This document shows positions 1 through 64,000 of a stretch of 64,000 nt of DNA, piece by piece. Numbering within the stretch: the first letter of the stretch is position 1; each line of letters starts with the position of its first letter. The stretch lies in the NCBI GenBank assembly GCA_030407315.1, contig JALQPE010002679.1:39132-103131 (forward strand), in the 5' to 3' direction. The notes below the pieces were generated by a model. The model worked only from the letters and a program-made list of their open reading frames with translations, ran no database searches and was not told the DNA's origin. A program made the position numbers and the translations under genes. The DNA comes from Asparagopsis taxiformis. Taxonomy: Eukaryota > Rhodophyta > Florideophyceae > Bonnemaisoniales > Bonnemaisoniaceae.

Positions 1-682
1 CTTCAACGTTTGGGATTATCGCTGCTCACTGCGCATCCACAACGCGAAATGACTGCGCCACAACCGATACGCGATGCCCCCGTCTACCGCGCCACCTTCG
101 CGTTTGTCGTCCGAATGCAAACTGCAAACTCTCCCCGCCGCCCCATTCAATCAACAGGGTGATGGGCAACATATACAGCAATCATCTCAAGAAGCTTAAC
201 AGAGATCGCCGCACATGCAGTCCCATGACACTCAGATGCAGCAGCCTTCACATCAATCACAACGTTCTCAACCTCATCCTACATCTCAAATAAATCGACA
301 GCATTAGAATCCTCTGCATGAGATGCAACTGCTTCCTCATCTCCGTACTTTACCGAAGATCCAACAGGGTGACACGCAAAAGAAGTCTTGCATGCAGGCT
401 ATGGGAGGTCCAATAGATATGAAGTCACGGAGGAGTCAAGGTGAGTCGGAGATTGATCGTCCGTCACATATTCAGTCAGATCATCGCGGCTCTGAATTTG
501 ATAGGCAAGACGAGTGACATGAGCTGCCCAGAATTGCTATAGTTGAAAAACATGAGCATCGTAATGAATCCTCCTTGCCACCCGCAAGTCTTTTATCCTT
601 TCTACAGAGAAGTTTTCGAGCTTATTGAGACCTACTCTGTTCGTCAGGAAAAAACGATCCAGCAAGGTATCGGGCTGAAAAC
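1..682 (+). pseudogene. Glutamine-rich coding remnant, broken
   Basis: Read in the frame starting at base 2, this stretch gives a protein-like, Gln/Ser/His/Pro-rich translation with runs such as MQSHDTQMQQPSHQSQ. It is interrupted by TGA near 50, TAA near 201, TAG near 305, and TGA near 515 and 632. No indel is needed to follow the frame to about 680. Each stop is one C-to-T change from a Gln or Arg codon, which fits decay of a Gln-rich protein. It runs off the left edge of the window. No family is recognised. It could instead be chance low-complexity sequence. Confidence 0.3.
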
Positions 683-1928
683 GGCACCCACTGATGGTGA
701 TTGAGAATCTTGTCGCACAAGAAAATTTGAGATGGGAAATTTGGAGTGTGACGCAGTGCTAGAGTTTGCATGATCGAAGAAAATTGCAGTACTGTGCATT
801 AAGAATGGAGGCGGTCTTCGTGCATCAATTGTTGCGTCCATGGAAACATAAAAACGCACTATCCCGACGCAATGTACGATCCTGATGACAAAACACGGAA
901 AATTTGCGTTCATCTCTACGCAGCATCTGGCGTGCTGTATGCCACCATCCAGCGCGTAGCACTGCTTCTGTCGTGCTCTATCGATTCAAAAATGTAACAC
1001 GCATACTATGCGAGATGTAGTACATCTCTATTGCTTCTAGTATGTCTTTTCGCTTGCTAACTAACGTTTCAAGGGCCAAATGTACGATATCAATTGATTT
1101 TTCGATTCCTACTTAACGCACGTTTAAGACGTGTCTTCAGGACTGTCAGGAGAACATCGCTTTCCATTCTGTCTGTAAAATGCCAGCCTGTGATGATACA
1201 TTCGAACAAGTCTTTGAAGAGACTGCTCCTGGGACGGAAATATCTCGTTTATGCTGCTCTCCTGGTAGCGCGGAGGACTTCGAATTTTGATCTGAATATG
1301 GTGAGGGTTACCACCCGTTTAAAGTAGATATTGCAAAGTGCCATTGGTCATCAGCTTTGCAGCATTGGCGACCTGGTGCACAGACGACACATCCTATTCC
1401 GCGCCTTCAAAACTCGCGGTTGGATCTATCAAGATGCACTGAGTGCATCTCGCAGGCTCAATAATACTGCACGAAGATTTGCGACGCAACGAGTGAGATG
1501 AGCACATGTGTTGCCTCAGATTTGTATCCAATACAGCGATGTCTATGACGTCTCGCTCATTCCTCGACTGGCAGCTGGGCATGGTATGTTGCATGCTATT
1601 CGTTTCCCTCACCTGTCGACAAATTGTATTGAATGTGTAATGTGAAACAGTTTACTCCTGCGGTACGTAGCGTTGGTACAACAAGGCTGCGCTTGCTAAG
1701 CATATTTCCGACCAGTGCATCTTGCATGCTCAATATTACTGCACGACTATTTGTACCTTCATTGTGGAAGTGATTTTACTTAAGCCCTGCCCCTCTGCCG
1801 GACAAAACTGCTGTTTCTCTACCAATAAACGTCAACACCCGGTCAAAATCAACAAAGTTTATTGATGTTTGCATCGTCAGCAGCATTCATGGATGGTGAC
1901 AACCAGCGAAAAGAACACAGTGTCGATG
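683..1928. other. No recognisable gene
   Basis: No convincing gene is visible here. A plus-strand frame from about 1075 to 1440 has protein-like composition with TAA and TGA breaks and may be a decayed exon, but no motif identifies it. No repeats or RNA genes were seen. Confidence 0.4.
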
Positions 1929-2760
1929 TTATTGCACTAGCTGATGAGAGACGAAGCGACATATACAATGAGGTACCTGAACCAATTGATCTGTTGCCTG
2001 AGCAGGTGATGGAATTTTACAGTGTGATTTGGGTGGTGGTTTCATTGGAGAGCAATGCGATTGCAGTTGGAGATGTAACAGGATCCGGGTTGGCTCATCA
2101 ATCTCTCTATGCTTTATCTCTGTACAAGCGTGTATAGTAAAGCCTTGTTGATCAACAGCAGCCTGTAGGCTAGGCAATTCCCTTATGTCATGAATTATGG
2201 CAAAGAATGTATCAGAATTGTCAGCGTCACATGCAGTGCGTGCTACAGCTAGAAAATTCGACAGGGATGCGCTTGTTTCGATAGAAGCCAAAAATCGCTC
2301 TCGATGTTTTGGAGGGATTCGACTGCCGATGGGATAAAACAGTGGATTTATTAGCACGGCATCGAATGCTCGGTGAAGCACTTGCGGCAAACAGCCACCT
2401 TTCATATCATGGTTTTAAACATGGCCAGTCACATCATTCAACTGCGAGGTTCGTATTGCGCGCTGCGCTAGTTACTCCTGAAGCACCACTAGGGGGGCAT
2501 AGAAGGGGGAATTAGCCCTGGAAAATAAGATGGAAACGAGGCCTGTACCGGCGCCCAATTCCAATACACGCGGGGTCGATGAGCAATTCAGACGTCGTTT
2601 GGATGCTCAGATGTGCAAGTAAAAGTAGGGAAGAACAAAGGACTCGGTATTGGCACGGTAGATGCGTCGCGCCTGCAGTAAATATACGTTCTGTCGAAGA
2701 ATCAAGTCCAATGTCTCAGCTTTGTACGGTCTGAGATGGGCTGGTAACACGTGCTACGTG
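1929..2760 (-). pseudogene. TrmN6-like (tRNA1(Val) A37 N6) methyltransferase remnant
   Basis: One uninterrupted minus-strand reading frame, with no indels, carries the layout of the TrmN6/YfiC-like SAM-dependent methyltransferases. An N-terminal segment (LLQARRIYRANTESF) is followed by the SAM-binding motif VLELGAGTGLVSIL near 2560-2520. The catalytic motif region is INPLFYPIGSRIPP near 2330-2290, where the family has NPPY. The C-terminal part contains FFAIIHDIRELPSLQAAV. Three in-frame stops break it: TGA at 2607-2609, TAA at 2472-2474 and TAA at 2415-2417. The altered catalytic motif and the stops indicate a dead gene. Intact family members methylate N6 of adenine in RNA, and the family is mainly bacterial. 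A bacterial or organellar origin is inferred, not shown. The last ~45 codons (1929-2080) look unrelated to the domain. Confidence 0.6.
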
Positions 2761-3700
2761 TTGTACAGCAAGGTCGTCGCTTGGCCATGCATCTTCACAG
2801 CGACGTGTATATACATTTGACCCAGTCACCTGCGTGGCATGATTGGATTTGGGCGGGCGATCTGGTGGAGCGGTGCTTGAATATGGGCGTGTGAGCAAAA
2901 GTTGTTGGAAGGCGGCGCATCGCACCTAACAGATAGATTGTGAACGAGCTGATGAGCACTGCATTGGTGGCAACAGCAGGGTACAGGCGAAGATCACAGT
3001 ATCGTTGGTGGCGACAACAACGGAAGAGTGACGAATGGAGAGACCCATAGTTTTTGGCATTCGATCAGATTGCTGCTGCTGCAAAATTATAGGCTGATGA
3101 AGAATATCAACTTCGTTTCTACGACTACTTTCCTGTGCTCTCGTCCTTGCAACGTCATGAGCGCTTGCCCTCGCACGGAGCCATTGGCATCCAATCCACG
3201 CTCTATATCTATCAGCCATGGCATTTGTCTCGCACTTTGCACAGATCCAAGCAACCGGAATCAACAACTACCAGTTCTAAGTGCCGGTCAAAGTTACAAT
3301 TGTATAGGAAAGATGTCTTATGTGGTGGTATTACTACGGAAGAGGGATGTGATGCGTTTGACATGAGGGATTATGCGAGAGTGTGCACGGCACAGAAGTT
3401 AGATAAATAGAAACACGGTGCACATACAATTTTCTATAAAATAAATGAAGTTAATTTCACCGACTGCTAATTGAGGTAGGATCGAGTAGTCTTGGAAACT
3501 ACCAATACGGTTGCAGCCAGACTTGAAGGCAGAAACGAACAGAGCTGTAACAGGCTGTCTAGCGATCATAATGAGCAGGGAAGTGATGTACTTGACATTG
3601 TCAGCGCAATTCCACCCAGTCAGTCAATACCTTCATCGTATTGGACAGAATTCAATCAACTTATAATTAATCAATGAACATCGAAAAAGTTTCAGATTCT
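2761..3700. other. No recognisable gene
   Basis: AT-leaning sequence with only short overlapping ORFs on both strands and no motif I recognise. It ends where the truncated chromovirus pol begins. No target-site duplication or LTR marks that left boundary, so the element was truncated or rearranged here. Confidence 0.4.
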
Positions 3701-3711
3701 GTTTTCGAAAG

Positions 3712-6700
3712 TACGTTCTGTGCATATCGAAATCAGTGGTTCGAGTCTCCGTTATTTCTTCGAAACCAGGTCTCCAAGTCTTGGTTCGCAAGAAGGCCTT
3801 TCTTGAAGGGAAAAACATCCAGATGGCGAACGGTGTCATCAGCGCTCGCACGTTGGTACCATTCGCCGTGGAGGTTGCCAATTTCGGCAACCGAGATATT
3901 CAGTTGCCCAAAGGCATGGTTATCGGTCACACTGAGGGTCCGCCAGCCTCGATACTCACGGTCGGGTCCATAGAGAATGGTCCGAGAGAGGCTAACGACC
4001 CTGAGCGAACCAAAGACCCACGGGTCATCGATAATGCCTTACCGGTTGGTGGCGAGCCACAGACGGGCGAGGCATGCCTTAGGGCAGAACCGGCACCAGA
4101 TTGGCGCCAAGCCTTGTTGGACACTATCGAAGTTTCCAACCCTTCCCTTGGGAAGAAAATCATAGCGATGCTGGAAAAGCACGCGTCGATGTGGAGCGGT
4201 CACCTTGGTGAGATTTCAGCGACGCAGCACCGCATCGACTTGAAACCAGACACCGTGCCAATTCGGCAAGCACCGTACCGAACGGAGCATAAGAATCGAG
4301 AGATTATAGCCACCCAGGTGCGCGAAATGCTTCAGGCCGGCGTCATCGAGCAGGCACAGTCAGAATGGGCGAGCCCCGTTGTGGTTGTGCCGAAAAAGGA
4401 TGGTTCTTCGCGTTTCTGCGTCGACTACTGACGGCTTAACGCCGTGACAGTTAAGGATGCATACCCCATCCCGAGGATGGATGACTGCATCGACTCCCTC
4501 GGTGAAGCATCCATTTTTACCACGCTTGATTGTAACAGCGGGTATTGGCAAATTCCAATCGCCGAGGCGGACAAGGAGAAGACGGCTTTACAGCACACGT
4601 TGGTTCCTACCAATTCTTGCGCATGCCTTTTGGCCTTACCAACGCGCCTGCAACCTTCCAGCGCGCGCTTGACATTCTCCTTTCGGGAGTCAAATGGCAA
4701 TTCTGCCTAGTGTATCTCGACGACGCAATTATCTTCTCGCGAGAAGAAGAAGAACACATTGCGCACATCGACGCCATACTGACCATTCTACGGAATGCAG
4801 GAGTCTCGCTCAAGTTCAAGAAGAGCGAGTTCTTCCGCAAGAGTGTGGATTATCTCGGACACCGCATCCGACCGGGTAATCTCGAGGTCATAACCACTGG
4901 CCTAGATGCGATCCACGGATCATTTTACCCATGAACGCAAACACAGTTACGGAGTTTTCTGGGTTCTTTCAACGTCTACCGACGTTTCGTTAAATCCTAC
5001 GCCAAGATATCTGCGCCGCTCACGGAGTTACTAAAGAAGGGTATGCCTGTGCAGTTGGATGAGCCCTCGGATGCCCAGCTCACGGCATTTAACGAGTTGA
5101 AAAAGGCGCTCGCGTCGCCACCTATCCTACGCCTCCCGCATGCTGGGAAGCCGTACACGCTCGACGTAGACGCGTCGGACGGGCAGATGGGGTGCGCCCT
5201 ATTGCAAGAACAGGAGGGCAAAGTGCTACACCCCGTGGGGTACTGGATCAAAACGCTCACTGACACGCAACGCCGCTACACGACCGTCGTTGTGACAACG
5301 GAGAAGGAATGCCCCTCGTTGTTCTGGGCTATCAGCCTCTTAAGGCCCTACTTAGACGGGGCCGCTTCACCGTCAGAACGGATCATAATTCGCTCACATG
5401 GATCCTGTCCATTACCCCTTCCGAGGGACGTCTAGCACGCTGGAGACTACGGTTGTCGGAGTTCGACTTCGATATTCAATATCGCCCAGGTATTAAGAAT
5501 GTCGTTCCAGACGCGCTGTCGCGGATAGAGACCACCGGCGAAGACTGAACCCCCATCGACGAGGACATACCCACCTTCTCAATCCAAGAAGGGGAGAAGA
5601 CCCACGGGACCTTTACGGAGGATGATGAGTACCGAGTGACAGAAGATATGTATCCGTTTCCCTTGGGCGATGCCGTACCATGTTTTGTCTCCACTCACGA
5701 GTTGGTACCCGAAGCCATCTCGAGGGATGAGTGGATTCAAGCGCAATTGGTTGATGAGTTTTGTCAGACTATGCGCAAACGCATGGATGACGGAGTGGAC
5801 CAGCAAGTGGTTCTTACAGAAGACGGGATCCTCGCGAGGAAATTGCCGGCGCTCGCTCGCCCACAGGTCCTCGTACCCGAATCGCTACGGCCTCGGCTGT
5901 TGCGTAACTATCACTACTCTGCCACCGCTAGACATCCGGGGGTGAGGCGGATGTACGATACTCTACGACAGGGACTTTATTGGCCGACCATGGTCGTCGA
6001 TGCACGCCACCGTGCGCGGATGCAAAACATGCGCCAGGGATAGGATGCAACTGTCCCGCCATACCAACCCCTTGAAGTTGTTCCCGGCCCTTAGGCCACT
6101 TGAGGACGTCTCCATAGACCTCATGGGCCCTCTACCGAAAACCTCCCGAGGAAAGTTACACGTTCTGGTCATCATGGACCGTTATTCTAAGCTGTGCAGG
6201 CTCGTGGCCATGCGCTCGATACAAGCTAGATTGGTTGTGAAAGCCTTTGTGGAGGAATGGGTGTGTTTACTTATGGGGCACCTAAGACTATTTTGTCGGA
6301 TAATGGACCCCAGTTTCGTTCTAAGACCTTCGTCGATGCCTTTGTCATTTTGGGCACCAAGCCGGTGACTACTACTACGTATCATCCGCAGACGAATGGT
6401 CAAGTCGAACGATTCAATAGGACGCTCGTGTCTATGCTGCGCCATTACGTGGCTGAGGATCATCGCAGCTGGGACGAATACTTCCCCGTCCTTGCTTACG
6501 CGTACAATTGGTGCGTGCACCGCTCGACGAATACAATTCCCTTCGAATTGGTCTTGACGCGCGCGCCGCCGCCGATAGGCTTGGAGGATATTACACTCAA
6601 ATTTGATGAAGCCTGGACGCGCGATTCCTGGCGCCGGCAGCTACGTGGATTTTATGCGCGTGCCAACTCCTCGGTTGCGAGAATGCAAGCCCGGTACAAG

Positions 6701-7372
6701 TGCGACTTCGATAAAGCGGTGCGAGCACCAAATCGCCGCATCCGAGCCGGGGACGCAGTCTATATCGACTTGCGCAATACCTCCCAGGAGACGACTATCC
6801 TCGGGCGAGCCCGGAACAAGTTGGATTTCCAATCGATCGGTCCGTATACGGTTATATCTAACCAAGGTCACACGTTTGACATATTTGTCGACGGAATTCC
6901 TGAGAGAATTAGTTCGAATCGCGTACGCCCAGCGCCGAGTCATGGACAGGTGCAGCCGGGTAGCGACGGTAGGGATGAAGGCCGCGAAGCCGCTAATTCA
7001 AGAAGTCAATTGCCGCGTCGCCCCCGGTCGAACGAAGTACAGACGGAACCGGGTTCCGAAGCAAGGCCACCGGAGGATAGGGCCGCCCCGCCATCCGGGG
7101 ATACGGTAGCCGACCCGTCCAATCCCCAAGGAAGCACCCCCGCGCCAATCGTACGCAAAGATTACCCACGGGTAACGCAGGACGAAAGCGAACTGGTCAG
7201 TCCGACGCCGGTCGACGGTGACCCTGAGGAGCACTCCAAGGAGTATACGATAGACGACCTTATCGAGGAATGGGTAGACGAGGATGGCATATCCTACTTC
7301 CGTTTGCGCTGGTTGGGGTACGCCCCCGAGGAGGATACCTGGGAGCCGGAAGCGAACCTTCCCCAGCTATAG
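3712..7372 (+). pseudogene. Chromovirus pol remnant: RT, RNase H, integrase, chromodomain
   Basis: Domains appear in Ty3/gypsy order across several frames. A post-protease linker (3736-4010) is followed by reverse transcriptase with RFCVDY (~4411), LDCNSGYWQI (~4526), MPFGLTNAPATFQRAL (~4622) and the catalytic YLDDAIIFS (~4710). RNase H shows DVDASDGQMG (~5164) and TDHNSLTWI (~5378). Integrase has a degenerate HHCC zinc region (~5915-6040), then DLMGPL (~6118), SDNGPQF (~6297) and NGQVERFNRTL (~6395). The last ORF (6257-7372) ends in a well-kept chromodomain (~7245-7372) containing RLRWLGY and DTWEPEANL. The gene is dead: TGA at 4429-4431 follows CVDY, where an Arg codon is expected, and frameshifts lie near 4590, 4940, 5310, 5550, 6040 and 6260. 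The family copies RNA into DNA and inserts it, and the chromodomain targets methylated-histone chromatin in known chromoviruses. Confidence 0.85.
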
Positions 7373-8310
7373 TGGCTCGGCATCGGAAACGGACCGCACG
7401 TCAAAAAGAGCGCGCTCGTTTCAAACGGCCAAGACACAGCCGGAAGGTAAGAATATTGTTGATGCACGGCGTCCGTTGGATCTAAGTGACGCACTGTCAC
7501 CGGACCTAGATGTCACGCGCTCGTTGGCCGTGGCCAAATGTCAACGTACACACCCAGAGCGATATATCGCTACAAGTGTACGCTGACCACGGCGCGTGCG
7601 CCGTGCCGTAAGGGATGGACGCAGATCGGGCGGGGGCCAATAGAGAATCCAGGGATGTCGACATCCAGGGTGATCGCCCTGACGTATTCTTCCCCCCGGG
7701 TGAATAAGGGTAGGGTCAACAACCCGTCTAAGGTGCGTACCCCCTTCCTGAACCCCCTCTGCCACGTCAAGGGAGCAATCAACGGACCGCGGCCGACTCT
7801 ACAACCATTTCTTCCTAGGAAGGCCCCTGTTCTTCTGCACGTGCACTGTGTACACAGAACTACCCCCTCCTCAATGATCGGAAGCACAATGGACCAATGG
7901 TCGCGACCACCGTCAACGACGCGTGCTTCCTTATAGGAATCGCGTCATGACCGACTACTCACGGCCCGCCGTCCTGCGGCTTCATCAACTCACTCGTGAG
8001 TTCCAGCATGCCTTCATTATCTGTCGTCCCCATGGGGGTTCCTTTATTACGTACGCCACGACACTCTGCGATTCGCAACTTGTGACCGTGAAAGCGGCGA
8101 CGCTTGAACGTGACACTGGCACCCATACCACGGCGCGCAAAGTTCTAGGAAGAGTGAAAGTGGTATCAAGGATTCTGCGCCCTGCCCTAGGGCTTAGTGA
8201 GATTCTGCGCCCTGCCTCCAGAGGGAATGGCTAACCGCAAACCTGATACCCCAAAAGGGGTTAATTGGAAGGAGGGCAGCACCCGGTGATGCGCCTATAG
8301 ATATCTTTGG
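7373..8310. other. Post-pol region of element I, no clear gene
   Basis: GC-rich sequence after the pol stop codon. Overlapping open frames occur on both strands but none has a recognisable motif. The two short repeats of gattctgcgccctgcc near 8170-8215 are the only internal structure seen. Confidence 0.4.
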
Positions 8311-9540
8311 GTTCCATTAATGTAATGTCCATCGTCGTGCGCCAAAATTCGCACTCGTGCGCCTATGAGCACGCTGAACACTGTCGTCGATACGGAGAAC
8401 CTGTTGGTCTCGACCAGATGCACGCCCCCGATCGGACGACGCGTTTAGACTCTAGAGCATCAGATGCGTCACCGCAGGGTACTGGACGTCACGCCAGTTT
8501 CGTGGGTACACTAGAGTACCCACGTTGCTAGCGAGCGGTAACGGCTAGAGAGCGACCACTCTGAGGTACTTTCCACCAGCCAGGGCAAGACGCGAAATTC
8601 GCCCGGAGACTTAGAAAAGTTTCGGTGACCGGCTCCCTGACCAAATTGGCAATGGCAAAAATTTGGTACCCGCAAAATTGGGTAACGTGAAACCTGAGGA
8701 TGAACACAATCACCCTCGATTTACATTAATGTAGTGTCCATCGTTGGGCGTGAAAATCCGCACACGGACGCTCTAGGACATGCCGAGCACCGCTAGCGGT
8801 TCAGAATCCCAATTGGCCTAGGTCCAAGCACTCGCGTCAGGGGTGACCAACCCGTCAGAAATCCGTTTGGGATGGGCGTCTATAGCCGATTACGGCTAAC
8901 TCCCCCAACGTATTCGGAAAGCGCCAACGCCAATGTCGCTAGTGACCCGCGACGCTCCAGTTCAAAGTGATTCCGAGCAAATTGCATTGCGGCCTGGAAT
9001 TCGTCCTTGGACTTAGAAAATTTCGGTGATCCACTCCCAGGCCAAATTGACCACTGCAAAATTTGGTATCTGCGAAAATGGGCAAGATGAAACCTGAGGG
9101 TGAAACACAACAACCTCAGTTTACATTAATGTAGTGTCCACCATTGTCCGTGAAAACTCGCGCACGGGTACTTCTGAGTACGCTGAACATCGCTAGCGAC
9201 TTGGAAAACCAATTGGCCTAGGCCATCACTCATCTCAAGGTCGACTCACTCGAGAGGATTTCGCCTAAGTGAGCGCCCTGTCACTGATGGTGGCCAGCTC
9301 TCCTAACCTGCGCGGAATGCGCGGACGCTATCGTTCCCAGCGGCTCACGACGGTCCTGCCCGTAGTCATTCTGAACAAGTGGCTGCGCGGAACAACAGTC
9401 GTCCCCGGACTTGAGAGTATTTTACGACTTGCCCTCAGAGCAGTGGAAAAACGTATATTATCCGCGATGGGATGCAGGTACCTTGAAATTCTCGACACGC
9501 GTGCGTGGATAGTCGCACAACACACTAACCTCAGTCTGGT
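8311..9540 (+). repeat. ~400 bp tandem repeat, about three degenerate units
   Basis: The landmark CATTAATGTA recurs at 8315, 8724 and 9124, giving periods of 409 and 400 bp. Each unit continues with gtgtcca and a cgtgaaaa-like segment. Units 1 and 2 also share a distal block starting gacttagaaaa with a following aatttggta. The third unit is partial. It lies downstream of the chromodomain and is probably part of the long 3' region of element I. Confidence 0.75.
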
Positions 9541-10172
9541 GGGAATCCTATAGCCGGTTCGGCGCAAGAGCGATTCTCACTCACCGGCTTGCCGGTCAAG
9601 ATTGTCACTGCGGCCATCGAGCCGCCTGACAAAAGCAACGACGTCTGGAAAGAAAGCTTCAATGCGAATTGTGAATTCGATTGAATTTGCGCAATAGCGA
9701 AGGCCGTAGCGACGAGTCGCTCAAGAGCGTAAGGCGACTAGCAGCGAAGGTCACCGCGAACGGCCATTATTATGGCACAACATAGCCCCCGGGGCACGGT
9801 TTCTCACCCACAGGGTGAGTTTTCATCCGACTCCCGAGGGACCTCTTTTGTAGCAAGGGTTAGGCTATGCGTAACTCCTACCCTCGTTGCATAAAGGAAT
9901 TCATCTGGAAACTCAGCTTTATTTTAACACACCTACAACAACTCTGTACGCGGGTATCAACTGTCAAAGGTTACCTTAGGGTATCAGTTGCTACTACACG
10001 CTTTGAACGAGCTGTGACTAACGGCGCGTACAAGTCCGACGAGTCGGCCTGTCCTTGTTAATTGGGGAGCCCACGCTCGCTGAAGGAGATAAGGGTTGAG
10101 CCCTTTTACGCCTTCGGGCGACTCGTTGCCCCCCCGCCACCACGGCGGCAGCGACTGCTGCCAGCGGTGACG
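9541..10172. other. No recognisable gene
   Basis: GC-rich filler between the tandem repeats and the antisense ORFs. No motif, LTR or RNA gene was recognised. Confidence 0.4.
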
Positions 10173-10990
10173 TCATGTTGAGGCGACGCGTGGCGCGCGT
10201 GGGCGATTGAGGGTCTTCAACGACTTGTTCGGACTCTCCACCCGGGGAGACTGCATCGGAGGTTTAGGAGTTGCCTCCTTCATGCCCTCAGACTCTTTTT
10301 CAGTACCCCCAGCGGTGGCGACATCAGTAACACCCGTCGCCGTAGGGGTAGCAACCGCGGAGGTTGGTTTACTTCGCGGCGGGTTCGACTGCAGCCACAG
10401 CCACAGTCGTAGGAACCACCACCGCTGCTGTCGGAGCGGTAGCGACCGAGGTCGTCGCCTTGAAAGCTTCAACTGCCATTGGGTCGGCCGGAGCAGAACC
10501 ACCCGACGCTACCGCATCGGAAGCGCCCCTAGCCGACGGTGTAGGAGCGTTGGTAACGGTCCGCGCGGCCGTAGCCGCACCAAGAGGGGCTGTTATCGTC
10601 TCTTCGGACGTGGCCGCAGGGGCAGTCGCCGCACCCGAGGGTGAAGCGGCGGGGACCCCCCGCCCGTGCAAGAACGCCATACCCGGGAAAGCACGCGAGA
10701 GCGCGTTACCAGGGAGAGGGCGTGACCCTTCCACGTCTGCTTGACGAACACGCAGATGTTATACCGTCATGATGGCGCGCGCGGCCCTAGCGCATATAGT
10801 GCTGGACTGCTGGTGCAGATCCCAGACCTGACAGAGCGCGCTCTGCAAGGCTAACTCCTGTTCCGCCAGATCGCGCGCGTACCCCCAACCGGCTCTTCAA
10901 CAGGTCATCGTGCTTTCGCTTCAGCAACGTATTTTCGGTGATTAACTCTGCTCGCATGGTTTCCTTTTCGCCGCTAGCCCTAGTGGACAT
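10173..10990 (-). pseudogene. Antisense ORF, C-terminal portion (coiled coil plus Ala/Pro/Thr-rich tail)
   Basis: A minus-strand piece starting at 10990 encodes a heptad-like helical segment (EKETMRAELITENTLLKRK). It is followed in shifted frames by an Ala/Pro/Thr-rich, low-complexity tail (10734-10369, then 10502-10173). It probably continues the coiled-coil end of the 11204-12833 product, interrupted by the inverted-repeat-bounded segment 10978-11247. No family is recognised. The direction is opposite to pol of element I. Confidence 0.4.
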
Positions 10991-11247
10991 TTATATGTAT
11001 TTTGAGTACTTTTGGATGTCGATAAGAGTACAAGGGGGTCAAAATCATGTTGAGTGGAGGATATCCGCCCTCGTGAAAATTATTTTTATGTAATAAAATT
11101 TTGAGGGGTCAAAACCATGCTGAGTGGAGGAGTTTAAGAAGATATTGTGATGCTTCCCGGAGCATTCACCTCGTATTTGGAGTATAGAGGGAAGTCAATG
11201 GAATCATCCATACGTGCTCCATAAAACCTCGTAAATGTCCACTAGGG
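10978..11247. repeat. 270 bp segment bounded by a 16 bp perfect inverted repeat
   Basis: CCCTAGTGGACATTTA (10978-10993) recurs as its exact reverse complement at 11232-11247. The intervening sequence is AT-rich and contains two imperfect direct copies of a block starting gggtcaaaa and ending gagtggagga (~11035 and ~11106). It separates two coiled-coil-coding stretches on the minus strand. It looks like a small insertion or a hairpin, but no target duplication could be defined. Confidence 0.5.
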
Positions 11248-12833
11248 TAGCCGTTGCCAAAGCAGCTTCGGCTGATACTCTCGCCGCTTCTCTTTGCGCC
11301 AACCGCTCCCGGCCCGCAGACACCGCGCGCTGGAGCTCTTCCACGCGCTTTTCCAATGCCGAAGCGAGCGCAGTCATGTCGGGTGGGAGTGAACGGTCAG
11401 ACGGCCGCGGCCGGGCAGCCGAGGACGGACCGGCAGAGTCCGCTGGGACGGTCTCAACGGTGTCCATCTCAGCCGACGCGTCTATGGCTGCCGGAGGACG
11501 CGTTGACCTGGGAACCGTGGCGGGTAAGCCCTTTTCTTCCCGCGGGAGGAGAGGACGGCCACCATGGGTCTGATACAATATGCAGTCCTCCACGAGCCGC
11601 CCTAGGGTGACGTAATCCCACCCCCTGGCCACCCAACCTCCCATAAGGGGTTGGGCGGCTGTGTATTCAAGGACCCGGAGGGGGATGCCCAACTCGAGAC
11701 GTACGCCGAACAAGTACGACGACAAGTCGATTGAATGGGAGAAGGGGTCCATCGGTACCCACTTACTTAACCGACGCGTCGGTTCGTATGGAGAATTGGG
11801 CAACGGCACGATGTCAACCGTCTCCCACGGGAAGGTCTCGTGTAAGCGGTAGAAATGCTCCAGCAGCTCGGGCGTGGCATCGCAGCACTCGAAATTGCGG
11901 ATGAGTCCGCTAGGCCAGATGGGTGCCTCGACGCCCAAAGAGCGTATCTTCTTGAACATCTCCTCAGGAACCTGGTGAATGCGATTTTGCGCCACGATAT
12001 TCTCCAACTACGTCGCGGCGTCGCGGCGTAGTAGCACACCCATTCCGTATGGGCCATCTTGTCCAAAACCCTCGCGAGGGTACCCCATTCCGAGCTCACC
12101 AGGTGTGACGCTGCGTAGCGGTACACGAGAGGCATCGTAAACAAGACCTCCCATTCGGGGACTTCCATCCAACGGAGTATGCGAGCATAGTAACGTCGGC
12201 GCAATCTAGTTGGGATACGCACGTATTCTACATCCTTGAACGTGTTGACGTAACCTCGCGGACCCGACCGGAGATGCAGCGGTTGGTTACTTGTTTGGGG
12301 AAAAGTGCGCCGACGTTCGTCGCGATATTCCCCACCCCGTCGCTGGCGAATCCAGTGCACTAGGAACATCGGAGCCATGTCCGCCAGCAGACGAATGTCC
12401 ACATCAGCGAAATCGTCAACCAGCTCCCCAAGTTGGTCCAATTTGATCCAACGGGCGATCATTCGAATCATTGGTTCGTCCTCTGGTTCACTGAGGTGAT
12501 ACACGTCGCTCGGGAAGTTGGCCGGGATGGTGATACGGCATCGGCCATGTTCCATGCGCTTGCGCATTACCTGATCCGCCACGGCGGCTCCGTGAGTCCC
12601 TTTGATACATTCGAACCGTTCCAGGACGGGGCGTCGCAACGGCAAGCGGCCGTACGACTCATAACTGCGGTAATCGGTGCGCGCGAGAGCTCGTGCCCAA
12701 AAGCATCTTGATGATGGATGAAGGGCTGCGTGTGCAGCGCTCGCATCCACTCCACAACTCGCGTCTCATGCCCAAGGGCAACTCCAGCCGACGGGGCTAC
12801 CGAAGAAGCGGCCGGGGGTTTCGACAACCACAA
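11204..12833 (-). pseudogene. Antisense ORF of element I, central domain, unknown family
   Basis: The minus strand carries two long frames, 12750-11767 and 12007-11204, joined by a frameshift near 12000, with further breaks upstream. The translation is protein-like: WMEVPEWEVLFTMPLVYRYA and later IWPSGLIRNFECC, ending in a coiled coil (LEKRVEELQRAV). It lies antisense between pol and the 3' LTR of the plus-strand element. Plant Tat/Ogre elements carry antisense ORFs at this place, so an antisense accessory gene is a reasonable reading. I see no sequence motif tying it to those proteins. A gag gene of an inverted element is the alternative, but no primer-binding site is present next to the LTR in that orientation. 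Confidence 0.5.
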
Positions 12834-13663
12834 AGGTCGCGGCGCCTGCGGGGATGGAGACCCGTGATAGGGATCTTGACGCGCCGCGCCGCTTGGGAGT
12901 CGGGGGTTCCCCCGGTAAGCTGCGAATGCTCGGGGATGTCCTTTGGCTTGGCCGAGGGCAAGGTGTTTACCGTGTTCAACACCTCGCCCAGCTTGGCGGC
13001 CATGGCCGGTGACTCCGCTTCACCAACGAGGCGAGCCAGCGCAGAGTATACTTGTCCTCCGGCTGGGGCCGGGACGGGTCCCGCAGATGCCTCCCCAGGG
13101 AGACGACTATGCCTACCGTCACTCGGCACCCTTGCCGGAGTCGGTACCGAAGGGGAGACGCCCCGTCCCTGACGGCCTGGAGTTTGGTCCCTCCTGACTG
13201 CCGTGGAGCCAAAACACGGAGGGCGGTTGCCACCACCTGTAGGGGTGAAATACGAGACACCCGAGAGAATGACTGATTAGCGCGCACTCCGCGGCCGCGG
13301 ACGGTTATAGTAATAGTTCGGCATCACCTCCGTACCCGCATAAGGGTCGGAAAGGCCTTGAGAGGCTGTCGCGGCAGAAGCGTGGAGATCAAGATAAGAA
13401 CCCGGCAACGGTTGAAGGGCTGCTGTTCGCGCTGCCACCGCCGAGGCGGTATTGTTCGGAGTACTCGTTGCAGGCAACGGTCGATCAGACTCCCGAGGGT
13501 TGTTGCTAACGTCGCCTTTCGCGTCGGGATGCGGGGGCGCCATGGTTCCCCACTCGCTGACCGGGATCGGAATAGAAAAAACTGAAGTGATGAGTCGCTG
13601 TGAGGTCGAAGAGGAAGAAGGTGGGGGAGTTGAAGAATACATATTACCTGCGCGCAGGAGCAC
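12797..13663 (-). pseudogene. Antisense ORF of element I, N-terminal portion
   Basis: A Ser/Pro/Ala-rich minus-strand frame (13663-13277) has an ATG about 20 codons in or less (near 13645). It continues after a break into 13129-12797, with the Ala/Gly-rich stretch PAPAGGQVYSALARLVGEAE. The composition resembles disordered N-terminal regions. It begins some 20-40 bp from the LTR, which would allow antisense transcription from the LTR. That is inference. No family is recognised. Confidence 0.4.
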
Positions 13664-13671
13664 GCTCGTTT

Positions 13672-13684
13672 AAGAAGGGGAGAG
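13672..13684 (+). other. Polypurine tract of element I
   Basis: The purine run aagaaggggagag directly abuts the TGTGGGAC start of the putative LTR. This is the site that primes plus-strand DNA synthesis in LTR retrotransposons. It supports plus-strand orientation and the LTR boundary. Confidence 0.6.
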
Positions 13685-14956
13685 TGTGGGACTCGTCCCG
13701 TATTGCGCTGCGAGCGGTCGCGGGAGGATAATTCCAGGCGTCTGGAAAGGGCGCCAGGAGGGGTCGCTTAAGCGGTACGCTCGCGAGCGTGACTGGGCGT
13801 TCGGTAAGGAATCAGCCGCGAAGAGCCGCGTTGCTAATCGCTAGCCGCGGTGACGTGGCAAGGGAATTGTCGCCCAAGGGCGAATGTGCGCGTGCCGCCT
13901 TGCATTGGCACCAGGCCAGAAGGCATGCGCTGGACCCTTCCGCGGGATTGCAACGTGTATGATTTAGACGCGCTTAGTTGCACACGTGTGCGTGAGGGCC
14001 GATCCGTCCGTTACAGCTGCGCACGTGTACGTTATACCCGGCCGTTTCTATTAGTTACACGTAGCAACGTAGCAATTTACTCTTTAAGGCCCCTGGGCCG
14101 CATAAACACCCCACAAAGTCCATTGGACGCCGGACCAGGACCATTGGTCCTGGTCCGGTCCCGGCAGTCTCGTTGACCATTTAAGGTCAACGGACTGACC
14201 TCTAAGCTACAATAAAGGTAGATCGTTTCGGTTCCAAATCATTCGACCGTGGTCGTTTAACTTACAACTAAACGGCGGCGGCAATTCCTTCACAGAATAC
14301 CAGCCGCTCCGTTCCGATCTCCAATTCGAGACCGCTCGCACTCGTCCCTAATTGCCCGCCGCGAGCCTCCTCCGGCGGGAGTGCACGTGGATTGCCCTAG
14401 GGCATTTCGTCTCCGCGGTAGTGGACTACCTTCCCGCTTCTTTTAACGCCGTCAGGCGACCGGGAATGGCCTTCCGCCCACCGGGAAAAGGCTACCGACT
14501 GGGAGCGCTGTCGGTTCGGCACTACCAGCCGGTCAACCGAGCTAACGCCCGTGGGCTTCTCAATCGGTCTCGACCGCAGCCGCCGGCGGTATCGCAGTTG
14601 CGGAATCCGCTGTGTGGGCAGCCACGCGTGGAGGCGACCACAATTCCCCGCGGGGATCCATCGCGCTAAGCGCCTAGTTAGCCCTTGAGTGGGTTGAGGA
14701 CGGCCACGGCCGATAGATCCCTCCGGCAGGTTTGATCCAACCGTCCCGGACCCCGCTCTACCACCCGCTACCGGGTGGGAGACAGGTGTCCGGGCTCCGA
14801 GGGATCGATCCACCCGACACAGCCCTCGGGCTACTAGGATCGCACGAGGCGTCAGCCTCGTGGAATCGGCGCTCTCACTCGTGAGTTCGAAGCCTTATCC
14901 CTACCTACTAATCCTCCGCGGAGGTACAATCTATATAAAAGGGCTAAGGTCCTACA
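13685..14956 (+). repeat. Putative 3' LTR of element I (1272 bp)
   Basis: Starts TGTGGGAC and ends GTCCTACA, giving short imperfect inverted termini of the TG...CA type. It is preceded by a polypurine tract. The right edge coincides with the point where the neighbouring minus-strand methyltransferase frame is cut. Inside are short hairpins (14130-14158 and ~14172-14194) and a TATA-like tatataaaag near 14930. The partner LTR is outside the window or lost, so identity between LTRs cannot be checked. Confidence 0.55.
14130..14158. repeat. 29 bp perfect palindrome in the LTR
   Basis: CCGGACCAGGACCA, a single T, then its exact reverse complement TGGTCCTGGTCCGG. A second short hairpin (cgttgacc ... 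ggtcaacg) follows at about 14172-14194. Either could form stem-loops in the LTR transcript. Confidence 0.8.
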
Positions 14957-16427
14957 CTTTCGAAACCGGAATATCGGATCTTGCAGCGAACCTTCCGCTC
15001 GTCTTCAAAGGGATAACACTATACTGACTTCTCAAATCTGGCTTGAAGCCATCGTTAGGTCCTCTTAGTCCCCGTGCTAAAACAGAAAAGTCCCATGCAT
15101 TCTGTGTGAAACTTTCTCCCCGGTGGTGTTGCATTGTGCTTGTATCTTTTATCATTAAGAATGGATATTGGGGTCCAGGGAAACCAATTCGATGAAGCTC
15201 ATTGTAGAATACTTCGAAGTTTCGAAAAGAAAGAAATGATAAAAACCACCCTCCCGGTTTCAAAACACGTCTCGTAAACTGGCATAGGGCCTTGATTTCT
15301 TTGTAATCTATTAAATTATCATAGTGAGTGTGGCGCAGAGACTGGGATCTGGGAGTACCATACGGTGGTTCCGTGAGGATCAGATAACATAGAGGTTGGG
15401 TTTCTGTCCACACCGTTTTGTAGAAGTCCTGCCATTTCATTTGATAACACTTAACTCCCATCTCTTCAACGAAATCCAATCTTTCTACAGCATCATTGGT
15501 ATCTGGATTATTTCGTTTTGGGCGACTATTCAGTCTGTCAGAGATGATACTGGGTGCTGTTATACCTCCAGTGCAGCGGAGCTCCTCCTCTGCATAATCT
15601 ATTGGGTCTTGAACAGAATCTTGTTATGTATTCATATCTACAGACATCGTAGTAGGATTACGTATCTTGACTTCCTCTTGTGCTTAAGATTCCGCTTTTT
15701 CTGGTAAATTTACCGATGTACTCATCTCTTCAGCGGCATCCGTTTCCGCTACATTGGGATTCAGCGTTACAGGAATACTTACTGCTTTGCTAACAGAATC
15801 AGAATCCTTCTGGCTCTCCTGGAACTTCTTTTCATTCTGCGGTTCAACCTCCGGACACACTTTTCGGTACTGTTTTAGGAGAGTATCTAGGACTTCCGTG
15901 TCATTCCCCGCATTAGAAGCTACTTCAGCATCAAATTTTGTTGTGCGAAGTAAGTTATTCTTGACAGTCTCCATTCCGACAGGCTATTCTTCTCCTTCAA
16001 TAAGAGTCTCAAACTTCCGCGCCTCTCTCAAAGCGTGGCAGGCACTTTCAAATTGCTATATTGTAATCTTATAAGATGAAGCCTTGAACATATTCGCTCT
16101 CGAGATTTCTTTCAACCGGTGAAGCGTGTTGATTTAATTTTGTTTAGCATCATGCCCTGAAGCGTTCATAAATTTTGTAGCCGACCTGATCGAAGTAATG
16201 TTGATGAATCTACAGAAAACCCGGCAGTCATTTGTTTGCATAGAAGATTCGTTAATTTCCAGTTTGATACCGGTGATACAAGGTGCTGCAAGCTCTGGGT
16301 TTTCTGAATTCATAATGATCCCTATCTCATGAATCACGTTCAGTGGTAATCGAACTGCTGTGGTTGCTGTCTTCCTCATATTGTTGTCTTTGAGACGCGG
16401 GCAACCATCATACGCAGACACAATCTG
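14957..16427 (-). pseudogene. Adenine-type DNA methyltransferase-like gene fragment
   Basis: A single minus-strand frame runs about 490 codons without any frameshift. The C-terminal half contains LILTEPPYGTP near 15370, equivalent to the DPPY catalytic motif of N6-adenine/N4-cytosine methyltransferases. It is followed by FTRRVLKPGGWFLSFLSF, typical of the core strand and turn of class I SAM methyltransferases. Five in-frame stops occur (TAA, TAG, TAG, TAA, TAA, about 16136 to 15620) and none is TGA. The N-terminal half is acidic and unassigned. The frame is cut at the C-terminal side by the LTR ending at 14956 and at the N-terminal side by the CACTA end at 16428, so both gene ends are missing. 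Intact relatives methylate adenine in DNA or RNA. The substrate here is unknown. Confidence 0.6.
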
Positions 16428-17069
16428 CACTACGGTGTTGGGAATGGAAAAATATAGTAAACTTACTGTCTGATACAGTGAAAATTATTTTCTGGCCGAG
16501 ACAGTACGCGGAGACAGTTAAATTTACTGTCTGGGAATTCCGAAGTACTGCTGCAGCAATAAAATGGCACCAAATTTGGACAGAATAAAAAATAGTAAAA
16601 TTTACTGTCCAGAACAATAAAGTTTACTGTCCGGAAGTGTTGCCGCCAGAGATTATGTACAGCCAGTACATTTCACTGTCTGAGGCAATGCATTGTAATG
16701 CATTACTGCACTGCCTGGAAGAAATCTGGATACAGTGGTGTAGATAGCAAATTGTACTGTCTTCGAGTAGCACCGTCCATTGGTTGACAACACTGTCTAG
16801 TGGAGTGGACTTGAGAGGAAATAAGGAACATAATGTTAGTGTGAAGGTAAATATTGGAACGGTGTGAGGTATACGACTATAGAAATTGTGATAGAGCTTT
16901 ACAGAAAGCTAGAAGCAGGGAAGCTAGATGCTGAATAGGACGTTGTAGAAAGAAAGATCGGGAGAACTGAACATATCTGGTTCGTCTCAGCGTAAGGAGA
17001 GAAAGGACAGAGTAGGCTATATTATGTTGAGTTTACCATTTCAAATTATACCTATCTATCTATGCATTG
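16428..17069 (+). repeat. CACTA transposon terminus with subterminal repeats (left end)
   Basis: Begins CACTACGGTGTTGGGAATG. It is followed by repeated subterminal motifs of the form acagtaaatttactgt in both orientations. About 500 bp (16428-~16930) matches, in inverted orientation, the sequence at 46790-47284. CACTA termini and dense subterminal repeats are the hallmark of the CACTA/EnSpm superfamily. The three bases outside are ctg at the left and cag after 47284, so no target duplication is visible. The chromovirus LTR interrupts this sequence at 17070. Confidence 0.75.
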
Positions 17070-17723
17070 TGTAGTATACGTGGCCAATTCGAAAATGGCA
17101 AATATTTACGATTTCCGAGGAATTCGAATTTCGGCGGACACGACCGGCAACAGCAATGTACGAGCATTGCTGGCGCACGCGCGCGCGAATCGGCACACGT
17201 GTGCAGCGAACGGACTGGCATGCGGCCAACGGATCAACGGGTCCACACGCGCGACCCACAAGGTCCTTTCCCATTCGGGGACGTTACGAGCAGTGTTTAC
17301 ACTGTAATGCGATGGCTAAATAGGTATTGGCATCGTGCCAGGAGGGAAAGGGGGACAAGCATAGAACGAGCAACGAGCTCTAGTCTACGACTGACTTCTA
17401 CGTTTACGTTTTCGCCTAACGAGGCTTCGTTTCCGCCGAGCTGCGCACTCCCTGCTCATTGCCACACGTGAGGCTGATCGCGTGTCGTGCTTACGGGTTT
17501 GGCTAAGAGCGTCTCCGGTGACGTGCCACCTCGTTTACCGAACGTAATCCTCGCGTGGATTGTTGCGTCGTGATGCTCGTGTCTACCGCTAACTACTCTA
17601 CCTTCTACCTTCCTATCCATACAGTCAAACACCAGCGGCTGGCACTGTTCGTTGTTCCGTTTCGTAGGACAGCGTGTCCACTGGCTCGTTCCAGCTAACT
17701 TCTTACCGAACCGTCGTTCCATA
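17070..17723 (+). repeat. 5' LTR of element II copy 1
   Basis: Starts TGTAGTATACGTGGC like the LTRs at 53149 and 63202 and ends ...GTTCCATA, where those end ...GTTCCACA. It is followed one base later by the same primer-binding-site sequence. Length is similar (654 versus 651 and 658 bp), with scattered substitutions and small indels. Confidence 0.85.
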
Positions 17724-17724
17724 C

Positions 17725-17742
17725 TGGTCTCTCGACCTAGAA
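17725..17742 (+). other. Primer-binding site, element II copy 1
   Basis: TGGTCTCTCGACCTAG begins one base after the LTR and is identical to the site in copy 2. It would pair with the 3' end of a tRNA finishing in GAGAGACCA. The tRNA species is not identified. Confidence 0.6.
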
Positions 17743-17842
17743 GTTGCTACGAGCAGAACGAAAACCAAAAATCGTTGGTTTTCGACCTCGAGGTTAAGTG
17801 TTCTTTACGTTACTAAAGCTAAGAGCTTACAGACGAAGATCT

Positions 17843-20605
17843 ATTAATTACGCTGTGTCGAACTCCAGCACATCGCCCAGGCAACCGTTGCTAACGTCAG
17901 CGGACGCCAAAGCCGACGTGGCCTTTTCAGCAGAAGCGATCTTCGCGACCGATCGATCTATCCCGACGGATATCGAGGCGGTCGGTCGACTACCACACAC
18001 GGTAACTCCGTTTGAGTCCTTGGGTATGGACCCCGCAACGCGCGGTCAGCTCAATGAAGGGAATGCGGCTTCCACGGCACTGCGTGTAGTGTACGAAGAC
18101 CTTCGACGTCACATCGAAAGGGCGAGCGACGCGGCCGCCGACGAAGCCGTAAGGCAGAGACTCGGAGTCTCGGAGCGCGAAGCTTCTTCGCTTCGTGAAC
18201 TCACGACTACCCTCGAACGGGAAAACCAAGAATTACGAAACCGCTTCTCCAACGTGGAGAGAATACCTGAATCGTTTGTCGCAGTATTCAATGATGTCCT
18301 CACCGGACGTTCCGCTCCGCCGAGCGGAAGCGTTCCGAATTACGAAGAAGGCTCGCGCGCCCATAACTCGCAATCCTCCCCGGCCGTGCCGGGAGGATAC
18401 CTTTCAACACCCGGACCGACAACCCCAACTACGGTAGGAAGGGGGCGACAGTGCAACGAGCCATCGCCAACCCCGACGAAAGGCCACGAAGGAAATTACG
18501 TTTTCACGATACGCCAGACCACGTGCGGTCAGCGAATGCAGAACGAACTGCACAATTCGAGACGAGAGCTCCCACGCCACACGAAGCGTACATTCCGTGG
18601 CTGGGTGCGTTCAGTGCGACGGACACGCGAGTCCACGAAAACGAACGTACCGACGCGGTACGCTTACCAGGGAACGCTATTGTTCCACCTTGCCACGCGT
18701 TGGCAGAGCATACGACGATGCTCGACGCATTCGCGGACGTAGTCTCGTACCGCATGTACCGACTTAATGATGTACGCGAACATCTCTACGTGAACGAGAG
18801 TCAAAGCGTTCATAAGGTTAAGCGTGAGCTCGAGGGACTTTTCCCTACGTTGAAGCCGTTCTCTGGCCGGAATCCGATTACGTTGCTCGGATTCCTTGCC
18901 CAAATACGTGATGGGTTCAGCACACTCGGTGTGTGCGAAGGAGTGGCAGTACGCGCACTGCACTTCTTTCTCGACGGAGATGCCCGACGGTTCTACGGTT
19001 CCCAGTGTATGACTGGCGTGATCACGACTAATCCAACGAAGAGGTTCTCGTGGCCTCACGTAATCAACGCGTTGATTAAACGATATCTGCAAGACGACGT
19101 ATTGCAGGAGGCCTACGAAAATGTCACGATGATTACGCAAAATCCTAACGAGGACGAGGATCAGTACGCTGATAGGCTCGATACTGCCACGCAGGCATGC
19201 AACTACGTGTTCACGGATCGACTCCTCATTCACCACTACGTGCGTGTTTTACTGCCCTCGACGCGGGCGGCGGTAACGGAACGACTCCGGACGCTCCCCG
19301 AGCGAGAGAGGAACGATCTCACCGTTGTGAGACGATTGGCGTCGGTCGAAGGAACGACCTTCCGTGCACGTACAGCAGCTGTCGCGTCAGCTACGAAACC
19401 GAAAATGCGGTTTCCGACGAAGCCTATGTTGGCTATTTCCCGACCACGAGTCGAGGAAGTTCGTGGACTACGACGAGTCCGCGTACTTACGAAATGAACG
19501 GTGTAGCCCGCTGGCACTATTCGCTTAAACACTGCAGATATCGATAAGTGCACTGTACTGCTATGCCGTACATTCCCCAACCTCTGTAAGCAATGCTTAC
19601 TTCTCTACTCATTGATGTATCTCGCATTGCGTATTGCAATTCCAAGGAGTCTCTTTAGACCCCGGTACTATGTTCCCAACAGTCGATCTACGTTCTCGCA
19701 ATTGTCTTATCCGAAATAAAACGTCGATGGCATCCTCCATCCGGAGGAGCCATGGATCATCGATCTAGTGCTAAATTCGCTTCCGCATACGCGCTTCCAA
19801 TCACGAACACACCGTGCAGCCTGAGCGAACAGAGCCTGCTGCCCGTGGCATACCACAACGGGCTAACGAGCCCAATTACCACGATGGTAACCCGAACATC
19901 CCCCGCGAGGGATGATGAAGACGTATCGCTGGCAGCGGTACGCGTTGCCGAGAATCTGGAGGGGATCCTCTTCATGGATGGGCCGCCGCCCGACGACAAG
20001 AAGACGGCAAGCGAAAAGCCAGACGAGCTCGAAGCTCGATTGAACCGTCCATGCGAGGACGTGCCGAAGCTCACGAGCGAGCAGACGCAATTGGCGCACT
20101 CAGTAATCCCGAACGATTACTGGACCTTGTCGTGCTGGTCCTGTCGCGAAGAAGGCCACTCGACGTTTACGTGTCCGCGTCTGACGCCAGATCAACGGAT
20201 CTTTTTCGCTTATATGTACTACCTCTTCCACGTGAAGAGCAACCCACGGCAGGCTGAGTACTTTCGCCAACGAATGGACGAAACCAGGAACGACCTGATG
20301 AACGAGGGAACACGAACCCGCGGAGGTACGGCGCGCCGCCTACGATACTCCGAAACTCCAATCGTGACGGGAGAAGACTATTCGACCGACGCCGCGGCGA
20401 CTTCCGTAATGATCGACGAAATCCCCGTCCGTGGGCGAGCGAACGAAATGACCAGCGTAATGGCCGCAGCGGAGTCTACGTGACGACTCCCGCTGACGAA
20501 ACACCACGCGAAGTGGGAACGAGTCACGATGACGAACGGGCTTCGTGGGCTCACGACGACGACGAGTCGAACGGCCTCGCGCCGGGAAACGACCAGGCGA
20601 TGTAG
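17843..20605 (+). pseudogene. gag of element II copy 1, broken
   Basis: Aligns with gag of copy 2. The copy 2 start ATG is ATT here (17843). An N-terminal coiled coil (AVRQRLGVSEREASSLRE) and a Pro/Thr/Gly linker are followed, after a -1 frame change at the G5 run 18441-18445, by the capsid-like region (GRNPITLLGFLAQIRDGFST). The nucleocapsid zinc knuckle CWSCREEGHSTFTC (~20130-20171) fits CX2CX4HX4C. A 355 bp insertion at 19502-19856 splits the capsid-linker region, and further small indels shift the C-terminal part. Gag forms the cytoplasmic particle that packages element RNA. Confidence 0.75.
19502..19856 (+). mobile_element. Solo-LTR-like insertion inside gag of copy 1
   Basis: Copy 2 reads continuously through this point (near 55555-55565), giving an internal empty site. 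In copy 1 the flanks are AACGG at 19497-19501 and again at 19857-19861, a 5 bp target duplication. The insert begins TGTAGCCCG and ends ATACCAC(A), so it has TG...CA-like LTR termini (one base is ambiguous). It contains an AATAAA-like segment near 19715. It resembles a solo LTR of an unrelated element, and no second copy is in the window. Confidence 0.7.
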
Positions 20606-22138
20606 GTCACGAGCCACCCACATCGCCTGAACCCTTACGTGAGAGGGGACGACCGACATCGAGGATTAGTCCTCCACAGGCTCACCGATGAACGAGAGTT
20701 GCGAAAAACTCACGGCCGCGAAGGCCAACTCGAGTCAAACGATACCCGACGTGGGAAATGATACGCAGTCCAACGGAATGAAATAACCTCACGCGAAGAG
20801 GAAAGCCCGTGGACGAGGGAGACGCGCTCCACGAAAGCACGACGCTTCAGAACGCGAGAAAGCGAAGCACGCGGCTCATACGAAGCGTGCCGACGCAAAA
20901 GAAGCCATACGGGCTCATGCGGTGAAGCGACGAAACGCGAATGAAGACGGAGACCGCGCGCCGGTCAGAAACGACCCGTTGGTCCTCGATGGGCATATGT
21001 GCCTCCTCGCTTCGAAGCATTACATCGTGTCCGGAACGATTGGACTAGACCTCAACGTGATGAGGGCGATTACCATCGCTATGGATACGTGCAGCGGCTA
21101 CAACTTGATACGGACAAGTTTGCTACCCTACGACTGGGGTGGCCGCTGTCTACGTGACGAGGAGCTACCGAAGCTCGGAGACGCCAACGGGCGACATCTG
21201 CCAATCGAAGGCGCTATCCTGCTTCGTTTCAGGCTTGGGAACTCGCTGTTCCGCGCTAAGTTCTTCGTAGCCAACACGCTGGCTGTTCCCGTAATAATGG
21301 GTACGTCGTTCATGTCGAAGCATGTCGACGCTATACGTTGCCGAGCGCAAACAATCGAACTCCATCGAGGAGACACCATACCCATTATTGCGGAGGGTGA
21401 TTCGACGACCCCGTACGAGGAGGGAGAAGAGATGAATCCAAACGTGGAACATCCGAAACGCCGCGCGCGTGACGAGGCCTCTAACCGGCCAAGTCGGACG
21501 TTCTCCGTTCGCCTAACGAAGTACACGCGTGTACCGGCGATGTCGCAACAGACCGTCAAAGTGACGACGGACGCGACTGGGATTGTCTCTCTCGAACCGA
21601 AGGCGTCGGTACAATTCCGACATGGGCTTCGTATAGCCAACGGAGTGGTCAACGTGGGACCGAGAGAGACGTTCTCCATAATCGTATCTAACTTCACGAA
21701 GAAGGACCGCGAGTTGCCGAAAGGCGCGACGATTGCGTACGCGGTACGCTCCCCGTTGGGAATCGTCCCACTCAAGCGTGAGGTCGGCGAAGCCCTCGCA
21801 AAGGTTTTGAACCTACCGCTAGTCGACGCGACGACAAGGACGAACGCTAACGGGTTGGGCGACGGAATGCCTGACCCGCTGGTCAACGAAAAGGGGAAAG
21901 ACCCCGCCACGGATTGCCAGTCGACAATCGATTTGTCGCACCTCGACGACGAGGATTTACGAAAGCGCATCCGCGAGATGCTCGAAACACATTCGTCAAT
22001 GTGGACGAGTGGTCGCCTCGGCGAAATCAACGCTGCGGAGCATCGAATCAAACTCGAACCGGGCACGCGGCCCATACGTTCAATGCCCTATCGACAGGGT
22101 CCGGCTCTACGTACAATAGCCGAGGAGCAAATTAAGAA
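20545..22138 (+). pseudogene. pol of element II copy 1 (protease, start of RT), truncated
   Basis: The main open frame begins at 20922. The aspartic-protease segment contains IAMDTCSGYNLI (Asp codon 21084-21086) and AVPVIMGTSFMSKHVD. The linker NGVVNVGPRETFSIIVSNF and the start of reverse transcriptase (HRIKLEPGTRPIRSMPYRQG) follow. The frame enters the CACTA terminus at 22139, so RNase H, integrase and chromodomain are missing. Upstream (20545-20921) the frame is shifted relative to copy 2. Confidence 0.75.
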
Positions 22139-23350
22139 CACTACTGTGTCTGAAATCGGGCCTGGGGCAGTACTGTACGGCAATAAAATTTACTGCCTGA
22201 GACAGTAAAATTTAGTACTGTAAAAATATAAATTAATGCCCTACTTGCCGGCAGTACAGTGCACTGCCCGGAGGCAGTGGCCATGTGCTGCCGACGGCAG
22301 TAGAAAGTACTGCCTGGATGTATGACGTGAGGCAGTGGTAGGAGGCAGTGATAGTTGCTGGATTTAGATTGTCTTTCTGGCAGTGATTTGTGCTACATTG
22401 GCCTGTAAAATAAAGTAGTATATTGTGCTGACTTGTGCAGCACGGGGAGGGAGTAAAATATGCTGTCCAGGAATATGGCCCACGGCAGTACTATTTGGTG
22501 GCGTGGGATGCACCGTGTGGCAGTAGAAGCTAGTGTTTCCGGCAGCGTGCTGTGCTGGCTGCGGGCCCGAATGACGGCAGCACATTTTGCTATATTTAGG
22601 TAGTGCCCCGATGTACTGTATGATACTGCCTGCAAGTCATGGCAGAGGCAGAGAAATGTACTGTATTCTATTATTGGACAAAGCAGTAATTTCTGCTGCT
22701 GTGTGGTGCTGCTTTTTTTGTACTTACAGGTAGTGAAAAGTCTATGTTCTGGCAGTAGAGTAATGCAGTGGAATATGATGACAGCAGACATGCTTCGAGG
22801 CTGTGTATTCTACTGCCTGTGGAAGCGAGTGGGGACAGTAAATTATGATGTCTGACGAAATGTGTGAAAGCAATGAAATGAGGTGCTGATAGTCTCTGGG
22901 AAAAGCTGCCTGATAGTACTGCTTTATGATACGAAAAGTGCTACCGTACCGTGCTACTTGCCGTTGTGGAAAGTGCTGCCGTGCTCTACTACTTGCGTAT
23001 GTGTAAATCACTGCCACGCTGTACTGCTCCAGGATATGTGAATTGCTGCCCCACAGCACTACAAAAAGTAGTAGATTTTGATGTATTATAGAGCTGTCTA
23101 GATCAGCGTAAAGTACTGTCTGATAGTGATGTCCTCGGCAGGGGCATAGGACAGTACCACTTACTGCCTGTGCCAGTGCAGTGTACTACCTGGAAGTGCT
23201 ACCTGTGGCAGTACATTTCACTACCTGGAACTAGTGCTTGAGACAGTACAATTTACTGCCGGGAAGTCTATACTGAACCTGTAAATTGTAGTGCCTGGCG
23301 GTACTGACTCGGTCAGAACGGGAAAGTAGTAGAATATGATGCCTAGGGTA
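22139..23350 (+). repeat. CACTA terminus and subterminal repeats
   Basis: Aligns with the start of the CACTA end at 32854 (gggcct, then cagta, then ctgagacagtaaaa, then attaatgcc). About 1.2 kb is dense in short motifs such as ggcagta, actgcc and gacagta in both orientations. Such subterminal repeats bind the DNA-binding protein in known CACTA elements. Confidence 0.7.
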
Positions 23351-24744
23351 ATACTTTCTAGTGCCTACAATTGATGTTCAGGATGATAGAATGAGGTGGA
23401 AATGCCATTCCAGCCGCATGTTCAGGCATCTGGCTACGAAATGTCGGGCAGAATGGAGTATCTCTCTCGGTGGTCTTCATAGAAGTGTATAGGGATAACC
23501 AAGTGTGATCTAAAAGGATGTCAGAATTTTTATGTAGCAAGGACAACGATTCCTGAAGGATTGTTTCAGTTCTATCATTAGACTAGACTACTCATAAAAT
23601 CGAACTATCGTATCTAAAATCTTACTATCTCTACAACCAGGATTATTGTGCAAGCAAATCGAATTCCTTGCTGTTTCAAAACTACATGTGATGTTCAGAC
23701 AGGAGGGAAATAAACACCATTACAAATGATTTGCAACAGGTTAGCAATCGGATATAGAAAAGTATTGTAAAGGATGAGAAGAACATAAGTATGAATGGAA
23801 TGAACAAACTTACCATCATTGAACTATTTTTGCGTGCAACGGTATTGGTTGTAGGTTGGAATGACGAAAACTGATCCTATTCTAGTCTATTGATTTGAAA
23901 GGTTTCTGACATATGTATTGCTTAAGCAATACATATGCCAGCAACCATTCAAATCAGTAGACTAGAATAGGATCAGTGAAGAACGATACTCATGGTTAGT
24001 GCACTGTCTTCCATGGAAAACATGTGGAAAGAAATGAGAGAGGGGAAAGATACCTACTCGACAACGTACCAGCCTTACCTGTCATCTTCATGATAACCGG
24101 ATGATGAAATGGTCCTATGCGTCGCGCATCAACAGCCTTAAATAGACAGCTCATCCACTCATAATGACCTCGTCGTAACTGGAAGGCAGATGATTTGGCA
24201 GCGGATGATCTGTCAAATTTTCTGGACGTGATAAATTAGCAGAAATAGAAATCATGCCCCTAGGCAATGTCAAACCAACCTAAAAGTCTTGGTATTGATG
24301 TTTAGCTGCACACTGAAGGAGAAACTTCGAATAAATGCTGTAAATTAGAGTAGTAGACAATCCGAAAGAGAATTGCAACCGTGTTCTCATCTATATATAG
24401 TTTCTTACCATAAAAAGATTACTATTGAGGCCTATTATACCATGTACTGAAGCTAAATTGTAAATGATTCGTGTATTTCATTCAGAAAAGGAAGCAGGAA
24501 TCGTTGGAGGCATTAAAGCTCGCTGAAGAACCCAACATGGGAAATCAAGTCACCTGTTCCTTGAGTTAGGTAGGACACTAGTCAGTGTGAAGTTTTCGAT
24601 AAGATGTAACGGTAAGAAAATATAGGTACCATAAACTATTACAGTGGCCTGGTTAAAAAGAGACGGATACCATCTTATTAGTTGCCTACTAGTTGACACT
24701 AATCTACAATTTGTGCAAGGTTCTCTCGAATCCAAAGAGAAGAG
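23351..24744. other. Non-coding part of the CACTA element
   Basis: AT-rich, without a convincing ORF. It holds the hairpin at 23871-23976. A frame open upstream of the transposase ATG (from about 24640) has no start codon and may be leader or exon sequence. Confidence 0.45.
23871..23976. repeat. 106 bp near-perfect hairpin
   Basis: Left arm ctgatcctattctagtcta pairs with tagactagaataggatcag at the right end. The arms continue with few mismatches to the self-complementary centre gcttaagc (23920-23927). A transcript would fold into a single long stem, like a microRNA precursor or foldback element. Confidence 0.8.
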
Positions 24745-27700
24745 ATGAAACGAACAGCTGTTCGGAAGAAAGGTACACCTCGAAGAACCCGGAGAAGGTT
24801 TGAATCATTGTCAATCCCATACGAAAGTGGGACAAGGCACGAAAATGGGGAAACCCCGCTAGTTTCGAACGAAACATTCGAGGTTCACGCCGATATACCG
24901 GACGAAAACGTCGGAAAAGCATCTGCTGAAGACGAGAATATTTCTAGTGGCAATGGAGAAGAGCACATTGGATTTTTTGAGGCTGGAAAAGTTACCAGAG
25001 AAGAAGAAACGATAGGCTCTGAGGAAAGCTCGGCCGAGAGCTGTGATGACCACGACGGAGAAGAGGCAGCGGAAGATGACCGCGGACTTGTGGATAAACT
25101 GCTGACCTGGCCAGTATTCTCTGCAATAATATTGCTTAGTGGAACGCTACGGATGAAACGCAAGGACTATGAAGGTATGCGTGAGATGTCTAATTTCAAG
25201 CGGGACATTTCGGATCAAGCACCTAGCGACTCGTACATGAGGAAAGTCATTTTACCGTTCATTCTGAAAACATGTTTCCCACAAAGCATGGATACAACGT
25301 GTGAAATAGATGTAACAAAAAGCGGCTCTAGGCTTGGAAAGATGTCTCCAGGACTGTCTAGTAGCCGTAGAGCTCATTGTACTACATCGGTACGAGTCGT
25401 GCTACCGAGCACATGGGCGGAAAGGGATATACAGACCGGACCCATTCTGGACTGCATAAAGTCTAGTAAAAGGGACCATAGTGATGAAAGGGAAGATGAA
25501 GCATATCAAATTGCTTCAGAAAGTATTGAAAACTCTTTCATTGTCAAATGCCGTTCAGCTGTTCTGAATGACCCATTCCATCGCATTTCGGTAAGTGCAT
25601 CAGATCATGAAGGTCACAAGATGCACAGAAAGGTATACGCCCGACATGGAGACGAGTTGAGGATCATATGTATGCCGACGACAAATCAAGAGGCCCTGGT
25701 GGCTAAGCTGGGAGGAGCCAGAACGAAACAGGGAAAGAACATCGAAACTGGAAAGAATTCTAGGAGCAGAAGAAGTTTTGCAGCAAGGAGTGACTGGAGA
25801 ATTGAAGCTATCATCATTGCAAGTTATCTTGCAACCGGAGAAGAACAAAAAGAATCAAATATGGAAGATGTGATAGGCCCGCAAATCGATGCAATGGAAG
25901 AAACTGAGAAAAGAAATGCGAGGCGTGTCGTCTCCACCACAACGCTCGACGGAGAACATTGCAACAATGATATTCGGGCAGGTGACGCTATCACTCTGTT
26001 TCGGCCAAAAAGTAAGTATGATGGGAGCACATTTGAAGAGTTACTACTCGTGAACAGACATCTGAAAAAGGGACGCTCTGAACATGTGACTTTTCTCATT
26101 TGCTCCACAAGGGGAGAAACTGGGCAGCTACATCGCGAACAAATTCGGGTGAAAGACGTCCAGCTCATAGGAGCTCCAGACAAGAGGTCTAGATGGCACC
26201 CCGGCTCTAAACGTATGGATGCCTGCAGTGAGGGGAATCTTTCAGATGGCAGGAAATATATCGTATACCGATTTCTGCTATATGCTGATGACTTCCAGCC
26301 GTTCACAAGCCGGAAAGGAAGTTTTGGTGGCTGCTATATGCTTCCATTAGGCATACAGCCAAGCAAGAGAGCAAGCTTCCACGCAGTCCGCGTTCTTGGA
26401 TTCGTTCCCCCTGGAGTTTCAACAAATGTTGTAATTGAGAGAGTTGTACCCGACATTGTGAAGGGAAGTACAGACGGTTTTCCAGCGAAAGATGCAAATG
26501 GAGAAGACGTGGTCATATTCCTGGATCCTGTTGGATTTATCGGAGATTACCCAGCTGTTTCGCATACTCTGGATGTCCGTGGACACACCAGTAATACACC
26601 ATGCCATAGCTGCATTTTCGAAAAGCAAGATATGAGCAGCAGTGGAGGTTCACGAAATGCATACACAGCATTGCTAAACAGTCAGATGAGTACGCATGCC
26701 CGAGTAATGCACCGAAACAAGCTTTTGAGGGAAGTCGCATCGCAAGATCAGCTCAAAGTTCTTGGACTAAGCCTAGATCCGATTGAGAATAAGGCACTCC
26801 ATAATTTGAGTGAATCCCTTAATCGTGTGCGGAGAGGAGTTCCTACAAACGAAGAAGGAGTTCCAGTTTTTCCTTGTCAATTCGATCCATATCGCTCTGC
26901 TGTAGTTGCCCCAGACCATCTGCTCTCCGGACTGGCTCAAGATGTGATGAATGCGACAATCACTGCAGCAACACCTGTAATTCGAAATGTTGCGGAAACA
27001 GTTCTACTGAATACCCTCCGAATGTTCTGTTTGAGTAGTCAGAGTCAGGTATTCGGGCAGAACTACCTATTATCGATGAACATGAGCGATATATTCGCTG
27101 TTCTCGTTGTAGCTCCCCAAGCATTTTATTCGGCATTTCGTATCGTCATCGGGAACTCTTGGGACGGGTATGAAAAACTTGAACGTATTCTTCGTTTGCT
27201 GAAAAAGTTTCAAATGGTCATTCGATTCATCCCAACATGGTGGATAGATGGACTTGAGTCAACCAGGAGGTTCGAGGCCGAGAATGGCGGACGCCATGAC
27301 CACATTCTAGCTCTTGTTTCAGACTGTGTGAAAGAACTGCATGAGGCATGTAAGAAGGATCCTATTGCAATGAAACATCTGGACAAACCGAACTTGCATC
27401 GGTTGATAGAATTTTGCGTACATACATTACCAGCTTTTGGAGCTGCGAAACATGTGGAAGAGCTTTTATTCGAGAGAATGCACCAGCCTCTTAAAAGAGG
27501 GGTTCGAAACTCGAACCATAAGAATGAACATCTGTCATCAATGGAGCTCATCATGGCCGATGACTGGCTCGCACGAATAGCCATCACGCTGGGTGCGGTA
27601 GGTCACAATACAAAACAATGGACGTCTGCCGATTGCAGACGCGTGTATTTTGCACTAGGAAAAGGAATTTCGGAGAGTCCACATGCGACAGAAGAGGCAG

Positions 27701-28437
27701 CAAAAAAATGCTTCTTAAGTCCTGTATTCCATCTCATATCAGAGAGGAGCAGTACTATGGTGAGCACCCACTGTCCAATCACGCGGTGGCGAGGGGAATC
27801 TGTTGAAGACGCGAAAAATGTTCCGGCAGAAGAAACCGTCATGATGGCAAGGATACGTAAAGCTTCTGAAACTTTTCTCAGAACCAGACAGGTAAACGGG
27901 TCTCAACATGGTGAACGACTATGGTGGCTCACTGCTGCACAAAGAGTGCGCACTAGTCATGAGGGATCTGAGAGCGAATCGAGGTTAGGGCGTGCTGAAC
28001 CTGGAAGCATCATTCAAGCAGTGTGCAAAGATGGATGGTATGATGCTGGTATAGTAGTACCCGCCCATAGCAGGACGAGCATGGAGGAATTCACATGTTC
28101 TAGACGTGTCCTTTTCGTCACATTGTCCTTTTTTATTGTGGTAGGGCAAGGAGAGGAGAAGAAGGCAAAGAAATGGAAGCAGAAAACTCCATATGCTGTC
28201 TGCATTCCCTTGACATGCACTGGAGACGGTATGTACCGGAAAGGTGGGAATGATACTATAGTTCACGTTGAAATGAACGACGGGGTCCGAGAATTTTTGC
28301 ACGTACATAACTGCGAGTCAGGAGTTTGTTCATACGATAGACAAAGTGGCATTGTAGAGCACAATAGTGATATTCTTTCTGGTGGTGAAGTGAGCGTCTT
28401 AACTAGAGAAGATGGATACCCACCACGTTCAGCATAG
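24745..28437 (+). CDS. Tnp2-like CACTA/EnSpm transposase
   Basis: An intact 1230-residue ORF. After a basic start (KRTAVRKKGTPRRTRRR) and an acidic stretch, residues ~510-625 match the layout of the Tnp2 transposase core. YADDFQPF (513-520) corresponds to the family's DGFNPF-type motif. GDYPAV (600-605) corresponds to NDFPAY. The zinc-binding pair CHSC (620-623) follows at the usual distance. Candidate acidic residues for the rest of the active site lie in VEELLFERMHQPLKR (904-918). The protein would act in the nucleus, cutting at CACTA ends. Those ends and subterminal repeats lie around it at 16428, 22139, 32854 and 47284. The ATG is the first in a frame open from about 24640. The stop is TAG. 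Class is assigned from these motifs together with the CACTA termini. Detailed family is not certain. Confidence 0.8.
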   Translation: MKRTAVRKKGTPRRTRRRFESLSIPYESGTRHENGETPLVSNETFEVHADIPDENVGKASAEDENISSGNGEEHIGFFEAGKVTREEETIGSEESSAESCDDHDGEEAAEDDRGLVDKLLTWPVFSAIILLSGTLRMKRKDYEGMREMSNFKRDISDQAPSDSYMRKVILPFILKTCFPQSMDTTCEIDVTKSGSRLGKMSPGLSSSRRAHCTTSVRVVLPSTWAERDIQTGPILDCIKSSKRDHSDEREDEAYQIASESIENSFIVKCRSAVLNDPFHRISVSASDHEGHKMHRKVYARHGDELRIICMPTTNQEALVAKLGGARTKQGKNIETGKNSRSRRSFAARSDWRIEAIIIASYLATGEEQKESNMEDVIGPQIDAMEETEKRNARRVVSTTTLDGEHCNNDIRAGDAITLFRPKSKYDGSTFEELLLVNRHLKKGRSEHVTFLICSTRGETGQLHREQIRVKDVQLIGAPDKRSRWHPGSKRMDACSEGNLSDGRKYIVYRFLLYADDFQPFTSRKGSFGGCYMLPLGIQPSKRASFHAVRVLGFVPPGVSTNVVIERVVPDIVKGSTDGFPAKDANGEDVVIFLDPVGFIGDYPAVSHTLDVRGHTSNTPCHSCIFEKQDMSSSGGSRNAYTALLNSQMSTHARVMHRNKLLREVASQDQLKVLGLSLDPIENKALHNLSESLNRVRRGVPTNEEGVPVFPCQFDPYRSAVVAPDHLLSGLAQDVMNATITAATPVIRNVAETVLLNTLRMFCLSSQSQVFGQNYLLSMNMSDIFAVLVVAPQAFYSAFRIVIGNSWDGYEKLERILRLLKKFQMVIRFIPTWWIDGLESTRRFEAENGGRHDHILALVSDCVKELHEACKKDPIAMKHLDKPNLHRLIEFCVHTLPAFGAAKHVEELLFERMHQPLKRGVRNSNHKNEHLSSMELIMADDWLARIAITLGAVGHNTKQWTSADCRRVYFALGKGISESPHATEEAAKKCFLSPVFHLISERSSTMVSTHCPITRWRGESVEDAKNVPAEETVMMARIRKASETFLRTRQVNGSQHGERLWWLTAAQRVRTSHEGSESESRLGRAEPGSIIQAVCKDGWYDAGIVVPAHSRTSMEEFTCSRRVLFVTLSFFIVVGQGEEKKAKKWKQKTPYAVCIPLTCTGDGMYRKGGNDTIVHVEMNDGVREFLHVHNCESGVCSYDRQSGIVEHNSDILSGGEVSVLTREDGYPPRSA

Positions 28438-29039
28438 AGTGTTCCAGCACAGTGTTTAATACATCAGTAAACTTTCGTAATTCATTTAGCAGCAGTCCTG
28501 ATCAAGTCTTCCAACAAATGCTATACAAAATTTGTACATGTCGTTTGAAGAATAGAGTGGGCTTTTGTTCCATGCGCACAAATAAAGTGTGTTTTGCGAA
28601 GAGCGTACGCACTTACGTACGTATGACGCCATTGGTACTAGAGATGGAGCCGCGAGTTGCAGGACTCATAGTTCCACAAAGTTGAGTTCGCATATTCCAA
28701 TGGGGAGCCGGCACCTGGCCAATGAAGTGGAAAATAATACCCGGTATAGTTTTTTGGCTCCAGTGACAAGTGGAGTATTGTGACTGATGGCAATGGGATG
28801 GTTTTGGGAACGAAGGAATTGTGTGTGGGAAGTCCTTCGTCGAGGAATGACAGATGGCCGAATACAATTGGAGCGCGTGGAAGGTTAATCAATAACTGAT
28901 ATTTCACGTTTAGACGTGTAGGGAGATCGTTTCCCGCCAAATACCACCTTGAAAGAGGAATATCTCTTGATCGTGTAGTCGGAGAGAAAAGGTATCTTTG
29001 TTATCCTGAACGGCTTCTCTACGCGTCCAAATCTTTGCA
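28438..29039. other. Spacer between the two CACTA ORFs
   Basis: About 600 bp with no convincing ORF. The two genes run in the same direction, so the spacer should hold the first gene's 3' end and the second gene's promoter. No specific signal is recognised beyond AATAAA at 28580-28585. Confidence 0.45.
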
Positions 29040-32000
29040 ATGGCCGGAAGCGACACTGAGCGCGCTGCGGAACCAAAGGATACCGTCGAAAGCGTTGCAG
29101 AGAGACTTGCAACGACGGTAGGCGGTGATAAAACACCCTCCGGAGTTTCTGCTGATGGAGGGGCTCCGTCTGCAGCGGGAAGGGAGACGGCAGATAGCCA
29201 GACACCCATTCAGGGAGCAGACGCTGCCATGATAGAGGCAGCAAAAACCCTTGGTGATATATCACCATCTGGGAAAAACACTCTACGCTTTCCATCTACT
29301 CCTGGGACGGTGAAATCGAAAAACAGGGAGAGGTCTAACGTCCGTGAAGGCGAGGGGAGTCCTGCTGGCATGGAAGCATCAGAAGAGTCTGTGATGGGGA
29401 TTGACATCAACATTGTCGAATGCAGGACTGAACCTAAAATGATCAATCCGCTAGATGTTGCCAAACCGGAATCAACTTCTCGTCTTGTGCAGGAGGCCAG
29501 AGTGCGCGATCTGGTCAGCAAAATATCTACCGAGGGGTTTCTGGAAACTGGCACCCGAATGACCATCTGTGAAACAATGGGGTCAGACGGACGGAAGAAA
29601 CTGCAGTGCATTGATGGAGGTCATCGTATCAGCGCTTTGCAGTCGATTGTGGAAAACAAACCGACAGTTGCTGATCGATGGAGACTGAGGAGCATTAGCG
29701 TTGACTTCATCCGACCACCTGGAACCCGTGAAATGTTTCATCCTCTTGAAGTGATGCGAATATCGCAGAAGCTGAACGAAAAGACTCATGACGTGATAGA
29801 AGTTTCTATTGCTGACCACGTCTGTACGGTCATGAAGTTCATGATGATGAAGGGCTTGATGAAGGCGAAGGTAAATGTGTGCACAAAAGTTGTAGTCGAG
29901 AACAAGGTCATTCCAGGTTGTCAGGAAGGAATCATGATGAAGTACGTTTCGATTGCGCAGGGCTTCGGAGACGTAAATAACCCGGCGTTCGAACATTGGT
30001 CAGCTATCCCAAGTCGATTTGCAACTGAAACTAGTCCGCCAGACTCGAAGAATATGCAGGGATGCACTGTGGACGTCCTATTCGCTTCTGCGTTTCGAAA
30101 AGCTTCGGTGGACACCAAACTTTTCATTCTAGAGCTCACTGCAATGTGGACGATGTGGAAACGTAGGAAAGGAGATGGTGGTATAAGTCTAAAGACATGC
30201 GCGCAAAAGTGGTGCTACAGCATGTGTGAAATATATGACATACTTGAGAAAGCTGTACGGAAAGAAAACTCCTGGCATTCCTCACCTCATCCATGTTTCA
30301 GGAAGTTACATGAAGTACCGGAGCCAGGTGGACGAACACTAAAAACCATACGATATCGCATTTTGACTGTCCTCAAAGATTTCTATCCTTCCGACGCACC
30401 AACTGGGAGAGGTATACGTGCAGCATTGACGCGGTCTATGATGAAAGAAATCCGTTATATGGTTTTCAACGGCCCAATTCTATCGGATGACTCTCTCGAC
30501 CATTCCGTCGCGCCTGAAATAGGTGTGCAGGAAAGGCGAACTAGGCGAAAATCCTTGGAAGGGAATACTGCACCTCGACCACGACAAGAATCCGCATCGT
30601 ATGGTGATACTTCAAATGCTTCCATTCATCGCTCGGACGTGGTACAGAGTCCAAATGTACTTACCCAACAGCAGACACAGGGCAGTCTGGAAATATCGGA
30701 TCGTGTTAACGCTGAGGTCGGTGCTACAACACAGGTTGGTGAAGAGGCGACAGGGAAAGCGGCAGATTCCGAAAGCGCAAAGCAGGTTACAACGGACCGC
30801 GCAGTGCCTACTGCGCCTACCGAGAACAATTCTTCGAAACCTGGAGATTGTGAAGTTGGGGATGTGTTGCAGAAGAACGTAGGAACTCAAGAGCTTGAAC
30901 CAACTGGTGCAAATCGAGGAAGGAATGACCACGGTGATGAAAATGACCTGCAACAACCACCTAGCCCAGTGGCAGCCGGAAGTGCCACGCTCAGACCAGA
31001 GCAGGGTGGAAAGTCGCCGGCGAATATGTCAGTTGGTCATCCAAGAACTGGTCGAGATGGTGAAGGAGGTCCTGAATCTAGGAAGAGCGATGGGTCTGGA
31101 ACGAAAGATGTCCGCGAAGAATGTCCCGAAAATTCTTCTGGAAGGACAACGGAGGACCCGATAAAAGGTGTACGAAATCAGGGTGATGGCACTGGAGACG
31201 CTATGTTATCTACAGCGGATGTCGGCCTACCTGTTTTACCTGAGCTGGAGGACACGGAAACACCTGTTACCAGTTCTACGCTTAGGAAGTTGATGACAGC
31301 CAAGCACAGCAGTGGTTTCGTGCCCTTAAAGGCAAAGCCGAGGAATACGGAGACGCCGCCAATGATTCTACGATCCAAACGGAAATTGGTGGATGTCACC
31401 CCTCAAGAGGTTATTGACCTGGTGGGAGAGGATACCAGCAGGCCGCGGCAGAAGAAGAAGCAAAAGATGCGTGAAGACGCAAATTTGCAATCCGGCAAAG
31501 ACGCTGCAGTCCACGCGGTTCAAGGAGGTCAGTATTCGGACAGGCAACAAAATGATGTCCCTGACAAAGATGTGGAGGAAGGTATAGAAGCGAAACTGCC
31601 TGTTATCATTCATCCCGACAGTCGAATGAAATACTATGTGAATGGGAAACTGGTCGATACGCTTCGAGCCGAGGTCGCTGAAGCAGCAGCGAGTGCCTAT
31701 TCGGCACAAAATTTTTCCGCTGAGTTTCTCTCGAGGGCTTATTTCCGAGAGAAACGAAATGAAATAGACTTGGTTGGGTTTACAATTCTGGACGGAATAT
31801 TCAAGTCTTCTACTACTGCAGATGCGATCCACGAACTGCTCCTTCATTTTTCTGCGTTGTTTGAGGAACGTCTCGAGGATGCCAAGAAGAACTCTGAATC
31901 CGGTGACACCCGCAGAGATCCGGACTGGACACCGTGGTGCATGGCTATGATGGATGGGAAAAACTCTGATGAAGAAGGTGAGAAGGGCAGAGGAATCTTT

Positions 32001-32564
32001 ATAACAAAGCGGAAGAGCTTATGTGATGACCTCGAGGATAACAATAATAATCTCTATCGGAAGAAGATGATTGTTGAGCTCGGTCTAGGTATTTGTGCGG
32101 AAGGTTTGGAATTGAGGACTAGTGGGAAGGACCCGATGGCCTTCCCCAGCACTGGAACTACTTTAGTGCTGACTGGAGAGCGGACTAAACCTCGTGCTGG
32201 ACATACAGACTATGAAGTGGGAATCGATGAAGTTAACAGTCCCCCTTCTCCGCCATCCTACTTCATGATGTCAAGCGGCGCAGATGGATTCGGCCTCGTG
32301 CTTGCACCCTACAGTCATGTCTGTTTATCCCATCCCAACAGAGAGTTATACAGAGTTCCAATGAAGAGGTGTGAAGTACCACCATATTCTGTTCTTGTCT
32401 GCCGAGGGTATGTTTATCACCACGAGGAAGGCTTTGAGAGCGATAAGGGTCTTCAATACAAGTTCCCGATCCGATCTCACATATTCCTCAAAACTGAGCA
32501 GCATCAAAGTGAAGAAGGAGAATATGTCGTTGGACATTGGGAGGGCAATTCGAAATTGAAGTGA
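29040..32564 (+). CDS. ParB-like core plus 2OG-Fe(II) dioxygenase-like protein, CACTA companion ORF
   Basis: An intact 1174-residue ORF ending in tandem TGA TGA. Residues ~140-240 look like a ParB/sulfiredoxin-fold core: RVRDLVSKISTEGF (153-166) leads to DGGHRISAL (192-200), the place of the ParB nucleotide-binding GxxR-type motif. A helical region follows. Residues ~490-860 are low-complexity and acidic, with a SUMO-interaction-like VIDLV (791-795) and a basic RPRQKKKQKM (801-810) that may be a nuclear signal. The C-terminus has the order expected of a 2-oxoglutarate/Fe(II) dioxygenase: HTD (1055-1057), a distal His in YHHEEGF (1127 or 1128) and Arg in PIRSHIF (1145). Two decayed paralogues (35420-37575, 48132-49122) keep the same core segments. 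DNA- or chromatin-directed oxidation is inferred, and the substrate is unknown. Confidence 0.75.
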   Translation: MAGSDTERAAEPKDTVESVAERLATTVGGDKTPSGVSADGGAPSAAGRETADSQTPIQGADAAMIEAAKTLGDISPSGKNTLRFPSTPGTVKSKNRERSNVREGEGSPAGMEASEESVMGIDINIVECRTEPKMINPLDVAKPESTSRLVQEARVRDLVSKISTEGFLETGTRMTICETMGSDGRKKLQCIDGGHRISALQSIVENKPTVADRWRLRSISVDFIRPPGTREMFHPLEVMRISQKLNEKTHDVIEVSIADHVCTVMKFMMMKGLMKAKVNVCTKVVVENKVIPGCQEGIMMKYVSIAQGFGDVNNPAFEHWSAIPSRFATETSPPDSKNMQGCTVDVLFASAFRKASVDTKLFILELTAMWTMWKRRKGDGGISLKTCAQKWCYSMCEIYDILEKAVRKENSWHSSPHPCFRKLHEVPEPGGRTLKTIRYRILTVLKDFYPSDAPTGRGIRAALTRSMMKEIRYMVFNGPILSDDSLDHSVAPEIGVQERRTRRKSLEGNTAPRPRQESASYGDTSNASIHRSDVVQSPNVLTQQQTQGSLEISDRVNAEVGATTQVGEEATGKAADSESAKQVTTDRAVPTAPTENNSSKPGDCEVGDVLQKNVGTQELEPTGANRGRNDHGDENDLQQPPSPVAAGSATLRPEQGGKSPANMSVGHPRTGRDGEGGPESRKSDGSGTKDVREECPENSSGRTTEDPIKGVRNQGDGTGDAMLSTADVGLPVLPELEDTETPVTSSTLRKLMTAKHSSGFVPLKAKPRNTETPPMILRSKRKLVDVTPQEVIDLVGEDTSRPRQKKKQKMREDANLQSGKDAAVHAVQGGQYSDRQQNDVPDKDVEEGIEAKLPVIIHPDSRMKYYVNGKLVDTLRAEVAEAAASAYSAQNFSAEFLSRAYFREKRNEIDLVGFTILDGIFKSSTTADAIHELLLHFSALFEERLEDAKKNSESGDTRRDPDWTPWCMAMMDGKNSDEEGEKGRGIFITKRKSLCDDLEDNNNNLYRKKMIVELGLGICAEGLELRTSGKDPMAFPSTGTTLVLTGERTKPRAGHTDYEVGIDEVNSPPSPPSYFMMSSGADGFGLVLAPYSHVCLSHPNRELYRVPMKRCEVPPYSVLVCRGYVYHHEEGFESDKGLQYKFPIRSHIFLKTEQHQSEEGEYVVGHWEGNSKLK

Positions 32565-32853
32565 TGAAGGGCATCTGTCCAGCCGTGTTGAAGCCTTAGT
32601 TGGGTATGAATCCGTAGAGTAATAAACACAATTCCAATAGAACATGATAAAAGAGATACTGCATGGATTCTTTATATAGTCAGATAAATTTCACAAATGT
32701 AACAAACACCACATGCAGAAAGCTATTCTCCACAGAAAGCTCTACCTACAGGAGCTGCAAATTCTAAACCTCTTCAGTAGATGCAAGAAACGATAGCAGA
32801 TAGTAAAACCTGGTATTATATTACATCGTTCACTATCCCCGGTAAAATTTTCA

Positions 32854-33580
32854 CACTACGGTGTTGAAAAGGGGGCCTCAGACAGTATTGCGAGACAGTG
32901 ATTTTTACTGTCTGAGACAGTAAAAATCACTATGCGGCAAATGAAAATTAATGCCACACTTGGAGACAGTGATTTGCACTGTCTGGCAGACAGTACGGAA
33001 CACTGTCTGCAGACAGTAAAAAACACTGTCTCACAGTACTGTCTGAGGCAGTGAATGGAGACAGTAAAAATTAATGATTTATTCAATAGTTGGATATGAT
33101 GTAATTTACTGTACTGGGCAGTGTTGGCGGATAGTGTTTTGTATTGGCCAAGGCAACATGGCCGGATAGTGAAATACGCTGCCTGGGACAATAGATGGAA
33201 CCAACACGGTGCACTGTCCTGGGCAGTACCTGGAGACAGTGATTTTCACTGTCCTGGGCAGTACCTGGAGACAGTGATTTTCACTGTCCTGGGCAGTACC
33301 TGTAGACAGTACTTTGTGCTGCCCTGGGCAGTACCTGTAGACAGTATTTCGTGCTGCCCTGGGCAGCACCTGTAGACAGTACTTTGTGCTGCCCTGGGCA
33401 GCACCTGTAGACAGTACTTTGTGCTGCCCTGGGCAGCACCTGGAGATAGTACTTTGTGCTGTCCTGGGCAGCACCTGGAGACAGTATTTCGTGCTGCCCT
33501 GGGCAGCACCTGGAGACAGTAAAAGTAGTGTCCTGATATAGTAAAATTCGGTGTCTGGGAGTGGTGGATGAGATGGAGCG
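32854..33580 (+). repeat. CACTA transposon terminus with subterminal repeats
   Basis: Starts CACTACGGTGTTGAAAAG, nearly identical to the fragment at 39290. It is followed by many cagtg and gacagta motifs in both orientations and then by the 35 bp tandem array. The orientation is that of a left end, so it belongs to sequence on its right rather than to the ORF pair on its left. The flanking triplet is tca. No matching right end with the same triplet was found. Confidence 0.65.
33221..33535 (+). repeat. 35 bp tandem array, nine units
   Basis: Units starting gggcagtacctg or gggcagcacctg begin at 33221, 33256, 33291, 33326, 33361, 33396, 33431, 33466 and 33501, an exact 35 bp period. Each unit contains gacagt followed by an inverted actgtc or ctgccc-type partner. 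It is an amplified form of the CACTA subterminal motif. Confidence 0.9.
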
Positions 33581-35419
33581 TCACGCTGTCGTGGGCATCT
33601 TTCTGGGGTAGAGGAAGGCAGTTCTAGCGCTATGAGGATGGGGCATGGACGGTATTCATATGGGAATGGACAGAATAGTACGGCTAGGAATTTTTATTTC
33701 GTAGTGACTATGAGCTAGCGAGAGGTATACGCGGTAGGATAGGTAGCAATCTAAGAGGGTGCGATATGGGAAGCTTCACTCTGGATTTGTTTATTTGCGC
33801 AGGCTACATTGAGAATAAACAATCCCTATGTTAAAAATGCTACTACAACTAACACTATTCCGACGAGTAAAACTAAAACTACTAGAAAAGTCTAGAAATC
33901 TATCAACTGATTGAGCTGCATGAATAAGCTAGGAAATGAAGAGAAGAAGAAAAAATGATGTATAGAAAGGAAACAAGTTAGTGACGTTGAATTGGAGAGG
34001 GAAATTGATGGTGATTAGGAGACTAACGTACCTTAACAAATACCATTGCATCCCAAATTGAGATATGTACTCACAGGCAGAAAAGAAAATTAGTGGAGAA
34101 GTGGTAAGAGAGAAAGATAAATGAAAGTAGAAGTGGAACACTCACCGACTGGAAACCTGAGAAAGAGAAAACGAATAGAAAACTGGGTTAGTGGCGTGAG
34201 TTGTGGAAACGTACCATCATGGTTCATATCCGTCGGAGACAAAGCAACAACTTTGGCCTTGGAAGCCGTATTGATGATCTAAAACTTACGCTTTGGAAGC
34301 AGTTTAGATGATCTATACGGCTTCCACGGCCAGGGTTGTTGCTTTGTTTCCGACGGATATGAAGATGGAAACAGGGATTTCCAGAATCTTTCGTTTAAGT
34401 AGTACTCTACGGGCGGAAATGACGTGTAGGAGAACAATAGAGGGATGAGTTTGAAACGGAGCAGTGCGATGGGAGGCCCAGAAAAACGATACCTAGGCTG
34501 CGAATTACGCTTGGAAGCACATGATCTGGCAGAGGAGGCGCACATTATCGTATCTTCTACCGCCTTTTATTGTCTAGAATGACGTCATCACTATAGAAAT
34601 ATAGGAAAAACACTAGCATATGGGGCCTACAGGACAGGCGGAGGTGAAGAGTAAGAAAAATGGCGCACTTTCCTGGACGAGGAGTCCGCGCTTCCAGTGA
34701 TGATGTGGATGGTATATATCGATAACGTCATTGTATGCTCCGAGTACACTTGGCAGGCAGTCAAAGCGGGCCACGTGGATGGTGGCGGTTAGGAAACAGC
34801 AGTGTCGAAGAATTTTTATAATTTTCATGTTTCAAGCGAGCAGTGAGTCTGCATTGCAATATAAAAATGTATCCTAATTTAAGATATCACACCGAGTACG
34901 ATTCAACGAGACATCGTGTTTTCACCTTGTGAATAGGGCCGAGAATATGGTAGAGTATACGAGTAGGAACTACGTGCATGAGAAAATCAGATTCAGTATT
35001 AGTGCTTAGAGCATCACTGCGTAACAAACGGAAGTGGATACGTCTTGGCCAGGATGGTGTTTAGGGAATGCGATACAAGATAGCAAAACGATATTGAGTA
35101 GGTCGAGCCCGGATGAAATAGCAATCATTGTGCATAAAGTAATGAGCATAGGAAAAATCATTGTGGTGAAACAGTTCATTGGATCGAATGAAAGCCAGGA
35201 AAGGTTTCTTAATGGTTGAATTTAGTGGCGGAGAAATATAATTCTGCACTATAGCGGAGAAGTAGCGGAAAAGAGTAAATCTCCTTCAGCAAGCGAGACA
35301 TGCATCAATATTGCCCAGTATAGTTCGTCTGAAGTGCAAGTTGAACCTCGCAAAGTGAATATCAGAGGTCGTTGGCTAGTGGTTGAAGAAGTCTGCAACG
35401 ATGGAGCAATTCTTGAAAA
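33581..35419. other. Non-coding sequence, no recognisable gene
   Basis: AT-rich sequence holding the hairpin at 34223-34363. No supported gene. The last ~130 bp (from about 35290) is open in one frame and may be upstream coding sequence of the decayed paralogue that follows. Confidence 0.45.
34223..34363. repeat. 141 bp near-perfect hairpin
   Basis: ttcatatccgtcgga at the left pairs with tccgacggatatgaa at the right. The arms continue inward through caaagcaacaac and ggaagccgta, with a few mismatches, to a short loop. Like the hairpin at 23871 it would form one long stem, but the two sequences are unrelated. Confidence 0.8.
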
Positions 35420-37575
35420 CGGATTTGGCTGCAGAAAACTATTCCGAACAGGCCAGAGTTCGTGCAGTTCTCTTCGACGGAGAATCTGGCTGGGTGTACG
35501 GTGAAATTTTTGTTCAACGGATCGTTTAGGGGTGCTCCGGACGTCCAAAATTGTGTCAACCTCGAGATGACGGCGTACTACACTTGTAGCCGTTGGTGGG
35601 CCGGGCTGAAACCGAACTCGGTTGGTACCATTGGGCAGGAATGGATTGCTGGTTTGTTGGAAATCTTCGGGTACGTGAAGGAGGTGGCCGAGTATTGGAA
35701 CGTTTCGGATGTGTTGAGGATGCTGGATGGCTCCATTCCCAGCGTGGGTGACCCGAGCAAGAGCTTCGACATTCACTCACGCGTTGTCGAAGTTTTTGCG
35801 CTGATGGTGCCCAAGAAGGGGTTCTGAGCGGACTTACATCCCAAGGAAGGCCCTCCCAATGGCTCCAAGTTTGAGAACATCTTTCCCAATCGGAAGTCTA
35901 TGTTTTGAAAGGACGCCAGGAAAATGCTCCTGCGCGTAACTGGCTACCGCGACATGTAAATGCGGAAACAATTTTACGTGGTGGACCCACACATCCCACA
36001 TGCTGCGCTCCCAGTCACATGTGGTCATGATTCCGCCAACCCTTCCCCTTCCATTTCCCTGACCATCCCTTCATCCTCCATTCCTTTGCCTTTGAAGAAT
36101 CCAATTTAGGTAGTACCACCTCAATTAGATTCTTCCAGCTATTCCGAGGCTGCCTCTGTTTCTGCCACTACCCCTGTCGTGTCTGCATCGTCCGGAGTGG
36201 AAACTTCTGGGAAAGTGATGCCCAAAAGGAGTACCTGCCTGAAAGAGAGTCGTTCCGGTCGTGGTGGAACAGCGACGGCGGGTGGTGCGAGCCCTGTTCA
36301 GGTCGTCGAGCTGGAGAGCGCACCCAAGGATGCGGGTAAAAGCTCCATCCTTGGGAAGCGCAACTGGGAAACCGCTTCTGCGACGCCCGAGCCCTCTACC
36401 AAATTTGGTACTTTTAAAAGAGGAAGCTCAGTGAGACTTCATCAAAGTCGTCGTCAAAGAAATCCAAGTCGGCTTCCAGAGGACGTTCTCGGGAGCCGAT
36501 TCTCCAGTTCGACGACGCCCATGAAAATCCTATTCCCGACAGTATCGTCGATGAGAATGTGGCCGCCGTTCTCCCCAGCGCAATTGCGTCTGGTAGCCCG
36601 ATGAAGTACTACATGGAAATTACGACGGTAGAGACGGTGCGGGCGGAAATAAAGGCGGCAGCATTCCTGGCAGCTGCATCGCCAGGTGCTGAGGACTCGG
36701 TGGTGGAATAGTACTTTGCGGTGAAGCGGCGTTGCTGGACAACATGGGGGTGGTTGTTGTGGAAGGCCTCTTGCAGTCGTCCACGGCTGGTAGCGCGACG
36801 CATGACCTCTTCAGTCACTTTTCTCGACAGTTCCAGCTGGTTGAGGAGGTTGAAAAGCCACAGAAACCCTCCCAGCAGTCTGATTCTGATTATGAAGACA
36901 GGAAACCACAGGACGAGCCCCCAGATTTCGCCAAGCCCGGTTTTGATACTTCGCCGTGGCATTTCATCCACAACGTGGGTGCTGCGAAGGACCGCATAGA
37001 TGGTGGTCGTGGGCGACTCCCCCTGCCGCGGTGTGAATTGTGCGACAAGCTGGAGGAGGGGAATTTGGATATGTACAGGAACAAGTTGGTGGCAGAGCTT
37101 GCTCTTGGTGTTTGTGCGGATTTCTTGAAGTTGGGAATGGAGGGTGAGGATCCTGTCTTTTTCCCGAAGACAGGATTACGGCTGCTTCTTAAAACAGATG
37201 GGGCTGCGGACCAGGATGGGCACACGGACTTCTGAGTATCCCAATTTTGAGGAGTCGGACCTACCCAATCCCCATCCTATTTCATGATGTCGAGCGGATC
37301 CGATGGGTTCTTTATAGTAGCTGCACCTTATAGTCATGTATGCCTGGTCCATACGGACGCCGACATGTGGAAGGTTCCCGTTAACCACTTTTATGTGCCA
37401 CCCTATTCCGTCTTAGTTGATCGCGGTGACCTTTACCATTACGGGGTCGGCTTCAGGTGAGGAGATCTTCCTGTGGGAGCAGAATTTAGTCTATGGTCTG
37501 CCCACGCGCGGCCACATCTACTTGAAGACTGAGAAGGACGTCCTCACGGACCACATCCACACCGTCGAATATTAA
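35420..37575 (+). pseudogene. Decayed paralogue of the ParB-like/dioxygenase ORF
   Basis: Fragments align in order with the 29040-32564 product across frameshifts and stops. GCTVKFLFNGSFR (~35490) matches GCTVDVLFASAFR. MKYYMEITTVETVRAEIKAA (~36602) matches MKYYVNGKLVDTLRAEVAEA. ELALGVCADFLKLGMEGEDP (~37096) matches ELGLGICAEGLELRTSGKDP. A dioxygenase-like GHTDF (~37218) is followed by SYFMMSSGSDGF, PPYSVLV and YHYGVGF. The N-terminal DGGHR region is not seen. A SUMO-interaction-like VVELE (~36303) occupies a place similar to VIDLV in the intact protein. Breaks occur near 35520, 36420, 36708, 37233 and 37457. Confidence 0.75.
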
Positions 37576-37899
37576 AAGTATGACAGGAGCAATAGATAGC
37601 ATACGAGAAGTATTAAAACCTATGCTATTGTTCCCTGCTATGAAGTTCTGTCTTTCTCATCTCAACATTATTCGCTTAGCCCACCTTTCTATTTTCATCT
37701 ATACATCTGACCTTCATGTCATAGTTTAGTGCTACTAAGCCTATTGATTGCTACATTTTTGTATTAGTCTACAACTTTACATGATTTCACTAGCTAGACC
37801 GTAGGGGGGACTAGTTTTAGACCTTGACAACCCGTGAGGTTCGACTATAAGAGACGTTGCTGAGATAACACATGACACAGAATGCTCCAGGAAGCCACT

Positions 37900-38553
37900 C
37901 ACAGCCGTACAAACGTTCTGCTGAGCCATGTTCCTGACTTCCCAATTCCTTGCTCACCCTTCCCTAGGTGGGAGGGGGACGGAACTCTCAGCCCCTTACA
38001 GCGGAAGCCGTTTACCGGGGATTCTTACAGCAAAGTCATCGTTACGATGACTTTGCTGTAAGAAAGCGTTTCCATTACAGTGGCCAAGAATTTTTTCACC
38101 GGGTAAAAAAATCATGGCAGCTGTAATGATTTATTTTCTTACAGCAAAGTCATCGTAACGATGACTTTGCTGTAAGGAAACGTTTCCATTGCAGTGGCCA
38201 AAGAAATTTTACCGGGTAAAAAATCAGCAAGAATTTTTACCGGGTGAAAAATCGTGGCTGCTGTAATGATTTATTTTCTTACAGCAAAGTCATCGTTACG
38301 ATGACTTTGCTGTAAGAAAGCGTTTCAATTACAGTGGCCAAGAATTTTTTTACCGGGTAAAAAATCATGGCTGCTGTAATGATTTATTTTCTTACAGCAA
38401 AGTCATCGTAACGATGACTTTGCTGTAAGCATCCCTGGTAAATTGCTTCCGCTGTAAGCGGCAGGGACTTCCGTCCTTTTCCGACCTAGGGAAGGGTGAG
38501 GAAGGAATTATGAAGTCAGGAAACAGGGTATAGGAATGGTATGGACGGCTGTA
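37900..38553. repeat. Palindrome cluster A, four copies of a 37 bp palindrome
   Basis: The core is TTACAGCAAAGTCATCG, a few central bases, then its reverse complement, at 38025-38061, 38139-38175, 38279-38315 and 38392-38428. The unpaired centre base alternates T, A, T, A, so successive copies are inverted. Spacers contain a second inverted motif around taccgggtaaaa. The block is flanked by longer inverted arms (cttacagcggaag with tttacc) and beyond these by ccttccctaggt and cctagggaaggg, making a foldback about 650 bp long. Confidence 0.85.
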
Positions 38554-39289
38554 GGCGGCATTAGGTAACACATTGTGTTGTTTACACCCGGTTTGAGCTG
38601 GGTGTTGTGTCTAGTATGGTTGGAGGAGTGTACGAAATTTCTACCACGTGGTCGGAAATGGTTCAATTTTCTCACGACAGAGATTCTGACTTTCGAAATT
38701 CAAACTCGTTAAAGTGGGCTGGAGTTGGTGTGAACACCTCCAGGACCTCTGGGAAGGATCTGGTAACACATGTCCTGTGACTGCACGCGGTTATCCTCTC
38801 TGAAATCAACCATAGATTATCGGAGGGCAAAATCTACTCTTGGTGCCTTGTGGCACATTGACAATACAAAACCGTCTGTTTCCAGTTTTTATATACTTTA
38901 CTCTCGAGTAGATAGGATTTCAGCTGTCCAAGTAAAGAATGGGCCATATAAATGTTTCATTTCAACACAAGCATTGTGCAATTCAACCTCTTCCAGGTCC
39001 AAAAACTTGTCCAGAGTACACTTCCAGGCCATCGCCTGGGAGCGTACTCTGGACAATTTTTTGGACTAAGTGCACTTTCAAGTGCATGCACTTGGAGGCA
39101 TCCAGTCCAAATCTACGTCGTTCCGACAAAGTTGAATTTTGGCCATGGCCGAAATTCATCATATCTGCAGTTGTGAGAATCTGATGACCAAAAATCGATG
39201 CATTCTGCCAGCCCTAATGCGCAAGCCAGAAGCTTTACGGACAGATAAAACACCTTTCTGTAATCCCCAGAGCCACTCCAGCCCTTATA

Positions 39290-39352
39290 CACTACGGTGT
39301 TGAAAAGAGGGCCTCAGACAGTACGGTGAGACAGTGATTTTTACTGCCTCAC
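39290..39352 (+). repeat. CACTA terminus fragment
   Basis: About 60 bp starting CACTACGGTGTTGAAAAG, nearly identical to the terminus at 32854, then unrelated sequence. It is a truncated transposon end. Confidence 0.7.
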
Positions 39353-39593
39353 TGTACAATGATCTTCAGGAAGTAGGATATTCTCTAAGCCTAGCACGGG
39401 AGAGAAAGATGGAAGCGTAGGCATGCAGAAGTATAGAGGCAATAGTATGTGTAGACTATGGCAGTGGTAGAAAAGTATTTCATGCACGAAAAGGACTGGT
39501 AGAGTGACACTAGAGAAGTGATGCTTAGCAGGAAGGGATGTGGAGATGATGAAGGAGGACAACAGACATGAGATCGAGGGTTGAGACCAACGG

Positions 39594-39690
39594 CTTACAG
39601 ACGGAGCAGTTTACCAGGGATGTTTACAGCAAAGTCATCGTTACGATGACTTTGCTGTAAGCATCCCTGGTAAACTGCCTCAGCTGTAAG
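39594..39690. repeat. Palindrome cluster B, single copy
   Basis: One 37 bp core (39624-39660, centre T) inside inverted arms cttacag...cagtttaccagggatg and catccctggtaaactgcc...ctgtaag. The whole 97 bp is nearly self-complementary. It is the minimal form of the element seen in clusters A, C and D. Confidence 0.85.
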
Positions 39691-40379
39691 CGGCTGGGAG
39701 CTTGGTCCCTCCCTCACCTTGGGAAGGGTGAGCAAGGAATTGTGAAGCCGTAAAACATGGCAGAGGGATGGTTTGGACGGCTGTTAGCGGTGTTGGGGAG
39801 CACTCTGCGTCGTGCTAACCCAGTCTGGGCTGGGTGCCCTGCCTGGTACGGCGGGAGGAGTGCACAAAATTTCAAACACAATTTCCTCAAGAGTGAAATT
39901 CTGATTGTCGAAACTCAACCTCCCTAAAATGAACTAGAGCTGGCATGAGCACCTCCAGGACGTCTGGAAAGGTACTGACAGCACATTTTCGGAGCATTGG
40001 CGCAGCTGTTCTCTCTGAGATCAAGCATAGAGTATCCGTGGCCAGATTCTATTCCTGGTGCCGTGTGGCACAGTGACCACACCAAATCGCCCTTTTTAGC
40101 AGACTATAGATTTGAGTTACTAGGAATCTAGCTGCCTTCAATACCAACATAGTTGGTAAGTAGGCTAGCCTAGGATTGTAGGAAAATCAGGAAGGATGGG
40201 AGGGTAGGTATGCAGCAACATGAAGGGGATAGTATGAGTAGATTATGGCGGTGGTAGAGAAGGATTGCACTCACTGAAGGGTCGGCTGGAGTGACACCGG
40301 AGTCGACATAGAAGGGAGGTTGGGATAGGCTGGGATGAAGGAAGACAAGAGACATGAGAGAGAGGGTGAAGCCAGACCG

Positions 40380-40728
40380 CTTACAGCTGAGGCAGTTTAC
40401 CGCGGGTGCTGACAGCAAAGTCATCGTTACGATGACTTTGCTGTAAGAAAAGAAAACATTACAGCCGGCACGATTTTTTACCCGGTAAAAATTCTTCGCC
40501 TACTGTAATGTTTCCTTTTCTTACAGCAAAGTCATCGTTACGATGACTTTGCTGTAAGAAAACGTTTCATTACAGTAGCCACGATTTTTTACCCGGTAAA
40601 AAAATTCTTGGTGATTTTTTCACCCGGTAAAATCCTTCGCCCACTGTAATGTTTTCTTTTCTTACAGCAAAGTCATCGTAACGATGACTTTGCTGTAAGC
40701 ATCCCTGGTAAACTGCCTCAGCTGTAAG
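40380..40728. repeat. Palindrome cluster C, three copies
   Basis: Cores at 40410-40446 (one mismatch, centre T), 40521-40557 (T) and 40662-40698 (A), with spacers carrying tttacccggtaaaa. The outer inverted arms match those of cluster B. Confidence 0.85.
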
Positions 40729-41170
40729 CGTCTGGTACCTTGGTCCCTCTCTCACTTTGGGAAGGGTGAGATAGGAATTTTGAAGTCGGGAACATTGTGG
40801 AAGGATGGTTTCGACGGCTTCGGGCGGCTTTGAAGAGCAATCTGTGTCTTGTTCACCCGGGCTGAACTACCTAAAAAGTTCAGTATTGGGAGAGCAGCAC
40901 GGTAAATTTCGACCACCATTTTCTCACGACAGAGATTCTGGCGGTCGAAATTCAAACTCGTTAAAATGGACTAGAGTTGGTGTGAACACCTCCAGGACCT
41001 CTGGAAAGGTACTACCTGCACATTTTCCGAGGCTACAAGAAGCCGGTCTCTCCAATATCAAGCATAGATTATCGGTGCGCAAAATCTACTCCTGGTGCTG
41101 TGTAGCACATTGACTATACAAAACCGTCCGTTTTCCGTTATAATAAACTATACTCTCAAGTAGGTAGGAA

Positions 41171-41609
41171 TCTAGATATTCACCTTACATCGATGGTTAT
41201 GAAGTAGGTTAGCCTAGGACTGAAGGACAGAAGGTAAAGGATAGGATGGTAGGCATGGGGTAAAATGAAGGTGGTGGTATGAGTAGAATACGGAAGTGGT
41301 AGACAGGTATTTAATGCACAGGAGGGGCGTGTGAAGTGACACCAGAGGCGCGGTGCGTCACAGGAAGGAAGACTGGAATGATGAAGGAGAACTAGAGGCA
41401 TGAGAGATAGGTTGTTGAGGCATGCTTCTAGCTCTATTATATAACTACATTGCTCCTCTATAGGCTACGCAATCCATTCCAGCAGTTCTAGTTAAAAATG
41501 GACTATATGAATGTTTCATTTCAATATCAGCATTGTGCAGTTGAGCCTCTTCAAGGTCCGAAAACTTGTCCAGAGTACGCTTCCAGGCCACTTGAAGGCA
41601 TCCAGAACA
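41171..41609. other. Repeat-derived spacer, no gene
   Basis: Contains purine-rich sequence also seen near 39350-39560 and 40170-40370 (ggctagcctagga and gatgaaggag blocks). No coding potential was recognised. Confidence 0.45.
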
Positions 41610-42330
41610 CTTGCACTTCGTTCTTGCAAAGTTCAATTTTGGCTATCACATCTCCAGTTGTGGGAGTCTGGTGACCAAAAGTCGATGCATTCTGGAATCC
41701 CTACCACGCAATTCAACAGCTTTACGGACACATAAAACACTTTTCCGTACTCCCTAGAGCCACTCCAGCCCTTACGGATCACTTACACTTCGTTCCGACA
41801 AAGTTCAATTTTGGCCATCACATCTCCAGTTGTGAGAATCTGGTGACCAAAAATTAGTGAACTCCGGAAGCTGTACCTCGCAAGCCACCAGCTTTCAGGG
41901 CAAATAAAACCCATTACAGTACTCCCCAGACCCACTCCAACCCTTACAGACCACTTGCACTTCGTTCCGACAAAGTTCAATTTTGGCCATCACATCTTCA
42001 GTTGTGGGAATCTGGTGACCAAAACTCGATGCATTCTGTCAGCCCTAATGCGCAAGCCAGCAGCTTTACGAACTCATAGAACACTTTTCCGTACTCCCTA
42101 GACCCACTCCAACCCTTACAGACCACTTGCACATCATTCGGACAAAGTTCCATTTTGACCATCACATCTCCAGTTGTGAGAATCTGATGACTAAAAATCG
42201 ATGAATTATACCAACCCTTCCACGCAAGCGAGAAAGCTTGAGTGCAATTAAAACAAGTTTTAGTGCTCCCTAGAACCACCCCAACCGTTTCAGACCACTT
42301 TGCAGCCTTTTTCGCGAGGTCCGAAATCGT
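41610..42330 (+). repeat. ~170 bp tandem repeat, four units plus one remote unit
   Basis: The landmark aaagttcaattttggc recurs near 41626, 41800 and 41970, with a variant near 42145, a period of about 170 bp. Each is followed by tcacatctccagttgtg, ctggtgaccaaaa and a cactccaaccctta-type end. A related single unit lies near 39125-39290. Confidence 0.8.
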
Positions 42331-42373
42331 CTCCTTCTTCTTCCCGAGTGAGAAACATCAGTCCCTCTCATAT

Positions 42374-42714
42374 GCTTACAGAGAAGTTGGTTTACCATGG
42401 TTTCTTACAGCAAAGTCATCGTTACGATGACTTTGCTGTAATGTTTTGTTTTCTTACAGCAAAGTCATCTTAACGATGACTTTGCTGTAATGTTTTGTTT
42501 TCTTACAGCAAAGTCATCGTTACGATGACTTTGCTGTAAGCAACCGGGGTAAACTGCCTTTGCTGTAAGAAAACTGAATAGCAGTTCCGACAGCTTGTCC
42601 TGAGAAAGCAAATCCGCCTTAACGATGACTTTGCTGTAAGAAAACAGAGTACTTACAGTTCTGACAGCTTGTCCTGAGAAAGCAAATCCGCCTTAACGAT
42701 GACTTTGCTGTAAG
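42374..42714. repeat. Palindrome cluster D, three copies and two half copies
   Basis: Full cores lie at 42405-42441 (centre T), 42454-42490 (one arm base changed) and 42503-42539 (T). They are separated by only 12 bp of tgttttgttttc. Two half copies (ttaacgatgactttgctgtaa) at about 42619 and 42693 each follow a gacagcttgtcctgagaaagc block, a partly duplicated unit of ~74 bp. Confidence 0.85.
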
Positions 42715-45700
42715 AAAACACAGTAATTACAGTTCCGACAGCTTGTCCTGAAAACCCGTCCTCCCACATAAGTTTATATTCTGTTACCTACCCTAGAGCT
42801 CTAATGACGTGCCCAGTCCCAAGTTTCGTACCTGGTGCTGGGCAGAATGGCTAATTAGCGTACTTCATTCTAAGGATGAAGTCGACATTCTGTCGCGTCT
42901 GCAGCCATAACATGCTGTTGGCGCCGATTACAGCGGTGATTACACCGTTTGTGACGTAGCCATCGGCGCCGATGATTTATGCGCCGTAACACTTCAACGC
43001 GCCTACCACACACGCAATGTACTGTCATATTAGGTTTTCTCAAATCCTCGTCCGCCCACACGCTCAATTCATGCATGCATTCCCTCACCGCCTTCCACTC
43101 GCGTCACACGCACCCTTTCGCCCGTCTAAATGCCCCCTTGCCTTGACATCCCTCATATATCAACTGGTTCGACTCGCACCGCGTTGGTCCACTTAGCATG
43201 ACCATAGTCGCCGCGCCCATTCTTCGACCACATTCGCCGTCCAGTCGCGCCCAATCCCAACTGCCGCACACATACATAAACGAGCTTCCCATGATCACTT
43301 CCGCCCGGGCTGTCCCAACGGGCATACGATGCCATCCATACTCTGTCCGCAGATGAGCTCAACTCCCTTGTGCCAATCACTTGACGCCATTCGCACCTTC
43401 CACACACCCACCTCGCTGTTTCTTACTATCCTTCACACACACCTCGCTCCTGCCCAATCACATCTTCCAGTCTGTCACACTCGGTGATGCCAATCCGTCC
43501 CAGTAACGAGGTCGCAATATCGTCGACCTCGCTATTGAGACAATGTAAACAAAGAGGTTTTTCACCACACCCTGTGATCCATGACTTGACCAACTGAGAC
43601 CGTGAGCCGGATAACGTTGAAATGTTTATTCTTGAACTGCATCTTGAGATGTATTGAACACTTGCACAGCAGTCCCCCATCCCTGGACAGCGAGCCAGTC
43701 GTTGCACTCGGGTGTCAATCAAGTGAATGCAGTGTGTCAACGTGCCTTGTACAAAAACTTGGACCGGCTCTTGCGCCCCTGCCACTGCTCAAGCGTATCC
43801 AGATACTTGAGTGTGCCAGTCCAGAGTCTTAATATTCAGGTTGATGCATGTGAGCTGCCAAAATAGTCCAAATGGAACATATGACGATTTACGCCGAACA
43901 AACATGTTGTCCTGCACAGCGTTGTTCTCTAGTGTTGCGCACTACACCATCTATCCCTTACTATCTAAACGAACAGCTTAAAAATGCTACATCTACAAGC
44001 ACCAGTGGTGGACTGGGCTCGTCTGTCTTCCAAGAGTTTCCAGAATGGGATGTGGATATGGTTATGACTTCAACGACAACAGCGTGTGGTGAATGATGAG
44101 CGAAAAGTTTGTTTACTCGTTGCTTTCACTCGCAGTCTGCCCTGCGTCATGGTGCAATGCGATACAAATTGCTACTGGGAAAGAAGCTTTACAGAGTGAG
44201 GCAATGGTAAGGTGTCGGATACATACCGACGCTTCTCATACAAAGCTATATTTGTAAAAGTCAGTAGTATACAGTGTACGTGAGCATTGCATTGCATCGC
44301 ATCTAGTAAGCGCGCACACGAACGCACAAATACAGATGCACGCACTGGCGATTGATTCACAACGAGCGCAACTAGTCCACAACAACCATTTGATTGAAGC
44401 TCTCCGGGTGATTCTAGCAGCAACGCATCTGCAATGGTTACGACACTAAGCTGTTGGAAAGGACCTGCAAGCAAGTTTCAAACACAAGGCCACACCAGCA
44501 GCAGAAAGAAAAAGTACATTTGTAATGAAATGCCACCGATATATTGCCTCCATCTTGGTTTCAGTGTTAGTTTGTGTAGAGCTGCCGCTGTGGTGAATAA
44601 GAGCGTTCCGTGTTTCAACAAGCGTATTAAGAAATACATATGTGACTGTGAGCGACATGCGGTGGTATGTTGTTGCGTTACAGACGGTTAGATGATGATG
44701 TGAGGGAAGCAGCGATGCAAGAACTAGGCGCACATGTAACGCCAACAAAGATGCACACTGTGTTGCATTGAGAGTGCTGCGCGATGTTGGGGCGAGAGAG
44801 GAGGTCGACGTGGTGCAGACATCACACATCATTCCATTCAATTATATTCCACCAATACCCGTCAGGTGTATAGAAACTGTATGATTTCTCCCCAGACTCA
44901 TCTCCCATCACTCCAGTAATCCCACTATCACCATTCCCACTCACGTTTCCATGGTACTCATGTACGTCACACATAGCGTAACCCGTCATCTTCTTAGGAC
45001 CAGGATTGGACAAAGCAGTGGCGTCTTGGAGTCACCGGGACACCATCTGAGAGGTAGGAGTCTCCCCGACTGGTACTGTGACGAATGTGAACCACATCGG
45101 GGGTCATCGTAGTTGACTGTGTAGAGCTCATCGCCATCCCCTCGCTTAGTATCGAGCATAGCTTGTGAAATTCTAGGAAGCTTACTTGAATTAGATACAT
45201 TTTTCAGTCCTAATGTTTGTCCATAAATCTAGGCTCCTCTTCGGCAGTAGGCACGAGACCGAAATGGGTGAATTGACTCGTGAGAAAGCGAGCAGACGTA
45301 TCAATCTTTCCGTAACTAGTGACATCGTAATCATATCGTTGAAATAACACGTGTGAGATTAATGGTGTGACCAGTAAAGATGCATGTACAAACGGATTGC
45401 AATGACAGTTGGAAGAACTGCCGGGTCGCTCGAATAGGCCTTCCAGGCTTGCAAAAAGTGAGAACGGCACGCGCATTACGCAACGCCGCACGGTTGAGAC
45501 AGGCGGGAAGATTGACATGCAAAATGGCCAGCATAAACAGGGAGGTCTGCAGAACAACGTGGACATTTTGTGCACAAAAGCGGTGCAAAAGCTGTGTCTC
45601 GGCGTGTCGAAACTCGAGCACGACCGCCGACATGACGTGAAAAATGTGCACGTGTTCCTCAGAGAAGACGCGACGGAGGTCGAGCCACCTAGAGTCGCGC

Positions 45701-46789
45701 AGTGACGATCACACATTTGCCATCGCAAAGTGGCACGCGTGCGCGAAGAAAAAGAGCCCGGAGGTGGTGAAGGGGGAGCGCGAGCGCGAGAAGCGGGATT
45801 CAAAAGGCGTCAATGCGCTGTGCGTCATCGGTGAACATCAACCAATCGGTTTGGAAGCGACGATGCAGCGTGGTAGCGACGAACAGAAGCGCGTGTGGCG
45901 TCGCATTGGTGTCAATCAATTGCGTGCGTATGGACTGTGCGGATTGCCAACTACGCAAGGCGATGAGATAACGATCCGCTTGCGATACTTGTTTGCCACG
46001 GTCGAGTGTGGTCAATTGACCACACTAGCATTAATGCTACTTGCACATTGGCGAGAGTGAACTGATGATTGGTTGTCATGAATTGTGGTTGGCGGCTTGA
46101 TCCATGAAATTTTTTGTTGGATATATTGTTGAAAGCGTGTGTTTTGTGGTGTGAGGCGTTTGGAAAATCTTGCAATCAGCCTTTCTGTGCGCCAGAAAAA
46201 CCCATTTCCGAACAGCTGTCTCAACACACGTTCTGCTCGACAATTGGCTGTTTCGCATACCGGCGATGTTCACATTGTCAGCATCTCTCACACATGTACA
46301 AGTCGCAGGATTCAACATGGAGACGGCACCAGAGGAGATAACAGCTGTTTACGCTTTGGTTCACTCGGCGCATCGCGACTATGATCGCAAATAGCTCTCG
46401 AATTGAGAAAGTAATCAACTACGGAACACTCTTCCGTATCTGTTTCAGTTCCTTCACGGAAGCCTCAGTGATTAGCTCGAAAAGCTCTTTCTGCACCAAT
46501 TTTGTGCATCGCTGCTCCCATTCGTGAACTCCTATTTATTCCCAACTTCCGTTCGGAAATTGAGGAATATGACGTCACATTCCTCAGCGATTGCAGGCCC
46601 TTCAGCACGATTCTAATTGTCATCGCACTAAAATCGATAGTGTCATCTCCTATCCCAACTGACATAAACATGATTCTATTCTCTATTGGCAGAATAGGCT
46701 TCACTGAGACTAGAAACCTCAATCCCATTCTAGGTCGGTCGATCTGCTATCCTCTTTCATTTATCCTCCCTCGTACTAACTTCGCTACC
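42715..46789. other. No recognisable gene over 4 kb
   Basis: Mixed-composition sequence with many short ORFs on both strands. None carries a known motif. The longest, on the minus strand at 45803-45210, appears to shadow the plus-strand frame at 45409-45705. This stretch may be the interior of the CACTA element ending at 47284, degraded beyond recognition. Confidence 0.4.
45409..45705 (+). CDS. Possible short ORF, unknown protein
   Basis: A 98-residue plus-strand frame with plausible soluble-protein composition in its second half (KAVQKLCLGVSKLEHDRRHD, then NVHVFLREDATEVEPP). No family is recognised and there is no supporting homologue in the window. It could be a decayed exon or chance. Confidence 0.2.
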   Translation: MEELPGRSNRPSRLAKSENGTRITQRRTVETGGKIDMQNGQHKQGGLQNNVDILCTKAVQKLCLGVSKLEHDRRHDVKNVHVFLREDATEVEPPRVAQ

Positions 46790-47284
46790 TACAAATATCT
46801 GTAAAGCTCGACCACAATTACTATCTTCGTATACCACACACCATTACACCATTCCAATATTTACCTTCACACCAACACTATGCTCCATATTTCCTCTCAA
46901 GTCCACTCCACGAGACAGTGTTGTGAACCAATACACGGTACTACCCGCAGACAATACAATTTGCTATCTACACTACTGTCTACAGATTTACCCAGACAGT
47001 GCAGTAATACAATACAATGCACTGCCTCAGACAGTAAAATGTACTGTCTGCACATACTGTCTGGCGGCAACACTTCCGGACAGTAAAATTTACTGTTCTG
47101 GACAGTAAATTTTACTGTTTTTGGTACTGTCCAGATTTCGTGCCAGTTTTTACTGCTGCAGCAGTATTCTGAAATTTCCAGACAGTAAATTTTACTGTCT
47201 CCGCGCACTGTCTTGGCCAGACAGTAATTTTTACTGTCTCAGACAGTAAATTTACTGTCTTTTTTCATTCCCAACACCGTAGTG
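46790..47284 (-). repeat. CACTA transposon terminus (right end), inverted match to 16428
   Basis: Ends CATTCCCAACACCGTAGTG at 47284. Its reverse complement matches 16428-~16930 along ~500 bp, including the TIR and the subterminal gacagta/tactgtc motifs. The 20 bp perfect palindrome AGACAGTAAATTTACTGTCT lies at 47241-47260. With the 16428 end it could delimit a 30.9 kb element. The flanking triplets differ (ctg and cag). Confidence 0.75.
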
Positions 47285-47710
47285 CAGTTCCTGAGAACAG
47301 GATCTGGCCGGGTATAAAGTTGGGTGGGGTGTAGACCAAGTGCACCAACCCCATTGCCTGGGGGTACTCCGGATAACCCAGCCAATGGCGTTGTGCACCT
47401 GGCTTTGGGAGGCCAAAATAATACCCGGTATATTTTGGGTCGGTATAACCAAGTGCACCAACCCATTGGCCGGTGGTAGTCTGGACAACCTCGGCCAATG
47501 GCGTTGGTGCACCTGGCGTTTGGGAGCCAAAATATAACCCGGTATTATTTTGGGTCGGTATAGACCAAGTGCACCCAACCCCATTGGCCGAGGTTGTCCA
47601 AACTACCACCGCCAATGGCGTTGGTGCACCTGGCTTTTGGGAGGCCAAAATAATACCGGGTATTATTCCTAGTTTCTCAAGCCAGGTGCAGTGCCTCATT
47701 GGCCGAAGCC
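47285..47710 (+). repeat. ~116 bp tandem repeat, about 3.5 units
   Basis: ggtgcacctggc-type landmarks recur near 47391, 47507 and 47623, and accaagtgcacc near 47335, 47448 and 47565, a period of ~116 bp. Units contain inverted gtgcacc/ggtgcac and an accgggtattatt segment. No coding role. Confidence 0.8.
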
Positions 47711-48131
47711 CAATTATTCGTGGTTCATGTTGAATACAGATGCATTTGGTATGTACGCATCAGCTCCACGAGTTGGTGCAAAATGCTGGGAAGTATGTGA
47801 CTTCAGCATTATGTAGTTATACTTGAGTGGTTTTTGGGTAATCACCATGACCAACTCGTACCTGTTTAGCCACTTTGAGTATGAACTCGTCGTATAGCGA
47901 TTGTATTTGGCCGCAGAAATTAACTGAATTTTGAGTATTACTCTTGATCTGAGTCAAGTGGTCTAGAAATAAACAAAAAATTTGAAATCAGAGTTAAACG
48001 GATTGTTCACGTTTGATCCTTTATCAGACTGCAGTAGCGAAATAATCTATCTTAATCTCTCTCTGTATCGTCGTTATCGGGTCGTACACTCAATCAAGCT
48101 TCTCTCCATTCCTGCTTTCCCTCATCCTTCA
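47711..48131. other. Spacer upstream of paralogue 3
   Basis: AT-rich sequence with no ORF of note. It may include the promoter of the decayed gene that follows. Confidence 0.4.
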
Positions 48132-49122
48132 ATGGCTCCTCGCACTCGCTCCAAACCCTCTGCCCCCGCCCCTGCTCGCGCTTCGACTCGCGGTCGGGCC
48201 TCCGCTCGCTCTCGCGCCCCTTCTCGCTCTCGCGCCCCTTCTCGCAGCCCTGGTCACGATAACTCTGTCACCGCCGAGGTTCAGTTGTCAGACTGTCCCA
48301 AAGCTGACCACAGGTGTTTCCCTTGATTTGCACAGACCTCCCCTATTCTCTCGTCATATTAGGGAAGGGAGAGTGCTTGAGCTGAAGGAGAAGTTCCTGA
48401 GGGAAGGATTCACCTCCTCAATCTCCCGAATCCTTGCCTGCAAAATGCTCCTTCCTAGTGAAGGCAGCACAACTCCACCTTCAAACGTTCTACATCGATG
48501 GTGGCCATCGCGTTGCGGCTCTCCAGAAGTGCATTCGTGAAGACCCGGAAGGGCAACATCCGTATGCTGCTTCTTCAGGAACATCGATGTGGCTTTGATC
48601 AGGCGCCCAGGGACAGAAGAAGTCTCCGATGAGTACTTCACACCTTTTGAAGTACTCGGGCAGTCCATTCAAGCAACACACTCACACAAGATGTTGCCCT
48701 TGTTTCTTTGGCAGACCGAGTGTGTTCTGTGGTCCAACTGCTCACGACCAAGGACATGCTGGGTGAACCGAATCGGAAGTGCATTCAGGTCATCATGGAC
48801 AGCCAGTTGTCGATCAAAACTGGGCTACCAAGCCATCAACAAGCACGTGACTGCTGCGAAAGGCTTCCGGACTGTGAACAACAAAGCGCTTGAGTTCTGG
48901 AGTTCCGTACCGAGCATGTTCACCAAGGAAATTCTCGCTGCGGAACAGGAAAGGGCCGTTAAGAAGGCCGTGACATCAACGACGATGTCTTCAAGCAGTC
49001 CGTAGACATGTATGGCTGCAACATGGATCTCGTTTTCATGGCAGACTTCCGTCGCGGCTCGGAGTATCAACAAAGGTTCACGTCTGTGTTCTCGGAAATG
49101 GACGCGGACGTCCACAACCTCT
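48132..49122 (+). pseudogene. Decayed N-terminal half of a ParB-like/dioxygenase paralogue
   Basis: Starts with ATG and a basic Ser/Pro/Arg-rich stretch (residues SRSRAPSRSRAPSRSP). Fragments in three frames then align in order with the intact protein. REGRVLELKEKFLREGFTSS (~48364) matches EARVRDLVSKISTEGFLETG. FYIDGGHRVAALQ (~48498) matches QCIDGGHRISALQ. ALIRRPGTEEV (~48592) matches DFIRPPGTREM. NNKALEFWSSVPSMF (~48881) matches NNPAFEHWSAIPSRF. YGCNMDLVFMADFR (~49011) matches QGCTVDVLFASAFR. It ends at a stop near 49122, where short repeats begin. The dioxygenase half is absent. The conserved DGGHR segment across copies supports a functional core. Confidence 0.75.
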
Positions 49123-50580
49123 AGTACACCTAGTATTACTAGGCGGACGTCCATGTTCTCCAGTATTTTTGGATGTCCGCCTAGAACCGGACGTCCATGT
49201 GGTCTAGTACGTCTAGTATTACTAGGGCGACATTCATTGTTTCTAGTACACGGATGTCCCCCTCGGGATGGACTTCCGCCATGTCTATGTCCACCTAGGA
49301 CGGGCGCCGGTTCAGAAATTCAAAAATTTCGAGCCCAGAAATTTCTGCCGCCGTGCTCGACATGGATGTCCGCATCCATCACGGCGACCACTCTATTTTT
49401 CCTTGTCGGTCGACTCCAATTTCGTCTTTAATTTTTTCATCCTCTCGCTCACACCCCCTTCCAGTTGGTGCTCACCTCCTCCGTACTGTACCTCAAACAC
49501 CCCCAATACCACTCTAGCACGCATTTTTAGCTACCTATCCCCGCTTCCACGGTGCACACCTCCATTCCATACCTACTTTTCTGCTCTACCGTACAGATTT
49601 CGTATAACCAGTCCTCATACTACCTCAGAATAGGGCAAAAACACCCCTATCTCCTCGACCATGCTCTCCCCCATCACCTTTGCAACGTATTGTTCTTCAA
49701 TACCCTCTCTCCTCTACCTTCAACCCCTCTCCTTCGCCTCTCCACAAACTTCCCTGCAGCTTACTCTTCCAAAACCTCTCAGTCCCATCCCGTACCCGAC
49801 CTGCTCCACCCCTCCCTCCCTCAGCTGCTCCATGCCCCACGCCATCCGCATCTTCGATACCGTATACACCACCACAACTGGCCCACGCTCCCGCTCCCCG
49901 CCGTCTCCCAGAAACCTCCCCTCTGAAACACATATCAACCCCCACTTCGCACCCTTCCTCCCACTCCCCTCCCTCCCTCCCCAAATACAATAACCCCCTT
50001 CTTCTCCATCACATCCCCACTCACCACAGCCAGAACAGACCTTCCCGCCTCTTTCTCCTCACTTCCTAAAAACCCCTCCTCTCGGCGCCTTCAACCGCAC
50101 CCTCCTACGGTCCCACCTAACAACCTCCTCCGCCCTCACTACCCCAACACCCCGCAGCGTCTCCCAAATCCCCATAATATGCTTTTCGGCACTCCTCTCC
50201 GAATCACCTCCATTCTAAACCCGCACTCCGTACATTTCCACCTCCCCCTGTACCATCCCAGGATTCCATCCCCCCTAGAACACATCCTCATACCACAGAA
50301 GAATTTTCTTCCTCTCATACCTCATCCTTGAAACCTCCATCTCCTCCATGTAAATTTCGATGTAAATTTTTCTCCACTATGCAATCTCAAACATGTATGA
50401 GCCTATGACTTTCCGCTTTGTCAACCCTGAATATTGGTACTCATGTATTCATAAAATAGGGCCACCCACATCCCTATCCCGTTCTGCAAGCTTTACAAAC
50501 CACTAGACGCATACTCCAGAACTATACAACAAACACTACTCGCTATTTCAGACGACGCGGTACACAAGTAGCGTAGTCTC
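49123..50580 (+). repeat. Short ggacgtcc-type repeats, then a pyrimidine-rich tract
   Basis: 49090-49300 holds repeated ggacgtccatg and tctagtattactagg blocks. From about 49440 to 50340 the plus strand is strongly C/T biased, which produces long Pro/Leu/Ser-rich open frames on both strands by composition alone. No gene is supported. Confidence 0.6.
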
Positions 50581-50689
50581 AACCTTCCGTGCAGCCTTCC
50601 CTGATGCGTACAAGTGCGAACACGTCTAGACTACTACTACTACGATATAGTATATCAGAAGTGACTGCTGGAATTTTCGGCACAGGAGA

Positions 50690-52070
50690 TGCTGGGCCAC
50701 CAATTGATTTTTCGGAAATTTTAGAATTTCTGGGCTGGCCAGCAATGCAATCGAGCTGGACATCCACCGGACGTCCATTTCAGGTTGGTCGTGAGAGAGC
50801 GGGGCGGGACCATGATGGAACAAGGACAAGACCTGTCCCTGGCGTATTGAGCCTGAAATTGACCCTTCGTCAGACGCCATTTAGCCTTACAGTTGGTGCT
50901 TACAGAAGCCAGTGATGACCCCGCTCGGGGCGGCGGTCGGTTCCTGGGGCCGTTGTGGCCAAATTAGACACCCTGATTTGAATTAAAATTTGGGCTATTC
51001 TCAAAAACATGCACATGTGAACATGTTTTTTGAGATGGGGGTGTGCCGTACGGCACAATCGACCGCCCAAATCGATGTTTTTTGCAATATTTTTTTGTGC
51101 CCGAAATTTTAGAATTTCTGGGCTGGCCAGCATGCAATCGAGCTGGACATCCACCGGACGTCCATTTCAGGTTGGTCGTGAGAGAGCGGGGCGGGACCAT
51201 GATGGAACAAGGACCAAGACCTGTCCCTGGCGTATTGAGCCTGAAATTGACCCTTCGTCAGACGCCATTTAGCCTTACAGTTGGTGCTTACAGAAGCCAG
51301 TGATAGCCCCGATCGGGGCCGGTGGCCGGTGCCTGGGGCCGTTGTGGCCAAATTAGACACCCTGATTTGAATTAAAATTTGGGCTATTCTCAAAAACATG
51401 CACATGTGAACATGTTTTTGAGATGGGGGTGTGCCGTACGGCACAATCGACCCGCCCAAATCGTTGATTTTTGCAAGATTTTTTGTGCCCGAAATTTAGA
51501 ATTTCTGGCTGGCCAGCAGTGCATCTGAGATGGACATCCCCGGACGTCCATTTCAGGTTGGTCGTGTGCTGCCTACATCCACGCATTGCAGCAACTAAGC
51601 AGGCGAGTTCACTACTCATACAAAGTGCACGGAATACGAGTAACGTGATGGGTGAGTAGTGTTTGTCGTGGAGGAGTAAGGCAGGACCATGATGGAACAG
51701 GGGAAACGATGTCACCCTAGCATAACTTAGGCTTGAAGCCTGGAATCGACCCATCGTTAGGCGCCATTTAGCCTTACAGTTAGTGCTTACAGAAGCCAGT
51801 GATGACCCCGCTCGCGGGCGGCGGTTCCGGTGCCTGGGGCCGTTGTGGCCAAATTAGACACCCTGATTTGAATTAAAATTTGGGCTATTCTCAAAAACAT
51901 GCACATGTGAACATGTTTTTGAGATGGGGGTGTGCCGTACGGCACAATCGACCGCCCAAATCGATGTTTTTTGCAAATATTTTTTTGTGCCCGAAATTGT
52001 AGAATTTCTGGCCGGCCAGGAATGCATCTGAGTTGGACATCCACCGGACGTCCATTTCAGGTGATCGTGT
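50690..52070 (+). repeat. ~388 bp tandem repeat, about four units
   Basis: The landmark agaatttctgg followed by ggccag recurs near 50725, 51112, 51500 and 52002. The first two periods are ~388 bp and the last is ~500 bp because of an inserted or diverged piece at 51560-51780. Units share ccggacgtccatttcagg, gcaccaactgt-type segments (read in reverse) and an inverted catgcacatgtgaacatg motif. No coding role is evident. Confidence 0.85.
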
Positions 52071-52507
52071 ATCGTGCACGTCCAGCCATTACCAGAAGCA
52101 AGTTGGCGATGAAGCACGTATAAACCCAATTGTTCTGCTATTTCTAGCATAGACCATCGAGTCTAGAGATGTGAGGGAATCGTCCTGGAATCATGCTCCA
52201 ACCCACTAGGGAATGGACAATCTAGTTTGAAAGCATGGAACGGAAGTGCATTATAGTAGGTTCATAGATTGAAAGTGATAAAGGAGATGATTATATTCTC
52301 GATAATTGTTTGCTAAAGTAGTTGTTGTTAAGATATCTAGCCGTCGGAAAACTGTTCTTCCTCTTCGTCCTCACTATGATAGTGAACTAGATATCCAGGT
52401 TGTCCGGCAGAAGAGGCACTATCGGGGGCCCACTCCGTGTGTGCATTACATCCTTGCGAGGTTCTGTCGTCTTCATCCGCATCATTCGGAGCTGCCCTGT
52501 CTTCGGC
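52071..52507. other. Spacer, possible 3' end of the dioxygenase pseudogene
   Basis: No independent gene. The minus-strand frame of the neighbouring dioxygenase remnant stays open to about 52387, so part of its C-terminus or 3' sequence may lie here. Confidence 0.35.
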
Positions 52508-53148
52508 CTACCATCTTCTTGACCGGATGGGAACAACTGTCTTGTGGCGAACATTGACAGGTGCCGGTTGACTTTGCCTTGCAGACCGGCGCAGCATTGG
52601 CGATGACTTCTTCTTCGAATCCAACCCGCCTGATGAAACAAACGAAACATTGTCGGGAATCGGATACGACGCATTCCTGAAATACGTGTGATACCTCGTT
52701 GTCGTGTGTGACACAACTCTGTCGACATGCCCTGCCCCGGCATGTTGTACATGGCCGTGACCGATGAAGCTGAACGTGGCGGAACGATTACCTTCTTCAG
52801 CTTCATCGTCTTGGCGTACATATCTAATTCCAGCGCTTTGGAAAAGACGTACTTGTGGGACCCTGGACACACCCAGATAGGGAATGGGTCATCTCCGTTG
52901 GCAAAACAAAGTAACCCGAAGTTGATCTTTGCGGTCGCGAGGAGGAACAGGGAAATCATTGTGTGGGACCTGCCGAGGACACCCCTTTCCCGTTATCAAA
53001 AACCGTCCCCCAGATGCCGGCATGACAAGTTTTTCTCCCGGTAAACCGCACTCCTCAGCCCTATCAGCCGGACAAGGATTCCCAACCACACATCCAGCAG
53101 GGCTCGCCGCGTCACAAACTTGAACCGGTCGATATGCGTCTCATCGTT
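52508..53148 (-). pseudogene. 2OG-Fe(II) dioxygenase-like pseudogene, split by element II copy 2
   Basis: Minus-strand fragments give the motif order of a 2-oxoglutarate/Fe(II) dioxygenase. PRQVPHNDFPV has the HxD metal pair at 52955-52963. A conserved strand LCFANGDDPFPIWVCPGSH follows. The distal His is in GHVQHAGAGH (~52742) and the Arg in RYHTYF (~52694). HxD and the distal His are in the same frame, but the segment between reads in another, so two compensating indels are present. A further break lies near 53035. The upstream part continues on the far side of the retrotransposon at 63865. This dioxygenase differs in sequence from the one fused to the ParB-like core. Substrate unknown. Confidence 0.6.
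53144..53148. other. Target-site duplication, left copy (TCGTT)
   Basis: TCGTT directly precedes the 5' LTR and recurs directly after the 3' LTR at 63860-63864. A 5 bp duplication is typical of Ty3/gypsy integration and shows a single insertion event. Confidence 0.9.
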
Positions 53149-53799
53149 TGTAGTATACGTGGCAATTCCGAAATTGTAAATATTTACGTTTTTCCGCGGA
53201 ATTCGAATCCCGGCGGACACGACCGGCGACAGCAATGCACGAACATTGCTGGCGCATGCGCGCGCGCAACCGGCACACGTGTGCAACGAACGTACTGGCA
53301 ACGGCCAACGGACCAACGGGTCCCTACGTGTGACCCACAAGGTCCTTTCCCATTCGGGGACGTTACGAACAGTGTTTACACTGTAAAGCGATGCCATCGT
53401 GGCCATATAGGTATTGGCATCGTGCCGGGAGGGAAAGGGGACAAGACAACGATCGAGCAACGGCTCTAGTCTACGACTGACTTCTACGTTTACGTTTGCC
53501 TAACGAGGCTTCGTCTCCGTCGAGCTGCGTACTCCCTACCCATCGCCGCACGTAAGGCTGATTGCGTGTAGTGCCTCCGGGCTTGGTCGAGAGCGCCTCC
53601 GGTGACGTACCACCTCGTTGTGCTAACGTAATCCTCGCGTGGATTGTTGCGTCGTGACGCTCGTGTCTACTCGCTAACCACTCTACCTTCCTACCTACAA
53701 TACAGTCAAAACACCAGCGGGTGGACTGCTCGTTTCGTTTCGTTAAGGACAGCGTGTCCGTAGCTCGTACCAGCTATCTAGAACTAACGTGGTTCCACA
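53149..53799 (+). repeat. 5' LTR of element II copy 2
   Basis: Runs from TGTAGTATACG to GGTTCCACA. Compared with the 3' LTR it lacks 7 bases in a gtttac run (near 53490) and differs by single-base indels near 53615 and 53698. No substitutions were noticed. It should contain the element promoter, though no clear TATA box is claimed. Confidence 0.95.
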
Positions 53800-53800
53800 C

Positions 53801-53818
53801 TGGTCTCTCGACCTAGAA
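53801..53818 (+). other. Primer-binding site, element II copy 2
   Basis: TGGTCTCTCGACCTAG begins one base after the LTR, the position where a host tRNA 3' end primes reverse transcription. It is identical to the site in copy 1. The tRNA would end in GAGAGACCA and is not identified. Confidence 0.65.
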
Positions 53819-53902
53819 GTTGCTACGAGCATTACGACAACCAACGAGGTTGAGCTCTTTTACGTTAACGAAAAGCTACGTGCTACGCTACACGACGGGT
53901 CT

Positions 53903-54565
53903 ATGAATTACGCTGTGTCGAATTCCAGCGCGTCGCCCAGGCAACCGTTGCCAACGTCAGCGGACGCCGAAGCCGACGTGGCCTTGTCAGCAGAAGCGAT
54001 CTTCGCGACTGATCGATCTATCCCGCCGGATATCGAGGCGATCGGCCAGCTACCACGTACGGTAAGCCCGTTTGAGTCCGTGAGTATGGACCCCGCAACG
54101 CGCGGTCAGCTCAACGAAGGGAACGTGACTCCCACGGCACTACGTGTAGTGTACGAAGACCTTCGAGGTCACATCGAAAGGGCGAGCGACGCGGCCGTCG
54201 ACGAAGCCGTAAGGCAGAGACTCGGAGTCTCGGAGCGCGAAGCTCGTGCGTTACGTGAACGCTCAGCGACCCTCGAACGGGAAAACGAAGATTTACGAAA
54301 CCGCCTCTCCGCCGTGGAGGGAAGACTCGACTCGTTTGTCGTAGTATTCAACGAAATCGTCGCCGGACGTTCCGCTCCGCCGAGCGGAAGCGATCCGAAT
54401 TACGAAAAGGCTCGCGCGCCTATAACTCGCAATCCTCCCCGGCCGTTCCGGGAGGATACCCACCAACACCCGGTCCGACGACCCCGACAACGTACGGAAG
54501 GGGGCGACAGTGCAACGAGCCATCGCCAACCCCGACGAGACGCCACGAAGGCAATTACGTTTTAA
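53903..54565 (+). CDS. gag N-terminal frame (coiled coil)
   Basis: The first ATG after the primer-binding site (MNYAVSNSS) opens a frame with an acidic, Ala-rich start and a clear coiled coil (RALRERSATLERENEDLRNR). Relative to copy 1 one base is missing in the gaaaagg run (54404-54410), so the Pro/Thr/Gly linker is out of frame here. The frame overlaps the capsid frame, which lacks an ATG at its start. In both copies the shift needed to enter the capsid frame is -1, at a G5 run (54500-54504). Confidence 0.7.
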   Translation: MNYAVSNSSASPRQPLPTSADAEADVALSAEAIFATDRSIPPDIEAIGQLPRTVSPFESVSMDPATRGQLNEGNVTPTALRVVYEDLRGHIERASDAAVDEAVRQRLGVSEREARALRERSATLERENEDLRNRLSAVEGRLDSFVVVFNEIVAGRSAPPSGSDPNYEKARAPITRNPPRPFREDTHQHPVRRPRQRTEGGDSATSHRQPRRDATKAITF

Positions 54566-56307
54566 CGATACGCCAGACCACGCGCGGTCGGCGGACGCAG
54601 CACGTGCTGCGCAATTCGATACGAGAGCTCCCCCGCCACGTGAAACGTACATTCCGTGGCTGGGAACGTTCGGCACGACGGACACGCGAGTCCACGAAAA
54701 CGAACGTGCCGACGCGGTACGCTTACCAGGGAACGCCCTCGGACCCGTTTGCCACGCGTTGGCAGAGCACACGACAATGCTCGACGCATTTGCGAACGTG
54801 GTGTCGTACCGCATGTACCGACTTAACGATGTACGTGAACATCTCTACGTGAACGAGAGTCAAAGCGTACATAAGCTCAAACGTGAGCTGGAGGGACTTT
54901 TCCCTACGTTAAAGCCGTTCTCCGGCCGGAATCCGATTACGTTACTCGGATTCCTCGCCCAAATACGTGATGGGTTCAGCACACTCGGAGTGTGCGAGGG
55001 AGTGGCAGTACGTGCGCTGCACTTCTTCCTCGAAGGGGACGCCCGACGGTTCTACGATTCCCAGTGTACGACTGGTGTGATCACGACTGATCCGACGAAG
55101 AGGTTCTCGTGGCCTCACGTAATCAACGCGTTGATCAAACGATATCTGCAAGACGACGTGCTGCAGGAGGCCTACGAAAAGGTCACGATGATCACGCAGA
55201 GTCCTAACGAGGACGAGAATCAGTACGCTGATAGACTCGACACCGCCACGCGGGCGTGTAACTACGTGTTTACGGATCGACTCCTCGTTCACCACTACGT
55301 ACGTGGTTTGCTGCCCTCGACGCGGGCAGCCGTGACGGAACGACTCCGGTCACTCCCCGAACGAGAGAGGAACGACCTCACCGTTGTGAGACGATTGGCG
55401 ACGGCCGAAGGAACGACCTTCCGTGCACGTACGGCAGCTGTCGCGTCAGCCGCGAAACCGAAAGTGCGGTTTCCGGTGAAGCCTACGTTGGCTATTTCCG
55501 ACCACGAGTCGAGGAAGTTCGCGGACTACGATGAGTCCGTGTACTTACGTAATGAACGGGCTAACGAGCCCAGTTACCACGATGGTAACCTGAACATCCC
55601 CGCGAGGGACGACGACGACGTGTCGCTCGCTGCGGTTCACGTTGCCGAGAATTTGGAGGCGATCCTCTTCACGAACGGGCCGCCGCCCAACGATACGAAA
55701 ACGGCAAACGAAAAGCCGGACGAGCTCGAAGCTCGATTGAACCGTCCATGCGAGGACGTGCCGAAGCTCACGAGCGAGCAGACGCAATTGGCGCACTCCG
55801 TAATCCCGAATGATTACTGGACGCTGTCGTGTTGGTCATGCCGCGAAGATGGCCACTCGACGTTTACGTGTCCGCGTCTGACGCCAGATCAACGGATCTT
55901 TTTCGCGTACAAGTACTACCTCTTCCCACGTGAAGAGCAACCCACGTCAGGCTGAGTACTTCCGCCAACGAATGGCTAAACGTAACCAGGAACGACCTGG
56001 CGAGCGAGGGAACGTGACCCCGCGGAGGTACGGCACGCCGCCTACGATACTCCGAAACCCCAATCGTGACGGGGGAAGGCCCTTCGACAGGCGCCGCGGC
56101 GATTTTCGTAATGACCGACGTGACCCCCGCCCGTGGGCGAACGAACGGAATGGCCAGCGTAATGGCCGCAGCGGAGTCTACGTGACGACCTCCGCTGACG
56201 AAACGCCACTCGAGGCGGAAACGAGTCACGATGACGAACGAGCTTCGTGGGCTCACGACGACAACGTGTCGAGCGGCCCCGCGCCGGGAAACGACCAGGC
56301 GATGTAG
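54510..56307 (+). CDS. gag capsid and nucleocapsid frames
   Basis: The capsid-like region includes LKPFSGRNPITLLGFLAQIR, then YLQDDVLQEAYEKVTMI and DRLDTATRACNYVF, the usual Ty3/gypsy gag helices. The zinc knuckle CWSCREDGHSTFTC (~55832-55873) fits CX2CX4HX4C and would bind element RNA. An extra C at 55925-55927 (copy 1 has two C, copy 2 three) shifts the Arg-rich C-terminal tail into the frame ending at 56307. The frame begins with GTG rather than ATG at 54510, which suggests entry by frameshifting from the upstream gag frame. The product would form the cytoplasmic virus-like particle. Confidence 0.8.
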
Positions 56308-59300
56308 GTCACGAGCCACCCACATCGCCTGAACCCTTACGTAAAAGGGGGACGACCGACGTCGATGATTGGTCCTCCGCAGGCTCACCGATGAACGAGA
56401 GCTACGTAAAGCTCACGGCCGCGAAGGCCAACTCGAGTCACACGACACCCGACGTGGGGAACGAAGTCCGACGGGACGAACGAACCTCACACGAAGAGGA
56501 AGCCTCGCAGACGAGCGAGACGCGCTACCCGGAAGCACGACGCTTCCGAGCGCGAGAAAGCCAACACGCGGCTTATACGAAGCGTGTCGACGCAAAAGAA
56601 GCCATACGGGCTCACACGATGAAGCGACGAACCGCTAGCGAAGACGTAGACCGCGCGCCGGTCAGGACCGAACCGTTGGTCCTCGACGGGCATACGTGCC
56701 TACTTGCGTCGAAGCATTATATCGTATCCGGAACGATCGGACTAGACCTCAACGTGATGAGGGCGATTACCATCGCGATGGATACGTGCAGCGGCTACAA
56801 CTTGATACGAACAAGTTTACTACCCTACGACTGGGTCGACCGCTGTCTACGTGACGAAGAGCTGCCGAAGCTCGGAGACGCCAACGGGCGACGTTTGCCT
56901 ATCGAAGGCGCCATCCTGCTTCGTGTCAGGCTGGGGAACTCGCTGTTCCGCGTAAAATTCTTCGTAGCCAACACGCTGGCTGTCCCCGTTATAATGGGCA
57001 CGTCGTTCATGTCGAAGCATGTCGATGCTATACGCTGTCGAGCGCAGACAATCGACCTCCATCGGGGGGATACGATACCCATTATCGCGGAGGGCGATAC
57101 GACGACTCCGTACGAGGAGGGGGAGGAGACGAATCCAAACGTGGAGCCCCCGAAACGCCGCGAGCGTAACGCGGCCTCGAATAGGCCGAGCCGAACGTTC
57201 TCGGTTCGCCTGACGAAGTACACGCGTGTACCGGCGATGTCGCAACGGACCGTCAACGTGACGACGGATGCGACCGGACTCGTGTTCCTCGAACCGAAAG
57301 CGTCGGTGCAATTCCGGCATGGGCTGCGCATAGCCAACGGAGTGGTCGACGTAGGACCGAGAGAGACGTTCTCTATTATCGTGTCGAACTTCACGAAGAA
57401 GGACCGCGAATTGCCGAAAGGCGCGACGATTGCGTACGCGGTACGCTCCCCGTTGGGAATCGTCCCACTCAAGCGTGAGGGCGGCGAAGCCCTCGCGAAG
57501 GTTTTGAACCTACCGCTAGTCGACGCGACGACGCGGACAACTACGAACGGGTTGGGCGACGCAACGCCAGACCCGTTGGTCAACGAAAAGGGGAACGACC
57601 CCGCCACGGATTGGCAGTCGACAATCGATTTGTCGCACCTCGACGACGAGGATTTACGAAAGCGCATCAACGAGATGCTAGCTACACATTCGTCAATGTG
57701 GACGAGCGGACGCCTCGGCGAAATCAATGCTACGGAGCATCGAATCGAACTCGAACCGGGCACGCGGCCCATACGTTCAATGCCCTATCGTCAGGGTCCG
57801 GCTCTACGTACGATAGCCGAGGAGCAGATCACGAAGATGCTCAACGAAGGGGTTATCGAACCCGCGTCCAGCGAATGGGCGTCACCAATCGTGTTGGTGC
57901 CGAAGAAGGACGGATCCTTACGTTTCTGTGTCGACTACAGACGTTTGAACGCGAAAACGATCGCTGATTCGTACCCGCTTCCTCGTATGGAAGACTGCCT
58001 CGATTCGTTGGGCGACGCCGCCATCTTCACGACACTCGATTGTAACGCCGGTTACTGGCAAGTGCCCGTCTCCGCCGAGGACCGTGATAAGACAACGTTT
58101 ACGTCTTTCATGGGAACGTATCGCTACGTGCGAATGCCATTCGGGCTACGAAATGCCCCCGCTACGTTTCAGCGGACGTTGGACATCATCCTCTCCGGAG
58201 TACGTTGGCAATCGTGCCTGGTCTACTTAGACGACGTAATCGTCTTTTCGAAAGACCTCGAGTCTCACCTGGGTCACGTTGACCAGGTGCTTTCCCTGCT
58301 ACGCGCAGCGGGAGTAACGTTAAAGCTCACGAAGTGCTCGTTCTTTCAACCACGAGTTGACTACCTGGGGCACGTGATTACCCAGGGAAGCTGCACGTCG
58401 CAGCACGGAACAAGGAAGCCTTTCGTACGGCTACGTTCCCGCGAGACAAGACGCAATGTCGATCGTTTTTGGGCGCGGCCAACGTTTACCGCCGTTTCGT
58501 AAAGGCGTATGCCGAGATCGCTCGGCCACTCAACACGATGTTGAAGAAGGACGCTTCCCCCGATTGGACGAATCCAACTGACGCGCAAACGAATGCGTTC
58601 GAAACCTTGAAGACAATACTGGTGTCGCCACCAGTATTGCACCTTCCGAAGGCGGGACGTCCGTTCATGATCGATACCGACGCGTCGGCGTATCAGCTGG
58701 GAGCTACGTTGCTCCAGCAGCAAAACGAAGATAAGCCCAACGAATGGGTGCCGATTGGGTACTGGTCGAAGACCCTTAACGAAACCGAACGCGGTTACTC
58801 GGCGACCGAGCGCGAGTGCTACTCCGTCGTCTGGGCGATAACGTCGCTCCGACCCTACGTAGAGGGTCAGCGGTTCACCGTACGTACGGACCACGAAGCC
58901 TTACGTTGGCTGATGACGTTGACGGACGCGTCCGGACGACTACTACGATGGAGGCTACGCGTTGCCGAATTCGATTTCGAAGTCACGTACAGGCCTGGGC
59001 GCGTGCACCAGGTACCTGACGCTTTATCACGTGTGATATCTACGTATGACGACGGTCGACCCGTCGACGATGACGTACCATCGTACGGGGACACGGTCCT
59101 CGTGACGACTCGCAGTCGGCGACAACCCACACGAAATGGGCAAGGACGAACGACGTCCGTACGTAAAAAGGCAACGAATGCCAGGGGTCACGACGACCCG
59201 TCGAACGAGACTCGTGATGAACGAACATCGGCCACGACGGCTGGCCACGATGGCCTCGAGTTCAACCGCGACGCGACGCTCGATGACGTTCTCGACGAGG

Positions 59301-61002
59301 AACCGGATTTCCTCGACGAACAGCGCGCTGCCGAAGACGATTCGGCACGCGTGCCACCAGCTGACGTTCAGCTTCCCATTACGAGGGACGAGCTTATCGA
59401 AGCTCAACGCGAGGACACGTTCTGTCAAACGATACTGACACGACAGTCCGAGACGCAGGACGCTGCATTCTTCGAAGGCCACGATGGCCTACTCCGACGC
59501 CGGAACCCTCACGACGAGGAACGTACACAAATCGTTGTGCCGGCTTCGTTGCGGCCGCGGCTGCTGGAGTTAACGCACCACCACGTCCTCGCTGGACACC
59601 CCGGACAAACGCGTATGTACTACACCCTACGGAGGACGTACTACTGGCCCGCGATGGCCGCCGACATCTACGCAACGGTACGAAACTGCGTTGGATGTGC
59701 GAAGAACCGCGTGAAGCTTCGCAAACGGACGAACCCGTTACGTTTATTTCCGGCTACGGAGCCGTTGCGAGACCTATGTATCGACATACTAGGTCCGCTT
59801 ACGAAAACCACGCGTGGTAACCGATTTATCCTCGTGATAACGGACCGCTTCACGAAGCTGACTAGAGTCGTACCTCTACGTAATATCGATTCCGCCAACG
59901 TGGCGAGTGCGTTCGTCAACGCGTGGGTCTTCTCGTATGGACCCCCACGGACACTCATAAGCGACAACGGAAAGCAGTTCGCTGCTAAGTTCTTCCAGCG
60001 CGTTTGCAACGAGATTGGCGTAACGAACGTCTTTACGTCGACGTACCACCCCCAAACGAACGGGCAGGTGGAGCGCTACAACAGGACGATCCTGGCGATG
60101 CTGCGCAATTACGTAAACGAAAACCAGAACGACTGGGATCGATACGCATCGGCGTTAACGTTTGCGTACAACACGCATGTGCATTCGAGCACGGGCACGA
60201 CGCCCTTCGATTTGATTCTCACGAATCCACCGCCACCGCTGGCGCTACACACGTCGGTAACGAACCGCGAACTACCCGACGGGGGAGGGCGAGCCACTTA
60301 CGTGCGTGAGCTCGCCACAACGATGGATAACGCGTATCGAACGCTGAAGGCCGCGCAGGCACGTTATAAACGAAATTTCGACAAACGAGTCCGTGTCTCG
60401 AATCGAAACATCCGTGCGGGAGAATACGTATTCATCGACCCGACGGACGGGACCACGAAGGCACGAAGCTCGGCAACCACGCGTTGGGACCGTTCCGCGT
60501 ACTACGTAACGACGTACGAACGTTCGTCATCCAACGAGGAGACGTAGTTGAACGTGTCAACTCGGACCGCGTTGCGTACGCGCCAACGCCGGCGAACGCG
60601 CCCCCGCCGGAGCCATACGATGCCACCGAGGCAGACCTCGACAAGAACCGCGACGGTCCGGCGTATGTAGTAGACGACCTACTCAACCACCGCGTGAACG
60701 AGGACGGAACGTTAGACTTCCTCGTGAAGTGGGTCGGGTATCGTACCCTACGTGGGAGCCCCGCCGGAACGTATCTGAAGAGAGCGTCTCTCGATACTTC
60801 GCACGCGTGCGACGAGCAACAACGTGAAAGGCCACGACGGCCCCCGAAAACGCACACGAGCGTCGGGTTAAGCGCACGCGTGCGCGACGTTGCACGATGC
60901 AACAAACGAAGGCGACGAGCCGCACGAACGAGAAGCGAAGGCACAGCACAACGAGTGGCCGGGACGTCCACCCTTGCGTTGGGGGGGCGCGATGCGTGCT
61001 AG
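56247..61002 (+). CDS. pol: protease, RT, RNase H, integrase, chromodomain (frameshifted)
   Basis: Overlaps gag by ~60 bases in the -1 frame. The protease segment has IAMDTCSGYNLI (Asp codon 56781-56783), a DTCSG in place of the usual D(T/S)G. Reverse transcriptase has RFCVDYRRLN and the catalytic YLDD at 58224-58235. RNase H has DTDASAYQLG (~58675), ATERECYSVVWA and RTDHEALRWL. Integrase has an H-H-C-C zinc region with CVGC (~59687), then DILGPL (~59779), SDNGKQF (~59959) and NGQVERYNRT (~60060). A chromodomain with FLVKWVGY (~60718) follows. One-base shifts lie near 58386 (RT to RNase H), 60461 (before the GPF segment) and 60741 (inside the chromodomain, where YPTWEP reads in the next frame). 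As written, no single product is possible. Confidence 0.85.
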
Positions 61003-63187
61003 AGCCGTCGCTCTTTTCGTTTTCGACACCATACGTTGGTGGAGGCACGAGCGCCAACGAAAGATTGGACGACGAGTCCACGCGCGGACGATTCACACGA
61101 TGTGAAGAGCCACGACTGGCTCGACAGTGTTGACCGCCCCACGGGCAAAGGTGACGACACCACGGGCCACGGACGGACAACACGTCAGATTTTTCGCGCG
61201 AAAAATTATACTTGGGCCAGCGGGCCATGGGCGCACGGTACGAAACATCGGGCCGATTACAGTGCGCTAATCCGGCCAAATCTCGGGACACGCGTGCCCC
61301 GAAAATTTCGTAATTTTGGCACGTCACGTGAGCCATCGCACGTCCCCGTGGACAGCCGCTGACAACGAGTCGCATCGACCAACGAGGTCAACGCCAAACA
61401 GCTCGCGAGCTAACGGCAACGTGACGCCGGAAGGCGGAGAAACGACGTAGGACGGACGCGTCCCCCAACGAAGATGGCAACGGCCTCATTACGAAACTTC
61501 CCGCACGAAGCGGAACGAAGCTATACGTTAGCCGACGAATTAGACCAACGGGTCTCAGCGCACGAAGCGCGCGAGTGAAGCGTGCGAACGACGAGCCAAC
61601 GAGGCCGCGACGACGGACGGCGAACCGAATCGCCATCGTGAGGCACGACGCCGAACACGGTAGCCACGTACGGCAACCACGGAACGACACAACGGTGTCC
61701 TGCCACGCGGGCATAGCGAATGACGCGCGAAAGCGAAAAGCCCGCCGGCTAGTCGAGACGCACGAGCAAACCCGAAAGGGGTTGACCACGTACGGTCACG
61801 AAGGCTAAGACGCGCACGTCCGCATCGCAAAACGAGAAGCTAACGAGCTTAGACCCCGTTCGAATTCGAAGGCGCGCGCGGCACCGGCCACGTCGGCCAG
61901 GATACGAGCGCGTACGCGGACGTCGCTAACGATAACGACGCACGCCAACGGGCCGAACGTACGAAACGAAATACGAATACGCAACGGCGTACAAGCTGGT
62001 AGCCACGTAAACGGCACAGCTGAAGGCAACGTCTGCCGACGAACCTGGCTCACGTAACAGCCTCAAACGCCCGCGGGCGTGCGAAACGACTTCGTCAATC
62101 GCGTCCCCGTCGGGTTCGCAAGTCGAATAAACTAAATTACGCAACGGCGTAGAGGGAGCATTACGTATGCCCAGTGCACGTCGCACCACATAACGGATGA
62201 GCTAACGAAACGCTCCTCGGACGCCGCGGCGAACGACGCCACCACGCGAAGCGGACTAGCGCAACGGTTGCGCCACCGGCTAACGTGAAGCCGCGGGAAC
62301 GTAAAGTAAGCGCGACGGCGTTAACGGTGTTAACGGCTATACGAAAAGCCAAGCCCGCCGGCAAAGACGTTGTGAACGGAACTGCGACGCACCACACGCA
62401 CCGCCGCGTACACGCAACGGCGTGAAACGTCAAGCCAACTCACGCGCGAGTCGGCCTGACGTTTGGCGAATTTTCCGTCCAGCTCATCGGAGCAAATTAA
62501 AATTGGCACCGACGTGCTACGTGCCAAAGAGCTCGAATGCTCAACGGAATTCGACACCCGACGGGGTCATTCGAACGAGAAGCGACGGCGGAAACGATTT
62601 CCGAGTTAGTTACTAAATGATACGCACGCCAACGGGCTAAACGATCGAGGTTAACGTACCACTCGCAGTGAAAAGCCGCCGCTACGCGCCGCCGCTTAGC
62701 CGAATAGTTACGATTTGTACGAACCTGCCAACGGGCACACGCCGCTGCGAAGCGGAAGACGGCTACGTAAGCCTTACGACACCCGACGGGGTAGACGCCA
62801 CAACAAAAAAATTGTGGGGAGGGGCTTAACGCTAACCCCTCCCCCGCTGCAGACGACCTGCCAACACGTATTACGAAGCTCAACGGAGCCATGCGATTAC
62901 GCAAAGAAACAAACGAAGGTTTACGAAGCAGCTCGATGCTAAAAGCCTACGAGGCCTACGACTAACCACGGAACGATGCCAACGGGCGGGCCGCGATGAT
63001 TACGAAAGAGCCGGAGCGCACGCGCGCGCTCCGGCGCCGTGGCGATTCGATCAGCCAACCGGGCCGCGTACGTTTAAACGAGATTTTTCGGGACAACTGC
63101 CACGTCCGCAGTTGTACCCGAAAAGGCGCCACGGCCCCGTGTCTCAGGCGCGTCCTGAAGGGCCTCGCGTGGCCGGGACGTCCACGT
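61003..63187 (+). other. 3' region of element II copy 2, no gene
   Basis: A 2.2 kb stretch between the chromodomain and the polypurine tract, rich in aacg and acg triplets like the coding region. Open frames exist on both strands but none shows a domain or a start with support. Unlike element I, no antisense gene is evident. It may be untranslated sequence or a fully decayed accessory ORF. Confidence 0.5.
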
Positions 63188-63198
63188 GTGGGGTGGGG
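63188..63198 (+). other. Polypurine tract, element II copy 2
   Basis: The G-rich run gtggggtgggg ends three bases before the 3' LTR. It is the likely plus-strand primer. Confidence 0.55.
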
Positions 63199-63201
63199 CT
63201 G

Positions 63202-63859
63202 TGTAGTATACGTGGCAATTCCGAAATTGTAAATATTTACGTTTTTCCGCGGAATTCGAATCCCGGCGGACACGACCGGCGACAGCAATGCACGAACATT
63301 GCTGGCGCATGCGCGCGCGCAACCGGCACACGTGTGCAACGAACGTACTGGCAACGGCCAACGGACCAACGGGTCCCTACGTGTGACCCACAAGGTCCTT
63401 TCCCATTCGGGGACGTTACGAACAGTGTTTACACTGTAAAGCGATGCCATCGTGGCCATATAGGTATTGGCATCGTGCCGGGAGGGAAAGGGGACAAGAC
63501 AACGATCGAGCAACGGCTCTAGTCTACGACTGACTTCTACGTTTACGTTTACGTTTTGCCTAACGAGGCTTCGTCTCCGTCGAGCTGCGTACTCCCTACC
63601 CATCGCCGCACGTAAGGCTGATTGCGTGTAGTGCCTCCGGGCTTGGTCGAGAGCGCCTCCGGTGACGTACCACCTCGTGTGCTAACGTAATCCTCGCGTG
63701 GATTGTTGCGTCGTGACGCTCGTGTCTACTCGCTAACCACTCTACCTTCCTACCTAACAATACAGTCAAAACACCAGCGGGTGGACTGCTCGTTTCGTTT
63801 CGTTAAGGACAGCGTGTCCGTAGCTCGTACCAGCTATCTAGAACTAACGTGGTTCCACA
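63202..63859 (+). repeat. 3' LTR of element II copy 2
   Basis: Nearly identical to 53149-53799, with three small indels (one adds a gtttac-type repeat unit near 63550). It is followed by the TCGTT target duplication at 63860-63864. Confidence 0.95.
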
Positions 63860-63864
63860 TCGTT
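63860..63864. other. Target-site duplication, right copy (TCGTT)
   Basis: Matches 53144-53148. Removing the element and one copy joins the minus-strand frame across the site (see the flanking dioxygenase pseudogene). Confidence 0.9.
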
Positions 63865-64000
63865 CTCGGCATAGTCAACCAGGCAGTGGCGCGTAGACGT
63901 GAAGCGACCCTCCCCTCATTCCGGTTATTCTCATCTGTTTCATCGTCCCCTGTATTGACAATGGGACTCCACAGCTGCCGGTTCCCAGGTCCTTGTGCAC
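63865..64000 (-). pseudogene. Upstream part of the split dioxygenase pseudogene
   Basis: Across the empty site the minus-strand frame reads RHCLVDYAEN on this side and continues as DETHIDRFKF on the other, in phase. About 15-20 codons remain open here before an in-frame TGA. The sequence runs off the window. This supports the view that the retrotransposon inserted in a formerly coding sequence. Confidence 0.45.

Follow-up and report, generated by a model that had tools for sequence, protein, structure and literature searches.

The stretch of Asparagopsis taxiformis DNA analysed here (the window, 64,000 nucleotides in length) holds a transposase-like gene, ORF1, followed by a second long gene, ORF2, and raises the question of what kind of mobile element carries the pair and whether the second gene equips that element with a DNA- or chromatin-modifying enzyme of its own. 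An earlier note, made from the letters alone, had described two long intact open reading frames on the same strand with a gap of 602 bp between them, and these are present as described, with all of the motifs then listed.

The transposase and the element around it

ORF1 (24745..28437, plus strand, 1230 aa) contains the motifs DDFQPF, GDYPAV, and CHSC. Neither ORF1 nor ORF2 is recognised by Pfam-A by itself, and ORF1 is absent from the 36 places listed by a genome-wide search for Transposase_21. Profile-profile comparison (hhalign) of ORF1 with four Transposase_21 proteins from the same genome nonetheless gives a match with a probability of 97.3 and an E-value of 1.9e-11 over 385 columns, in which DDFQPF, GDYPA, and CxxC are aligned, and judged by this match ORF1 is a divergent Tnp2-type (CACTA) transposase. 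Plavaka was tried as an identity and rejected, the match being found for one of 13 transposase relatives and at E 0.15 only. At least 38 places in the genome, the window's included, hold ORF1 at full length and 98-100% identity, with one in-frame stop.

At 24 or more of these 38 places ORF2 lies 606-912 bp downstream, a lower bound since both lists hold the best-scored candidates only; the proposal that ORF2 travels with the transposase is thus borne out within this genome, where ORF2 is a regular companion. The arrangement extends further, with the C-terminal part of a third gene, ORF3, following ORF2 by 2.7-3.2 kb in 28 of 39 ORF2 places (compared against all 113 ORF3 places), and a fourth, ORF4, lying convergent with ORF3 and at most 8 kb from it at 69 of 82 ORF4 places.

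ORF1 and ORF2 lie inside what is here called element A, whose structure, gene order, and copy numbers are directly observed. It starts at position 22139, where its 5' terminus (22139..22162, plus strand, CACTACTGTGTCTGA...) adjoins the end of a retroelement-like ORF; the same start is found at two other loci (L039 and L040) with different flanks. Within the window, element A is interrupted by a second element, resumes with the start of ORF3 (47287..49080, plus strand, 96-97% match to loci L041 and L042), and is cut at 49080 by another repeat, its full extent reaching past the window. The one copy in which both ends are seen, C2634:70129-93869, is 23.7 kb long with CACTAC ends and a 2-bp target-site duplication (AC/AC). 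Its termini are inverted, the reverse complement of its 3' end, CACTACTGAGTTTGA, matching the 5' terminus at 13 of 15 positions; among four 3' ends compared, that of C1778 differs by one further base. The 5' subterminal zone (22139..23438) contains 28 copies of CAGTA/TACTG, in both orientations, in 1.3 kb, against a mean of 2.4 and a maximum of 8 in 200 mononucleotide shuffles, and the 3' zone has 16 in 0.6 kb against a shuffle mean of 1.1; ORF1 and ORF2 contain four each. Inverted CACTA termini, the 2-bp duplication, a Tnp2 transposase, and subterminal repeats at both ends identify element A as a giant CACTA/EnSpm-type transposon of its red algal host, in agreement with the CACTA/Tnp2 identity originally suggested. 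A retroelement origin was rejected, the Ty3/gypsy-type genes of the window (54.4-60.5 kb) being separate. Eight of 30 ORF2 copies are identical to the commonest base at every position over 3,522 bp, and by this measure of sequence identity element A has therefore been recently active.

The interruption is itself a CACTA element, element B (32854..47284, 14.4 kb, CACTACGGTG...CACCGTAGTG), which splits element A and is flanked by a CA target-site duplication on the left (32852..32853) and the right (47285..47286), ends and duplication both being visible. Each of the 29 further ORF2 loci extracted from the 39 places reads CAGTTCCTGAG across the insertion point, giving the corresponding empty site. 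Element B contains an interrupted gene related to ORF2 and ORF3, with an open piece (36693..37235, plus strand) of 37% identity to the C-terminal region of ORF2; 150 places in the genome were scored for it, each with a 180-aa open piece.

ORF2 and ORF3

ORF2 (29040..32564, plus strand, 1174 aa) comprises a ParB-like core, a long middle part, and a putative Fe/2OG dioxygenase-like C-terminus, carrying in turn IDGGHR, EVIDLV, a basic stretch, and HTD...YHH...R. It is present in at least 39 places, the window's included, at full length and 98-100% identity, and 38 of these are free of in-frame stops. For ORF1 and ORF2 alike, recurrence on this scale exceeds chance. ORF3 is a paralogue with 32% identity and the same layout. 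It is not intact in the window. Of the 28 copies found downstream of ORF2, 20 have an interrupted reading frame, among them those in the C2634 and C142 copies of element A, and at 54 of 113 places the ORF3 frame is shorter than 830 aa. Differences among ORF2 copies amount to 13 silent, 21 amino-acid, and one stop change (ratio 0.48), and copies this young do not allow selection to be tested firmly. The window's own copy shows 17 amino-acid against four silent codon differences and may therefore be decaying.

Outside this family, relatives are scarce. Searches with ORF2 and with an ORF2/ORF3 profile gave none beyond the family itself among the scored candidates from 5.8 billion proteins; viral contigs yielded no relatives of ORF3, the ORF2/ORF3 C-termini, the enzyme half of ORF4, or the ORF1 alignment, and prokaryote genomes none of the ORF2/ORF3 C-termini. 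Pfam rows for ORF2 and ORF3 are at chance level, and the remaining matches are weak: phrog_7379 at 0.011, outside both the ParB-like and the dioxygenase-like regions, and a tRNA-methyltransferase model in NCBIfam at 0.03.

The ParB-like core that had been read from the letters spans approximately residues 152-205 of ORF2 (29493..29654, plus strand), with IDGGHR at 191-196. Because direct MAFFT alignment misplaces the motif, the N-termini of ORF2/ORF3 and ORF4 were compared through profiles. Against a profile of ORF4 and phage ParB-like proteins, hhalign matches ORF2/ORF3 with E 7.5e-4 and a probability of 25.6% over 49 columns, confined to one region; against ORF4 alone the probability is 4.5%. 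None of 150 column shuffles reaches the real score, the best being close to it (28.75 against 29.88). No ParB family matches ORF2 or ORF3 in Pfam or PHROG, and Pfam ParB_N, found at one place on a different contig of this genome, is absent from ORF2, ORF3, and ORF4. An AlphaFold model of the N-terminal region from a two-sequence alignment has a mean pLDDT of 37 and is unusable, and a PDB search with that alignment gave no match. The profile match as a whole argues with moderate strength for a ParB-like core in ORF2 and ORF3.

At the C-terminus, HTD (residues 1055-1057), H1127, and R1145 of ORF2 (32202..32474, plus strand) are invariant between ORF2 and ORF3, and HTD is in frame in the relative in element B, where H and R are visible in interrupted frames only. 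The HxD...H metal triad and the distal arginine are a motif rather than proof of an Fe(II)/2OG dioxygenase, and the dioxygenase reading follows from the conservation of these residues. No match that would mean a dioxygenase was found for ORF2 or ORF3 in Pfam, PHROG, NCBIfam, or the PDB, the last also searched with the C-terminal alignment. AlphaFold, given a four-sequence alignment of the C-terminal region, returned a mean pLDDT of 34, again unusable, and Foldseek with the N- and C-terminal models (pLDDT 34-37) found nothing in the PDB at E<=0.001, so that family searches and fold prediction alike speak neither for nor against a dioxygenase. Of the earlier dioxygenase assignment, the conserved residues stand; the C-terminus is a putative metal-dependent oxygenase. 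The accompanying analogy to TET/JBP enzymes acting on 5-methylcytosine is weakened, since no place for a C5 DNA methylase was found in a search of this genome. Membership of ORF2 and ORF3 in TET/JBP is not supported, neither they nor their C-termini matching Tet_JBP in Pfam; an own-genome Tet_JBP search was empty, its control also giving no match.

ORF4 and its enzyme domains

Strong evidence that DNA- or chromatin-modifying enzymes are carried by the element, as had been suggested in general terms, comes from ORF4. This gene lies outside the window on the strand opposite ORF1-ORF3, and its product joins a phage-type ParB-like domain, a DNA methyltransferase of N6/N4 type, and a SET domain. 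It was scored at 82 places with 99-100% identity; frames of at least 1,000 aa are found at 69, and at 59 the length is exactly 1,174 aa. Homology in all three parts is shown by sequence comparison. The methyltransferase matches Pfam N6_N4_Mtase above the cut-off (1.8e-14, with DPPF present) and a phage methyltransferase PHROG at 4.2e-24; the SET match (5.4e-6, 27.2 bits against a cut-off of 22.4) covers the full profile length; and the ParB-like part matches phrog_1033 at 1.8e-5 and ParB-like proteins of Leptospira phages at 28-34% identity (E 9e-4 to 3e-2). The methyltransferase-SET order recurs with a spacing of 402-403 nt in another subfamily of the genome, where two lists of 150 contain eight such pairs, seven of them in one frame. 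SET domains have NHSC as a textbook motif, and by eye the SET region of ORF4 is without it, so this domain may be inactive.

Possible roles of the accessory genes

Several known systems resemble element A in part. The CACTA accessory protein TnpA is a DNA-binding protein and is not known to have an enzyme domain; VANDAL elements belong to a superfamily other than CACTA and are not known to carry methyltransferase cargo. Iyer et al. are said to have described, in 2014, fungal KDZ transposons with TET/JBP dioxygenases, which like element A combine a DNA transposon with a candidate DNA-oxidising enzyme; element A differs in having no Tet_JBP match and a host genome in which no C5 methylase was found. 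TnpA of maize Spm/En reactivates a methylated promoter (PMC1636069), and VANC, encoded by VANDAL, counteracts silencing of its own copies sequence-specifically through repeated noncoding motifs (PMC10398659). Algal retrotransposons carrying C5 DNA methyltransferases (PMC5890265) are likewise mobile elements with a DNA methyltransferase, whereas element A is a DNA transposon whose enzyme is of adenine type and has ParB-like and SET parts.

The closest precedents come from PMC12477816. Giant EnSpm elements with accessory genes are reported from the red alga Bostrychia moritziana (Petroll et al. 2025, cited therein), sharing superfamily, giant size, host group, and the possession of several accessory genes with element A, and ParB-methyltransferase proteins are said to occur in red algal transposons. 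The 21.5-kb Sola1-1_Ec32 of Ectocarpus resembles element A in its size and in encoding, on the opposite strand, a ParB-like plus N4/N6 DNA methyltransferase protein of 1104 aa, but belongs to Sola-1 rather than EnSpm. ParB-methyltransferase cargo and giant red algal EnSpm elements are thus already reported. The terms "SET domain" and "dioxygenase" have no occurrence in the main text of PMC12477816, and neither the SET fusion nor the ParB/dioxygenase-like pair of ORF2 and ORF3 was found described in the literature as far as it was covered.

With ORF4 joining methyltransferase and SET and with ORF2 and ORF3 as further cargo, the element apparently comes equipped with tools of its own for controlling chromatin. 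The reading we tentatively prefer, at somewhat short of an even chance, is that of a chromatin-modifying cassette built on ParB-like modules, ORF4 writing marks and ORF2/ORF3 reversing or tuning them; the dioxygenase chemistry, the targets, and the write-and-erase logic are what we infer. ORF1, by analogy with its superfamily, would move the element through recognition of the terminal inverted repeats and cut-and-paste, leaving 2-bp target duplications. The ParB-like modules would be the targeting or clamp parts, coupled in ORF4 to the adenine-type methyltransferase and SET and, in similar form, in ORF2 and ORF3 to the probable metal-dependent oxygenase. Such heads could be loaded at the CAGTA repeats of the subterminal zones and place marks on the chromatin of the element itself, with ORF4 writing DNA and histone methylation and ORF2/ORF3 reversing or tuning it, and the marking might keep the element's promoters expressible and coordinate transposase binding, a functional parallel to maize Spm TnpA and Arabidopsis VANC. 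If this is true, a selfish element sets its epigenetic state with enzymes that it encodes itself and not with those of its host, a bacterial partition-protein module serves as an address label, and the alga harbours adenine-type methyltransferases and SET proteins that a transposon supplies in very high copy number. The fuller version, a complete self-targeted system for non-5mC marks, in which ParB-like clamps or spreaders on CAGTA repeats deliver the ORF4 adenine-DNA/histone methyltransferase and two mark-removing oxygenases (ORF2 and ORF3) in a host without C5-cytosine methylation, is unlikely.

It is possible, if on the doubtful side, that ORF2 and ORF3 are TnpA-like DNA-binding accessory proteins whose ParB-like and HxD...H...R likenesses are incidental or structural, leaving ORF4 as the sole DNA or chromatin modifier. 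CACTA elements classically have a second protein, TNPA, acting on the element promoter (PMC1636069), and ORF2 and ORF3 have no meaningful family match; against this, HTD, H, and R are kept unchanged in two proteins of 32% identity, HTD appears again in element B, and the ParB profile match is localised to one region. That ORF4 instead protects or licenses element DNA in the manner of a self-methylating modification enzyme, for instance by shielding freshly inserted or excised copies from a host nuclease or flagging them for repair, and does not act on transcription, is rather unlikely. A phage-type methyltransferase with a ParB-like head, at high copy number and near-identity, would suit such a role, and self-methylation has been proposed for retrotransposon DNMTs (PMC5890265), but the SET domain, which shares one frame with the methyltransferase, points towards nucleosomes, and a further subfamily shows the fusion again.

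The improbable remaining case is that the accessory genes are passively captured cargo with no role in the transposon life cycle. Among giant algal elements, cargo genes without an assigned function are frequent and non-autonomous members occur (PMC12477816); element B, whose ORF2-like gene is interrupted, is present in many copies, and ORF3 is interrupted in most of the copies following ORF2. Set against these points are the stop-free ORF2 frames at all but one place, the ORF4 frames of at least 1,000 aa in 69 of 82, a recurrent gene order, and a layout kept between ORF2 and ORF3 despite their divergence.

Element A: transposase, companion and boundaries

Two long frames on the forward strand, ORF1 (window 24745-28437) and ORF2 (window 29040-32564), carry in translation the motifs by which the earlier note read them as a CACTA/Tnp2 transposase and its companion, and neither is recognised by Pfam-A by itself. 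The transposase assignment held up, the ORF1 profile matching four Transposase_21 proteins of the same genome (probability 97.3, E 1.9e-11) with DDFQPF, GDYPA and CxxC aligned to their DGFQPY, GDSPA and CxxC. The 13 metagenome matches of ORF1 comprise its own family and 12 further relatives, among which the motif columns are common. The pairing, too, is real. Searches of the own genome (141.5 Mb, 3,156 contigs) placed ORF1 at least 38 times and ORF2 at least 39 times, all full length and at 98-100% identity, with an in-frame stop in one place each; ORF2 lies 606-912 bp 3' of ORF1 in at least 24 of the 38 ORF1 places. This count is a lower bound, since contig C142, an ORF2 place lacking ORF1 among the matches listed, does carry it (locus L039 corresponds to window 22139-29463 at 98.7%). 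The differing gaps (about 606, 711 and 815 bp) arise because a tandem unit of ~105 bp upstream of ORF2, at about window 28697-28791, varies in number, occurring once in the window copy and more than once in other copies.

Both genes belong to element A, a CACTA-type element with genes in a recurrent order. Its 5' end lies at window 22139, where two other copies start with the same letters and the flanks differ. The window copy is broken after 32853, where all 29 other ORF2 loci extracted for comparison (of the 39 places) continue into common sequence; it resumes at 47287 with the sequence of those 29 loci and breaks off a second time at 49080. In the copy at C2634:70129-93869 (23,741 bp, AC flanking each side) both ends are present and form inverted repeats with 13 of 15 bases matching; three further 3' ends were found, two on contig C1778 and one on C1931. 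CAGTA/TACTG motifs are dense in both subterminal zones, with 28 over 1.3 kb at the 5' end and 16 over 0.6 kb at the 3' end (shuffle means 2.4 and 1.1); ORF1 and ORF2 contain four each. The family has expanded recently, as the near identity of its ORF2 copies indicates: among 30, eight match the majority base throughout the 3,522 bp, and 26 have at most three differences. The window ORF2 is the most diverged, with 21 differences (17 amino-acid versus 4 silent codon changes).

Accessory genes of element A

ORF3, a paralogue of ORF2 (32% identity over the full length) intact at locus L046 on contig C107, was scored in 113 own-genome places, and its C-terminal part follows 2.7-3.2 kb 3' of ORF2 in 28 of the 39 ORF2 places. 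Tail to tail with it, at most 8 kb away in 69 of 82 places, stands ORF4 (C2634:85420-88941, minus strand, a 1,174-aa frame). The 82 places were scored with the 526-aa enzyme half as query (99-100% identity, a stop in two), and 69 of them lie in frames of at least 1,000 aa. ORF4 has N6_N4_Mtase (1.8e-14) and SET (5.4e-6) domains and PHROG matches to ParB-like (1.8e-5) and phage methyltransferase (4.2e-24) families; it resembles Leptospira phage ParB-like proteins at E 9e-4 to 3e-2 and matches a CcrM-like NCBIfam model at 7.9e-8, far under that model's own cut-off. No domain or family was recognised in ORF5 (C2634:89547-91043, plus strand, 499 aa) or ORF6 (C2634:91657-93183, minus strand, 509 aa, scanned over the 448 aa contained in one locus).

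In this genome the methyltransferase-SET combination is not confined to element A. Of 2,605 first-look N6_N4_Mtase candidates 150 were scored, and 147 of these, spread over several score classes, exceeded 58 bits, ORF4 itself reaching 54.7 bits; for SET, 150 of 1,661 candidates were scored, 140 of them at 33-36 bits and many in 1,080-1,154-aa frames. Between these two 150-place lists, SET follows the methyltransferase by 402-403 nt in eight pairs, seven in the same frame, and the distance in ORF4 is about the same. Besides ORF4, the scored N6_N4_Mtase places fall into several subfamilies, and frames of ~1,186 aa are frequent among them; the genome's content of adenine-type methyltransferase genes is extreme.

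The ParB-like core that the earlier note saw in ORF2 is likely, though not proven, in ORF2 and ORF3. HMM libraries found no ParB there, and a profile of the two against ORF4 alone gave E 0.0091 (probability 4.5%); against ORF4 with three phage ParB domains it gave E 7.5e-4 over 49 columns including IDGGHR, at a probability of 25.6%. None of 150 column shuffles attained the real score, the best coming close (28.75 versus 29.88), the reversed profile scored 9.4, and only two of 11 windows along ORF2/3 exceeded 16, both covering the ParB-like region.

Of the proposed dioxygenase C-terminus, the residue pattern stood: HTD, H1127 and R1145 are unchanged between ORF2 and ORF3. For the fold, family searches, a PDB search and fold comparison all lacked a match; the structure prediction proposed in the earlier note, made for ORF2 regions from too few relatives as input, counts neither for nor against a dioxygenase. 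Candidates for a C5 DNA methylase (PF00145) numbered zero in the own genome, in a search positive in 10 of 14 control genomes, all prokaryotes; 5-methylcytosine is thus an unlikely substrate of ORF2/3, if this absence is real. A 99-residue rbcL piece of the genome best matched the red-type (form ID) Rubisco entries 8bdb_A (198 bits), 1bwv_A (184) and 5mz2_A (168), green-type entries reaching about 100 bits; the host is accordingly a probable red-lineage alga, and most likely a red one.

Possible roles of the accessory genes

The explanation preferred here, tentatively and at close to even chances, is that element A carries a ParB-addressed chromatin kit in which ORF4 writes and ORF2/3 reverse or tune. 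Judging from its families, ORF4 would methylate adenine (or N4-cytosine) and lysine; the ParB-like heads might address the subterminal repeats, and ORF2/3 could counteract or tune ORF4. Spm TnpA and VANC would be functional analogues of such a mechanism, going by PMC1636069 and PMC10398659 respectively. The core idea for ORF4, a ParB-like domain with a methyltransferase in a giant element, is already in print, since PMC12477816 reports a 21.5-kb Ectocarpus Sola-1 element with an opposite-strand ParB-like and N4/N6 methyltransferase protein of 1,104 aa; 'SET domain' and 'dioxygenase' occur nowhere in the main text of that paper. Literature searches, in which dioxygenase and ParB were never queried jointly and subscription journals lay mostly outside the scope, turned up no CACTA element encoding a fusion of ParB and dioxygenase.

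A self-targeted write-and-erase system for marks other than 5-methylcytosine, with ORF4 writing, ORF2 and ORF3 removing as oxygenases and ParB-like modules sitting on the CAGTA repeats, is improbable, and slightly less probable again is that the accessory genes are passive cargo with no role in the life cycle of element A. Passive cargo gains from the frequent interruption of ORF3. Of its 113 places 59 have a frame of at least 830 aa, yet among the 28 after ORF2 only 8 do; shorter frames make up 20 of 28 there versus 34 of 85 elsewhere, and ORF3 is interrupted in both followed copies of element A (C2634 and C142). This recount lowered the rating of the chromatin kit and of write-and-erase and raised that of passive cargo. 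The breaks favour a leading role of ORF2 as partner, trans complementation or passive cargo, and because they are far commoner after ORF2 than elsewhere, a second group of elements with a mostly open ORF3, for example on C107, may exist.

Element B and other window features

The insert at window 32854-47284 is a second CACTA element, B, nested within A, with ends CACTACGGTG...CACCGTAGTG and a CA duplication. Its ORF2-like gene is interrupted, HTD lying in the open piece and the matching H and R stretches in other frames; the 180-aa open piece recurs at 99-100% identity in 150 scored places (of 2,441 first-look candidates), which suggests that element B multiplies although its companion is broken. 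At window 39290, inside B, there is a second 5' terminus of the B type, and a 35-bp tandem array of 8.8 copies (window 33214-33522) carries GACAGTA-type subterminal repeats. Elsewhere, Ty3/gypsy-type genes (gag, reverse transcriptase, RNase H, integrase) occupy window 54426-60544 and about 6230-7369, a chromodomain following an integrase piece at 6.2-7.4 kb.
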